Shown: piece by piece, positions 1 to 64,000 of the stretch
Layout of the letters: the number at the start of each line of letters is the position of its first letter
Position numbering within the stretch: position 1 is the first letter of the stretch
NCBI GenBank assembly: GCA_021234155.1
Contig: JAJEKV010000027.1
Span: forward strand, 3,966,623 to 4,030,622
Direction: 5' to 3'
Length of the DNA stretch: 64,000 bases
Source of the DNA: Isoetes taiwanensis
Taxonomy: Eukaryota; Streptophyta; Lycopodiopsida; Isoetales; Isoetaceae
Translations under genes and position numbers: made by a program
The notes under the pieces: model-generated
What the model saw: only the letters and a program-made list of their open reading frames with translations
The model's database searches: none
What the model was told of the DNA's origin: nothing

Positions 1-1094
1 ACGCATAGACCCCCTAGTTTGCTGGCCCTAGTTGCCCATTATGGAAAATAATTTAAACAGAAACGGGGAGATTTTTGGAGGCAAATGCGAGAAACGACAA
101 AGCAGATAAAAAAAAAGCTAACCTGAATGAGAAATGGGTTCGTCATGGGACACAATATTAAGACGAACATCCTTATCAAACTCAAGCATTGCCTGCAATA
201 TATTCTGTACTTCCGAACACATTAGAAATGGGAGATCCGAGGAGCTCCACACAAACAAATCCAGCTCCTTTGGATTGTCCCCCTTTTTGATCCGCCAATT
301 TTTTCAAGTGTGCAGCATTTAAATTTGCAGACCATGTGCTCGGCCTCCAAAATCGGCACTAGGATAAAATGAATGGGACGCGAATTTGAGCCAAGCAGAT
401 TTGCCCACATCCTTAGGAATTGACGTTGGCCTCTGCCCAAACACAAGGATGATGCCGCCTCCCTGTCTGAGAACAAGCAGAGCCTAAGCATAGACACTCA
501 GGCCGATCAAAAACCCTACAGAAAATAAGGCTTCGTTCACAGAACCAAGCAAAACATGACTGTTGCTCGAGCTCTGGCATGCGGCTTGAGCTCTGAAGGG
601 AATAATGGGGATTTGGAATGCAATTCTTACAAATGAATGCATTAAAAAGAAGGCCGACATCCTGTTCCTGCTATCGGCTACACGGTAAGAAGAGCCTTGC
701 CCAGTAAGGATGGTGACCGCCAATTTACTGCCCTTAGCAGGTTTGGAGCAGTTTTTAGAATATACTAGGCATGTACCAATATATCTTTAGAATATGCTAA
801 AGGCCCACCCGCCCGAAGGTTTGCCCCCTAGGCAAGCCTACCCTTATAAGTTGATCACTGAAGGAAAGCATGTCTTTTAAAACTGTGACAACCATAAAAC
901 TACTGTTGAATAAAAGCAAGTGTGGGTTCCATCCGAAATATGCCCTTTTTAATGCAAATCGGCCGTCTGGCATAAAGTGTCGTTAATTAGGAGTAAATAA
1001 AGTGTGGCTAGTTAAAAGCATAGAGTACGAAAAGTTATATGCGAATAGAAATTTTAGACCATATTTATAGGGTTTAAGGCACTCCCGCCGTAGC
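1..1094. other. No gene seen
   Basis: Only short overlapping open frames on both strands, with no recognisable motif, domain or plausible splice chain. The last 150 bases are AT-rich and could hold the promoter of the F-box gene that follows, but I see no clear TATA box at a convincing distance. Confidence 0.5.
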
Positions 1095-2352
1095 ATGGAC
1101 ATGGCAGCAGCTTTGGAGCTTAATCCACTTCTATGGAGTGGCATTTGTGAGGATCTTCTACTCTTCCAAATACTTCCTCGCCTACCTGTGATTTATCGCC
1201 TTACTCTCAGAACTGTCTGCAAGTTTTGGAACAAACTTATCGTTTCTCAATTGTATTGGGAGCGCTGCGAATCCATATCTTCCACACCCTCTTTCCTCCT
1301 CAGAGTTATTATCGATAAGCAAACCAATCTGGCGCAGTTATATCACTATACAGCAAACTCTTGGCAGAACATTTCCACCCTTTTAATCCTCTACAAAATC
1401 TCTCATTCATATACACATGTATGTTCTGAGCATGGTTTGGTTTGCTTCGTGAAGGTGGCGCCTGGTTTCTTATCTTTAGCACTATGCAATCCGGTGTTGA
1501 ATGAATGGACAGATATGCCCTTATTGCTCGTCTCATATAAGACGGAAAGTCTGACTTCTATTATCTACAGAATTATCGCCAGAGAAGATGGATCTTTTTT
1601 CCTGCTAGTAGGGGACCACTCGATGATTTATCTGCTTGATACAAGAACGGATTCATGGGAGGATATTTTTGATTCCGAGGCCTTCTTCGGTTATGATGAT
1701 GATAACCCAGGTTTTAAGGATATGGTGGCTGTAGGAAATTCTATCTTTATTCTGATAGAAGCGAGTGATGATTACTTATGCTGTTATGTTTTTGCGTGAA
1801 ACGTGGACCCTGCTCGTAAGGTATGATTTGTTAGAGAAAGAAGTTTTTTTTTGTCCTGATCTAAACGAGAAACTTACCCCCCATGTCATGTCCATATTTG
1901 GGTTAAATGGGAAGCTGGTGATGGTGGGAAAAAGACGTGATTCTTCTCATGTTTGCTTTTGGAAGTTGGATGCAGAGTGGAGCCTCATTTTCATTCTCAC
2001 AGATCTTTCTCACATCTTTGCTGATAATCGGTTTGGATCTTATGTCACATTTGTTGAGGATCACAATCGACTTTACTATTCTGGCCGTCTTTCACGGACT
2101 CATGAATGTGTGGCAATTAATACCTCCAGTTTGATTGCAGATCAGAGATCATACCATTTTCTCATCAGCCTAGCCCTTCGAGCCAATTTTCTTTTCTATT
2201 TGCCTTTAAGCCCACAATCAAAAGACTTCTTTGAATGGATCTGGCACAATCTTTGCTTCTGTGCCAATTTTGCAGATGATTGTGCAGTGAAAAACATTGT
2301 TCATAATTCAGTTGACTCTAGGGCTTGGATAGATAAATATTGCAGCTCTTAA
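1095..2352 (+). pseudogene. F-box/kelch-like protein gene with a single frame break
   Basis: The first frame opens with a short leader and an F-box-like segment at about residues 15-60 (ILPRLP, then CKFWNKLI and LYWERC), as in plant F-box proteins that act as substrate receptors of SCF ubiquitin ligases. The rest looks like a C-terminal beta-propeller region (repeated blocks such as LLDTRTDSWED and LNGKLVMVGKR). The first frame stops at 1799, and matching coding continues in the +1 frame from about 1765 to the TAA at 2352. The two frames join if one base is removed from the T5 run at 1789-1793, giving about 418 codons, a normal size for the family. The single homopolymer lesion means this is either a young pseudogene or a sequence error. 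The target of the F-box protein cannot be inferred. Confidence 0.65.
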
Positions 2353-4187
2353 GGCAAGATTTCACTTTCTTAGATAGTTTTCTGTGCAACAAAGGTTTTT
2401 TTTCTAAAATTTGGATTGGCTGAATCTGTTCTTTACAACATTGAAGAAGTGTTGTAGTTATGCATGCAAATCAATTCATCTTTTGAGAAGTATCATGTCC
2501 TTCATGCCTCCTTTTAGGTTAATAATCTCATTTTCATTTTCCAAACTGTTCTTTAGCATGTTTGCCTCAGCATCTCAGAGAATGTAGTTTTTGGTCTATG
2601 ATGTTCATTCCATTTAAAATTGCTGTGTGTTCGGATAGGTTAATTTTGCTATATTTGGAAGGCATCTTGCTTTATAATTTCAATTAAAAAGACATTCACG
2701 ACATGTAGCTGTCCTGTAACATGTTTAAAAAATAATTTATTATCTTCAAACTTTTCCTACCCTTGACATTATTAGCAAAGATCTCTTTGTCTAGCTTTGT
2801 CGACATTCTTTTTTCATAATGATCTTAGCTGTTTTCAGCTGGAAAAATATGAACACAACTTTGTACTAATTGGCAGGTGAAGTTTCAATTAATCCAAAGC
2901 AAAATTCAGAACAACGGTACTTTGAGGACTTGTGTTTGTTACATGTTTCAGACTCAGAAAACAATTGTGGTGGAAAGATTGCAACTGATGGACTCATATC
3001 ATCTGAGTTTCGAAGTACTATTACAACAGTGATAAAAAATGCTAGTAAGATGCAGAACATGTATCAAAGTTAAAGAAGATTGAGAAAGACAGTAAGATAA
3101 AATAAAAGGAAATGCAGCAGTCCAATGGAGTTAAAGCATTGATTCTGCAGTTATGCAAGAGAGGCTATAATGCAAGAGTAGCATGCAAGAGAAATCAAAG
3201 GTAATTAGCAAAAAGCAACTGGGTATCAGTTGAGAAGAGGAAGCATGATGCAAATCTTGCATCAGGCTTCAACGAAGACAAGCAAATTATGTGTGGAAAA
3301 CCAAAGGCAATTAGAGAACTCTAAAGTTATAGGACTCTGCAAGTCTCTCGAGGAAGGAGAAAATAAACGGCATTTCAGTTTCTAGTTCTTTTGTCTTCAC
3401 CTTTTACGGATTGGATTAAAAAGCTACTAAGGGAAATGACGATTGCTCACACAAGATAGTGGAATTCTTTATTAAAAGAGAGACCGGGTACAACAAGAGT
3501 TAGGGAGAAGTTCAACCGCCCAACCATGGAACCAGCACTCCTACCGCCCAACCATGGAACTAGTACTCCTGATCACAAGCACTTTTGATCACAGAAATAT
3601 CCCACTAGAAGTCCCCAGGACTCTGCCGCTAGTTCCTTCCTTGAACTAAGATGGACTCTGCCGCTAGTCTCACACTTTTCAGAGTTGCCCAGCATTCAGT
3701 CAGATCCGGGCCAGATATGCTCCCTTAGTACGGCCGGACTTGCCCCTACATTTGCTGATGAACACGCCGTCAGTACGTGCTCTGGGGTCATACATTCAGG
3801 AGGTACTGGATCTCCGAGCTCACCTTTGCCCCCGCCTAGCTGCCCGCTCAACGAAGGTTCTGGGAACAGCTGATTCTTTAAAATGGCGGGCTGTTACGAA
3901 TACATTCTAAAAGTTAGTCATAGTGCACCATCAAATATAGAATTAGCTACTCTATTACTGGTTATCTATGATTGGCATAGATTAAGGGATAAGATGATGC
4001 TAATCTTAGTTTGGTGTATTACAGAGCCAAAGCCAATAATGGACTATTGGGCAAGAATAGATCCTTGAGGGTTTAAAAGGACATGCCTTGGAGAACAAGG
4101 GCATCATTGGTAGCCTTCCGAACATTGGCTCTGAGAGATTGCATCTTAGTTCAAGGAAGGAAGGAAGAAAGGTATTTTTATCGTCCA
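2353..4187. other. Intergenic; one possible small exon
   Basis: AT-rich spacer. An open stretch at about 2877-3073 follows a good acceptor-like sequence (ttggcag) and encodes an acidic peptide of about 65 residues ending in TAA. It could be a 3' exon but resembles nothing I recognise. Short imperfect duplications lie at 3517-3575 (ccgcccaaccatggaac twice) and about 3610-3675 (ggactctgccgctagt twice). No other gene is visible. Confidence 0.35.
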
Positions 4188-4308
4188 CGGAGACCAATCG
4201 ATCTATGGGACCCAATACAAAAGCGCAACAAGCGGATTACTACCCGGATTAAAAAACCCCTGCCCCGAGGGGTTTTCGAGGGAAAAATCGTGGCAGCAAT
4301 CAGCCTGC
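4188..4308 (+). repeat. Dispersed ~120-bp repeat, copy 1
   Basis: Starts with GTCCACGGAGACCAAT and includes GGATTAAAAAACCCCTGCC followed by GGTTTTCGAGGGAAAAA. It matches 6398-6517 in the same orientation, and its hairpin-like core recurs in reverse at about 10290-10345. It has no coding capacity. It is probably a non-autonomous mobile element or part of a larger family. Confidence 0.65.
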
Positions 4309-4309
4309 T

Positions 4310-5070
4310 GACAAACTATTCCAATATACAAAATGCAAAAACACACAAATATATACACTCATGCACCGCACCCGTGCGCAGGTAAACTTTCCTGTAAGCT
4401 TCCAAGAAAGGTAAATAATGCTCAAAATAATCCTCTGTTTTCCATTCTGCTTCGGTATGTGGCATCTCCTTATACTTCATCAAATATTTGCGATTAGTAC
4501 CACGACCCTTATGCCTCATAATCATCTCAGGTTGATACAGTGGATTATCATCCACTATACGTGCGGTACCAGCTGTGGGTTAACTTCTTTAAATGGCCTA
4601 AGACATTCCACATTAAAAGAATTATGCTTCTTCCAAGTATCCGGCAATTCCAACCTAAACATTATCATTTATCTTTTCAGTGATCCTAAAAGGTCCATAA
4701 AATCTAGTAACAAGCTTGTGCCTTTTTCTGTTCGGAAGATGCACGTCTTTGCTTAATGATTCTAATGACTACCCAATCATCCACCTGATATAGAACCTGT
4801 CTGCATTTCTTGTTCACTTGACGAGTGTACCTTTCATGAGCAACACTTTCAAAACATCATGAGCTTTTAATGTCTTTCTTCAAGGAATAAAGCTTGCATA
4901 CTTACTCAGACGATCCACAATAGTTCAAACCTGATCATTACGTTGTCTTCTCCATGGAACACGAACAAAGTCCATACTGATATGTTGAAAAGGTTTTTCT
5001 GAAATACTTAGTGCCATCAATAATCCTGGTACCTTGGCATAGGAGTCTTTGATTTCCTGACACATAAAAG
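4310..5070 (-). pseudogene. Ty3/gypsy retrotransposon remnant (integrase C-terminus and chromodomain)
   Basis: On the reverse strand, conceptual translation from about 5010 down gives integrase-like text (HISMDFVRVPW, then TIVDRLSKYASFIP), a later KLVTRFYGPF motif typical of the Ty3/gypsy integrase C-terminus, and at 4380-4555 a chromodomain-like tail (RKYLMKYKEMPHTEAEWKTE). Several stops and frame changes interrupt it, so it is a dead fragment. Protease, reverse transcriptase and LTRs were not found, so only the 3' end of pol survives. Confidence 0.7.
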
Positions 5071-5717
5071 TCGCATTTAATCAAAGTGGGTCACATGCCA
5101 TTCCCATTTTTTTTGGGAACCTTGTTATTTTACACAAAAAGGACGTGCGAAACTTTTAAAACTGCATTATTGCTTTAGATAATGCCTTTTTTCCTGTGTG
5201 AAAAAAAATGTTAAGGAAAATTACCTGGTCTACGTTTCTCGGTTTGTGAGTCGAGAAGATATGATAAAGAGCACAACTAAAACCAATAACAATGCTATCT
5301 CTCTGTAAACAAAGTGCTAACCTGCCCTGTATTTTTATTCATATGTAATTTCATTACATTGTATTTTACAGTAGTTGAAGAGACCATGATGGTCGGACTG
5401 ACACAAATATCACATCATCTTCACATACAGACCACCTACTGGGAACAATGTGTGGAGCAAGGTCCGAGGTATTCCAAGCCACGAGAGCTACTTGAAGAAA
5501 ATAAAAATTTGAATGCGTTGACCTATCCAATGCATGTCGCCAACCTCTTCTCGTCCTCTTTCTTTAATGAACAGGTCTGTCCATGGCTCCTGATCATGTC
5601 CTTTCTGTTTGCGATCTGTACTCGAAAAGACAAAATTAAGTTAATGCAATTGATGCTACGGACAATACAAATAAAAAAACAACAAATTTTAAGGGCAATT
5701 TCTGAAGAAACCAGGTT
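5071..5717. other. No recognised gene
   Basis: A forward open frame of 215 codons (5314-5961) runs through here into the palindromic array. Its second half is translated repeat, which argues against a real protein. The upstream part (about 5350-5570) has no motif I recognise. Confidence 0.4.
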
Positions 5718-6275
5718 TGAGGGCCTTTCTCGCCTCGCGAGTCGAGGAAGGCAACTTAGAGTGACAAAGGCAAGTCTGAGGCCCTTTCTCGACTTGCGGT
5801 CGAAAAAGGCACCTCAAATGAAAAAATCAGATCTAAGGGAATTTCTCGACTCGCAGTTCAGATTGAAAATGCATGTTGGAGGGCTTTTCTCGACTCGCGA
5901 GTCGAGAAACATAGCTCCGAGCAAAAAAAAAGGGACTTTTTTTCTCCCTTTTTTTTTTTAAAGAAAAAACAAGTTTGAGTCCCTTTCTCAGTCGAGAAAG
6001 GCCTAAGGCCCCTCTGAGGGCCTTTCTCGATTCGCAAGTCGAGAAACATAGCTTAGAGAAAAAAAAAACTTTTTCTCCTCTTTTTTTTTTAAGTAGGAAA
6101 AAAAAAAGTTTTGTGAGGGCCTTTCTCGACCTGCGAGTCGAGAAACACCCTCAAGGCCCCTCTGGTGGCCTTTCTCGACTCGAGAAAGGCAGCTCAGAGT
6201 GAGAAACGCAAGTCTGAGGGCCTTTCTCGACTCGCAAATCGAGAAAGGCAGCTCAGAGTGAGAAACGCAGTTTTC
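5718..6275. repeat. Tandem array of palindromic units (core TTTCTCGACTCGCGAGTCGAGAAA-like)
   Basis: Nine imperfect units, each with a self-complementary core, start near 5726, 5784, 5842, 5886, 5983, 6023, 6122, 6172 and 6223. The copy at 5886-5909 is a perfect 24-bp palindrome, and those at 5983 and 6172 have lost the middle. Units share the lead-in GAGGGCC and the tail AGGCAGCTCAGAGTGAGAAACGCA. Poly-A/poly-T runs separate some units. Open frames across the array are repeat translations. Each core could form a hairpin in single-stranded DNA or RNA. Confidence 0.85.
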
Positions 6276-6397
6276 AGGGCCAGAGGTTATTTTTGCAGAG
6301 GTACCATTGTATCTAAACCTATGCATTAAACCTATGAAGTGTCTAAGCCTATGCATTAAACTTATGAATAGAATAGAATAGAATAGTTTTTTTAACG

Positions 6398-6517
6398 TCC
6401 ACGGAGACCAATAGGTCATGGGACCCATACAATGGGCTAGTACAATCATTACTACTAGGATTAAAAAACCCCTGCCTCGAAAGGTTTTCAAGGGAAAAAC
6501 CTTTGCAGTAATGATGA
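6398..6517 (+). repeat. Dispersed ~120-bp repeat, copy 2
   Basis: Same family as 4188-4308: it starts GTCCACGGAGACCAATA and contains GGATTAAAAAACCCCTGCC followed by GGTTTTCAAGGGAAAAACC. It is preceded by a short (GAATA)n run at about 6365-6385, which may be a target or tail feature. Confidence 0.65.
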
Positions 6518-7079
6518 TACTAGACAAGCTTAGATAATGACTACTGAGGGCTCAATAATTGCCGACGTTTATCTAGAACCTCAAGTATGTATAATGCCAA
6601 GTCATGCACAGATGGTGCGCTGAGAAGTTGTGGAATAAACAACTATGCAAATCTAAAACTATAATAAAACTATATAATAAACCTATGAAAGCACACTGAA
6701 ATGATTAAACCAATGTAAACCTATGAAAAAGCCATGAAACCCTATTAAATTTATGCTTAAACCTATAATATATAAATCTTGTGCAACATTGTGTTAAGAA
6801 CTATAGAGGACGATCATGTGCGTCAAAGAGTACGTCCCCATTTTGTGTCTTAAACCTTCAAAGTGACAACATAATGCGTAATATGTGAACATAGAAGCAC
6901 ACACATAAAAATAGAAATTGGGGACGTATAAATAGATGTCAATTTATATATAACATTTTAATCATTCATACCCATTAGTCTTAGAAATATGCCATTGGCC
7001 ACGCTATACCCACCTTTTTTCTTACCTACACTCTATATTCCGCTTTTCTCTCTCAATATTCACCTTTTTTTTTCCACCC
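6518..7079. other. No gene seen
   Basis: AT-rich spacer with weak internal repetition of 'aaacctatgaa'-like words (6640-6770). No coding signal. Confidence 0.45.
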
Positions 7080-7195
7080 ATGGTTAAGTTCGAAATTTGA
7101 AAATTTAAAAGGGGGGAGATTCGGCTTTTTTCCCACCCATGCTTAAGTTCAAAACTTGAAAATTTAAAGGGGGAAGATTTGGTACATACCTTTGA
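7080..7195. repeat. Two-copy tandem repeat (~65 bp)
   Basis: The block cacccatggttaagttc...gaaaatttaaaagggggg...gatt (about 7075-7130) is repeated at about 7134-7190 with small differences. No coding role is visible. Confidence 0.6.
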
Positions 7196-7384
7196 AAAGA
7201 AGAGATTTAGTATAGTGCCGAGATTTGGTACACTTACGAAATTGTGGCTATGGCGAACTCCCAAGATCCTGGCTATGGCATGGAAGCGGAGCTATGACTT
7301 CTGGCCTCGCCAGGTGAGAATGAGCATGTTCTGAAAAGGGCACATTTAGATAAAATTCAGATAAAGAAAGCCGAGTCTTTCCAT

Positions 7385-7570
7385 TGCTTTGGAAGGAATG
7401 ACTATGGCATAACCGGCCCTTCAAGACCAGCTATGGGAAGAACGGCTCTGCTCTGCCCTTCAAGAACAACTATGGGAAGAACGGCTCTGCTGTTCAAGAA
7501 CAACTAGGGAAAGACCGGCTCTACTATGCCCTTCAAGAACGGCTATGGCAAGAACGGCTCTGCCGGAACG
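7385..7570. repeat. Degenerate tandem repeat, ~45-55 bp units
   Basis: Four imperfect units built on CTATGG(C/G)AAGAACGGCTCTGC plus CCCTTCAAGAAC. Similar 'gctctggctatgg' words recur at 42250-42350, suggesting that both derive from one element family. Confidence 0.55.
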
Positions 7571-9510
7571 ACTCTTCAAAGATCAAATCGGTGATGACGC
7601 TCCATTTGTCAATCAAATAGTAGGGACTAGCAGCATATTTTTAAATGGGGCCTGTCGGAAGCACTTATTGAAGCAGACTCCGCAGATCTGGCGACCTCCT
7701 TGTGTAGGTTTTTTTCTATATGCAGGTCCAGGTCCGGCGGGAGGCTGGGCATAGTCCTGCAGGGCATGAAATCGGTCCCTGCCTAGGGATTTTTGCAGGG
7801 GTTCGATCCCCTGAGGGGTCCGAGCGCTTGTCGAACAAATTTCTTTCGAGCATGAAATTTCTGCTTTGTTTCAACAATCCAGGGCAGTTAATCCAGGGCA
7901 GTTCTTGAAGACCCAACACACAGTCCAGGGCCGTGGAGATGCTAATACAGGAGCTGGGGAGCTTTCATAAACTGGAGGATGAATTAAAACAGGGGTCAAA
8001 GATGTCGAAAATGGAGCTGCCACAAACTCAGAGTCGCTACTCTCTGATGAAGAGTTCGCTCCAGTTGCCGAGGTAGAGTAGACGGAAATAATCATCATGT
8101 CCCAACAGAATAATAAGTGACCCATATAGATCTGCAATCTGTCTATGATTGTAGTATATCGATCTGTATCTAGAGAGCTGTCTTTCTGTTAGGCTGAAGT
8201 GATAGTTCCACAAGAACCACCATAAGCAGTGAATTCCGGATCAGGAGAAAGGTTGTCCCACATGGCAACTTTATGGCAGATAGGATCCATTGGGTAGTTT
8301 TCATGAAGGAAGGAGGCTGAATCAGAGGACAGTGATGCAGAGCTTGGGAGATTTGCAAGAGTGCGAAGAAATGCCAAATTTTTAGGGTTTAAATGGTGAT
8401 ATCATTCACCACATAATTCGCCACATGCACCACATGTCACGACATGATTCACCACATGTACGACATGTCACCATATGATTCACCACATTAGTACACCTTG
8501 CAACAAACATATCAGGCGTCACATGGGATAACTAATACCTTCAAATTTACGAATTCATCTTGCATAGATTAAAAATTCTGGTCTCTTTTGTGTATTGCCT
8601 TCATTTTAGAGAATAGACGTTTGAATCCATATCCCAAGTTGGCTTCTTCTATGGAGATATTTGGTGTCTGACTCAGTCAAATAAACATATATGTTGTTTA
8701 AATCGTCGTTTCTCATACGACAATGGTATGTTTCGAAGACTGTTGCTAGACATATTTTGTCTATCCAATTCTTATTTGTTTATGTAGTTCATTTTCTAAG
8801 AAATAAGTAGTTTGTTCTCCTTTCCTCTGAATTCATATATTGTATGAGTCTTAGAAAGCCATGCCCCTTGGATGTAAACCCGCAATTGTTAGAATTCTAA
8901 ATGAATTCAGTTCAATTATATGCATGCCATCTATATAATCTTAGATTGATTTATGTATATGTATGCAATATATTATTACAATATATATAATATTCATAGG
9001 CAAATGTTAAATGGAATATTTATGTAAGAAGGCATCGTCAGTCATTAAAAATGACAGGGCATGATTAGATATGTAATAATTATAATAGGATATTAAATCT
9101 CTACTCTGTTTCGATTCCTCTGTTCCTTTGTTTACTCTTCTTTCTCTTAACTGAATTGCTCTCCCGCCTAATCAATCCGACACTGTAAAACACAAAAGTT
9201 TGTTGATGGCGACTGTGTTTCTGGTCGACGTCAAATTTGGCGAGTTGCTGGTAAGAAAGGGTTGTATTTCTTTATGTTATTCTGTCTCCTTGTGATCACT
9301 GACGTTTTAAGCATGCTGTAGGAGCTGGAGGGAGTTGCAGTAGCACCAGATAAAGAAATCACTGCTGTTGGTTCGAATCGAAAAAATATTCTCGCCTTCA
9401 CGGTATCGATGGGCAAAAGAATCTTCTTCATTTGGCGGATGGGAGCTTTTTTGCTTGCGAAAACAACATAACCCGGCGGCACCGCTCTTACGTGTTTCAC
9501 ATCAAATAAT
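7571..9510. other. Intergenic; short tandem repeat at 8399-8490
   Basis: No gene recognised. 8399-8490 holds degenerate tandem copies of a 20-25 bp unit around GATTCACCACATG. 7801-7811 (GGTTCGATCCC) matches a Pol III B-box; see findings. The rest is AT-rich, with short open frames lacking motifs. Confidence 0.4.
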
Positions 9511-10050
9511 CGCATCGATCCGAGACATCGGATCACCATTCTAGAATGGGACGAGCATGCATGTCATGCATGCATGCGGGCGGCGCATGCCCATTTTGGG
9601 TTGGGAGTTCGCTATTTCAGGCAGCGTTTACGATCCACGTCTCATCGGCGCTTCCTCTTCTCTCGCCAGCACCTTTATTCTCTTTGAATTGTTTCCGGGC
9701 GGGGAGGGGCTTCTTCACACTTTGGTTTAGCCAATTTGGCGTATCTTTCTTGCTATCCTTTATCGGCCTTTGGCCTCGTCCCCGTGACCTGGCCCTTGAT
9801 CCTAGTTTGTAAGGAAGTTCTCTCGGTAGTCGGCGCTTTGTTGGTTTCTTGCGAGTCCCATTCTAGAATCGCATCGATCCGAGACATCGGATCGCCATTC
9901 TAGAATGGGACGAGCATGCATGTCATGCATGCATGCGGGCGGCGCATGCCCATTTTGGGTTGGGAGTTCGCTATTTCAGGCGCGTTTTACGATCCACGTC
10001 TCATCGGCGCCTTCCTCTTCTCTCGCAGGGCCTCCTTATTCTCTTTGAAC
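9511..10050. repeat. Direct repeat pair, ~180 bp, 359 bp apart
   Basis: Copy A at 9511-9688 and copy B at 9870-10050 share CGCATCGATCCGAGACATCG, a GCATGCATG-rich patch and the lead into CTCTTTGAA, with few differences. A second word (GCGCTTTGTTGGTTTCTTGC) before copy B, at about 9832, recurs at 10520-10557 just upstream of the B3 copy. This looks like a local segmental duplication. Confidence 0.8.
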
Positions 10051-10273
10051 CCACCCTCCCCCTTCTTTGTTTATTGTACAAGTTCTGTTTATCATGTTTT
10101 TCCACCTGCTGGGTGATGCTTTTTTTCCACCCGCTGGGTGATGCTATTCTCTGGTATATTTCTCGTTTGTTGTGTTGGTGATGTGCAGGTACAGGTTGGC
10201 GAGCGGCATCCGTTTCGACTTCTCCATGCGGGGGTTTTTGGGAGCGATTCTATGCCTTACGTTTGTCTAAGCC

Positions 10274-10359
10274 CCTTGCCGAAGGCTTATCACTAGGGTT
10301 TTTCCTCGAAAACCCGAAAGGGCGGGGTTTTTTAATCCCGGTGATAAGCTTTCGGCAGG
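10274..10359. repeat. Hairpin element with 19-20 bp arms
   Basis: The left arm at 10274-10293 (ccttgccgaaggcttatcac) pairs with the right arm at 10341-10359 with about two differences. The loop contains the reverse complement of the GGATTAAAAAACCCC core of the 4.2 and 6.4 kb repeats, linking the three as one family of foldback elements. Confidence 0.7.
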
Positions 10360-10566
10360 TACATCAGCCACTCATCTATTAGCATTGTATTTGTTTTGGG
10401 GTCCAAATGATATAATTGGATTTTCCCTTTATTTTTCGTGGGTAGTTCGCATGTGTGCGGCTACCCACTGTCCACCATTGTAGAAAATCTGCTGAGATGA
10501 ATGAGAAGCCTATCTATCGGGCGCTTTGTTGGTTTCTTGCGAGTCCCATTCTAGAACGGCACGAAC

Positions 10567-11158
10567 TTGACAGCAAGAGCTCTTGATGGGACTTATCGTG
10601 TAAAACCTCTTGATAATTGGGAACTTGGCGCTCCTAGCGATAATGGACCTGCTAATACAAATAAAAAAGATGGGCGTGATATTAACAAGGATTTTCCTGT
10701 GCATGTGGATGTGGATGCCGAGAATGAGGTTTTTGTTACTGACGATGATTTATCTGATGAAGAAGAACCAGTATCAAAGAAAGCATTCCGTGTTCCTCTC
10801 CTGAAAGCTAACTTCAACAGAGGCCTGGTACTGCTGTATTATCTTTTGCTTTCAAGTATTATAAATGTTTTGAATTACTACTCCTTTCTTTTTGCTTAGA
10901 TACTAGAACAAGAAGATAGGTGGCGAAATCCTCCCAAAGGATCCACTGTGGTAATTATCGGACCTGGTGATCAGAAAGCAGGGTTAGCAAGCAAAAAAAA
11001 GCAAGCATTGTCTCAGCCATGGTTGGAATGCTTTCAAAAAATTGTTTGGCTTACGACTTGGTGATATCTTAGAATTTAAATTGCATGGAGATGAACTTCA
11101 ATGGAATATGAAAGTTCTGGAAGGTGCAGCTTTACATAGGCTGAAGCCTCGAAGTTAA
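10567..11158 (+). pseudogene. B3-domain protein gene copy, 5'-truncated and frame-broken
   Basis: An acidic linker exon (to 10827, ending VPLLKANFNRGL) is followed by a 72-bp GT-AG intron (10828-10899) and a second exon, ILEQEDRWRNPPKGS..., ending at TAA 11156-11158. Exon structure and residues match the reverse-strand B3 gene at 17.9-18.6 kb (VPLLKRIYSSGL, then LKEEDRWRMPPRGS) at the same splice position. The C-terminal B3 end (LGDILEFKLHG...WNMKVLEG) is reached only after a frame change at the A6 run 11036-11041. The N-terminal B3 domain is absent; repeat DNA abuts the linker exon. It is a duplicated, probably dead copy. B3 domains bind DNA in plant transcription regulators such as the REM group. 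Confidence 0.7.
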
Positions 11159-12454
11159 TTAGTGTTCTGAGGGCTTTTTATGTTTAGAAAGGAACAGCAT
11201 TTTGTTTTGCTGAATGTTTTCCTTATGTGATCGATTCTTAGTTCCCTGACTGTTTTATGTTCTCCAATGTATGATCAGACTCCCGATAAATATATATTGA
11301 ATGCCCTTTCCATGATTTGTAATATTGTAGTTGGATTGAATATAAGAACCTAAAAATGTTAGATGGACTATACCAAGCAGCATTGAATGTCAAGTTGTTT
11401 GTCATATGCTTATTCATAAATCCACGCTGGTCATAATTCGTTCAATAATTGATAAAATGAAGCTTCCATTTATGGTTGAAGGGCTTTAAGCCAGAAAAGT
11501 TTATAGTTTATCTCTTGGCCAATTAAATGTTACCGTGTTTAGGCTAATTATTGTTTTTCTATCTACAGGTAATCAGAGTTCTTTCTACTTATTCTATTTC
11601 CGATTTCGATCATGCATTTATCGAGCGTGATAAGAAGGAGCATTCTGAAGTTTGCCTCCAATGGAAAAGGAAGTTCTTTGAGGAAGTACTAGCTAGGCCA
11701 AATAATCTGACTTACTTGCAAACTAGAGCCATCTTTAAGATATTCAGGTGGTTTTATTTTCCAGCATATTATTGTGCTAAATGCACGGAGGCTGGCTAGA
11801 TGTGGGCATGAACATGGGAGTTTTACCTTTAAAAGAATACATGGTTAGTATTCTAAGCTCAATTTCCCTACCTTAAAGTGTGAGAGGGTATCACTTTTAT
11901 AAACATGTTTTATGGTGAAAGTTAAATAATATCTATGTATGTTTTGTGAAAAATTTTGCTCCATAGTTGTTACTGCTTCGATCAATAAAATAATTTGACT
12001 TCAATGTGTTGAATTCCTTTGCTTTATTCTGTCCTATATTTGACTGTTGCAAGTTCAATTCCAAATACAATGGTCAATATCATATACCAAGTAATGTTAA
12101 GGTTTGTAGTTTATGAAGTTAGCATTTCAATTCTTATTACATGACTTCTAATTCGCACTCACTAAAGATAACCTATGATAGATCTTCCATATCTTTTAAA
12201 GAATATTGTGTTTGCATAAAATATGCGTTCGATGAACGAGTATAATTGAGTCCCAAATAGCAAGTTCAATGCAAATATATGAACATATATGAAGATATCT
12301 GAAGAATAAATACATGACACAAGCGAATGCAATGGTGAAAGGATGACGGGGATAAATTATACCCCCCATCAATACCCCATGCATACATACCCCATGGATT
12401 GCCTTAAATCCCGACCGGTTAAAAGAAAATGAACGCTCCAGAACTTCATACATC
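11159..12454. other. Intergenic; one unrecognised possible exon at 11569-11799
   Basis: After an acceptor-like tctacag, 11569-11799 reads open to TAG for about 76 residues, rich in charged residues (FIERDKKEHSEV, LQWKRKFFEEVL). I do not recognise it. It could be a 3' exon of the duplicated B3 locus or chance. Nothing else is visible. Confidence 0.3.
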
Positions 12455-12856
12455 ATGGGGCATTATAAAAAGGTCATCGGACAGCCAGCCAAAGGGAATG
12501 CAACGGCATCTTTACATCGTTCGATAGAAGGGGGCAGGATGAATCCTCACCATCCATTATGGGCAAGCAGGTCCAAGGAAGATGTAAAAATTAAGGCTTT
12601 GAATCGTACCTATGAAAATCAATGGGAGTTTCAGGGCTTTCAATTTTCATTGTCCAGATTGAGGTTTCGTGTTCGTCGAAATCAGAGAGGAAATATTCCC
12701 CTTGCTTCATCGAAATCTAATAAAAAATCTAATTGTGAAATTGTGCCTATGGCAAACACTAGAGCTGTTGTAGTGTATGGTAGTGATGCCATGACGGAGC
12801 CTAAGAAACGTGTTGCAAATAGCAAATGGAGGTGTAGAGTTTGGCGACGAAACTAG
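12455..12856 (+). CDS. Unrecognised 133-aa open frame
   Basis: ATG to TAG, basic overall (NRTYENQWEF, RLRFRVRRNQR, KSNKKSN). No domain, signal peptide or membrane segment recognised. No conserved neighbour or promoter supports expression, and it may be a chance open frame. Confidence 0.2.
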   Translation: MGHYKKVIGQPAKGNATASLHRSIEGGRMNPHHPLWASRSKEDVKIKALNRTYENQWEFQGFQFSLSRLRFRVRRNQRGNIPLASSKSNKKSNCEIVPMANTRAVVVYGSDAMTEPKKRVANSKWRCRVWRRN

Positions 12857-15800
12857 ATCATATTAATCGGCCCTTTTGGTTTTGTTCTTATGGCGGAAAC
12901 CTTTGGTTTTGTTCCAATACTTATTTCCGCCCTGGAAACCTTTGGAAGATGACAACCAAATGTTTCGAAAGTAAGTCTTCAATTATGGGGTATCAAGTGA
13001 GTTACCTTGGCATAAACTTCCGAAGCCACATTCGCCAAGTACTAAACATTTATATTACAACGAGGACTTATACACTAATTAACAACTTCAATGTCTGACA
13101 AAAACAATACGTTAAACGGCCAATACATTTAGCAGAAGGAAACCCAATTGTTGCAGAACATGATTACTTCTGACGACAATAACACATCGATCAACGTACA
13201 TAACAATAGAACATTGGTTGGCATTCATGATTTGAAAATAACACCAAATGGAAATGCTAAATAGGTATCCACATATAGTGGAGGAAACAGTGAGGGCTCT
13301 AGAAGGGAGTACTGTGGATTTGAAGGAAGGGGAAGCAAATCTAGAACATGATCAGGTGACTCAGGATGGTTCAAATTTGGAGGAAGTGGACAATTTGCAC
13401 GGGAATATGCAATTAGTGGAAATTCGACTGCCTCGAGTGCTTCAGGTTGTTTTATATCGCATGAGAATGTCCAAGTGGTGTAGGAATAGGTTATGATGGA
13501 CAAAAGGATCATCGACTGAGTAACAAAGGTCATGGACAAGAAAGAGAGGCAAGATGAGGAAGAAAAAATTCGAATAACATAATTAATTTCTTAATTATTA
13601 AATTCTTCAAGACTTCTTTGTAGTTAGTTCTTGAATTGGACTTCAACTTCCTTTTCCTATTAAATAGCATCCTTTCAAATAATAGATCACACACGAATTT
13701 GAAGAGCTAAGATGGTATAAGGTGAATTAAAACCCGAGATCTTGCATTGTATACTTTCACATTCCATAATGCCTTAGGATTGCTTTAAAAGATTTAGAAG
13801 ACACGTTTGAGATTGTCTATCCACAATGCAAAAGCAGAATATTTCTTGAGGGCACAAACTATATAGACGGATTTATGTCTCCGTTTTACCTCTTAGATGT
13901 CCCAAATGCATGTAATTAAGATGTGCTTCAATTTCTCATCTATTAAACCTACATTTCACATTGGAGGCCTAAGAACAAACCTAGTTATTAGGGTCAGAGG
14001 ATATTTCATTTAAAGCCAAGATGCAATAAAACTAATTATGAAAAGGTTTCATCAGATTCCTTATATAACATCTAAGGAACTTTCCGCGTCTACGTTGACA
14101 GAATCGTAAGGGAATATTAGGGAATTTACATTAGAGAATTCCGCATCTTCACAGACATGTCTATTTGACCGAGTCAACGACAGGGAACGCATCGCAAGGC
14201 AAGAAGCTCCTGGACATGGATTTCCCGGTCCATTGGGTTCATATGAAAAATGTAGGATGTCATTTTTAGTGTTTTACTCATGCGGCGACTCCCAGGAAGA
14301 GAAGCTATATAACGACCTCTGATTATCAGAAGATATCCATTGCTACCTTTTGGTCTCAAAACAGTGCATTCTATCACTCTCGGAGAAAATTTCTGGGAAT
14401 TTAAAAAAACAGTGAAGATATCTAGACCAAATTATTAAAACAAAATAAATTTTGAGAGGAACCATAGTAGAAGAACATTGTCTCATAAGTTCGTGCGAGT
14501 ATTTCATGTGTTTCTTATGCTTTCTAATAGTGATATATGTTCAGATTCAATTATGAAACTATCATAATAATGTAGTGGTAAATTAAATAATGACCCATAG
14601 GCATATGTGAATGCAGTATATGCCCATAGTAGCAATCTTGCTATCATTTCTTTGTATGCCAATCAGAATTAGGTAGAAATAGTCAATCATACGTGTGCAA
14701 CTACCCGTGGTTCCTTCCCATTCAATCCATAATCTTCCCCACATTTATGGTCATAATCTTTTAGGGTAAGGTTTTCAAGACAAACACGATTACGTCTTTC
14801 TTTATGATGATAACCTTCTAAGATAAGGTTTGCAAAACAACAATGTTTAGGTCTATAAAATAACTTCACTATTTAGACATAAGAAGTATTATCGTTCCCC
14901 CTAGCCATTTCTTTCAATCTTATCTTGCTTTTCCTTCTATGTTTCTTTATGATTTAAGGGGCCTAGGTCGCCCAGACTCAAGGAGCTTAAATTTGTGGAT
15001 TTAATCCTGTTTCTGATATATGAGATAACAGCTACATAACCTAAGATGTTGTCCCAACTTCTTTTGAGGCATCTTTTGAGACACACCATGATCTCCCTAT
15101 CATAGCAAACAAAATGTGAGAAAATGATCTTTGAATTTTATAAATGCTACTTATAGAGCTCTAGCTTTATTTGAACTCAAATATGTTAATGGAATAAGGA
15201 TAAATAACATTACATCCTAGACATTGCATGCAAGGTTCGTAAGGTGCATATAAGTGTCTATTGAGTGCAACCTTGCCCAATTAATCTTACAATGACATAT
15301 GGGAAAATTCTTAAGTAGGATACCCTAGATGTTACAGGGAATGAACTAGAGAACTGATCGGGCAGGGCAAAATAGCCCCGTAACTTCTGGAAAGGGGTTG
15401 CTCTCCTATCGTGTATGATGGGAGAGCGGCATCGACAAGGGGGTAGCGACTGTTTATTAAAAACACAAGACTTTGCTAAGTGAGATGAGCATAACAAAAT
15501 ATCATTGATGTTGCACCTTGGCATATAGAGTCCATATGCATGCAACATTAAGGTTCTAATGTTACAACCAATAATGGCAATATTTTGCTTCTTCAAACAC
15601 TTTGTTACCATTCACAAATTGTACACCACTAATATTTTGAGACTAATATAAAAACTGAATATGCCTTTAGATGCTGACATATACAATTAAATTCAGAAAT
15701 TAAGAATTGCGTGCTCAAATTAAAAGGAAGATCGGATACAATTACGGTATCCATTCTGCTTCAAATCATCGCTTAAATTCCAGCTAAAGTAGCTTTTCGC

Positions 15801-17918
15801 ATTTATGATAGACAGCTTATAGAATTTCCTGATGCTATAAATACCAATGGGATGCATAATTTCATGCATGCACGTCTGATCTGTGTTCGACTTCTTCCTT
15901 TCCTCTACTGTTCTTGCTCAATTGCTCCAAGGTTATTTGCAAAGAAAATTCTCAAATTAAACAATAGAAAGTGAACTCGTTTATGGATTAGAGAATTAGG
16001 AAAGATGCACTTTTAACATCCGCAAAGCTAATCCATGCTTTTTGCGATAACTTTGAATAGTGTCGGATCGGGGATGGGCATTCCACTCTCACCGATGTAG
16101 TGGCGAACAACTAATACTAACAAGTTCTTATGCATTGCGCATGCGAGATCGTCCCCGATAAAGAAGTAAAACACATAAAATGTGGATGGATTGAAGGAAA
16201 GGCAGGAGTAATTTTTTAGGTACCTTTGGGAATTGAACGATATTTCCCATTTTATGTTCAGTTTGCTAGAAGACGTGCACACAGACCAGCATGGGAGTAC
16301 AATTCACTCAATGCTTCACCGATATCTTCCCTATGGATCCTTTGGCCCAGCTGCATTGTTCAACCCAATTGCAAGGTGGACACATGGAAGAATTAAAGTA
16401 CTATTGTTCAAGCCACGAAATCAAATTGAAGTAAACATCAGAATCTCATTATGCTGCCTACAAATTGTATGTAAACTGATATTGGATGATTGTGCAGTAC
16501 CTAGCACAAGGAAGGATGCCAGCACAAGCAACAACTGTACCATCAACATCAAATTTTGTATCACAACGAAATAATGAATCTGAAGTAGCAGCTGCAGCCA
16601 ATGGATCATCTTAAATGATGGTTCTGTCAATGAAAGCTAAAACTTATTGTTATGAGACCACAGGGAATTCTAAGTGTGCTTATGATAAGTTATAGTATTT
16701 AAAGGTTATATAGGATCGTCTCTAGCTACTTTCTTAAGAACAGACATGTGCTCCTGTTTTGTGGGAAGTGTTCATCTTTTGTATTTTGAAAAAATATTAT
16801 AAATAGATTGATCTTTTTTGCAGTCAACAATGACTGTTTAAGCATAGAAGAAAGCAACAGGCAACCATTTCTTAACGCTCCTGCAACAATATTATAGGCA
16901 TCCTTCTTTCACGGATGCACTATTCACTACTTGAGTCTCATCAAGAACTATATACTGCCATATTCTTACCTTCAACAAAAAAGAGTATTCCAAAATTATA
17001 GCTGTACACTTTAACATCTACAACCTTAAAGCAAAAAATACAGAGGCGAGCAGTATGCAAGTGTCAGCGACAACAACACCATTGCACTTGTGGACTACAC
17101 AAAGGTAGATGAACAATGAATTGTTCCTTAACTACTTCATAAAAAAAAAAAGCAGCACCAAAGAAAGTCACATACAATATATATGGCATCTGGAAAATAG
17201 ATGCCATCCTACCAGTCACATGCTGATAAAAACCAATGTTAAAATCCAGGAACATATCATTCCTAAGAATGAATCAGAAGGCAAAGGATGGGGTGATATG
17301 ATTTCTCACATTCAAACAAAAGAAAGAGGATCTGCAGATGGCACTTCTCACAAGAAAATAGAATAAAAGCGATGGGGTAAAAGTGTTTCTGACAATGATG
17401 TAACAGAGATAGGAACTCATGATAGAAATGACCCAAGCAACCACAATATGCCTGTAGAGTTTGTCTTGCTTTACATGAAATACAATATGCTTGTGAAGGT
17501 TGTGTTCCTTTCTTCTTCTTCTATATTTGAATACCTATATAACAAACTGCACTTTGGCAAAAACCAAATTGGGAAGACTGTTGAAGCACACCATGCAAAG
17601 TTCATGGAAGACAAACTCCACAGACTATTTTCTGTTTCCTGCACAGTAGTAAAATTCGACCTTAGATTGCTTATGCTATTTTATGTACTGTAAATTTTGA
17701 CCACCGACAGTTGAATAGTTTTATTGATTTTGAAGATAAATTGCATCAAAAATTATGCAGGTATACAGAAAATTAGACTCTTCTTCAAAAAGATAGGTAG
17801 TAAAATATATTACTTCCTGTGATTACAAAGTATGAACAGTTAGTATATGGACATGCTAATAGTTATAAGTGGAAACCTCACAGAGGCAATAAAATATCTG
17901 TTACATAAAATTACATAT
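12857..17918. other. Large gene-poor interval
   Basis: AT-rich DNA with only short open frames and no recognisable domain on either strand. The longest (for example 13248-13496 forward, 15258-15611 reverse, 16233-16574 forward) lack motifs and plausible splice partners. No clear terminal repeats or tRNA genes were noticed. Confidence 0.45.
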
Positions 17919-18770
17919 TCAGAACTTCTTCTGGTCATGCTGTGCTCCACCACGATAGACGTTCATTGTCCATTCAAGCTCGCCTACGACTTGGAATTCC
18001 AATATATCACCAACTTTAAGAGAGTAGTGGCTGATTAGCAGGTCCCAATTATGACTCAAACAATATCGACTGGTTTTTGCTTTCAAATTAGTGTCAATAC
18101 CATCTGGTCCATGAACAAGGATTGCAGAACCCCTTGGAGGCATTCGCCAACGATCTTCCTCCTTCAATCTCTGACACAGAAAATAGAGAGCTAAGAATTT
18201 TCGGAAGGAAAACTAATCAAAGGGGAAATTTTTACTCACCAATCCTGATGAATAAATACGTTTGAGCAGTGGAACTTTAAAAGGTTTCTTAATGTCTGAT
18301 TCATCATCTGATACATTAACAGAGTCTTCTGGTTCTTTTGCTACACGTCTTTGTCGAGCATTAACAACTTCCTGCCCTGCTTTTTCATCCTCTACCTGCC
18401 AAATTCCAAGGGCTTTGGTCCGATTGCTGCCATCGCACTTCTTTGCAAATACCCTGTTGCTATCCTCCGATATCACACAAAAAATAACATCACCATCTAC
18501 GAAGAGATTATCAGTCAAGAAAGCTTCCCATCCTTGGCCAAAAAACAATTTTGGCCCACTTGATGTTTTTTCCCATTTGGTCCTACAAAATCTGGGCGCA
18601 AAGGAACATGATGGAGCTCCTGGAAATAAGAAAAATGACAAGTACATAGCAGAGAGATAAAAAAAATCTACTAGAGCAACCTACAAGTAAAAAACGACTG
18701 GGCTTACACGCAAATGTCCATAATCGACATGTATCAGAAAACTTCTTGCCGTCACCATCAGTCTACCTCC
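17919..18770 (-). CDS. B3-domain DNA-binding protein (two B3-like regions)
   Basis: On the reverse strand, an exon at 18240-18619 begins after TTTCCAG and encodes a B3-like region (FCRTKWEKTSSGP, FFGQGWEAFLTDNLFVDGD), then an acidic/basic linker (KEPEDSVNVSDDESD). It is spliced by a 69-bp intron (18171-18239) to a final exon, 17919-18170, with a second B3-like region (HNWDLLISHYSLKVGDILEF, then WTMNVYRGG) and a stop. The W...F...L..GD pattern is the B3 signature; B3 proteins are nuclear DNA binders. A further 5' exon (about 18710-18770, MVTARSFLIHVDYG) probably precedes it, but the donor and phase are uncertain. The first B3 region seems to lack some central strands, so this could be a reduced or partly decayed gene. 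The 10.6-11.2 kb copy is a paralogue. Confidence 0.65.
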
Positions 18771-19152
18771 GTTCATCTCCATGCAAGATAACTCGTTCTG
18801 CTGGAGGATATTTGAGTTCTTCAATATAAAAAATAATATAATAAATATAAATATGGTTATTAGACTATATGATTGTTATTTAATGATGACGTTGCTGACA
18901 TCTACACTACACATAAAGCACGATTTCATTAATTGGAGAAAATAAGCCAATTTTGAGAATTTTAAGCACACCTAATTTGCTCTAGCACGAATACTTTCAC
19001 CTACTTCTCGAGCACAAGAAACATGAGGCAATTAACATACACATATACATACAAATTATGTGTTATACTTGTACGTGTACATGACACTCGTAGAAGCTCA
19101 ATAATGGCCCTACATTGTACACCAATAATTCACATCAATAATTTTACTTCAC
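18771..19152. other. Spacer upstream of small-ORF cluster
   Basis: AT-rich; no coding signal. The last ~70 bp contain the upstream word CAATAATTCAC shared by all three small-gene promoters. Confidence 0.45.
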
Positions 19153-19159
19153 TATAAAA
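19153..19159 (+). promoter_or_regulatory. TATA box of small-ORF copy 1
   Basis: TATAAAA preceded by cttcac, exactly 43 bases before the ATG at 19196. The same geometry occurs at copies 2 and 3. Confidence 0.7.
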
Positions 19160-19195
19160 ACGACTTGACTCGGGGGCAGAGGTCATTCATCTTCC

Positions 19196-19429
19196 ATGGC
19201 TTCCTCGATGCCTCGTCCAGAGCACATCCGCTCTTTCAAGTGTTACTTGAGCTACAACGATCTGGGCGAATGCGCTAGAAATGGCGTTAATCTTGATCCA
19301 TGGCTCCTATCTAAAGCTGATGGACCTGCTAGTGCTTTCACTCGTGTTGTGGTGCACATTTACTGGCTTCCTGATCAGGAGATCTATGAGATGAATAGCA
19401 TCACGAGCTTTGGTGTTGATGATGAGTGA
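19196..19429 (+). CDS. Small tandem-family protein, copy 1 (77 aa, unknown)
   Basis: ATG to TGA in a single exon. I do not recognise the family. Comparison with copy 3 shows a conserved skeleton: HI...KC..S..DL..C, then LDP.L..KA, a hydrophobic RV...I.WLP, YE, and an acidic DE C-terminus. No signal peptide or membrane helix is evident, so it is probably a small soluble protein. The start is supported by the TATA box 43 bases upstream and by alignment of the three starts. Divergence from copies 2 and 3, with the conserved skeleton kept, suggests a real coding gene rather than a repeat. Confidence 0.6.
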   Translation: MASSMPRPEHIRSFKCYLSYNDLGECARNGVNLDPWLLSKADGPASAFTRVVVHIYWLPDQEIYEMNSITSFGVDDE

Positions 19430-19746
19430 ATCTGCACATGCTAATAATGTAATAATGACATGGGTACCTAATAACTAAGTAAGGATGTAATAGCATTCTA
19501 AGTAAGGATGTAATATCATGTACCTTAACTGAGTATATTGTAACGATGTGCTATCCCACCTCCACTTTTTCTGCAAGCTGTCATTGAATTCAATCATAGT
19601 TAAATTCGTCAAGCAAACATGTTTTCAAACATACGCATATTAATATGAAATATGTATTATTCTTGTATGTATACAACAGTCTGATACACGCTCAATAATG
19701 GTGGTAAAGTCTACCCCAATAATTCACCTCAATCATTCCACTTCAC

Positions 19747-19753
19747 TATAAAA
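19747..19753 (+). promoter_or_regulatory. TATA box of small-ORF copy 2
   Basis: TATAAAA after cttcac, 43 bases before ATG 19790, with a conserved CCCCAATAATTCACCTCAAT block upstream. Confidence 0.65.
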
Positions 19754-19789
19754 GCTTCTCACGCCGGGGCTAAATTTCATTCATCTCCC

Positions 19790-20034
19790 ATGGATTTTTC
19801 GCCTTCTTCAGTTTACCACATTGAGGCGATCAAGTGCTCAATGAGCCACTCTGATCTTGTTGGTTGCCTAGACAGGCATCTTCTTCTTGATCCCTACCTG
19901 CGAAGAAAAGCTTTGGGCGAGATTCACGTTGCCACCTAGCGTCAATTCGTGTTATGATCCATCTGATTTGGCTTCCTGAGCGCATGAGCTATGAGATATC
20001 AGGGATCACTACTACAGATCCTGAAGATGAATGA
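19790..20034 (+). pseudogene. Small tandem-family copy 2, frame-broken
   Basis: Nearly identical to copy 3 for the first 43 codons. Small indels around 19918-19938 then shift the frame into a TAG at 19937-19939. Homology in the original frame resumes and runs to the TGA at 20032-20034 (ending in the same PEDE-like tail codons). The promoter and 5' leader are intact. It is a recently inactivated duplicate, or it encodes a ~49-aa truncated peptide. Confidence 0.7.
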
Positions 20035-20229
20035 ATCACATGTTTGGCATTGTATAGCGTAAGAGCTCTTGTGTTGAGATGAAAAATGCAGAGCGTAATT
20101 AATAATAACTAGTCTATTGTAACTTGCATGAAAGATGTATTACACTTGTATGTATACAACAGTCTTATGCACGCGCAATAATGGCGCTAAAGTCTACCCC
20201 AATAATTCAGCTCAATGATTCTACTTCAC

Positions 20230-20236
20230 TATAAAA
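20230..20236 (+). promoter_or_regulatory. TATA box of small-ORF copy 3
   Basis: TATAAAA after cttcac, 43 bases before ATG 20273; flanks are near-identical to copy 2. Confidence 0.7.
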
Positions 20237-20272
20237 GCTTCTCACTTCGAGCCTAAAGTTCATTCATCTCCC

Positions 20273-20515
20273 ATGGATTTTTCGCCTTCATCAGTTCACC
20301 ACATCGAGGCGATCAAGTGCTCAATGAGCCACTCTGATCTTGTGGGTTGCCTAGACAGGCATCTTCTTCTTGATCCCTACCTGCGAAGAAAAGCTTTGGG
20401 CGCTGAGATTCGTTGCCCTGCGTCAATTCGTGTTATGATCGATCTGATTTGGCTTCCTGAGCGAATGAGCTATGAGATAACAGGGATCACTACTACAGAT
20501 CCTGAAGATGAATGA
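20273..20515 (+). CDS. Small tandem-family protein, copy 3 (80 aa, unknown)
   Basis: ATG to TGA in a single exon. It shares the skeleton of copy 1 (HIEAIKCSMSHSDL, LDPYLRRKALG, RVMIDLIWLPE, YEITGIT, acidic C-terminus). No family recognised. The 483-bp spacing to copy 2, with promoter and 3' flank included, marks a recent tandem duplication of the whole transcription unit. With a TATA box 43 bases upstream, the 5' leader should be only about 10-15 nt. It converges with the decayed DUF7869 gene, whose 3' end is 140 bases away. Confidence 0.6.
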   Translation: MDFSPSSVHHIEAIKCSMSHSDLVGCLDRHLLLDPYLRRKALGAEIRCPASIRVMIDLIWLPERMSYEITGITTTDPEDE

Positions 20516-20653
20516 ATCACCTGTTTAGCATTGTATAGTGTAAGAGCTCTTGTGTTGAGATGAAAAACGCAGAGCGTAATGAATAATAACTAGTCTATTG
20601 TAACTTGCATGTTATGTATGATATAGTAATTATGTAAAAGAGCATTGCGTACC

Positions 20654-22735
20654 TCAAGAGTTCTCATCATCGTCGTTAGCTTCTTTAGCCACTAATTCTT
20701 GTAACTGAGCCCCCACACTACTGGGGATCACCACTGACAACGGCCTGGTCTCTACGGCCCAATCATAGTCTATTGTTTTCAAATGTTGGTAGCGTGGCGG
20801 GTCATTAGGATTGGGTCTCCAATTCTTGCTCCAAAATCCCTATCTTGCATTGCATATGAGGTTCCCTTTAAACAATGTGGCTCAAACCAAGAGACAAACA
20901 CCTCTTCAAATGTGGGAGATTAGGGTCCTCTATTGGGTCCTCTTCGCAAAAAGCCATTCACGCGTCGGGCGGTTATCATGTGGTCCGATTAGCAAGAGCA
21001 TTCCTTTCTTGACATCTTGGTAGGGGTCGAATATTTCAACCGGGTTCTTGGGTCTACCCGAAAGGCCCAACGTAATGAGATGCTTCAATGTGCTCATCCA
21101 CAAACACTTTTTCGGGTTCTTCCAATGCACTTTGCACAGTCTTTGGGCGAGAAATCATGAATGATGACTCTACCGGGCTGCGTCCCCAAGCACTTTCGCG
21201 GCAAGGTGGACCAAGAGTCAATAACTTCATTCATATATGTGTTGGACCATGAGTTATCGCCAGCTCTAGAAATAGCTGCCCAGTGCATCATGTACTTGGC
21301 AATAGAAGCTCTCAATGCACCTATATCTTTCAAGCTCCCATATGGCTGCACGACCTTAGGTGACCCTCTCGGAATCATAGGTAAACCTTGGGCATCCTCC
21401 TTCCACATTCTGATTCCCTTCTCAGGGAGCCACTCCCTATGCCCTGGCCTCATCTTGTAGAACATTAGTGGCCATCCATCCTTCATGCAAAACTTGAAGA
21501 GTAGAGGTTCCAAGTGACCACATAAACGGTCCTTCTTATCAGGGATAAAACCTTTCACGAATTCCTTCCAATTAGGAACCTCTGACACAAGGTAAGGTGA
21601 AGGAGCCTTTGAACTACAATTTTTCTTTGAAGAGTTGCATAAGCTCTGGAATAGTCAATGCATCTGATCTTCTCATTAGATTAGAGTAGTTTCCAAAGAG
21701 GGCATCTATGTCATCGTGAGTGTGTCCAACCATCATGAATCCCAGCTGCACTTGATCAAATACACCTAACCAAACCAAGTATGACAAGTAAGAGAAAAGA
21801 TATCTATTCTTATTCTGACCTGAGCAATTATCTAGCTGCAAGTAAAGTCTCCTAGGCAACTTGTTCGGTACCATGGGGCCTTTGATAGGAGGCATAAAAT
21901 CATTTCTACTGCCATTTATCATTTTTGTCCTAAGGGTATCTGTGTTTAAAATTGCTGCACCCCAGCTGCTTTCAGGACGATCTGTATCTCTCAAATGGCC
22001 CCAATTATCCTCAGATTTATTCTCCAGTGTCTTCAAGGTATGATTCAAGGATCCCACATGAAAATTAGAATCATCAGGCCAGAGGTCCAGTGAGAAGTGG
22101 CCCAAGGCACCTATACCATGGCCGTGCATGAGAGCACCTGTGACACTGACCTTCAGTCGTTCACCCCTCCATACAGACTTCGCTAGCTTCTCTAGACGAG
22201 GGAATATGGTCTTATTCTGATCCATCTTATCATGTATAATGGTTAAAGCGTGCTCAGGAGATCTATGAGACAAAGCTCTCCAGGATCAGTAAAGGCTCCT
22301 GCATGAAATCTGGGCCGTCATATGCGATTTTCTCTCTACTGCAAGTACCCTTCTTTCATTTGGATCTCTGGTCTTAGCAAGCTTTTCCTTTATGAAAATA
22401 CAGGTGTTACACTTAGAAAATGCTATCCTCTTAGCTATTGCTACCTCTGAATGATTCTCTTTCCAAGCAGACAGAAAGGACGAAGGAGAGATATGCTTGC
22501 CTGCCATCTCTGTAACGGTAATATCTACTTCTTGGTGTATATCCTTCTTAGTCAAGACTGAAGGTAGCCTCTTAACATTTTGTCTGCTACCCTCGCTCGT
22601 AATTTTCGAGCGGTGTGGCATGAAACACGTGAACATTGTATAATAAACACACCAGAGTGCACAGGTTTGCTTAGAACATCTAGTTTTACATATTCTAATC
22701 CAAAGTATCAGCAGGTATCTTATCAATCCATACAA
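20654..22735 (-). pseudogene. DUF7869-family transposase-like gene, decayed
   Basis: Reverse strand. The middle part (21614-22273) carries the family's RNase H-like core: LQLDNCSGQNKNR, then LGVFDQVQLGFMMVGHTHDDIDALF, with a conserved D, N and the HTHDDID motif. Upstream (22286 to about 22600) is the Cys-containing, helical N-terminal part (FSKCNTCIFIKEKL). Downstream frames continue (VPNWKEFVKGFI; WPLMFYKMR), ending at a TGA at 20654-20656 after a DDDENS tail. An in-frame TGA at 22286-22288 and frame changes near 21600, 21110 and about 20930 break it. DUF7869 proteins are found in many eukaryotes in multicopy, mobile-element-like loci. I did not find terminal inverted repeats. Confidence 0.75.
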
Positions 22736-23500
22736 TACATAGTGATGTTAGTGTAGAATCAATTGAATGTCGAGAACCCTATAAGGAAACAGTTTTTAAG
22801 GACGATTTAGTTATTATTGATCATGAACTAACAGCAGAGACTCGGAGGTTGTAGTTATCATTGAAATTCACTGCAACATCAACTTTGAGTTCACTTCACT
22901 GAGAGATATGCATCAGAATAGGCCTTTTACCTCGCCCGAAACCCTAAATTCGATGCAATGGAAGAAATCCAAATGTATAGTGGCGCAGTGCAAGCGGATT
23001 ATCAGCGCCCTCGTCAGCGCCTTCAATGGATGCGCCTTCTGCAGCAAATCCTTCAGAGAACTTGGCACAGCTCACGCGCAGCTCGAGCGTCTCCAAGATC
23101 TTCCAAAACAATCAAATTTGAATTAGCTTTTCCCGCTTTCACTTGAAATGTTTGTTATCGAATTCAAATTTTACTGTCACTGTCCATCCGTAATCCAGTT
23201 TCTTTTTGTAGCCTTTATGGCTGCATAATGTGTCAGGTCCATTTAATGAATTGACAGTACGGGAGGAAATTGAACGCGGACGTCCAAGTCGATGAACACC
23301 TTTTGTACGGATTACTTGCTTTTTCGGACGGGTATATTCGCACGAACGCATTTATGGCCAGTAATAAATACGGACAGCCAGCCGGTAATTAATACTTCCG
23401 GCGTGTAATTAATGCGCCCGCACGTACGGCGCCATTATGGCTGGCACGAAATTTCACGTACCATTATGCCCGGCGGGCAATTAAAGTCCGCGGCCGCGCT
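22736..23500. other. Spacer and probable promoter region
   Basis: No gene recognised. From about 23300 the base composition becomes more GC-rich, with repeated ggtaattaat/gtgtaattaat words and cggcgcc/cggcggg patches, leading to the TATA box at 23505. Confidence 0.4.
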
Positions 23501-23504
23501 CCTC

Positions 23505-23510
23505 TATAAA
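23505..23510 (+). promoter_or_regulatory. TATA box upstream of the ParB/methyltransferase-like gene
   Basis: TATAAA in cctctataaattc, 110 bases before the proposed ATG at 23615, in a GC-rich local context. Confidence 0.45.
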
Positions 23511-23614
23511 TTCAAAATCATCAATCTCTAAATATCTTTCAGGTTTTCGGCGACCGCGATTTCTTCAGCGCCTAGCGCCTTCGAGTTTGCAGCGCCTTCC
23601 GAAACCTCCCCAAA

Positions 23615-26600
23615 ATGACAGGAATTTCGTACACAGCCGGCGCCCGCGATCCCATGGCACCTAAGGACTCCCTCAGAGAAGGTAATTTCTAACATTTCAG
23701 CTCAGCAAGATCGCGGCCGCGATCTTGCCTACTAGATTTTGCAAGGTTTTGATTACTATAGCTGCTCAGCAAGATCGCGGCCGCGGTCTTGCTGAGCACA
23801 GGTCTTCTTTCTTGCCTTGCATTGCTACCATCCCAACAACGCGACCGCGATGTTCATGAGTAGTAGTATAGTAGCTCACTAGGATCGCGACCGCGATGTT
23901 CATGAGCAGTGGTATTGTTTTCTTGCCCTGCTTAGCTGCTACACAACATCGCGGCCGCGATATTGTGGAGTGCTATTTTAGTTGCTTGGAAGGATCGCGG
24001 TCGCGTTTCTCTTGAGTAGTTTATACTTTTCGTTGCACAACATTATGCAGCCTATCAGGCACTCACCACAGGCTTTTGTTTACAGCACTTGCTCTGTTTC
24101 GTGGACCGGATGTCGAACCCATCCGTATTATAACCCCTTCTAATGAAAGGAAATGGTGCATAGAGATTGCACAAGCAATACCGCACATTAAAGGTGACCG
24201 AAAAGGACACGTGCTGTTCTGGCGATTTGAAAGAAACCCGAGGGGCGTTGAACAAGTTGGCATAGTGGTGGCAATGTGGGAAGGCACGAAGAATAATGTG
24301 CAAGATGCTATCATATGCGAGATCGAGGACACACACGCATTGCGCCTTGAGTACATTCTCAAATGGCGCAATTATGATCCGTCTTTTGATGACAATCGAG
24401 AAAATGAACAAGCCAGCCACAGGGAAAAATGTCCCAACATCAGCTAATGGTTATGGCTGGGTGTTGCCATCCTATGAATCTCTCTCTTTGTCAGGAATAA
24501 AGGGAAACAGAGACATCTTGGTAGGGTTCTCGGTCTGCAAAAATGGTTTGTCCACAGACAAGAAGCCTCCGAGTTGTGCTTTGAAAGCAGTTCGGGACGA
24601 GAAAATGCCCTCTGTGATGGACACCAATTGGCTAAGGGCCGTGGCCAAGAAAAAAAGTGTAAAGCCAATTGCTGTTTTGGGAGAGCCTTCAGCATCAAAA
24701 ACAGTTGTTGAAGAACCACTATCCACGATAAATCCCTCCGGTATTATTAACCCTACTATTCCTCTTGCTTTAAAGGCCCCAGATAGTACTACATCTGGTG
24801 GATTTATTCCAAAAAAAATTACTCCTTTCAAAATTAACCTTAGAATGCTGAACAATGACGATAGTCCGCAGCCCAGCAGTTCTCAAACCCCTCCTTCTGT
24901 TACGGAAGCCTCCTCTAGACTAGCATTGCCATGGCCACACGCATCTGCCATTCCAGTGGAGTTAAAGTTCAATCCGGAAGAGGAAAGAAAGATGGCAGAG
25001 CAAACCACTCAAAAGCTGGAACAGTTTAAACGGTTTTACCCCTTAGGGGTGAATTGGTTTACCAAGATTTCTATTTTTGATTGTGAACCTGCACCGGCAA
25101 ACCTGACACACCGAATGCGATCAAATGACCATGTTCAAACTCTGGTCAAAAGCTTCAAGACATACCCAACAGAGGTCCTCACACCTGCTGACGTCGTGCC
25201 ATTTGACCCTATTACCAGGTAACTGATTCTCTATCTTTTGAACACTCGTTTAGATTTGACTTGATGGTTGTCTATTTTTTAGGAGGAGGGTGACGTGGAG
25301 CAATCCAGAGGATTTAAAGGGCAAGAGATTTTACATTATTTCTGGCAACCACAGTATTTGCGCGGCACAACTCCTTTGTTCGGTCGTCGGCAACCGGGAG
25401 CATCAACTAGAATTTGCTAAAGTATATGCTAGAAGAAGATCGAGAGTGCTGAATGGAAATCTCACTGACAAGGAATATATAGAGTTGAGTATTCAATGCA
25501 ACGAAGTAATTGCAAACACCGTCTACAGAGAGCCACTGATTGAAAAACTGCAACAACTTCGTCATCAGCACAAGGCTTATGGCTGTCCTCCACAAGGACC
25601 GATAGGAACGGCTACGACTTCTGCTTGGAAGGTATTTATTCACTTTCTTCTCGCCAACGTCGCGACCGCGATCTTAATGACCTTTGCTTCTGCAGGATTT
25701 TCATGAAATTGCAACGACCACATTGAAAGTGCAGGAACTTAAAGATGAAAAACAATTCATCTTTATGGATGAGAAGGTTTTCAAGAAGCTAATGGAAGTT
25801 GCCGGACTGTGGGTGAACCGTAATCTCAGCGACGACCATGGTGAGTTTCTGGACAAACCATCGAAAGAGTTCTTTAACAAGACCTGGCTCCGGTTGCTAC
25901 GAGGTATGTCGAATGCAGAGGTGTCACAGCTGCTCGATGAGATTATAGAAGGCAAGACGTATTTGAAGGTGCAGTCAGGGTATAGCGGGAGATTTCATTG
26001 CAAACAACGGGCAACTGACATCAGAACCCTCACTTTTATGAGGCACGAAATTTTATCTTATGCCACAAATTTGCTGCAAAAGGATTTCGATAGCTGGGAG
26101 GAATTGCTTCAGGCTTTTCCTGATTTGACTGAACAGAGAATACTGGATATATCAGATACCGATACAGAGTACGTGAAGGCTAACTATAACAAGGATCATA
26201 CACTAGGTAACCTACCTGTAGCTTTTCTGGAGCCAATCAGAAATATTCTAAAGCCAGAAGAGGCTAGAAAAAGAAAGGAAAAGAAAAATGTTGTCATAGC
26301 AGTGACAAAGGATGGCATCCCTACTTCCTCCCAAGTGTCAGAAAATGCGACATTGATATTTATTGACATCCGAGGGATCAACAAGGTATGGGATTGCAAG
26401 AAATACACAGACCTATTTACAAGGATAGCTACCATGACGACTGCCAAAGTTTATCACTTGGTTATTATCATGCGCTCTGTGAATTTGCCCAATTGCTTGT
26501 ACAAATGTGGCAAATTCGTATGGCCACCTATCTTTAGGTTCTTATGAAGAAATGGGATGGGAGAGCAAACGAAGGGGTGAAAGAACATCAGTACTATATT

Positions 26601-27439
26601 AGTCATATGTGCATTAACAGGAGTGATGTTCGTAGCACCTGCAACCAGAGCTGGAGCTTAATCCTATCTCCACACAGCAAGGCTCCTAAGTCAACACCAT
26701 TGCCTCTAATGCCGCTAACAGGTAATGAGGATGCCGATGAGAAGATAAAAAAGAAATTTCAGACTCTCTTTACAGGCAAACCAAGATTCAAATGGGCGGC
26801 AATGGAAGGAGATCTTGTATTGAAATGCCAGCTGAAAACCTCGTATGCCTACCATATTGTTGAACAGCTGGTGCCCACGGACGGTTGCGTTCTGGATTTC
26901 TTTTCGGCTGGGACAGCTTCTCGTGTCGCTCTTATGCAAGGTAAAAAGAGCGTGGCCTTCGAAAGTTCAGGTAAAGTGTGCCGTTTCCTGAGGGCGTTCT
27001 TGGAAACGCTTGAGAAAATGGCCAGTCAAAGTACGAGGGGTCTGAAGAAGAGGAGAAAGCAGAGAATGCAGAGCCTGATCCTGCGCTGCCCAACATCAGT
27101 ATCACCCAAAACACAGATATATCAAGGTTGGATACCATTTTGGAAAACCTCGATGCTAAGTCCTACGAGGAGAGAATGCAAGAAACAAAGCGCTTGCTTG
27201 AAGCGACGGAAAAAGGTATAGAAGCCCTCGAGCCCACTTTTCAAAAATTAAGTGCACTTAATGAGAAGCTTGATGGGTACATGCCATTCTTGACAGGCGA
27301 ACATAAGTTTGAATACTTGGGGGTAGAGCACATGGAAGTAGACAAAGAGCACATTGAAACAGACCAACAGCACATGGAAACAGACCAAGATGAGGTTGTT
27401 GGGACACAAGAGCATCGTGTACACAAAGAAGAAGCGTAA
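23615..27439 (+). CDS. Multi-exon gene: ParB-like domain joined to a beta-class DNA-methyltransferase-like domain (possibly decayed)
   Basis: Proposed exons: 23615-23681; 24086-25218; 25283-25631; 25696-26478; 26538-27439. Four GT-AG introns keep phase (404, 64, 64 and 59 bp). The third segment has a ParB-like pattern: SFKTYPTEVLTPADVVPF, then FYIISGNHSICAA (GxHxxxAA) and AKVYARRR. A later stretch (ATLIFIDIRGINK, about 26350-26395) sits where the catalytic DPPY/DPPW of N4-cytosine/N6-adenine methyltransferases would be, but reads DIRG. Further on, VLDFFSAGTASRVAL followed by a GKKSVAFES strand resembles motif I of the beta class. The tail is acidic and helical (EEEEKAENAEPD; EVDKEHIETDQ). Reading frame changes near 24400-24450 and 27030 that I could not explain by splicing; they may be lesions or unrecognised introns. 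With motif IV altered, catalysis is doubtful; a DNA-binding role is possible. Family assignment is by motif only. Confidence 0.5.
23705..24007. repeat. Intronic array of six GC-rich palindromes
   Basis: Six copies of ATCGCGNNCGCGAT centre at 23716.5, 23780.5, 23844.5, 23890.5, 23954.5 and 24000.5. Centre-to-centre spacings are 64, 64, 46, 64 and 46 bp, so two palindromes form a 110-bp higher-order unit. The first is part of a perfect 24-bp palindrome (23705-23728). The second extends to 34 bp with one mismatched pair (23764-23797). The fifth has 26 bp with one mismatch. The spacers are alignable (tcatgagNagt; ttcttgccNtgc), so this is an old tandem array whose palindromic cores are better kept than the spacers. 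It lies wholly in intron 1 of the ParB/methyltransferase-like gene. Confidence 0.9.
25659..25672. promoter_or_regulatory. Isolated GC-rich palindrome in intron 3
   Basis: gtcgcgaccgcgat, one outer mismatch to ATCGCGNNCGCGAT, inside the 64-bp intron 25632-25695 of the same gene and outside the tandem array. Confidence 0.75.
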
Positions 27440-27801
27440 GCTCTTTCATCCACAGATTGCTACTCAATCCTGGAGAAGGAACTTATAGGCGGGAACAAAG
27501 CAAGGGGGGAGAGTGAAAAATGGGAGCCCGATTCACATGTGCAAAATAAGACGCAAACGCCATGGGTGTTGAGATTCCAGAGGTCACAGGTTATTCAGAG
27601 ATGGACACAACACAAGCTATGGAATTGGGTAGAGAGCATGTCATCCGCATGGCCAATGATATGGGTGTGATACGATAAGCGATCCGAAACACAATCACAA
27701 GAATGAATATTGTATATTACTTCCTTCAATGGAAATTTTGGTTTCGGGGAATATGAATTTTGTCTTTACTACTACTTCGTGCATGTTTAATGCTAAAAAT
27801 A
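27440..27801. other. 3' flank of ParB/methyltransferase-like gene
   Basis: No further open frame of note; probably 3' UTR and spacer before the two downstream palindromes. Confidence 0.35.
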
Positions 27802-27815
27802 ATCGCGACCGCGAT
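27802..27815. promoter_or_regulatory. GC-rich palindrome, 3' flank copy 1
   Basis: atcgcgaccgcgat, an exact match to ATCGCGNNCGCGAT within AT-rich sequence. Confidence 0.8.
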
Positions 27816-27951
27816 CCTCTGTGGCAAATACATGGCTTTAAATACTGAAATTTTTGTGATATGCTTGCTCCACTATACCTTCTTTTAACGCAATGCTCTC
27901 ATATGGTTTTAATAAAAGGCTCATTAATTTGTCTCCTTTCAGCTGCGAAAG

Positions 27952-27965
27952 ATCGCGTTCGCGAT
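27952..27965. promoter_or_regulatory. GC-rich palindrome, 3' flank copy 2
   Basis: atcgcgttcgcgat, an exact match to the consensus with TT at the centre, 150 bp after the previous copy, in AT-rich DNA. Confidence 0.8.
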
Positions 27966-30900
27966 TCTTGCGATAAGATTGAGCATTCCCTCCTACTACA
28001 GTCTGCTCACGATGGACCTTTGCATGAGCTGTAAAAATTATATTTCCGAACAACACTGAATCATTTGCAGAATTTGTGCAAAAAAACGCCAACTTTTACT
28101 CAGTTGGTAGCAGTTTCTGCACTATATGGCTAACCACTAACCTATTTCATGCTAAACGAGAATTCCAAATTTCTCTAATTAATTAATCCATGCTTCATAA
28201 TGCTATATAAAATACACAAACACACTAATGCAATTAGTACACTATGATAGTTGAGTAAATAAAATATCCAATTATGCCTAATGAGGCATTCAAAATTTAG
28301 CAAAGCCTAAGTTTATAGTAAAGTGGGAAACATGGAAAATCTGTACTTGTGATCTTTGTTGAAGGTACATATTTGATAGCAAAGATTTTATTAGCGCTAC
28401 GATGTAATAAAACATCTTATTGGGTATTCGACTAGTCTCCGTAATACTTCAGCAAGCCAAATCTTATTCCCAAGCAGAACTCAATGCTTTATCTAGTGAA
28501 CTAAGTGCCTTTCACATGTTTCAAAGGCAAATCTTTCTGGAATACTTTAATGTCTTTGAAGATCTGTCTACTATAAGTCATACATATAAATCTTCCTGTT
28601 TCTTAACTACACCTACTTTTTTCTATGTCCACATTTGTAGGGGTCAGCTTTGTGTAGTTTTGGAATATTATTTCGTAGCATCACAAACTATTATACAATT
28701 TCAAGAATTGCGAAATTACTTCTCGAAGTTCAAGTGTAACATGTGGAAATGAACGTGAGATATCCTCTATTACCAATGTACTAATTGCAGGCATCTCATG
28801 AGATAATGTATTAAATAACATCTTATGGAAATCTATATGTAATTTGAACGTTTTCACCCTTTTGTATCGAGATAATTATATCAAATTACTCTTCCTTATA
28901 AACATCTTCTTTATATTCATAGCCATCCATTACTATTACATGCAAAGCCAAATATTTCGTCGAAAAATATTTCTATTTAGTAACTCAGTCCATTAAATTT
29001 AAACGAGTCAGAAAAGAGAAATCTTCACGGCAAAATGAGAACATCTCTAAGAGAAATGTTCTTATAGAGTGCCCAAGATCTGTAAATTATGAACTGCTCC
29101 TACATGATGTTAAGGCAATTCATATATATTCATTCTAACTAACATAACCGGATCTGGAACGTTGAACAATCCCACCAAAAATAAGTCTAAGGAAAATTTA
29201 TTCGTACAATACACAATTCATTTTGCACAGACCTTAAATAACAAGGGACTTGTATATATATATATATATTTTTTTTTATAATAATCCATTCAATTATTTT
29301 AGGGGTATGGTTTATGGTCTTAGGAATTGTGATTTATGCATCCATATTAAATCCCCCTTGAACTTCTTGTTGTTGTACAACATATTAAAAGGCTTGAATT
29401 TCCCCTTGTAATTGGGCCATCATAATTTTTAGATAATTCTATATACGTTGCTTCTATTAGGCATCAGTACAACTCATTTTGATTAAGTACATGCACATCC
29501 TTCTTGCATTATAACTACTAGTTTGTGCAAGGTTATGCATATGACAAACCCATCATTAATATGCATGCAAGAGCTTTAATGCAATGGAATTTATGCAAGA
29601 GCTTTGACACCATGGAATTATGTTTATGTTTGCTCATAGTATATAATACTATCACGAGTTAGGACTAGACACAAAGATAAGCACAACATTTATTGCTTAA
29701 TTAACGTTTGTGGGAATAAAGCTACTAGCTTTGGTATGTCTATGCAGAACAATTTGCCCTTCAATTCAAAATGAAGAAATTTGCAACACAAAGTCATAAG
29801 CATCAAATCCAAACTGAGATTGCTACATAAGCAAGATGTGCCACTTAGTCATGTCCCATTGATCTATGTTTCCGGGAATGATAATGTGCATGGGGAAAGG
29901 AACATGAGATAATATGTGCCAAATAAAAAACCGTATATTTATAACTTATGATTTGTTAAGGTTATTCTTGTTATTTGTATTGGAATACTGTAGTTGCTGA
30001 TAGTGGCACTGCGGATTCGAAACAGGAGAACCTAGGGTTTGATTTTGTTCATTTTCGTGGGAGGAATGGGCGATGCGTCACATGGCGATGCTGCACATGG
30101 CTTTCGATTCTGGACTGTGTAGGTGTCGGATGAAGACGATGGTGGGTTCGAGGCTTCAAAGAAAATGGCTATGGCAGATTTTGGGCCACCGAAAATGAGG
30201 CCAAGAGGGCGCACTTGCCCTAAGCTAGCCTCTGCAGGGCCGTAGTACAAGGTAGAGTTCTTGAGCCGATATTGAATGCAGAGGATGCAGCCGATGCCGG
30301 TTGTCTGTAGGGGGCTTGCATCTAAGGCCAACGGAGTCCAAATATCGCTGATTCTATGCAAGAAGCAGGCAACGATTTTTCTTCAAGTTGGATATGCAGT
30401 TCTGACCACTCTTTTCAACAGGCCAGCAACATGCTCTCTTTCGTTTGTCTGCCCAATTTGCCAGGTCTTCTTTGAATTGTTCCAAACTTGTGTCTGGGAT
30501 TCTTGCATCATGCCAAAGTTGTTCGGCCTATTTTCATGGCTTCTGCAGTGGCGGATTTTGCTGTGCAGTGCCGTTGTGCCACTTTTTGTTGGCTGGCTTT
30601 ATTCTTGCTTCTTAACCCAAGCCGATTGGCACATGGTCACTTTTTTGTTGCGTCGAATATGAATAAGGCAGTTTATATGTTCTGTCCGTCTACACTATAT
30701 GCTTATTCAGGGTTCTACAGGGTTGCTGCTGGTATACTCAGGCTCTCAGGGATATCAGAGGCATGCCTGAGCGAGTACTCTAGATAAGTGGAGAGCATCG
30801 AATTCCAGTTGACAGGTAAGTGGAGAGCATTGGATTCTAGTTGTGTTTCGATCCCCCAAACTCGCTTAAGTGTTGTCGTGTATGTGAAGTGTATGTTTGA

Positions 30901-31171
30901 TGTGCTGTGTACTTGCTGGGAGAAGGCAACCATTGGATTGGGGCTTGCTAAATCTCCCTTACAAATCGGGTCAACATGAGGCTGTTTGAGCCCATCTTGA
31001 CTTTGAGCGGACGGATCATATGGATGCACGGGGAATATTCCCCAAAATGTGCCATGATCTAGTAGCCAGAAAAATTCAAAATACACCCCAAATGATAATA
31101 ATAGATTGAATACAAAAATGCATACAGCAAGGCCTAGCAGGCAGGGCATATATATTATCGCCCACTTTATT
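27966..31171. other. Gene-poor spacer
   Basis: AT-rich to about 30.0 kb with a short (TA)n tract at 29252-29270. 30.03-31.15 kb is more GC-balanced and has open frames on both strands (for example 30276-30662 forward, 30715-31149 reverse) without recognisable domains. A ~40-bp tandem duplication (aagtggagagcat) lies at about 30785-30840. No gene is supported. Confidence 0.45.
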
Positions 31172-31443
31172 GGCTCCCTAAATTGACTAGAGCAGCCAAG
31201 GAGGATTCACTCAAGTAAATCCTCCTTGGCTTGGAGGATTCACTCAAGCGAATCCTCCTAGTGGCAGGTGTCAGTTTATAGCATAGCTACCGGAACCAAG
31301 TTCCGAACTTGATTCCCGTTCCGAACTCCGTTCTCGGGGGTCAAGAGTTCCGAGAACTCCCGACGAAGTTCCCAATATAGGTGCTACCAGGAATTACGTT
31401 CTGAAGGAAGTTCCCATTTATGGGAACTCCCGTTCCAGGTAGC
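31172..31443 (+). repeat. Left arm of inverted repeat pair, with a small foldback element
   Basis: GGCTCCCTAAATTGACTAGAGCAGCC at 31172-31197, GGAGGATTCACTCAAG words, then CATAGCTACC and GTTCCGAACTTG blocks correspond in inverted order to 43088-42878. Inside, TAGCTACCGGAAC (about 31284) and GTTCCAGGTAGC (about 31430) form a ~160-bp foldback rich in gttcc/ggaac. Confidence 0.65.
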
Positions 31444-31673
31444 AAAATTTTCTTAAGCACAAATCTTTGAAAGAACAAAGAAAAAGCAAAAAAAAAAAAA
31501 AAGAATCAAAACCTTCCCTCCCCCTCTATTTTTCATTTCCCCTTCTATTTTTCTGCACTTGGACGACCGGCTAGCTCTGCCAAATGTACACTTACAGAGG
31601 AGCTTCACATCGGAGGGAGATCGATTTGGAGACTGGCTGGACTGGATTGGTGCCTGGATGGTCACAATAGGGC

Positions 31674-31808
<135 letters not shown>

Positions 31809-31878
31809 AACGTCACGCCACTAGGCAGCATCCAACTGGACATGTGACCACACACCACACTACATTGCTCAATAGGGC

Positions 31879-31880
<2 letters not shown>

Positions 31881-31971
<91 letters not shown>
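31881..31971. repeat. (GA)n microsatellite, ~91 bp
   Basis: Preceded by the same caatagggcat word as the 31676 tract, so the pair is a local duplication. Followed by (AATGA)3, which is the reverse-strand 3' tail of the LINE. Confidence 0.95.
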
Positions 31972-31973
<2 letters not shown>

Positions 31974-32046
31974 GAAATGAAATGAAATGTTTATAAATAT
32001 ATGCGTCGGCAGACCACCAGGTCTATGTGACGCTCAACCATACACT

Positions 32047-35000
32047 TTACAGATTGTAGAATATGTCCTCTAGTGCATCCTCTGAAAGAAATGCACTAGA
32101 CCCCTCTAACTCATCCTCTTGTATCTCTTGAATGTTAAGTTTCCTCAACATTATGTCCCTATGATCCAAAATTTTAACAATATAGTCACCGATTGTGCTA
32201 CCTGGCATATCAAAGAAAGCTATCAAGTTACCACAAACAATATTATATGTATCTCTGATGCTTTTGTATTGCGGGCACTGTAAAAGCACGCATTTCATCC
32301 TCAACCACTCCCATCTTGCATAGCTTGCAGAGTCTCAACTCATGGGGGATATTGCTCCAACGCCCAACTTCAACGCCAAGATGATGTGAGCTAAGTCTTA
32401 TTCTGCCAATTGTATGCCTTAACTTTAATGACACTCCTTCTCTCAAATATCTTGGAACTTGAAGCTGTGGACTGATATTCTGCCTGTAATATTCCTTCTT
32501 GACTTCTGGTACTCTCCATGATTTCTCCATAACATGTTCCATTACCCACTCCCTAATATCCGCATGATGTTCGGCCAATCTAGATGCATCTAAATCCCAC
32601 TTTCTCATCCAGTTTTGTATATCGGCATACCACCCTTTACATTTCGTGGCCTCCAAGGCTAATCGTGGTAAACTTGATACTGGCATTTCCTGTACCTTGC
32701 ATACATACTTAAGCGTTCTGCACAGGGCTTCTGATTGCAATGATGACATCCCACACTCGGCCAATAGCATGTCATATGGTGTCTGTGACTTAACACCGAG
32801 TTCTGTTCTGAGAAACTTCTTCTGTACCTTTTCTATTTTCCTCCAAGTCTCCTCAGCCAATCCTGGAGCCCATACCTCACAGCCATACAACAATACTGTT
32901 TGCACTAGAACCCCATATAACTGCTTTTTCAATTGGAAGTTCCATATCTCATTTTTTCTACTGCTGCGCTGCATACTATATAATGCTTTCAGTCCACCAT
33001 TTATCCTCTGCTCTACAGCATAGTTCCAACTCGGGCTTTTATCAACCTGTATCCCTAGATATTTATATGAATCCACCAGTTCTACCGGTTCCCCTTTGTA
33101 AACAAGGTGTATGTGATCCACTTTGTTTGCCCCAAACACAATTATTTTAGTCTTTCCCATGTTCACTTTCATACTCTTGTGGTCACAAAAATCAGCCAAC
33201 CCATCTAAATGTTTCTGTATTCCAGCAATTGACCTTGACAAAAGCACTACATCATCCGCATATAAAAGTAAAAACACCACAAACCTCTCTAGGGCCATAC
33301 CATCCCCTCCGTTCTGCATCATCCACTCTTCTAGTTGGTCTATGAACAACCCAAAAAGAGTGGGAGACATGGGACACTCTTGCTTTACACCTACGTTGCT
33401 TACTACTGGTTCCTGGCTTTCTCTAAAATAAGGAAAAGATAGCTGCACAAGTACCTTCTCGTATAGTATTTTGACTGCTTGCTTTAGCTCGTTTGGCACC
33501 CCCAATCTTTCCATACGTTCCCATAAATTGTCTCTGTCCACCATGTCGAAAGCTTTTGTAAAATCCACAAATAACATATAAAGTGGTTTCCTTGTTCCTG
33601 TAACTGTATCCATCATCGCTCTCAAAGTAACCAAGTGATCTGTAGTGGACCGTTTGGGTCTAAAACCCGCTTGTCCTATAGCCCGTACACCCATTTCTTC
33701 TGCCCATCCACTTAGTTTGCTATTAACCATAGTCGCAAAAAGCTTAGCATATAGGCTACTGATCATAATCATCCTATAGTTGCCAGGATCTGATTTGTCA
33801 CCCGCTTTATGCAAGGGAACAACCCTGTTTATTTGCCATTCCGTGGGAAGCCTTCTCTCAGCACCATATTCATTAATTTCAGCAATATTTTGTGTACCTC
33901 CTCTCCTGCCCACTTAAACATCTCCGCAACCAGCCCCAAGTTATCTGCAGCTTTCCCATTTGCTAATGTTTCTAACCCCCCCTGTATATCTTCCATGGTG
34001 AATTCCCATTCTACATTGAAATCTGCCAGAGCAGTGTCCTTTATACCTGGTACATTGTATATTTTTTTAACTTGGCTGAATAGTGGTTCTACCTCAAGCA
34101 ACTCACCCTGTTCCATTCTTGGCTTAAGCCTTGCCCAAAATTTCTTAGGCTCTACCAGCAAATCTCCAATCATTCGCATGTGTTTTTGGTATAAAAACCT
34201 TTTCTTTTTCGCTTTCACTAGTGACATATATTCCCTCTTAGCCATGATTTTCTCCTCCCCCCTTGCATGTTTAAATTTTTGTCGTTTTGCTTTGCATTCC
34301 CCATCAAACCAACTGTTGCACGGGAGCCCTTTTAACCTGCGTTGGGAGACGAAACATTTCCTTGCTGCCTCTATTACCAATTCGCTAAGGCTCACAGTAA
34401 GCTCTTCCACCTTTTCAGGCCAATCCTTGCACATGGCACAGGATTCACATAAGGAGTTGTATTCCTCCGCTTTGTTATACTGCATGTATATCTTTTTATT
34501 AGGGTTGTCCACCACTTTTCTTGCGATCTCTTGGCGTTTAATATGCATGGTAACAAAGAGAGGTACATGATCTGATTCCGTCCTTTCTTCACCAACATCT
34601 ACATCTGAAATAGTTCTCATTAATCTCGGGCTAGCTATCACTAAATCCACCACACTAGCACCTCTGCAAGTGGGCTTACCAGAGTTCTTGTATTTTTGGA
34701 GACCATTATAGATGACCATATCGAGTCCTGTACACATATTTAGCACATGATTTCCTTGTGGTGTGGGCCACCTAATTCTATCTGCTGACTCTCTATGCCA
34801 CCCTAGTTCCTTCATCTCATTTCCATCATTCATTTCCATCTATAAAGGATCTCCTTTGATACTAGTCATTGCTGCTTGCTTCTGTGCTACCCTGCCATTA
34901 AAGTCACCCATTAGGATCACTTCTCCCTGTTGCATTAACTTTAGAACATCTTGTTCTAGGTCAAAAAAGGGATCATCCCTATCTATTTGCCCCCAGTTAT

Positions 35001-35343
35001 AAACTGGTGATTCACGAGGCGGGTAGTAACACCCTGCTATGTATATTTTATTCAGTGGACCCGATATCTCAATCCATATATATTGCAAAGATTTTATGCC
35101 ATGTACTAACTGTATCATCCCTCGCAGCTCATGTTTTATGTAACAAGCAATCCCACCGAATCCCTTAAGCCTCCAGTGCTTATGATGCCATACTGAATGA
35201 AGACACATAAAACCTGGAATGTCTAATATCCCTTTTTCCTCATTTTCACAAGTTTCTAACAGAAAGAAAACATCTACTTGTTCAACAATATCACTCATAG
35301 TTGCTACTTTAGTTGAGTTCAGGCTGTTTATGTTCCAACACAT
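32047..35343 (-). pseudogene. LINE ORF2: endonuclease-reverse transcriptase, broken
   Basis: Starts MCWNINSL (35343). Endonuclease motifs are all present: WNINSL, LLETC, GGIACYI, GCYYPP, LMGDFNGR and ESDHVPL. An in-frame TAG at 34840-34842 interrupts this domain. A frame change near 33845 precedes the reverse transcriptase: INRVVPLHKAGDKSDPGNYR, QAGFRPKRSTTDHL, FVDFTKAFDMVDR, an altered VKQECPMSP (normally QGCPLSP), LLLYADDVVLLS and YLGIQVD. The YADD catalytic box is intact. After another frame change near 32290 comes the C-terminal knuckle region (CKLCKMG, then LLQCPQY) and the stop at 32047. The product would have copied RNA at nicked target sites; as it stands no full-length protein can be made. 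Confidence 0.85.
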
Positions 35344-35364
35344 AACCCTGATGGTCCCTAATTC

Positions 35365-36400
35365 CTATGCATCTTCTTCTATTATGACTCTTCCTCTGCG
35401 CCAGTATGCTTTTTTACCACTCTGTCTTGCCTCCTTGAAGATCTGAAGTTGTGCTTTGTACTCTAGCAGCTGGCTTTTGGTGAGATCATCATTTATCCAT
35501 ATATTTCTCTTCCCTTTCAACATCATTTTCTTTTTCAAAACATTGATCTTATCCTCCCTAGACCTGAAACGGACTATAATGTGCCGATTGCCACTGTTTG
35601 GTTTGCCTATGCGAAATGCCTCAATCACTCCTGCATCCATAATCTGAAGGTCCTGTTCACATAAAGCCACCACTAGCTCTTTGGTCTGTTCCCCAGTTTC
35701 TTCGGGCATGCCCACAATTCTCAAATTCAATGCCTTTTCTTTCTTTTCTTGCTCTTCAATATATGCAGAAAGCTGAGTTCTTACTTCCAGGATATCTTCA
35801 TTAGTTTCTATCATGCCTGTAGATCCATTGGGTTCATTATTCTGTCTTAAAACTGATTGTTTGAATGTCTCCATTTCAGTTTTCATGCGTTCCTGGAAGC
35901 TTTCCAGTTCAACTTTCATGGCCTCTTTGCATCTATCTATTTCGTTCTGCACATGGGATAACAGAAAAGATTTGAGCTCATTAACCATACCTTGCACAGA
36001 GATCTTCATAGATATTTTCATAGATACTAAGGAGTGATCCATTGCCTGTCGCATCTGGCCGATGGCTTATCTTGCTTTGTCAGTGTGTCTGGTGTTGTAA
36101 CAGGAAAGCCCAGATCTTCTGTTTTCTTAGAAAAGCTCAAATCTTCTGTATTCTTTGCTCCAGCACTACCAATTGCTTCCGTTCTTGTGATTGGCAGACT
36201 TGGGCTCCCTGTTTCTCCACCGACAGCTTCCCCTATAACACCAGCTCCACCTATTCCGATCCCTGCTCCACCTGTTCCGGCCCCTGTTCCAGTGCTATCA
36301 GAGTTTTCGGCCACTGTTCCGACACTATCAGAGTCCGACGAATCCTCTCGGTTTTCCTTTTTTTTGTTTCCAACATCTGTTGCAGCCGTTCTCTTCTTTC
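35365..36400 (-). pseudogene. LINE ORF1: RNA-binding chaperone-like protein, broken
   Basis: The main frame (36054-35365, 229 codons) has a predicted coiled coil (about residues 25-100, Glu/Lys/Met-rich), then LRIVGMPEE and IIVRFRSREDK as in L1-type ORF1 RNA-recognition folds, and a C-terminal IWINDDLTKSQLLE / ARQSGKKAYWRRGRVIIEE block. A separate frame upstream (36314-36027, Gly/Thr-rich GAGTGGAGIGIGG, then KKTEDLGFPV) probably is its N-terminal part, joined by a frame change near 36045. It would coat LINE RNA. ORF2 starts 21 bases after its stop. Confidence 0.7.
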
Positions 36401-36449
36401 ATGCCATGTTGCCCGATACCCAAAGCACTGTAGCTGTCCCAAAATCCCT

Positions 36450-36451
<2 letters not shown>

Positions 36452-36544
<93 letters not shown>
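36452..36544. repeat. (GA)n microsatellite, ~93 bp
   Basis: Pure GA run joining LINE sequence on the left to the right half of a GA-core element on the right. Confidence 0.95.
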
Positions 36545-36548
<4 letters not shown>

Positions 36549-36700
36549 TTGGCCACATGCGGACTTAGAGATTACGAGAGACAATACGAGAGATGGGAGA
36601 AGGGGAGAGATGGATGGGTGAGAGTGGGTTTTGTTGACTCTCATCTCGAGAGACAATTTGCCCCTAACTGCTGTTAGGGGCGTTTCCATTATACATAACC
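36545..36700. repeat. GA-core element, right half only
   Basis: GATGCCTTGGCCACATGCGG... then tacgagagacaatacgagag and gactctcatctcgagagacaat match 38132-38255 closely. The matching left half is missing and LINE DNA lies there instead. Homology with the 38-kb copy continues past 36700 (cattatac). 36661-36682 is itself a small palindrome (CCCCTAAC...GTTAGGGG). Confidence 0.75.
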
Positions 36701-37908
36701 CATTAAGTTTCCATTTTGGTTTCGGTGCTCGTGAAAGTTTTTGGGGCTCGTGAAAGTTTTTGGTTCTGTTATGTTTTCTTCTCGGCAAATGAAAAGGCCA
36801 TGGCGTCGAACTCCTCTGGATATGCGCCTCCTTCTTCAGAGTACGGCTATGGCATCAAACTCTTCTAGCTCCTGCGGCTCCATCTTTTTTCTGGGCCTCT
36901 ATTCCGGATTCACAGCCATCCATGTCTTATGTTTTAACAGATTTTTTAAGGAATCGTACCGCTTGTGGCTTCTCTCCTGCACCAACAAACTCAATTCTAT
37001 TCCTTCCCCTTTTCTCTGAATGATTAGCATGCATACCTTCCTGCCTCGCAATTGCATTTCTCTGCGCAAACCCCTGTTTCCTTTTTCTTCCGGGGTTTCC
37101 TTTTTGTTCCCAACTCAATCATGATCCTTCGGCAAATATCATTTGGGTTATGAAGTCGATCGGTGTTGGGTTGTGAAGTCGATCGGTGGATCGTCGTTTC
37201 TCCTGGGCTGCACAAACAGGTATTTTGGGAATGTAACTCCGGTTGATTCTTCTCTAGAATAATCTTTCTGGTTCTGGGTTTCGTCTTATTTTAATTCTTC
37301 CAGGAACCGACATACATAAAAATTTATAGGAATGATACGACCATATAAAAAGAATCCATAGCCTCTATTCCGGATTCACAGCCGAGGAGATGCTTTCTGA
37401 TTCTTGTGGTCTCTATTTCAATGGAAATATTTCACTAATTCCCTGTCTTGATTATAGATTTCAGATTTTGCTTGCTCTGGGATTTGGTACTAGAACCGAT
37501 TTGGGCTTTCGAAGAATAAATTTGGGCTTCCAAAAATCACATTGAAGCAAGAAAAATTGGGCGTTTTGGAGTAAAAACGCATTTTGAAGCCCAAAGGTTG
37601 ACTTACAGAGCTGGATAGACAAACCCTGCTCAGAAATTGTCCCTAAGAAGAGAAAATTAGAAGAAATTGTCCATCTGTTCCGTCTATTCTGTGCGCTGGG
37701 CTCCATCTGTTCCGTCTATTCTGTTCCGTCTGTTCTGTGTGGTCTGTTCTGTGGGAGCCAGGTGCATCTTGCTTCTCCGGGCAGTGCATGATGGCGAGCA
37801 AGCTTTAGCGCAGGCGGCAACCGTAAATAGGGGATCCCAAAAAAGAGAGATCCCGGAAAAGTGTTAGCTAGGAAATCCGGCATGTTTTTTTTTTCGCCCT
37901 TAACGGGC
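36701..37908. other. Repeat-derived spacer
   Basis: No gene recognised. Contains 'ggctatgg' and 'ggggatccc' words shared with other repeats in the block, short local duplications (gaagtcgatcggt twice at about 37150-37190; tccgtctattctg several times at about 37678-37735), and no domain-bearing frame. Confidence 0.4.
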
Positions 37909-38255
<347 letters not shown>

Positions 38256-39180
38256 AGAGAGGGACATTCTCATTATACCTGACCTGTTATGTTTGGTTTC
38301 ACCGTAAAATGTTTTGGGGGCCGTGAATGTTTTTTGGCCGTGTTTGTTTTCTACCACAGCACTATTCCGTGTCAATATGCACACTTTGGCCGTGTTTGTT
38401 TGTTTAATCCCGCCTTAGCGTCTGGTAAAGAAGCGCACCACAGCCGATTCTAAAGGCATTCTAAGAAAAAACCTTCTTCTCATGTTCTTATTTTCGATTC
38501 GATTGCTTCTATTTTAGATCTGAGACTAGAAAAATACTGCTCCTGTTCAAAGCAAGAGTTCAAGGTTTCTTGTGCTGACAATATTCTTGTGATTTCTTGT
38601 GAAGTTCCCTTTGTTATCTCGAAGTGGGCGGTTAAATAGACTGGTTTTTGAATCAAGGGACACAGAAAGCGATTTTATTAAGCTAGAAGGTCTTCCAGGA
38701 GGGCCAGAAACATTTGAGCTTGCTGCAAGGTTCTGCTATGGCATGGAAATAGATGTAAATGCTTCAAATGTGGCCCCCTTCAAGCAGCAAAAGTACTAGA
38801 GAGATGACGATGATCCGGAAGAAGGTAACCTTATTTCCAAAAGAGACTTTCTTGACGTTTGTGGCCCTTGCATCATGGAAGGATTCAATCGCCATACTCA
38901 AGAGCCGTGAAAAATCTTTCCCCTTAGCGTAATCTCTGCGAATTAGTTAGAAGATGCAGTGAATCTATTGCATGGAAAGCTAGCACAGACATCAAGACCA
39001 TGAACTGGACAAAAAATTCCTCATTCTTCAAGGTATTCAAGACAAGCTTATGCCGTAACAAGGATTATTCAACATCGTTCTTTGTGAAACGGGGCCGCAA
39101 ACTACTCATTTGTGAAAATGGGACCAAAGAAAACAAAGAAAAACAACAAAGAAAACAAAAGAATAGACATAACAAAAGAA
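38256..39180. other. Spacer between GA-core elements
   Basis: A forward open frame at 38599-38799 contains a stretch like BTB/NPH3 text (FIKLEGLPGGPETFELAARFCYG, a hallmark of the NPH3/RPT2-like BTB proteins), only about 66 residues long and ending in a stop. It reads as a captured or decayed gene fragment. 39001-39203 is Lys/Asn-rich without motif. No intact gene. Confidence 0.45.
38599..38799 (+). pseudogene. NPH3/RPT2-like BTB gene fragment
   Basis: About 66 codons including SDFIKLEGLPGGPETFELA and ARFCYGMEIDVNASN, closely resembling the end of the BTB domain in the plant NPH3/RPT2-like family, which are CUL3 adaptors in phototropism and related signalling. The match stops abruptly after NVAPF, where intact proteins continue with an AAEYLEM-type segment. 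No other part of the gene was found nearby. It is a gene fragment within repeat DNA, probably carried by a mobile element. Confidence 0.7.
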
Positions 39181-39340
39181 AAGGTCGCAAGCGGCCGCCA
39201 TAACCGTAAGCGTGCCGCCATAACCCAAAACGGTACGCCATAACCGGAAGCAGGAAGCAGGGGATCCGGAGGCGGCCATAACCAGGAAACAGGGGATCCG
39301 GAAAAAAAGAGGGATCCCAGAAACTTTTTAGGCAGGAAAA
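39181..39340. repeat. Short tandem repeats (gccgccataacc and ggggatccgga)
   Basis: Four imperfect GC-rich 'cgccataacc' units, then two 'caggggatccgga' units. 'Ggggatccc' words also occur at about 37830, before the 38-kb GA-core element, so this is part of the larger repeated neighbourhood. Confidence 0.6.
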
Positions 39341-39371
39341 GTTTGGCCGCTTTTTTTTCCTCTTAACGAGC

Positions 39372-39715
<344 letters not shown>

Positions 39716-39794
39716 CTGGCCTGTGGGCCATTTCACATTGCCCCAAAATAGTTAAGCCTCTTACCCTTTTCCTTCTTTCTTAAGGCGGCGATTG

Positions 39795-40060
39795 CGGATT
39801 TGCATGGCCTTTTCCCTTCTGCCCTTTTGTGCGCATGGTAGTGCCGGATTTGCATGGCTAAACAGCTCCTACGCAATCGATTTGCCCTTTTTGTGAGCAT
39901 TATAGTGCCGGATTTGCATGGCTATCACGGCTCCCTCTGAACCGATTTGCCACTGTTGTGAGCATGGCGGTGCCGGATTTGCATGGCTACACCGCTTCTA
40001 CAGACCGATTTGCCCTTTTGTGAGCATGGCAGTGCCGGATTTGCATGGCTATACAGCTCC
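39795..40060. repeat. ~60-bp tandem repeat, about four units
   Basis: Units built on GTGCCGGATTTGCATGGCTA...CTCCTA..CGATTTGCCCTTTTGTGAGCATGG. Part of the array lies in an open frame of 145 codons (39918-40355) whose remainder (CFCEDEMGFAAF-type text) has no recognised domain. Confidence 0.75.
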
Positions 40061-40495
40061 TAAACAATACAAAACTGACGAGGTATATTTTATTGCAAAG
40101 ATGAAGCCGGAAGCTGCCTTTTCTACTGCAGATTGTGAAGATGAAATGGGATTTGCAGCTTTCACTGGCTTAATTGATTTTTATAAATGGAGAACAAACG
40201 TTTGCTTGTCGAATTTATACAGAGGCCAGAAGGAGCAATGTTACAGAGGAAAAATGAAGAAGGGGTTTCTTCCTTCTAAATTTGTTGGCCCCGAGCCTTT
40301 GATAGGATTAAGTTTTGTTTATCCAAGGCTTCAAAATCTGTTGCACTGTGACTAGAGGCGCCACTTGGGACAAACACAATGGAAATTTTTCATTCTCATT
40401 TGTAGCAAGCAACATTCCTCTTGGCCATGTCGTTCACCTTTTAGAGAGGTAAAATTCGTTGCTCAGAACTTATAAAAACCTATGTTTAGAATAAC
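40061..40495. other. Unrecognised open frame tail and spacer
   Basis: Forward frame to 40355 (AKMKPEAAFSTADCEDEMGF, YKWRTNVCLSNLYRGQKE) continues in frame from the tandem array. I do not recognise it; it may be an ORF of a mobile element or chance. Confidence 0.3.
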
Positions 40496-40710
40496 AGATA
40501 TGAATAACAGAGCTTGAATAGAATAACAGAGCTTGAAAAGCTCGGATATAAATTTAGAGCTTGAAAACAGAGCTTGAAAACATCGGATATGGATTTAGAT
40601 CGGATTTAGAGCTTGAAAACGAGCTTGAAAAGCTTCGGATATGGATTTAGATCGGATTTAGAGCTTGAAAACAGAGCTTGAAAAGCTTCGGATATGGATT
40701 TTGAAAAGCA
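40496..40710. repeat. Degenerate tandem repeat (agagcttgaaaac / cggatatggatttagat)
   Basis: About four units of 50-65 bp made of AGAGCTTGAAAA and CTTCGGATATGGATTTAGAT. No coding role. Confidence 0.75.
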
Positions 40711-40814
40711 TGATTAATGAGCTCTCGGTCATCAATTTTTTTCCCCCCCATGCCCGCCCAAGCACTACGCCCGCATCACGCCCCAGAAAATAAAATGCTA
40801 ACTAAGGGGGGTTA

Positions 40815-41075
<261 letters not shown>

Positions 41076-41160
41076 TAGTATGTGGATCAAGAGGGAATGG
41101 GTAGAACTCTAAAACTTATCTATGTGTTTTGAGTTATTATATTCATATTATTATGGAAGG

Positions 41161-41284
41161 GGAAACTTCCTAAAGGAGGTTTCTGGAAGAAACCTCGGCG
41201 GCGCCGAGCCGAAAGCCAGAAGCCCCCGAAGGCGCCGCCGCTGGGGTTTTTTTCCAGAAAACCTCCCCGCGAAAAGTTTCCCGC
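41161..41284. repeat. GC-rich imperfect hairpin
   Basis: The left half (gggaaacttcctaaaggaggtttctggaag...cggcggcgcc) is the near-complement of the right half (ggcgccgccgctgggg...ccagaaaacctcc...aagtttccc). It abuts the TIR element that starts at 41285 through CGTAACC, the same junction word as the hairpin at 42698. Confidence 0.75.
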
Positions 41285-42022
41285 CGTAACCTTTAGGGAC
41301 CTAGAAATTTCCTTTCATCCTGTGTTTCAATGTTCATATTTGTGATTCCCGTTCTTGGCCTGTGTTTTCTGTTGAGATTTGTAGAATGAATCAAGCAGAT
41401 TTGTTGAAATTTGTAGAACGAATCAAGCAAGAGAGAAACTCCCGTTCTTGATCTGTGTTTTCTGTTGAGATTTGTAGACAAATGAAGCAGATCTGTTGAA
41501 ATTTGTAGAACAAATCAAGCAAGAAAGGGACAAGAAATGTCTGGCAGTGTACAGAATGGGAAGAATAGCTCAAACAGGGCAAATACTCTACAGAAGAGCG
41601 TTGCTCCAAGATCTGGTTGGAATGGGATCAATAATGTAGATTTGCATGGCAAAAGGAGATAAATCGGAAGTAGCAGCTCCTGATCATCGCTAGCAACGCC
41701 CAAAAACCGAAATGAACAAAGGAAAACCGAAATAAACAAAAGAAAAGGACGATTTGCAGGGGAAGCCCTGTTGCGGCGAAGTCTTGTTCCAGCAAAGCCC
41801 TGTTCTGGCAAAGCCCTGTTCCGGCAGGAGAAGCTATGTTCTGGCAAAACCCTGTTCCGGCAGGAATAGAATAGAATAGCCCTGTTCTGTTCTGGCAAAG
41901 CTCGTGGCTTAAAGCCCTGTTTGGCGGCGCCACCAGATCGCCACCAAAAAATTTAGACCCAAAGTTACCTAAAAAAAACTGACACTGAAATCCACGGAAA
42001 TTTCCAGGTCCCTAAGGTTACG
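41285..42022. mobile_element. Non-autonomous TIR element, ~738 bp
   Basis: Terminal inverted repeats: CGTAACCTTTAGGGACCTAG... (41285-41312) and the complement of 41996-42022, about 27 bp with one indel and one mismatch. The interior contains a ~105-bp tandem duplication (cccgttcttg.cctgtgttttctgttgag, 41346-41530) and gccctgttccggcagg repeats (41765-41870). No transposase is encoded. Target-site duplication was not evident. Confidence 0.7.
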
Positions 42023-42107
42023 TTTTATATAATACAGTAGAAGCTTATAACTTCTTAAAACTTTGTTTTCACTTGATCGTTAAAAAGTGATTTTATTTAT
42101 TTATGTT

Positions 42108-42691
42108 CACGTAAACGTCCACAAGGACGAAATTTCTGGTTTTTTATGCTTTTGTTCAAAACAGTAAATAACCTGCTCTGGAGCTTAGGCGGCGCCGCCA
42201 GAGCTCCGCCAAGAAACCCCCAGAAGGTTTTCCGATTTCAGTTGGACTGCTCTGGCTATGGCGCGATCAGCTCTGGAGGTTCTGCTTTGCAAAGCTCTGG
42301 CTATGGAGGTTCCGCTTTGCAAAGCTCTGGCTATGGAGGTCAGACTGTGTTTAAACCTCCGTTTATTGTGTTTTCAAGATGCCATCGCTCCGCCATACTA
42401 GTTTAGGGCTTCCTATGCCATAGCTCTGCCAGAATAGTTCCGCCATAGCTCAGAATAGTTTCTGCATGAAAAGAAACTCATATACAAAACGATAGTTCCG
42501 CCATAGCTATTCTTGAAACTTTCTATGCCATAGCTCTGCCAAAATACAGATGCATGAAAAGAAACTCTGTCAAAACGCCGAATCTGATGCTTGCAAAGCT
42601 CATTCCGCCACTCACTGCGCCAAGAGAAGACCCAAAATTTTCCCCTTCTTTTTGCCACGTAGCAAAAATTTCGTCCTTGTGGACATTTACG
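42108..42691. mobile_element. Non-autonomous TIR element, ~585 bp
   Basis: The ends CACGTAAACGTCCACAAGG... (42108-42136) and the complement of about 42663-42691 match over about 28 bp with one difference. The interior has a ~31-bp tandem repeat (gctttgcaaagctctggctatggaggt, 42270-42340) and a duplicated catagctctgcc/gccatagct section (42416-42545). No protein is encoded. A perfect hairpin follows directly at 42698. Confidence 0.75.
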
Positions 42692-42697
42692 TGGCGT

Positions 42698-42795
42698 AAC
42701 CGCATTGGGTCGGGGGTTTCCTGAAATAAACCCCGGATGCCAGCGAGCGCCGCCCGCCAGGGTTTATTTCAGGAAACCCCCGACCCAATGCGGTT
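42698..42795. repeat. Perfect 36-bp inverted repeat with 26-nt loop
   Basis: The left arm 42698-42733 and right arm 42760-42795 are exact reverse complements (outer end aaccgcattggg, inner end aataaaccc). The loop 42734-42759 is GC-rich (cggatgccagcg...). Perfect pairing over 36 bp in otherwise decayed DNA points to recent origin or maintenance. Confidence 0.95.
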
Positions 42796-42877
42796 TCCTC
42801 CATCATAGTAGTATGTCACATTTTTAATGTTCTACGATGCTCTTTTTAAGTTTTAAAAAATTTGAAAGTTTGGCGTT

Positions 42878-43088
42878 CTCATTCCCATTCGTTCCTGTTC
42901 CGTTCCGAATTTTGATCCCAAGTTCAGGTTCCGTTTCGGGTAGCTATGGTTTATAGGCCTGCTGCATACTTTGATTGCACTTTTAAGGTGATTTTGATTG
43001 GAGGATTCACTTAAGCTAATCCTTAAGGATTCACTCAAGCGAATCCTCCTATATGGCTTGGAGGCTGCTCTAGTCAGTTTGGGGAGCT
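42878..43088 (-). repeat. Right arm of inverted repeat pair; upstream region of the UGT
   Basis: Reverse complement resembles 31172-31320: the GCAGCC/GACTAGAG block at 43063-43088, gaatcctcc words, CATAGCTACC at about 42940 and the ggaac-rich block. It ends only 28 bases before the UGT start codon, so UGT promoter sequence is partly repeat-derived. Confidence 0.65.
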
Positions 43089-43115
43089 AGTCAGTTTGGG
43101 CAGCGCCCATATATT

Positions 43116-44581
43116 ATGGAGGACGAATCCTTGAGAAGAAGGCGCGTTCTAGTAGTGCCATTTCCGGCACAGGGCCACATAGCACCTCTCGTGCATATCT
43201 CTCGCCGCCTCTCAGGCCAAGGTTTTTGCATCACCATAGCCAATATTCAAAGCATTCACCACCAGCTCCTTTCCACCGTCCCGGATTTGCCCAACCATCT
43301 CATCAGTTTAGAGGCCCTGCCTTGCCAAATCTCTGCTCCCCATGGATCCCAAGTTTCCCACGATCCCATCTTGTTTATGGAGGCCCTGCTGCATACTAAA
43401 TCCTCTCTTCACGCCTTAATCCAGAGATTTCTTGAAAACAAAGAAGCACTAACTTGCATAATCGTGGATTACTTCATGGATTTTGTTGTGGATCTTGCAG
43501 ACAGTCTGAAGATCCCTGTCGCGATTTACTGGCCTGGATCTGCTACTTGGAGCTGTGTAGATTATTATCTTCCCCTTCTTATCCCTGTCAATGGTACTAA
43601 TCTTAATTCTGATAATTAGAAAAAGGAAGTAAAAGCATTGAATCATTTTTTCATGCAGATTTGGAGGTAAAGAATGAGATCTGCAAGCGAGTACCGGACA
43701 TTCCAGGCGTCAAGCCTCTCGCTGCAGAGGATTTGTCGGAATATCAGAGCCTCAGCAGAATCCCAGGCGGTTCTTTTTTGGAGAAATGCCGCCGGCGAAG
43801 TTCTAATCTGAACCTTGCAAGGTGGATTCTTGTCAATTCTTTTCCAGAACTAGAACCCTATGCAGTTCAGGCAATGCAAGAAAAGCTAGGTAGCAAATAC
43901 ATGCCAATCGGCTTTCTATTTCCAACAAATCAAGAAGATACCTCAGATCCGGCAGTAAGTTTAAGAAAAGAAACCAAAACATGCCTAGAATGGCTGGATT
44001 CACGCCCTAAATCCTCTGTTTTATACATTGCATTCGGAAGCAGAGCAAAATTAACCATATCTGAATACGAAGAGCTCGCGGAAGGTCTGATAGCAAGCAA
44101 GATTTCCTTCTTGTTCGTCGTGCACAAAGATTTGATAGAAGGGGACGCTGCAGAGGCCAAGAATAGGCTTCTTAGAAGCGCCGAAGAGAGGGGAATGGTA
44201 GTTTCTTGGGCGCCACAGATTAGGGTTCTAAGGCATGAAGCCATAGCCGGATTTATGAGCCACTGCGGCTGGAATTCGTGCTTAGAATCCATCTGCTGCG
44301 GCAAAGCCGTGTTGGGGATGCCTTGGATGGGAGATCAGGACCTAAATTGCAGATTTATGGCCAAAGAATTGGGCATTGGGGTAAAAATTGGAGGTAAGAT
44401 TGAAGGCTTGAAACGAGAAAAGATAAAAATGGGAATCCAGCAGTTTTTTGGAAACAAAGAAATGCAAAAGAGAGCACAGGATTTAGGCCACATGGCCAGA
44501 ATTGCTTGTGGGCCTTCTGGTTCTTCCTCTTCCAACTTTCAGGAATTTGTCTCACAACTCTCAAATTTTATGCTAACTTAG
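43116..44581 (+). CDS. UDP-glycosyltransferase (family 1, PSPG box), two exons
   Basis: Exons 43116-43593 and 43659-44581, joined by a 65-bp GT-AG intron (43594-43658) that removes an in-frame stop at 43617, giving 466 codons, a normal size. The N-terminal acceptor domain has FPAQGHIAP with the catalytic base His21, and LTCIIVDYF with the partner Asp118. The C-terminal donor domain has the 44-residue PSPG box at residues 343-386, from WAPQIRVLRHEAIAGFMSHC through HCGWNS to the final GDQ; terminal Gln usually goes with UDP-glucose use. No signal peptide or membrane segment, so cytosolic. It transfers sugar to small molecules such as phenolics or hormones; the acceptor cannot be told from sequence. 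All key residues are present, so it looks functional. The upstream 200 bp is a dispersed repeat. Confidence 0.93.
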
Positions 44582-45169
44582 TAGATATTGGCACTGTAGT
44601 ATATGTTAGAAAATTTTTCCAAGTCTTCAAGAAACGTATGTGTTTTTTCTTAGGCAACACAATTGCCAATACGCCACGGATATATACAACGTAGTGTATT
44701 GTGTTTTCAAATGGTATAAAAATAGGGTGTTGCCACCATGGTGTATTGTGTTTTCAAATGGTATAAAAATGGGGTTTTCTCTAGCTAGCTAATTTTTTGT
44801 TCTACAAGAAATTTACGGCATCATCCTGGGCATTTCTCCTTGTCAACTCCCCTGTATTTGGGAAGCGGGCCAATACCGAGAAATTTTAAGTGCGCCACAA
44901 ACATTTCCTCTACGGATACAGTAGTAAGAATTGTGTCTATTCCAAATCGCAATTCTGGAATACATACCAATATTATTAGTTTCATAAAAAAACTTGAGTT
45001 AAAAATCCATTCGAGGCACACGCTCTATATCAAATGTCACTAGCTTGTTAGTATGGGACAGATCAAGTGTTACATTGTAATCCTAATTGTGACATTTAAA
45101 TGAACACTTGAGATACTTTAAGGATGGAGACAAACGCAAAAATGTAGCCAGATTTCTTTCACAAATACA
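44582..45169. other. UGT 3' flank; ~49-bp tandem duplication at 44692-44772
   Basis: GTGTATTGTGTTTTCAAATGG followed by tataaaaat occurs twice (about 44694 and 44742). Otherwise AT-rich spacer. Confidence 0.55.
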
Positions 45170-45546
45170 TTATACATTATACTTGGATAATGTATAATCT
45201 AGTAGTGAACGAGGTCTAACTATTTGTTTACGTTTAGCTTCATCTTTACTCTTTAGTCGGGGAGTAATCTCATTCAGGGTGATTGCAAATGATGTTGAGT
45301 TGTATCGTGTAGGAAATGTCAGTGGCTTATTATTTTTCCAGAGTAGTCTCGCTTCATTTTTATAACGTTTCGTACTAGGGTTTCCCAGAACGTAGCATAT
45401 GCTTTCGTCCATCTGCCCTTTGAACATAGCCTGGACCTAAGAATAAAGAAATACATTGCTATTATTAAGCTGGTACAAGCCAGCAGAACAAGAACCATCC
45501 TAACTAGCATTATCATAATGATAGGGACAGAATTATTGATGATCAC
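45170..45546 (-). other. Unrecognised reverse frame pair with one hydrophobic segment
   Basis: The upstream frame (45546-45319) begins MIINNSVP and has a hydrophobic stretch (MIMLVRMVLVLLACTSLIIA) of membrane-helix length. An overlapping frame (45427-45170) continues as a basic soluble tail (RPRSLLDYTLSKYN). They could be one small membrane protein with a frame break near 45420, or chance. No family recognised. Confidence 0.25.
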
Positions 45547-46619
45547 CTAATGAGGGTTCTTCTCCAAGAGAGACTACTCCTTGAACTTCACTTTACACGA
45601 GAATTGCTGATTCTCTTGTATCTTCATTGTTCCATAATGATCAATTTAAAGTTTTCCTAGGATCAAGTTATTTATAGAAGAAGTCACCTGTCAATGTCAG
45701 CCATATTATTTGTTCATCCTATCCTTTTGCTCGTAGGATTTTTACTGTGATAAGGATAGAATAGTACCTTGCTTCATTGGTAAACTTCACCTTAACCACA
45801 GGCCCTCGAGAGAATTGAATCGTCCCCCGCCGTTGGATGCTGAGTGGGTTATATCCAAGAATTTTTGGAATATTCGCATTTTGAAGAATATTCTACAGAT
45901 TATCATAGTAATTTCTCAAATATTCTATTTTAAAAATATTCCACGCATTATTATGGTAATCTTCCAAATCTTCATTTTTTGAGAATATTTCTTGCAACAG
46001 ATACTCTGTTACGACATCAGATTGGAACACCTCTATAATGCCGGCCTCTATAATGCCTTGTAGGCTCTTTCCTGCTTAAGAACTATTGGATTGAATAGTT
46101 GAACCTATTTGGGCATGAAAAATCCCTTGTTCCTAAAAGAGATTCCTTGTTTTTGCTGCGAAATGCTCTACTTTTCCCCAAATTTACTCTCTTTTTCCTC
46201 TTGATTGCTGAAGTTAAATCTACCTTCCTTTCTTTTTTCATGGCCTATTGTAGAATCGCATATAGCATCATATCCTCTGAATCATAATGATTGCTTGGAG
46301 TATGGCGATGATCTGGCAGTTCTTGCATCATTTCAGTAGCTTCTACCCTGTTCATGCATCATTCTGACAGCTCAGAAACTGCAAAAATAGAAAAGCTCCT
46401 ACCCTGTTCTTGTATTTAGAAATGGTAAACGATGAAGCAAAATAGAAATGAAATGGAGAACCAACTACATGCTCGGCCAGAAACCAGCAGCACCTTGAAG
46501 CAAAGCAGACAACATGCTGGCCACCATAGATTCTTCTCTGGCTCACATCTCCTTCCTATGTTTTCTTGTAATAAAAAATAACTCTCTCGGGCCTGTGGTT
46601 AAGGGAGGTCAACCTCCCC
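45547..46619. other. No gene seen
   Basis: AT-rich, with weak repetition of 'gaatattc' words at about 45865-45990. No coding signal recognised. Confidence 0.45.
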
Positions 46620-47494
46620 CTCAAGTGGGTTATGGAAAATAACCCTCTCGAGGTTAATCTCCTCATCATAAAACACGAGTGTCAGAATTACAACAGGGCT
46701 AAGCTCAATGAAACGACCCCAAAATTTGCTCTTCAATATGCTATCACCCCAGAACCTCCAGCCCCTCTCTTTACAGTGGCAAGTAATGACCATTGGATGA
46801 TGACTAACCTGCCAGATTCCAGTAAAGCACCTTTTCTATGTATAAGAAAAGAAGAAATGGACATATAATTTTGAGACACATCCATAGGCAAGCATTTTTC
46901 TGAAACAAAATGCAGTCCCTTATTAGGGTAGTCGCCTTCATATGTCTCCCTTAATAAAGGATTGAAAGGTTTGCGGAGCCAGCCCTCATCATGCCATCTC
47001 CCTGAACACGCTATACTTTTTAATTCTCCCATTATTAGAGCAAACAAATGATCTCATTAGAGCTCAACATATTACTTGAATGTAAGGGGAAAACACATAT
47101 ACCTTCTTTCCCCATTCTTGGGCCTGGTCAAGTAATTGGGAGCACTCTAAATCCTCAAAGCATTTTTGCAGTATTGACAATGGCTCGTTGAAATAAACAG
47201 GCATGCACACTTTACTAAGATCCTTGCCAATGTTATCTCTGATCATGGACCACAAGCTTACACCCTTCTCCTGCTCCTTTGGATCCGATAATCTTTTTTT
47301 TCTCTCCATAACAAGATAGCGAAAACCAATGCTAAGTGCTAATTCAGTTGCCAATGTATTATCCGAGAAAGAGGGACTATGACTGCTATCAATAAAAACT
47401 TCTTGTGTATCAAAAAACGTGTTATCTTCATCCTCAGAATCTGCTCCAGTATATGGCTGAACACTTTCATCATCAGAATTTTTTTCACTTGCAC
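46620..47494 (-). pseudogene. Oxysterol-binding-protein-related (ORP) gene fragment
   Basis: The reverse-strand exon 47103-47494, with acceptor (CTTAG) and donor (GTATAT), carries an acidic lead, then [29 protein letters not shown] and LQKCFEDLE, the start of the ORP lipid-binding domain. About 46990-46890 gives [20 protein letters not shown] (the ORP signature has GETYE) in degraded context. About 46793-46640 gives [13 protein letters not shown] and [12 protein letters not shown], then text cut off at 46.62 kb. Intact ORPs have a PH domain before and about 150 further residues after; neither was found. ORPs move sterols and phosphoinositides at membrane contacts. Lesions and truncation make this a gene fragment. 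Confidence 0.8.
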
Positions 47495-49200
47495 CTAAGA
47501 GATTAAACACTGACAAAAACAACAAAGTATACTATAAGAGACGTCCATTATTCGAGTGATTTGCAACTCCAATGCTTGCACGCCTGCTTTTCAAACAATG
47601 AAAAAGTGTGATTCAAATTTATTCTATGATCTTTCAGACTTTCAACTGCAGATCCACCTGGAATTTGACTTTGCATCTCATCCACAACGGTGGTCTCTAG
47701 GTCGACTTTTTTGATCTATAAATCACAATACCAGTTTATTCATTTAGAAGCACGTTGGCCACCACACATGAAATGACTGCCACTTCTAAAAGCTCAAGGT
47801 CTGAATAGAATATTATAGGTTTCTCTAGCTGATATAGTGTTAGATAACCTTGACGAACATGAGTAGGGCATCCTAATGATGGCTTCCTATATTTTTGGGT
47901 CCGTGATTATCCTAAGATCAGTCTTCTTCCTCATAGAATCAGGCACAAGGTAGTTACCAGCCTTTTGAATAACACAGTCAGAAGGATACCCATAGAACTA
48001 AGCCAGCACTTACTATAATAATATGCCTGGACAAGGCATATTATTATCAAAAATTCCTTGGTGCATGGAGTGTTTTCTTCACTCCAGCTTGGTTAAGCAT
48101 GGGCAGTGAGTGAGTATGTGTTCTTTCATTATATGATTCTACTGTGACGTGTCTCTGGCTTCTAGGCATATATGGGCTTCCTAGCTCATCACCAAGGATG
48201 CTGGAACACAAGCATTTGACAGAACATCCCAGCAGCAACCACATAGCTTACACTCTATGACAGCCCTACGAAGTGGAAATTCCATCCTCAAGAAAATGAA
48301 CTTTGTGCCCCCATTGTAGGTTACTTCATGAAACCAGAAGGCAATAAGCCCCAGCCCAAATCGCAAAATCAGTTGTCATAGGTAGCCATGATCTTGGAGA
48401 TGAAGAGAGCCCATGAAGATGCAGCAATGGCAAAGTTGGATTTGATGCTGATAAAGTTAGACACAAGAACATCATTTCGGCGTAACTCGCTTGTTGGTAT
48501 TTTAAATTTCGTAAACCAGATCTTTTTTAAAAACCTAGAAGTGGGCTCGTTGAAATAAGGGAAAAACTACAATATACCCCTAACTTTTTGCAAAATTCAC
48601 AGTATACCCCTAACTTTCTAAAAATTCACAAAATGCCCCTAAAAAACCTATACATTAAGGGCGTATATCCAACTAGACAAATAATAATATCAACCTTTTT
48701 AATTTGGAAATTTCCGGCCTGGTGGAAAATCTTTTTGGAATTTTTCTTAAGTCAATTTCTTATGATTATTGGGGTTCTACCTGCCGGAAGTTTTTTCCGT
48801 TCTTCCAAAAATTGAGAATGTTTCTTAACATCCAAAAATTAGACAAAATCATTTATTTTTTGGTTCGAGATTGTTGGGTTTGGGCGGGTTGGGCATGCAT
48901 GCCACTAAGCTTGAAAGCATCCAGATATCATGGCCTTCAACCCGGAATGCATAGGTTCGGCTCCGGGAAGCAATTGCGGCCAGTCCCTGGCAACTATGAT
49001 TCCAAAAACTCCTGAGTTTTTTCTTTCCAAATCCGATGTTGGAGATGATGGGCTTCATCTGAATGAAGATGGCAGACATTTTCATTTTGGGCTTCTCCGC
49101 AATAGAGTTTTGTGTTTTGAGATATGCCATCATGTGGGTTCATTCTGCCTTTCGAGCCATCATTGCAATGAGTGTAACTGACCTACTTGCATGTCTTTCA
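47495..49200. other. Spacer with a small hairpin at 48015-48047
   Basis: ataataatatgcc (48015-48027) pairs exactly with 48035-48047 across a 7-nt loop. 48575-48640 has a short repeated 'cccctaact' motif. The upstream exons of the ORP gene are not recognisable. No gene supported. Confidence 0.4.
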
Positions 49201-50596
49201 GATGGTTCAAAAAGCTCTCATGTTCACTGCATTGCCTGAAGGAGAAAAACCTCCATTGCAAGTAAGTCAATATAGATACTAAGAATAATAGCAGCATTGA
49301 ATGAACTCAAAGTTCGATTAAGAGTTTTAAAATAAAGATGCAGAGAATTTGTAATACGTAGATGGCCACATAGAAAGCTCTTCCATTCATAGAATCTGAT
49401 ATTTGATTCTTTGTTTATTCTTTGCTGTATCGTCAATAGTTTGATATGAGTCTGACATGACGCATATGGTGTGTTTTTAGCTCTCTGTTAAACTCCAATT
49501 TGCAAAACTAATATCTGCGTACTCTTCCATATTGTTCATCATTTCAGACAACACAGACAGGCATATCACCTTATTTACACTGCTTACATAACTAATTCTT
49601 TCTATCAAATGTTTTCCTCACTGATCACTCTATATATTATGAGGCAAAAAACCTGATGTTTTCACTGATTCTTCATTGCATCTGTACAGGAATTAGCAAG
49701 ACTTTCAGACAGTGGAGGAGCTAGAAAAGAAAAACTACATGAAAGATCCAAAAGGTTCAGGCAAGCAATATTCAACGCAAGCTACAGTACAGATTCAGGT
49801 ACATCACATGACTTCGAGATCCCTAGATTTTACTTTCTACAAATAATTCTCTATCAAACATGTTAACAACATGTTTAGGTAGGTACGAGAATGACCCTAC
49901 AGCTCATGCTCAACGTCTTCACGATTATTTTCTCCTCTGGGTTCTCCTCCTTAACTAGAATGGAGTATGTTCTTCCCTTGCAATGTGTAGATTCTAGGAT
50001 TTTGCAGTCCCGTGTGCAAATCGTGATCCTTCTTTTCCACTTTCAAGAGCTTAAATTCTAAAAGGAGCCATATATCATCCAGATTAATCAGGTGAAAAAG
50101 ACAACCATGATCACTTTGCTGCAGGATCTTTAGTTTGGAAGTCTAATACTGGTCTCTCAAGTAACGGTTTGTGCCAGTTTCTTCTTTTGACAGAAATCGG
50201 TATAGAGTCTTTGGGATCAGAAATTTCGGGGAGGGAAAAGCATGTCGAAAGTCGGGTTCTATGATATATCACAAGACAAAAGCTTACAAGATAGACTTTC
50301 GGCGCCGAGGAAATCGACTCTTGGACCTGCAGGTCCAAGATGATGCTGATAAGTCATTTCTTCAGATTGGCGCGATCGGTTCAGATGATCAGGCTACCGC
50401 CTCCAGCTTCATGCAGTATTCACTTTTGGTGTTCAACAACATATTTTCCAAGGGTGGGGAAAAGAAAACATCCGTGCAGGTTATTCTTGAGAAAGCAAAG
50501 TTAGAAACTAGAGACTTTTTACATTCCATACGCCTACGGATTGGTGGAAAGCCCGATGGCTCTGCAATGATATTAGTAAGTGATGGTACAAGCTAG
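49201..50596 (+). other. Possible exons of an unrecognised gene
   Basis: 49201-49261 (after ttcag, before gtaagt) and 49690-49798 (after tacag, before gtacat) read open in a compatible style (VQKALMFTALPEGEKPPLQ; LARLSDSGGARKEK), and 50171-50596 is an open frame of 141 codons (IDFRRRGNRLLDLQVQDD; SVQVILEKAKLETR). I do not recognise any of them and cannot show that they belong together. A gene is possible but unproven. Confidence 0.3.
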
Positions 50597-51127
50597 GCTG
50601 TCTCTGTGCATAATTCACAGTTGTGGTTCTTATTGATTCTCCTTTTGCAGCAAGGGCTTGGATTTCTCCTTGGGCGGTTCTTGAGCAAGACTCTGTCATG
50701 CCTATAAATCCAACCGGATTGTCTATCCGTGAATGCAGTCTCAAATGGCATGTTATTTTCCGGTATCTTCGCTGGGCGAAGTTTGTAGCAGAGGTGTGAT
50801 GTTTGAATGGTTTTCGGCAGTTTAAACTTGGTGAAGATTATGTCTGTGCATATTACAAATCCACGCTTAAAGATAACTTTCATATTTTGCTTCACATCTT
50901 GCTGCGAATGTGAGGTATATGAAAATATATTAGCCCTGGACTCCAATATTTTTCTTTAAATTTTATTATTCTCTTCTACTCTCTTGGAGCAACATATATC
51001 AGAAGATTTTTTTCCTTCAAGGTTGTACTTATGTTAACTTTGTGGAATTTGTCAGGGAGATAATTGACTGAGCCACATGAGCAACTGCAATATATAATGC
51101 AACTCTGCCTTCAGGTACAAAATCAGA

Positions 51128-51466
51128 ATGGTAACATGTATTTGGGGCATTCCGGGGTGCTTATGTTGTGCTGGAATATGCAGTGATGGATCAAATGTAT
51201 GCTTCAAGTTTGACAGAGCAAAGATAAACAGGTTAAATTCTATTGGGGGTTCCAACTACACTTCATTCCAGATTGTCTCTGCTCATATGTGGCGGAAGAT
51301 TTGTGAGGCAAGATGCATGCACCCAGATAGAATCGCATCACTTGCCATGTTGATCAACTGCAGAGGCTCCTTCCTTTCATTGTCAATCACCGAAGATTTT
51401 AGAAAGGTATTAATTTCTAGACGAGTTTTTCCCTGTAACGATCTATTTTTGAAAATCTTTTGGTGA
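51128..51466 (+). pseudogene. BAHD acyltransferase gene fragment
   Basis: FDRAKINRLNS then NYTSFQIVSAHMWRKICEAR and DRIASLAMLINCRGSF match the central region of BAHD (HXXXD-type) acyltransferases such as hydroxycinnamoyl transferases, where S/TSFE..SAH.WR and a D.R.R strand are conserved. The HXXXD and DFGWG motifs are absent from the window on this strand nearby, so it is a fragment of a gene for CoA-dependent acyl transfer in specialised metabolism. The frame ends at a stop after about 112 codons. Confidence 0.6.
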
Positions 51467-52894
51467 AGAGCGAGCAAGGAAGACACCTGTTTCTTGGCCT
51501 ACAAGGACGTGAATCGCTGCCATATCTAATGCTTATGTTGGCGGTAGGGAGGTATTAAGAGCATAAGAACGTGATAAAATCAACACCAGCTGGTTGTTTA
51601 TTTACAACCATTTTGTTTTTTCTCAGTATCTGAAAGATGTTTTATGTTTGCATAAATATTAGAATGTAACAGGTTGTTTGTAATTGTTCTGGTCAAAGCT
51701 TTTTCTTATAAGTAGTCTACTGTTAGAAGCCTCATATTAGAAACCTCATATGTTGTATTAGAAAGATGTCATGCTAGGGTGTTTCTCATGCTAGGATGGT
51801 ACCTTGCGGTTTAGAGCAGAGAAAGCAGTTTTATGGATGCCAGATAAGCTGATGCCTATTGTTGCGTCATGCATCAAGTATTGCAGCATTCAACAGGGTT
51901 TTTTGCACCATCTACATCAGGCTTGCTTGCGTTTTGGAGATATATTTCATGTTTATGCAGTTATAATTTGGATGCTATTTGTCTTCATAGTTGATTACAA
52001 ATTTGTTCTTCTATTTTTGCATTCTCTATTCTACTCTTTTCTTTTTACCCAAAAAGGTTTTGCATATGGCAAGATGTAAAACCATATGTTTTATTTGATG
52101 GAATCTGCAAATGGCAGCATTCATATATGGCAGCATCCATTTGCATATTTTATACATATTTTTCTAATGATAATATTCTATTTTTTGTGCAGTACAATGT
52201 TTAAAGGATGGCTATGGCCATTTTTTAGTTAGCATTTCTTATGTTGAAATGCAGCATATAGTATGTGGTCACGAATTTGAGTGAGGCAGGTGATTTAGAG
52301 CAGATACCATACATGCTATTGTTCCTGTGTTTAGATTTATTATTAGTTAATGATTGTTACTTTTGATGTTTCAGTTCTGGCCATATTCATGTGCTACCAC
52401 CAAATAGCATTTGTCCAGAAGCAGATTCGAAATGTGATTTACGGTGCAGGCTTATGGAGGTTGGAGGCTTATGAGGACCCCTTTCCAGTTCCCTCATTTG
52501 CATTCTTATGATTTTCTATCTAGCTATCTGCAGCACCAAATAGTGTATATCGATCAAAGATTAATTTGTCAACCAGAATTTGGAGGCCACCAATCGGTCA
52601 TCTACAACAACAGATTAATTGCTCTGTTTGATTGAAGCAATAGAGCAACAAAAGAACTCCAGGTTTGTTCTTTCACTTTCTTGGCCTACTTTTTTCATTC
52701 CATTTAGCTATTTCTTAAAGATACATAATAGGTTAGTGTCGTGTAGCTATGAAGAAAGATTGTGAGCAAAATGTACAGTACAAATCATTACAGACCAAAG
52801 CTAGGTGAGCCTAAGATAATGGTCCTGAATATTTTACATGTTCATCTCCAGTATGTTGAAATCATATTCATTTGTGTCCACAAATGATATCGTA
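51467..52894. other. No gene recognised
   Basis: AT-rich with short open frames (51804-52079, 52444-52635) lacking motifs. A run of 'atatggcagcat' words at about 52110-52140. Confidence 0.4.
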
Positions 52895-53563
52895 TTGCAA
52901 CAACCTTTTGCTAACCTTTTAATATTTTTTATTAGGTTTGGAAGCACTGCGCATGTGAAATCAGTGTGAAATCAGTTCTGTGACCATGTCACTAAAAGTC
53001 TCTCTAGCAAAATGGTTGGGTTTCTTCTTACTATGGCAAAATGGTTACGCTGCTTCTTATTATCTGCCAAGACTTGGTCAGTCAAGGAACAACTTTTCTG
53101 TACATGTAGGTAACATTTTGATGACATGTATTAAGTTTACAAGAGTAGAAATTGGTTCACCTATGATTTGGGCTCTGCATACCATTTTGAAAGCTGCCAA
53201 TGGGATATGTTAAGGCCATGGGAATACCAGCTGCATGCTAGGATGCAGCAACCTTTTGCTAACCTTTTAATATTTTTTATTAGGTTTGGACTGCGCATGT
53301 GAAATAAGTTATGTGACCATGTCGGTACAAGTCTCTCTAAAAAAATCGTTGGGTTTCTTCCTACTATGGCAAAATGGTTGCGCTGCTTCTTACTATCTGC
53401 CAAGACTTGGCCAGTCAAGGAACAACGTCAAGGAACAACTTTTTTGTACATGTAGGTAACATTTTGATGACATGTATTAAGTCTACAAGAGTAGAAATTG
53501 GTTCACCTATGAGTTGGGCTCTGCATACCATTTGAGAGCTGCCAATGGGATATGTTAAGGCCA
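52895..53563. repeat. Tandem segmental duplication, ~320 bp units
   Basis: 52895-53220 and 53245-53563 share the lead CCTTTTGCTAACCTTTTAAT, then ttggttgggtttcttc, gccaagacttgg.cagtcaagg and ccaatgggatatgttaaggcc, with about 10% differences and a few indels. The short open frame in copy 1 (52980-53213, LGFFLLWQNGYAASYYLP) is not kept in copy 2, so the duplication is probably non-coding. Confidence 0.85.
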
Positions 53564-55560
53564 TGTATATGGAAAGTACTGCAAGTTCCTTTTTATCCCC
53601 AATTCTTTGTAAAGTAAAGCTAAAATAGCACATCAAATGTGAATGCAGGATACAACATATGTTCAAACTCAATTCTTTATAGCATACTTATGCCTGTTGG
53701 CATGGTGCTGCTATTATGTAAGCTTTTTGTTTTCCACTTAAATGACAACCTGTTTCCTTCATAAGAACATTCCTTTCCTGTTCACTGATGACAATGACAT
53801 GTGTGCCTATCATAAAAGTCATTGGAGAAGTTTCAAACAATGAAATATACCGCCAGTCATCTCAAGCTTCATCAGTCTATTCAAGATATATTTTGGTCAC
53901 ATTGTAGAGTTGCACCATTGGCTATAAATGGACTAGAGATGCATGACTCAAAGTAAAGAGTACATTAATATTTTTAACACTGCTAAAATGGCTTAGTAAA
54001 AAAAAGGCTTAGTCAAAACTACAGTGTAATTGTCACCTCTCTTTTAGTTCATTGTGCAATTCATATATATTGACCATTTGGAATACACTTCATGTTTTTA
54101 ATGCTTTGCTAATGATAATTTTATAGCAAATCCCCTTGAGATGGTCCACTACAAGTAATAATGCATAATCATGAAGTTTCATATTATGCTTATGTGGAAA
54201 CCTCCTCAAATTAGTATGTTAGTTTTGCAAAAACCTTGCTGAAGCATCGCCAAGATTTGAAAATGTTGTGTTTCTATGTTAAAAGGCATAGAATGTGCAT
54301 ATAAATGAGAACATCACAATAATTGGTGGTTATGCTCTATGGTGGTTATGCTCTATGATAAAATATCCTCAATTAGAGCCATGCTGAAGCATTGCCAAGA
54401 TTTATAAAAAAAGGGAATACCAATGGCCTACAACCTTATGGTCCCTTTAACTTTTTGTTTACCACGTGTTTCACTGTAAAGGCATAGATGCATTTTCAAA
54501 TGCTGGTGGGTCAAATCAAAATTTAATATAAGAATTTTGCTCCTTAAAAGGGTTCATTTCTTAGTTGCATTCTAAAAGCAATGAGAAATGGTTGTTTATC
54601 TTTTTCTTCGCATACAAATGCTCCACTCAACAAATGACTTTCACATGTTACATTAACTACTTTCCTTATCAAGCAGAAACATCATTCATCAGACAATCCC
54701 AAGTACATAAAATTTAACCTCCGTATATTTTGACACTTACTTTCCAAATCTTGCTTCAAGTTGTTACTAAAGCGGCAACGCCGGGCATTCATAACTAGTC
54801 TTTATTAATTTTAAAATTTAAGCTCGACAAAAAGCCTAGTAACGTTGGGCACGTTTTCTAGTTATATATACATTATGTGTAAATGACCATTATGCATTGC
54901 ACATGTAAATCTTAGGTTTCCTACATATGTTATACATTGTGTATTCTATTTTTAGGGCATGCATCTCAAGGGTGTAAATTTGGTGTCAGTGGCATATCCC
55001 AGGGTGATGCCAGGATTTATATAGCATTGTGGCCAATACTTTCAACATTTTAAAAAACCCTTCTAGCCAACCCACACAAAATTTATCAGTTATCAGAAAT
55101 CCGCCAAGCAGCGCTAAATCAAAGAACTTGATTATGAAATGAAAAGGCCTACGCCGATCTTTGAGAACTTTGATCTTGTCTTCCGAGTATATGGCCGTGG
55201 TTTGAGACCGTGGCAGTTTCTTGCTCATTCAAGATGAAGCTTGATCACAAACCTCAAAATGAGCTCTCTCAAAGGGAATTCTAAAACCCACCCAAAAAAA
55301 ATGTTTTATGGAGAAAGGCAAGATCAAGTTTGGTCAAAGTTGATGTTACGGGAAAACGAAAGCTCTCTGGCTCTGAGCGTGCTTTCAAACGTTTTAAACC
55401 CAGAGCAAAATTTACAAGAGACGTTAGTACCAGACCAGCGACCAGTCTCACTTGAATCTGACTCCAAGATCAGGAACAAATAAGGATGACACTGCTGTTA
55501 TATTATTAGTGCGTATGCTCGAATGCCCATTATGATATATTAGTAAATGCATATATGCTA
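53564..55560. other. Gene-poor spacer
   Basis: AT-rich; short imperfect duplications only (for example ggtggttatgctctatg twice at about 54326-54360). No domain-bearing frame. Confidence 0.45.
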
Positions 55561-55745
55561 GAGTGGAACTATTAGTTTATCTTTGTCGTGTTTACACGGC
55601 TCTCAGATAAGACATTCCCTGGTCCAATGGACAACCGTATAAACTATTGCATCAGTGGAACTGTTAGCTTATTTTTGTCGTGTTCACACGGTTCCCAGAT
55701 AGGAAATATATTCCCTGGTCCAATGGGGCAACTGTATAAACTATA
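55561..55745. repeat. ~93-bp tandem duplication
   Basis: GTGGAACTATTAG...TTTGTCGTGTTTACACGG...ATTCCCTGGTCCAATGG...TATAAACTA is repeated immediately (second unit from about 55655) with small changes. Confidence 0.8.
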
Positions 55746-56111
55746 CATGTAAGACATCCTTAAATCTCCTTAGTCACAGGATATTTCTCTTAACCACCTT
55801 GAAATTTAAGGGCTCCTCCAGCAACATAATTTTATGGGCAAACTTTGTCTTTCTGATACATATGCTATAAACAATATTGGTGTTAAAAGTTGTACAACAT
55901 GGACTTCAGTTCTTCCATTTCATCAATGATCTAAAGGATTCAAGCCCAATGCAGAAATATACAAATGCCAACTATACATCATGGAATTGTTAAGAAACAA
56001 CAGATGGTCAACAGTTGCTGCACAGAGTAAATATCATCTTTAAGCTCCCTGGTTTACAAAATCTAAGAATTGCAATGTACAATTTGTCAGTGGAAAACAT
56101 GACATGGTCCA

Positions 56112-59100
56112 TCATTCGACCTTCCAGTTGAGATTCCACTAAAACAAAACAAACCATCGTCAGCTCAACTCAAAAAAGTAAACTAAAGTCGACGAGTCTT
56201 ACTTGAATTATACAATCTTTCAAATTATAGTGCACCATCTTGTCCTCCCATCCGTGACTTTAGTTGACGTTCAATCTGGCATCATGAGATTAAAAATATA
56301 CTCTTTTAAGCAACAGGTGGGGATCTGAATTACGAACCCAAATCATTAATATATCTGGAATTAAGAACTCACCAAGGGAAAGTCTTCACGAAGTCTGCGA
56401 TATTGAGCACGTGCTACATCTGATCGTGCCATGGAGTGTACGCGAGTGACAGCCTTCTCAAATGCCGCCTCCTTTTGCTTTCTTCCTTCCTTCAAAAAGT
56501 CATCATCATCACTGTTGACGACTTCCTCTGTCGTTTCCATGGCCGAGTTTTGTAAATGGAAACCACGCAAGCCCACACGCTTACGTCTCCACCGCAACAC
56601 AGCTTTCTCTAAGATTCCAACTGACCACAGAATTTTCCTGTATTTCTTACGGACTTGATGTCCCCTTACATGTGCCTATGAAAGACAATAATTGTCAGCC
56701 TACAGGCACAATCAACATCGAAAGCCACAAATGCCAAGACATTCTTACCTGGATTCTAACCACATGCTTACGTAGCTTGAGAAATTCTTTCCTCCTCACC
56801 CAACCACGAAATTTCCGCTGGATTTGAACAGCTGCTAAATGCAGTTTCTGACGATGCCCTCTGTAAGCCTTCTGAATCTTATTGGCCGCATTAATAGCCT
56901 GCATTTCTTCATACAACAAACCTAAATCTAGTTCTTCTGGTATCAAGTTTTTCTCCCGAAATGACACCTGCCGAAAAGCTGCATGTATCAGTGCAGCTGC
57001 TTGAGTCGCATTTCGGACAGCCGATAAAGACCTCTGCAATGCAAGCTGCTCTTCTGTTCCCCAAACAGCAACATTGTTTCTGATTGCATTCATAGCATGA
57101 TCTGCTTGCATTGCGGCAGATATAGTACTTAGTTCGTTTACATTCCCTTCACGAATAGTCAAAGCTGATAAATGAGCAGCGAGTGCCTTTTCTGCCAAAA
57201 ATCCAGAAATGCCTTTGTGGCCACTCTGGGAAGCTAGATCTGCTGGAGTCTGACCACTGGGATACTTGGGTGTGGGATCTGTCACAAGTCCAGCACCAGC
57301 ACCTGCTGCCAGTAGTGCTAATATAGTTTTCTCCCTGTTTGTAAAGACATGTAAATATAGACGCTGCAAAGATATTACAAACACAATGCGTAAGAGCAGA
57401 AGGCAAGAATTCTATGCATACCTTCCAAATGCTGCAGCCCAATGTAATGCAGTCCAACCATGGCTGTCACGAAAGTTGACAACAAGGCCAGATTTTAAAA
57501 TCGAGGGAATTGCCCAGTCATAGCCAACAGCAGCAACCATGTGCAGAATTCCTTGCCCATTTTCATTGAGAATCGAAATAGCTTGTCCATCTTTTCCCAT
57601 TAGCCAATTTTTCAATTTGTCTTTCAAGAAAACTTGGAGCAGTTTCTCCTTCATTTCAATAGGTTGAATGCGGTGGTTTTCGACAAGAGATTTCAATCCT
57701 ATAAGTTCTTCATTGCTGATGCTAGAGGAGTATGTTCTACTACCTGAGACATCACCATTGCCTAAAAGCATCTGTGTAAGACTTATTTGTACTAAGAGTT
57801 CTTGCTCACTTTGTGATGTTCCGTTCTCCAAATTTCTTAGATCAGAGGTTTCTGGTTTAAGACGATACTCAAATTCTCTTACTTCACTGCAAGCCAGTCT
57901 ATTTGAACAAGTCACGTAAAAAGGCACTCTTCCAGGTGCATGAGGGGGAGCTTTACAGCGAAGGACATTGTCATTCACAAGCTCAGCTGGCACTTCCACC
58001 TCCCCAAACATGCAACACCAACTAAAATCTGAAGGGCTTCTCACAGTGTCAAGGAATTTCCCTGTTACCAGAACCTAAGCATGCCAAATCAAGGTTACTT
58101 CATATGAGCAAGTGAGCACTTTTTTAAAACACAAGTAGAGCAAGCATTTCAAGAAAATTATTTCAACACAAACTTTCCTTCACGCACCCATACATTAGCT
58201 TACAGGAACAAGCATACAATAAACATTTCAATAATAAAAACTTATATCAACTTACTTTAACCTCACTAGAAGAAAAGCCCCAGTCTGGAGAGAAGTCTGA
58301 AATAGTGAAGCGTTGCACTTGTGATATTGATGTGTTCAAGCCCATCTCTAGCTGCAATTGGCTGGATATTTCCTCCACTGCTCCTTCATCTTCCAAGGAT
58401 GTCATCCAAAGGGATCCAGAATCAGCCTGTCTTGAGATTGGCTCATCATTCCCAATTTCATTCATAAACCACTGATTGAAACTATCTACTTTCTTGAAGC
58501 TCATATTTGACTTAAAATCCTTCAAAGGCTCCTCATGATCCGTTACGTTCAGATCTTTGGCATGCTGCTGTTCAGTATGTATTATTTTCTTTCCTTGCCA
58601 CACCATCTGTTGACCCATCTCAAGTTTGTTTTGATCTTTTGGCTGCTGCAATGAGTAATTCCAGCCATTTAAACCAGAAGGATATAGTTGCTCATTTCCA
58701 TTCTGCATTGGCTGCTTTGAAAATGACATCCAACCTTGTTGACTGGACATCTCTTGAGTTCCCATCTGCAAGCATAATAATGATTAAACTGATGGGTGTG
58801 TCGAAATAAAGACACAGAACGAAGAGGTTAAGTGATAAAAAAGTGAATACAAGTAAATTGCTCAGAACATTCAAATAAATTGCCAGTCTGAATCGCACAT
58901 AGAAAACTGGTGAATAATAGTTTTATCACAAGAACATTCAAGTAGATTGCCAGTCTAAATCGCACACAGAAAAATAGTGAATAATAGTTTTCTCACAACT
59001 CATAGATCTCTCATACCTTTTGGGAGGGCCGTTGGATATCTATTTGTTGTGTTTGTGAAGTTTGTTGTGGAGTCCAACGACGATGAGCCTGAAAGAGAAA

Positions 59101-61198
59101 ATAAGTTGGCTTAGCCAAAGAGCTTTAGCACGTTCCTTTTTGTGATAATCTGAAACAAATATTACTTCGGCAGCAGCTTTCAGTGCATTTTCTTCTGTAG
59201 CATCTCGCAAATACTTTTCAAGAACAGTTTGAGGTTCTCGACCAAGTCCTCGTGGGGACAGGGCATCAATTAAACCCTTGGGGGACATTGAGGTCGTTGC
59301 ATTGATATCATTCACATTCATTGGGCTCCAAGCTTCCTCTTGTTTGATTTGAATAGATCTCAATATTTCCTGACTTGTTGATGGAGTGGTACATTGCTGC
59401 AGTATCTCTTCCCAGCTTGAATAATTTATTTCTTCTTTAGGAACAACTTTATTTGGCCCAGTAGACCCTAATAATTGGTTCCAGCCAGATAAATCCAGAG
59501 TAACAGCAGAAGAGATTGGCTTAGGACCGAGAAGATCTGTGCCAAAAGAGTTGCTGTTAGATAATACTTACTAAAGACCCACAAACCTTGAAAACTCTAC
59601 TTTATGAAGCATATAACCAAGATAGTGATGAATGAGATTGACAATAATACCACGGGTTTAGAGCAAAATAGGGCAATATGTAAAAATAACAGCCTCACCT
59701 GGATTTTTTAGCAAATCTGCAAGGTCCATTTCACTTGAAGACACTGTTTGATGTGGTTCTCTATTCGAAAGGAGCTGGCTAGACTGAACATTGAGCGGCA
59801 GTTGCTGATTTGAATAGGACATGGATGTCAGTAGAGAAGACCAGTCCGTTGAGATGTCCTTATAATCGACCCCTTGCTCCACTAAAGGTCCATTTTCATG
59901 CTCTAAATCATAAATTTCCCCATCTGAATCCACGTCCTCTACCTCTGAAGACATTGTAGAGCCGGTAACATCAGATGACATAGGACCATTTACTTCAAGT
60001 TCAGAAGCCGTCGGTGAGGGATATGCAGCATTTGGCTGTGAGATAGAGTTTGCAACAAGAGCTTCCTGTCTTGTGGCTCCATCAGTAGAATGGTCCCGGG
60101 ATGGACGAAATCTGTTAGCCTGAACCATATATTATATTAGCAAAAACAACTATATTATAAATTGCTGAGGCATCACACATCATAGATTATCTTACCTGAG
60201 ATACTTCAAGGTAATGAACAAGAACAATGTGTTCATATGCCCTGTAAGCAAAATAGAATAAGATTGTGGAGGTGTAGCAACCAGAATTTCAAGCATTTGA
60301 GCCTCTTACCCTTCAAGCATCCAATAGCTTCGTCTCTGAAAGTTTGGATTTTCTTCTCCGTGGGCATAATAACAGTGCAGCACGTCAACACATCCCGCCT
60401 GCAAAGACACCTCTATTAATCACCACCCTATGACACAGTTGTTTATGGAGGCATTTATCCTAAATATTAGCATTTTGTCTTAGGAAAATGGAAAAGGTTG
60501 AGCGAGGTAGTTTGCTAAACGTTTTGCAACCATTTCCTTTGCATGCATTACCAAAAATTCCAGTCCTATCTTACTTGCAGTTCTGAACTTTATATACCAC
60601 CTATCACGCTGAAAGCCCATTGAAATAGACAGGGAAAACAAGTGTGACTGCTACCTTCAGGCGCTCATGGGCCTCTCGGACGGTCTTCCCATCCTTTTTC
60701 TTCCGCCAATTGTGTCCATCCTTTCGAAAATAGCGCAAAGCTTTCCTGTCAAAAAGAAATAGCGAACCACCTGACATAAAAGTCATATTAGTGTTGTTTG
60801 AAACAAACTAAAACAAGGGGTAAGCAGAAACAAGTGCTTGCTCTACTTGATTAAGCATCAAAATCAACAAAATTCTCTTGGAAAATTCTGACACCTTTAT
60901 AGAAGAGTAGACAATTTTGGTATCTCATTTTACCTAACCTTACACAAAAATGAAATACGATAAACAGGGCGACTCTGACGTTGCTTATATTTCCTTCTTC
61001 TAGGTAACAATTAAATATTTTGAAATGAACTACATAAATCTACAACTTTATTCACATACCTGGTGGTCTATTTGGTGGAACAGGGTTAAGCTTGAAGTTA
61101 TATGCCTGGTAATTCCTCAATATTTCACATACTTCAAGGGGCTTCAGCCACCGAGTCTGGGCCTCTTGTATGATTTGACGGATATCAGGCTCTGCCAT
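56112..61198 (-). CDS. CAMTA: CAMTA calmodulin-binding transcription activator, 12 exons
   Basis: Exons (reverse): 61198-61060, 60770-60655, 60398-60310, 60241-60196, 60119-59699, 59536-59166, 59088-59017, 58765-58256, 58074-57422, 57334-56749, 56675-56373, 56138-56112. All junctions are GT-AG and in phase; they sum to 3,333 nt (1,110 aa plus stop). Domain order is that of the family. CG-1 DNA-binding domain, residues 1-130 (TRWLKPLEVCEIL; YFRKDGHNWRKKKDGKTV; DVLHCYYAHGEENPNFQRRS). An acidic/Ser-rich middle. TIG fold at about 589-660 (CMFGEVEVPAEL). Ankyrin repeats at about 760-870 (LHMVAAVGYDWAI; GWTALHWAAAFGR). IQ motifs at about 918-988 (KIQKAYRGHRQK; QIQRKFRGWVRRK). A calmodulin-binding helix at about 1012-1041 (ILEKAVLRWRRKRVGLRGF). 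CAMTAs bind CGCG-type boxes and couple Ca2+/calmodulin to stress gene expression. Start: ATG at 61198 gives the conserved MAEPDIRQII opening. No lesions seen. Confidence 0.95.
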
Positions 61199-62093
61199 AG
61201 GATCCAACGGGTATCATGTTAGATGTGAACTGATTAGAAGCATGAGATTTCAAGTATGTTTAGAAAAGCCACGATCATTATGCAATGCTGAGAGGTTTCG
61301 CAGATAACAGTCTAACAACTGATTCTTGAACTTGAAAAGCTAATCAAAAGTTGTGGCTTACTACGTGCTATACACTTCCTAGTTTACACCCAAATTTCCG
61401 ACAGAACACTGCATTGTAAAGAAAGATTGCAGAGCTAATTTGAAGCAAAACCATGCTTATGCGATATCTTTGATTATTCCGGTCAGCCAAATGCGAGGTT
61501 TTCTAAGTCTCAGGGTTTTCAAAGCTTTGTGTTGTCTGCCATAAGTGTTGTTACAAAGATATCAAGCTCAAAGCTAAGATCCGAAGCCCTTTCTTTACTT
61601 TGAAAAAAATACCTGGCCGGACCACTGGGCGCAATCGCCTTGCATCACTCATACTTGTTATGTTAAGAATGTTACGATCTGTCCACCCTCTTCATTCTAC
61701 AAACAAGCAGCAACTCCAGCTCAAACCTTGCAAGCAATTTTGGAAGTGGGTTTTCCTTTACACCGGAGAAACTAGCTTAATTAAAGAAGCCCAGGAGATA
61801 TCTGCCACCAATTGTATTAAACAACCTGTTTTCTACAGAAGAAAATGGCGAACAGCAGCTGCCGCGAAGTCAAAGATGATAGATGAATCAAATTTAAGGA
61901 CGGAAAAGGAAGGTTATTTTTTAAGAGTGTGGAAAGGTCACTAGAATACTATGTTCCATTTCCATTTTACTTTTTACTGCTCTATTTTGGGCATTTTTTA
62001 GCCGTCTAAATGAAATTATTTTTGGCGGCTGACTGGTTTACCAAATGTAAATAGTAGCGTGTTCTTTTTTCCTTTCTCTTGAAGTGGAAAGGT
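61199..62093. other. Upstream region of CAMTA; forward open frame of doubtful meaning
   Basis: The CAMTA promoter and 5' UTR should lie here on the reverse strand; no TATA box is obvious. The forward frame 61600-61944 (114 codons, basic) has no motif and is probably chance. Confidence 0.4.
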
Positions 62094-62200
62094 AAGATCC
62101 CCCATGCTAAGCAAAGTCTTGGAAAGGGCCTCCTTCATTTATAAAAGTAAGATCCCCCATGCCAAGCAAAGTCTTGGAAAGGGCCTTTCTGAATATGATA
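62094..62200. repeat. ~57-bp tandem duplication
   Basis: AAGATCCCCCATGC followed by aagcaaagtcttggaaaggg occurs at about 62094 and again at about 62151, with the second followed by tttctgaatat. Non-coding. Confidence 0.75.
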
Positions 62201-63170
62201 TTTTGTCATGTTGGAACATATATGGTGTATATGGTGAATAGAATCCTTAGGCTGGGTTCATATGCACCTTCACGACCCTCACCATCACGTAAAAGGGCTC
62301 ACCGTTTTAAGCCCACCATCGCCCACCATTGCCAATTTGCACTGGGCAAAACAGGCCCCCTCTCCAGCGATGGTTGCATGTGAACCGGCCCTTAGGGAAG
62401 GCACGTTGCAAATCGCGCAGTTCAACTTCATGCTTGCCTGTCAGTCTTAGACCCATCAATCTTGTTTGTACGTAAAACTCGTTGTTGAATCCATGTCTTC
62501 CAGTATTGAGTTTCCACTTACAAAGTTTTAGGTATTTGTTTAGTTGTTGGCCTATTATATTATTTCGCATATATATCTCATAAGGGAGTTGTTGTCTACC
62601 TACTATATTGCGTCGCATATATGTCTCGTAAGGGAGTTGTTGTCTAGTCCTTGTTAAAGTTTGCATCTTACTCTTTGATTCATAACTTCTACTTGGGCTT
62701 TTTCCATGCTCTTTTCTCCTCGTCATAAAGTCTGGTCATGCTATTTTCAGCCCTTTGAGCCAATACTATCTTGACATGTACCAATGATTCCTTTTGAAGA
62801 ACTCTTGCGATTGCTGCTTCGCTTTCTGGTCTACGTTCTGTCGCTACTCCACATTCTGCGACAAACATAATCGCAACCGTCCTCGTGGCAATAATAAATG
62901 GCTGAAAATAGCCTAACCGGATCTTTACATTGGCTGGATGACCACATGATCTTATTTTTGAAGATGATGGCATTGCTTCCATTCCACATTCTCTATAGGA
63001 GGGTGTAGACACTCCAATGCCTTCGTTTAGATATGCATTCCCATTGAGAAGATCAATTAGATTGAGGGAGTTAGAAGTGAAAGCAAGTTCAAGTAATGAA
63101 CAAAGATAATCTCTAAAGAGATGAATTTTTCTAACTGAGAGAGGCATCTTGGGCAGAGATTTGATCTGCT
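62201..63170 (-). other. Unrecognised reverse open frames
   Basis: Frames at 63147-62689 (152 codons, starting MPLSVRKIHLFRDY) and 62726-62307 overlap in different phases. They contain AECGVATERRPESEAAIARV and Arg/Lys-rich text but no known domain. Both could be chance or parts of a decayed element. Confidence 0.2.
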
Positions 63171-64000
63171 CATATTCGGCCTATGCATTTTTTTATTCAT
63201 CGCCAATCCTTGATGTCATAGTTGCCAAATAGTTAACTTATGTAGAATGCAGTGTGCACTCCTATTCCGTTCATAAGTTCAAACTCAATTCATATGTTGT
63301 CTTCATTGACCCTTCTCGAGTCCAGCATATCGAGACATTTTTGATTAATGGTCTTAAGGTTCTTACCTTGTCACTAGTATCACAGTACCTTGTTGGGATC
63401 TTAGGTTCCCTATGACGCATCTACCAATCCTTTGACTAGAGTGGACATCCAGCTTCTACCTTAGTTCATACCCATTGCAACTAAGTACCTAATCCTAGTA
63501 GGGTGAATTTTCTAACCCATGCGGATTCAATATTCTTTATCCTAGATCTAAGAATACCATGCTATTAAAGATCCAGCTTCTTTATGTTTATAGTCAGTAC
63601 AGTGATATAACAACAATAGACCCACGGATCTAATTGGAAGCAAGCTTCTAACAACTCTACCACCTTGTAAAGTCACACTTTGGTCTTTTATCAGAGATCT
63701 TATTAGTCCCATTGCAAGATTAACCCCAGGTTAAGTCTTGCATTTTTTGAGACCTTGCTCCATTTTTTTTTATTTATTTTTTTATTATGATTGATATTAT
63801 TGGTGCCCTGAAGTCTCAGTGTACAAATGCATATGGTGCTTGTTTAAATTCAATTTTACATCCAATACCATTGATAGTAATTGCTGGCAGGTGTATTGTG
63901 ACCATAGATAGTTGAGTTAAGAATAGGGGTAAACATCAGTTTGCTGACCTCATTGATAACAGATACACGTACATTCATGGCTAGTTGAGGGCATTAAAGG
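63171..64000. other. No gene seen at the window end
   Basis: AT-rich sequence without motif-bearing frames. It has the look of old retrotransposon DNA, but I could not identify an LTR or pol motif. Confidence 0.4.

What the first reader, a model, noticed from the sequence alone, without database searches (positions are those of the whole stretch)
23505..27965. ParB-like/DNA-methyltransferase-like gene surrounded by nine copies of its own kind of palindrome
A plant gene with short introns appears to encode a ParB-like segment followed by a beta-class DNA-methyltransferase-like segment. ATCGCGNNCGCGAT palindromes lie in intron 1 (six), intron 3 (one) and the 3' flank (two), and by eye nowhere else in the 64 kb. 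Bacterial ParB proteins bind a 16-bp palindrome (parS) near their own genes, so a self-recognising protein plus site system is a natural hypothesis. Sequence shows the palindromes and motifs; the binding relationship is inference.
Basis: partly seen in the sequence, partly recalled or inferred. Interest (0 to 1): 0.88.

Follow-up and report, generated by a model that had tools for sequence, protein, structure and literature searches.

The report
Transposon carrying its own palindrome sites
The odd plant gene and its nine matching DNA palindromes belong to a jumping gene found in many copies, and the palindromes tend to stay unchanged while the DNA around them drifts, which suggests that a protein made by the jumping gene recognises them, perhaps to escape silencing by the plant.

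Summary
Nine palindromes (5 exact, 4 with one mismatch) lie at the stated places. They and the gene are part of a two-gene DNA transposon at window 18916-28195, with sharp ends shared by other copies, imperfect terminal inverted repeats and a 4-bp target duplication, CATA. A divergently placed DUF7869 gene lies in its left half. Genome-wide the palindrome occurs 2244 times, the reversed control 9. Of 100 listed ATCGCGACCGCGAT sites, 59 lie within 4 kb of a coding signature or protein match of the family. Of 8 divergent copies, 8 keep sites in intron 1, 7 in intron 3, 6 upstream and 6 in the 3' flank (at most 2 mismatches), although intron 1 hardly aligns otherwise. The site is a longer dyad. 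The protein is under purifying selection. Its methyltransferase relation is weak, the catalytic motif being D-x-R, never DPPY (0 of 43); ParB relation is unsupported by profiles. Best reading: a transposon protein acting on clustered sites in its own noncoding DNA, as VANC does. Binding and anti-silencing are inferred.

The parts
18916..28195 (.). Whole element (this copy, with an internal deletion): two-gene DNA transposon
   Evidence: Left end sharp: the 39 other copies scored begin at query 58-68, i.e. window 18907-18917. Right end sharp: 38 of 39 others stop at query 236-245, i.e. window 28195-28204; one runs to 263.
18916..18945 (+). Left terminal inverted repeat, AAGCACGATTTCATTAATTGGAGAAAATAA
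   Evidence: 22 of 30 positions match the reverse complement of the right end
28166..28195 (-). Right terminal inverted repeat
   Evidence: right ends of the form CTCTAATTAAT..CATGCTT are seen in 5 of 8 divergent copies, and in 2 more BLAST reaches the same end
18912..18915 (.). Target-site duplication, left copy (CATA)
   Evidence: a second copy (reverse complement of L043) has AATA on both sides
28196..28199 (.). Target-site duplication, right copy (CATA)
21097..22621 (-). Gene 1: DUF7869 protein, presumed transposase (5' part deleted in this copy)
   Evidence: PF25273 E 2.9e-39 in the ORF 21617-22285; copies E and G continue past 22621 where the window copy is deleted
22621..22622 (.). Internal deletion junction: about 1.6 kb present here in copies E and H (reverse complement of L042, 873-2510)
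23654..27439 (+). Gene 2: putative ParB-like/MTase-like protein. Exons about 23654-23681, 24086-25218, 25283-25631, 25696-27439 (start and end inferred); reading frame broken in this copy
   Evidence: long open exon 4 in other copies, e.g. 672 aa in L018
25335..25367 (+). ParB-box-like segment ISGNHSICAA
   Evidence: GNH in 32 of 38 copies aligned there; lines up with the ParB box without significance
26353..26376 (+). Motif-IV position of a beta-class MTase, reading LIFIDIRG, not DPPY
   Evidence: D-x-R in 43 of 43 copies, PP in 0 of 43
26886..26966 (+). SAM-binding motif-I-like segment VLDFFSAGTASRVALMQGKKSVAFES
   Evidence: hhalign of the family against phage beta-class MTases, E 2e-4, probability 45%
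23710..23723 (.). Palindrome 1, intron 1, exact
23774..23787 (.). Palindrome 2, intron 1, 1 mismatch
23838..23851 (.). Palindrome 3, intron 1, 1 mismatch
23884..23897 (.). Palindrome 4, intron 1, exact
23948..23961 (.). Palindrome 5, intron 1, exact
23994..24007 (.). Palindrome 6, intron 1, 1 mismatch
25659..25672 (.). Palindrome 7, intron 3, 1 mismatch
   Evidence: conserved in the family's intron 3
27802..27815 (.). Palindrome 8, 3' flank, exact
27952..27965 (.). Palindrome 9, 3' flank, exact

Best explanation
This is one copy of a two-gene DNA transposon family. Gene 1 (DUF7869, minus strand) is presumed to move the element. Gene 2 (plus strand) encodes a protein with a SAM-binding-like stretch but without the catalytic motif of an amino-methyltransferase. 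I propose that the gene-2 protein binds, as a dimer, the dyad A-N-N-ATCGCG-RY-CGCGAT-N-N-T. The dyad is arrayed in intron 1, stands in intron 3 and the 3' flank of gene 2 and, in fuller copies, in the region between the two genes. By loading on these sites in its own noncoding DNA the protein would keep both promoters open against host silencing and tune their expression, as VANC proteins do in VANDAL elements. Shown: element, ends, copy number, conservation of the sites and their linkage to the family, purifying selection on the protein. Inferred: which protein binds, dimer binding, anti-silencing.
For: Element: both ends sharp, TIR and 4-bp TSD in two copies. Sites: 2244 against 9 control. 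Linkage: 20 of 34 exon-2 signatures and 30 of 66 exon-3 signatures have an ATCGCGACCGCGAT site within 4 kb (expected 0.15 and 0.29), and 59 of 100 such sites lie within 4 kb of a signature or protein match. Two palindrome loci taken only because they held palindromes (C1, C2) are both intron 1 beside family exon 2. Conservation: 28 of 30 protein-selected loci carry a site with at most 1 mismatch. Of 8 divergent copies, 8 have sites in intron 1, 7 in intron 3, 6 upstream, 6 in the 3' flank and 2 in intron 2 at up to 2 mismatches; at up to 1 mismatch the figures are 8, 6, 6, 3 and 2. In intron 3 of 16 copies the 12 fixed columns average 0.95 against 0.735 for flanks, and between subfamilies 0.83 against 0.51 (21 pairs). 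Intron 1 otherwise gave no match over 60 bp, and the best 12 rows of a more sensitive run are short matches at the sites. Dyad: the outer A and T, not used in the selection, stand in 1320 of 2244 exact sites genome-wide, where base composition would give about 8%. Tandem spacings of 34 and 63 bp. Protein: dN 0.15 against dS 1.8, omega 0.08, for L048/L049; dS saturated in 45 of 55 pairs with dN 0.2-0.45. VANC precedent: motifs in introns and upstream regions, in tandem repeats (passages of PMC5735166).
Against: No binding, expression or methylation data. No DNA-binding domain was identified by profile. The window copy has a broken frame, and 2 of 30 loci show no site in the piece fetched (L025, L034). 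41 of 100 sites are not near a signature; 14 of 34 and 36 of 66 signatures have no site of that sub-pattern within 4 kb. The 3' flank sites are less well kept (3 of 8 at 1 mismatch). Some pairs of recent copies show omega near 0.5, as expected if single copies decay. CpG outside the sites is not strongly depleted (o/e 0.63-0.87), so CpG loss by methylation gives no support.
Confidence: 0.5

Rival explanations
1. The palindromes are sites of the DUF7869 protein (gene 1), used for assembling the transposition complex or for repressing its own gene, and gene 2 is a passenger with another task.
For: DUF7869 is a very large family in this genome (150 scored of 9902 candidates) and part of the element. 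Sites lie between the two genes in copies E, G, H and B, in E and G just before a candidate start codon on the gene-1 strand, and 230-400 bp from the right end.
Against: In the window copy no site with at most 2 mismatches lies in 18916-23709, i.e. the left end and what is left of gene 1, so the sites do not bracket both ends. They are densest inside gene 2.
Confidence: 0.2
2. A host transcription factor binds the CpG-rich palindrome; the transposon collected host sites as promoter or enhancer elements, and gene 2 is unrelated to them.
For: The sites sit near both promoters and in the first intron, where plant enhancers often lie (general knowledge). 41 of 100 sites are not near a family signature.
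Against: 59 of 100 sites lie within 4 kb of this one family and the two palindrome loci taken blindly were both in it.
Confidence: 0.15
3. The palindromes act as RNA hairpins in the transcript (splicing control or small-RNA precursors).
For: The sites are self-complementary and neighbours pair with one another (29-nt arms); a sub-threshold miRNA-model hit covers two of them (28.4 bits against a gathering score of 100).
Against: The same dyad stands alone in a 64-bp intron and in the 3' flank; several variants are changed on one side only (ATCGCCATCGCGAT, TTCGCCGCCGCGAT), which favours a protein-read motif over pairing. Compensatory changes were not formally counted.
Confidence: 0.07
4. One reading: a ParB/parS-like partition or spreading system captured from bacteria or phages.
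For: Gene-plus-palindrome arrangement; ISGNHSICAA lines up with the ParB box. A ParB-superfamily protein, VirB, is a CTP-binding anti-silencer (abstract of PMC10653881), so a ParB origin and the best explanation are compatible.
Against: No profile support; no relative confirmed in IMG/VR among 488 stretches found with two peptide patterns; best phage hit E 5, in the MTase part only.
Confidence: 0.08

Closest known systems
VANC/VANDAL anti-silencing system of Arabidopsis (Hosaka et al. 2017, PMC5735166; passages read)
   Same: Transposon-borne gene; a short motif arrayed as tandem repeats in introns and upstream regions of the same element and enriched there; motif persists together with the gene family.
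   Different: VANC motifs are about nine bases, not palindromic, and differ between families; here one CpG-rich dyad is kept across deeply diverged subfamilies. No relation of the proteins was found by the libraries searched (no direct comparison was made), and anti-silencing is not tested.
Bdelloid rotifer N4CMT (PMC8885841; passages read)
   Same: N6_N4-MTase-type gene in a eukaryote, tied to transposons.
   Different: N4CMT is an active enzyme with SPPY and a chromodomain and is linked to transposon silencing; here DPPY/SPPY is lost, the gene belongs to the transposon, and the chromodomain-like stretch scored E 0.13 in one reading and was not found in the four readings.
VirB of the ParB superfamily (PMC10653881; abstract and section list only)
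   Same: Works by countering silencing, as proposed here; the TE protein has a segment resembling the ParB box.
   Different: Homology to ParB is not significant (VirB itself was not compared); host, targets and partner proteins all differ.
TnpA of En/Spm and subterminal repeats (recalled, from no call)
   Same: Element-encoded protein bound to repeated sites inside its own element.
   Different: TnpA sites sit at both ends; here the left end of the window copy has none.

Membership tests
Class II DNA transposon | Sharp ends with terminal inverted repeats | tested here: met
   TIR 22 of 30 (window) and 23 of 30 (copy F)
Class II DNA transposon | Target-site duplication | tested here: met
   CATA/CATA in the window, AATA/AATA in copy F: 2 of the 2 copies for which I compared both flanks
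Class II DNA transposon | DDE-type transposase fold in DUF7869 | not testable with these tools
   Structure prediction switched off; 0 papers in the library hold the name DUF7869
ParB / parABS | ParB_N domain by profile | tested here: not met
   No ParB_N hit at E <= 1 in window pieces or in 6 of 6 members; hhalign probability 0.6%
ParB / parABS | Palindromic sites beside the gene | tested here: met
ParB / parABS | CTP binding and spreading | not testable with these tools
   Needs biochemistry
ParB / parABS | ParA partner | not tested
   No search for ParA was made in the element
Beta-class amino-MTase | (D/N/S)PP(Y/F/W) motif IV | tested here: not met
   PP in 0 of 43 copies; D-x-R in 43 of 43
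Beta-class amino-MTase | SAM-binding motif I | tested here: inconclusive
   hhalign E 2e-4, probability 45%; Pfam N6_N4_Mtase E 0.083 and 0.027, below cut-off
VANC-like anti-silencing | Clustered motif in noncoding DNA of the same element, in tandem repeats | tested here: met
VANC-like anti-silencing | Protein binds the motif; loss of DNA methylation follows | not testable with these tools
   Needs EMSA/ChIP and bisulfite data
Mutator/VANDAL superfamily | Mutator-type transposase and its longer target duplication (recalled) | tested here: not met
   DUF7869 found in the neighbouring gene instead; duplication of 4 bp

The most novel reading that the evidence does not exclude
A prokaryote-type ParB-plus-methyltransferase protein was captured by a plant transposon, lost its methylating motif, and became a reader that loads on parS-like, CpG-rich dyads in the transposon's own introns. 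It would be an anti-silencing system, possibly methylation-sensing, built from bacterial parts, in which one site has been kept while synonymous sites saturated.
Probability: 0.2. Interest if true: 0.9.

Novelty: new variant of a known kind. Interest (0 to 1): 0.7.

Why it matters
How transposons escape silencing by their hosts is an open question, and I know (recalled) of few cases of an element-encoded protein acting on sites in the element itself. Here is a second arrangement of that shape in what is probably a lycophyte, with a different protein, hundreds of signature hits genome-wide and a well kept dyad, so the binding and anti-silencing hypotheses can be tested directly. It also shows intronic sites kept while synonymous positions of the same gene are saturated. 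None of the papers listed by the searches describes it by title or abstract start; that library is limited to open-licence papers.

Tried and rejected
Rejected or weak. (1) CpG retention as evidence for selection: CpG o/e outside the sites is 0.63-0.87, not depleted enough. (2) Chromodomain: E 0.13 in the window reading, not found in the four N-terminal readings. (3) ParB homology. (4) A microRNA: sub-threshold. (5) Viral or phage origin: none of 488 pattern-matched IMG/VR stretches was confirmed; 2 phage records at E 5. (6) Phage ParB-MTase fusions as a bridge: PF02195 was sought in 9 phage records and found in 0; the three phage MTases scanned carried no ParB domain. (7) My first working claim that all 8 divergent copies hold sites at all four places was wrong; the recount is.

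Rows dropped before counts: copies A, B, C and L006 and two overlapping palindrome loci, as duplicates; L046 and L028 from the intron-3 alignment, as partial, and other close relatives not chosen for it (16 used). One search used only the listed first places: 100 of 904 sites of one sub-pattern; 34 of 641 exon-2 signature hits (those listed on contigs up to C908, all exact); 66 of 429 exon-3 hits; and 11 protein places. Exon limits are approximate, set by hand from the BLAST pieces.
Full report
1. Observation. The palindromes are real and far beyond chance: 5 exact and 4 one-mismatch copies of ATCGCGNNCGCGAT, all inside or just behind the gene; one further match with 2 mismatches lies at 43512. 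The reading frame of this copy is apparently broken near 24.40, 26.54 and 27.0 kb. Some other copies have long open exon 4 frames, for example 672 aa in L018 and 671 aa in L009. The breaks may be decay or assembly errors.

2. It is a transposon. The window's own genome is held (1,658,258,908 bases, 1110 contigs). A protein search gave 170 matches from only 109 scored of 5774 candidates. A DNA query across the right end showed 38 of 39 other copies stopping at window 28195-28204. A query across the left end showed the 39 others scored starting at 18907-18917. The ends form an imperfect inverted repeat (22 of 30) with CATA on both outer sides; copy F, an internally deleted 4078-bp relative, has 23 of 30 and AATA on both sides. 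By my reading of two listings, 7 of the 39 left ends have a gene-2 hit in the right orientation within about 10.4 kb.

3. Two genes. The left half holds a gene on the minus strand with PF25273/DUF7869 (E 2.9e-39). That family is huge here (150 scored of 9902 candidates; 0 of 14 control genomes) and is presumably the transposase; its fold could not be tested. The window copy has lost about 1.6 kb between them at 22621/22622.

4. Sites and gene go together. The palindrome occurs 2244 times genome-wide against 9 for the reversed pattern. Of the 50 sites listed first, 37 have another within 5 kb (0.014 expected per site). The coding signature of exon 2 occurs 641 times with at most 2 mismatches (control 0) and that of exon 3 429 times exactly (control 0). 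On the contigs covered by the listings, 20 of 34 exon-2 and 30 of 66 exon-3 signatures have an ATCGCGACCGCGAT site within 4 kb (expected 0.15 and 0.29). Of 100 such sites, 59 lie within 4 kb of a signature or a protein match and 41 do not. Two palindrome loci taken only for their palindromes both proved to be intron 1 beside family exon 2. Of 30 loci chosen by protein, 28 carry a site with at most one mismatch and 25 an exact one, within pieces of 3.8-4.2 kb.

5. The sites are kept while their surroundings drift. In eight divergent copies (L046-L053), counting sites with up to 2 mismatches, 8 of 8 have them in intron 1, 7 of 8 in intron 3, 6 of 8 upstream, 6 of 8 in the 3' flank and 2 of 8 also in intron 2. 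With at most 1 mismatch the 3' flank falls to 3 of 8 and intron 3 to 6 of 8. Intron 1 of the window gave no BLAST match over 60 bp to these copies; the best 12 rows of a more sensitive run are matches of 25-72 bp at the sites. In intron 3 of 16 chosen copies, the 12 fixed site columns average 0.95 against 0.735 for the flank; between subfamilies, 0.83 against 0.51 over 21 pairs. Meanwhile synonymous sites are saturated in 45 of 55 pairs of copies. The motif is wider than described: three bases outside the 14-mer stand A on one side and T on the other, in 87% and 83% of 78 sites found by a loose pattern, in 80 of 95 exact sites of fetched copies together, and in 1320 of 2244 exact sites genome-wide (base composition would give about 8%). 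This dyad symmetry suggests a dimer. The bases in between are less fixed. Spacings of 34 and 63 bp recur, as in tandemly grown arrays.

6. The protein. It is under purifying selection: L048/L049 dN 0.15, dS 1.8, omega 0.08. Ten of 55 pairs gave a finite omega, from 0.08 to 0.57; in the other 45 dS is saturated while dN is 0.2-0.45. The most conserved 24-base coding stretch of exon 4 is the position of MTase motif IV, but it reads D-x-R: 43 of 43 copies, with PP in none. A motif-I-like stretch aligns to phage beta-class MTases at hhalign E 2e-4, probability 45%. The likely state is a non-catalytic SAM-binding-like fold, which is inference. The ParB idea rests on ISGNHSICAA alone; the profile comparison picked that register but gave probability 0.6%, and no library search gave a ParB hit. 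I therefore do not call it ParB.

7. How it may work. In VANDAL21 of Arabidopsis, VANC protein binds a short motif that is arrayed in tandem repeats in introns of VANC21 and VANB21 and upstream of VANA21, and DNA methylation is lost (passages of PMC5735166). The present element has a similar layout: arrays in intron 1 and singles in intron 3 of gene 2, sites behind gene 2, and sites between the genes in fuller copies, in E and G just before a candidate start codon on the gene-1 strand. VirB, of the ParB superfamily, shows that a protein of that superfamily can be an anti-silencer (abstract of PMC10653881). I therefore propose self-targeted anti-silencing or autoregulation by the gene-2 protein. 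Binding, dimerisation and the effect on silencing are inferences.

8. Host. The assembly size matches the published Isoetes taiwanensis genome (1658.30 Mb; 204 scaffolds plus 909 contigs; passages of PMC8566536). The tools name no organism, so this is an inference; 1110 contigs are held here against 1113 sequences there. That assembly was made from Nanopore reads polished with Illumina, so small frame breaks in one copy deserve caution.

9. Novelty. The general kind (a transposon protein acting on arrayed sites in its own element) is known. The protein family, the CpG-rich dyad and its conservation were met in none of the listings. I file it as a new variant of a known kind, with the mechanism open.

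Noticed in passing
window 18916-20611: The window copy looks like a mosaic: its left end is 96-99% identical to other elements, some of which carry gene-2 proteins only 64-77% identical (C908, C963, C1007, C1054, C919), but only 78% to copy F; a direct repeat of about 485 bp (92.6%) lies at 19645-20611 near the join.
   Followed up: partly
L035+L036 (copy A): Two elements in direct repeat with a period of about 9.3 kb (92.6% identical over 4.7 kb), with an ORF resembling a LINE endonuclease in between (the LINE naming is by eye).
   Followed up: partly
L037+L038 (copy B), 1644-4786: A 3.1-kb insertion with 355-bp direct terminal repeats, 97% identical; looks like a short LTR element.
   Followed up: no
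window 32246-35364 (-) and 31.7-41.1 kb: A LINE (RVT_1 E 1.7e-28, endonuclease E 1.2e-9) lies in a region with long (AG)n tracts.
   Followed up: no
whole genome: DUF7869 has nearly ten thousand first-look candidates here, of which 150 were scored; no paper in the library holds the name.
   Followed up: no
window 57415-58074 (-): TIG and ankyrin domains in the order of a CAMTA-type transcription factor (the name is recalled).
   Followed up: no
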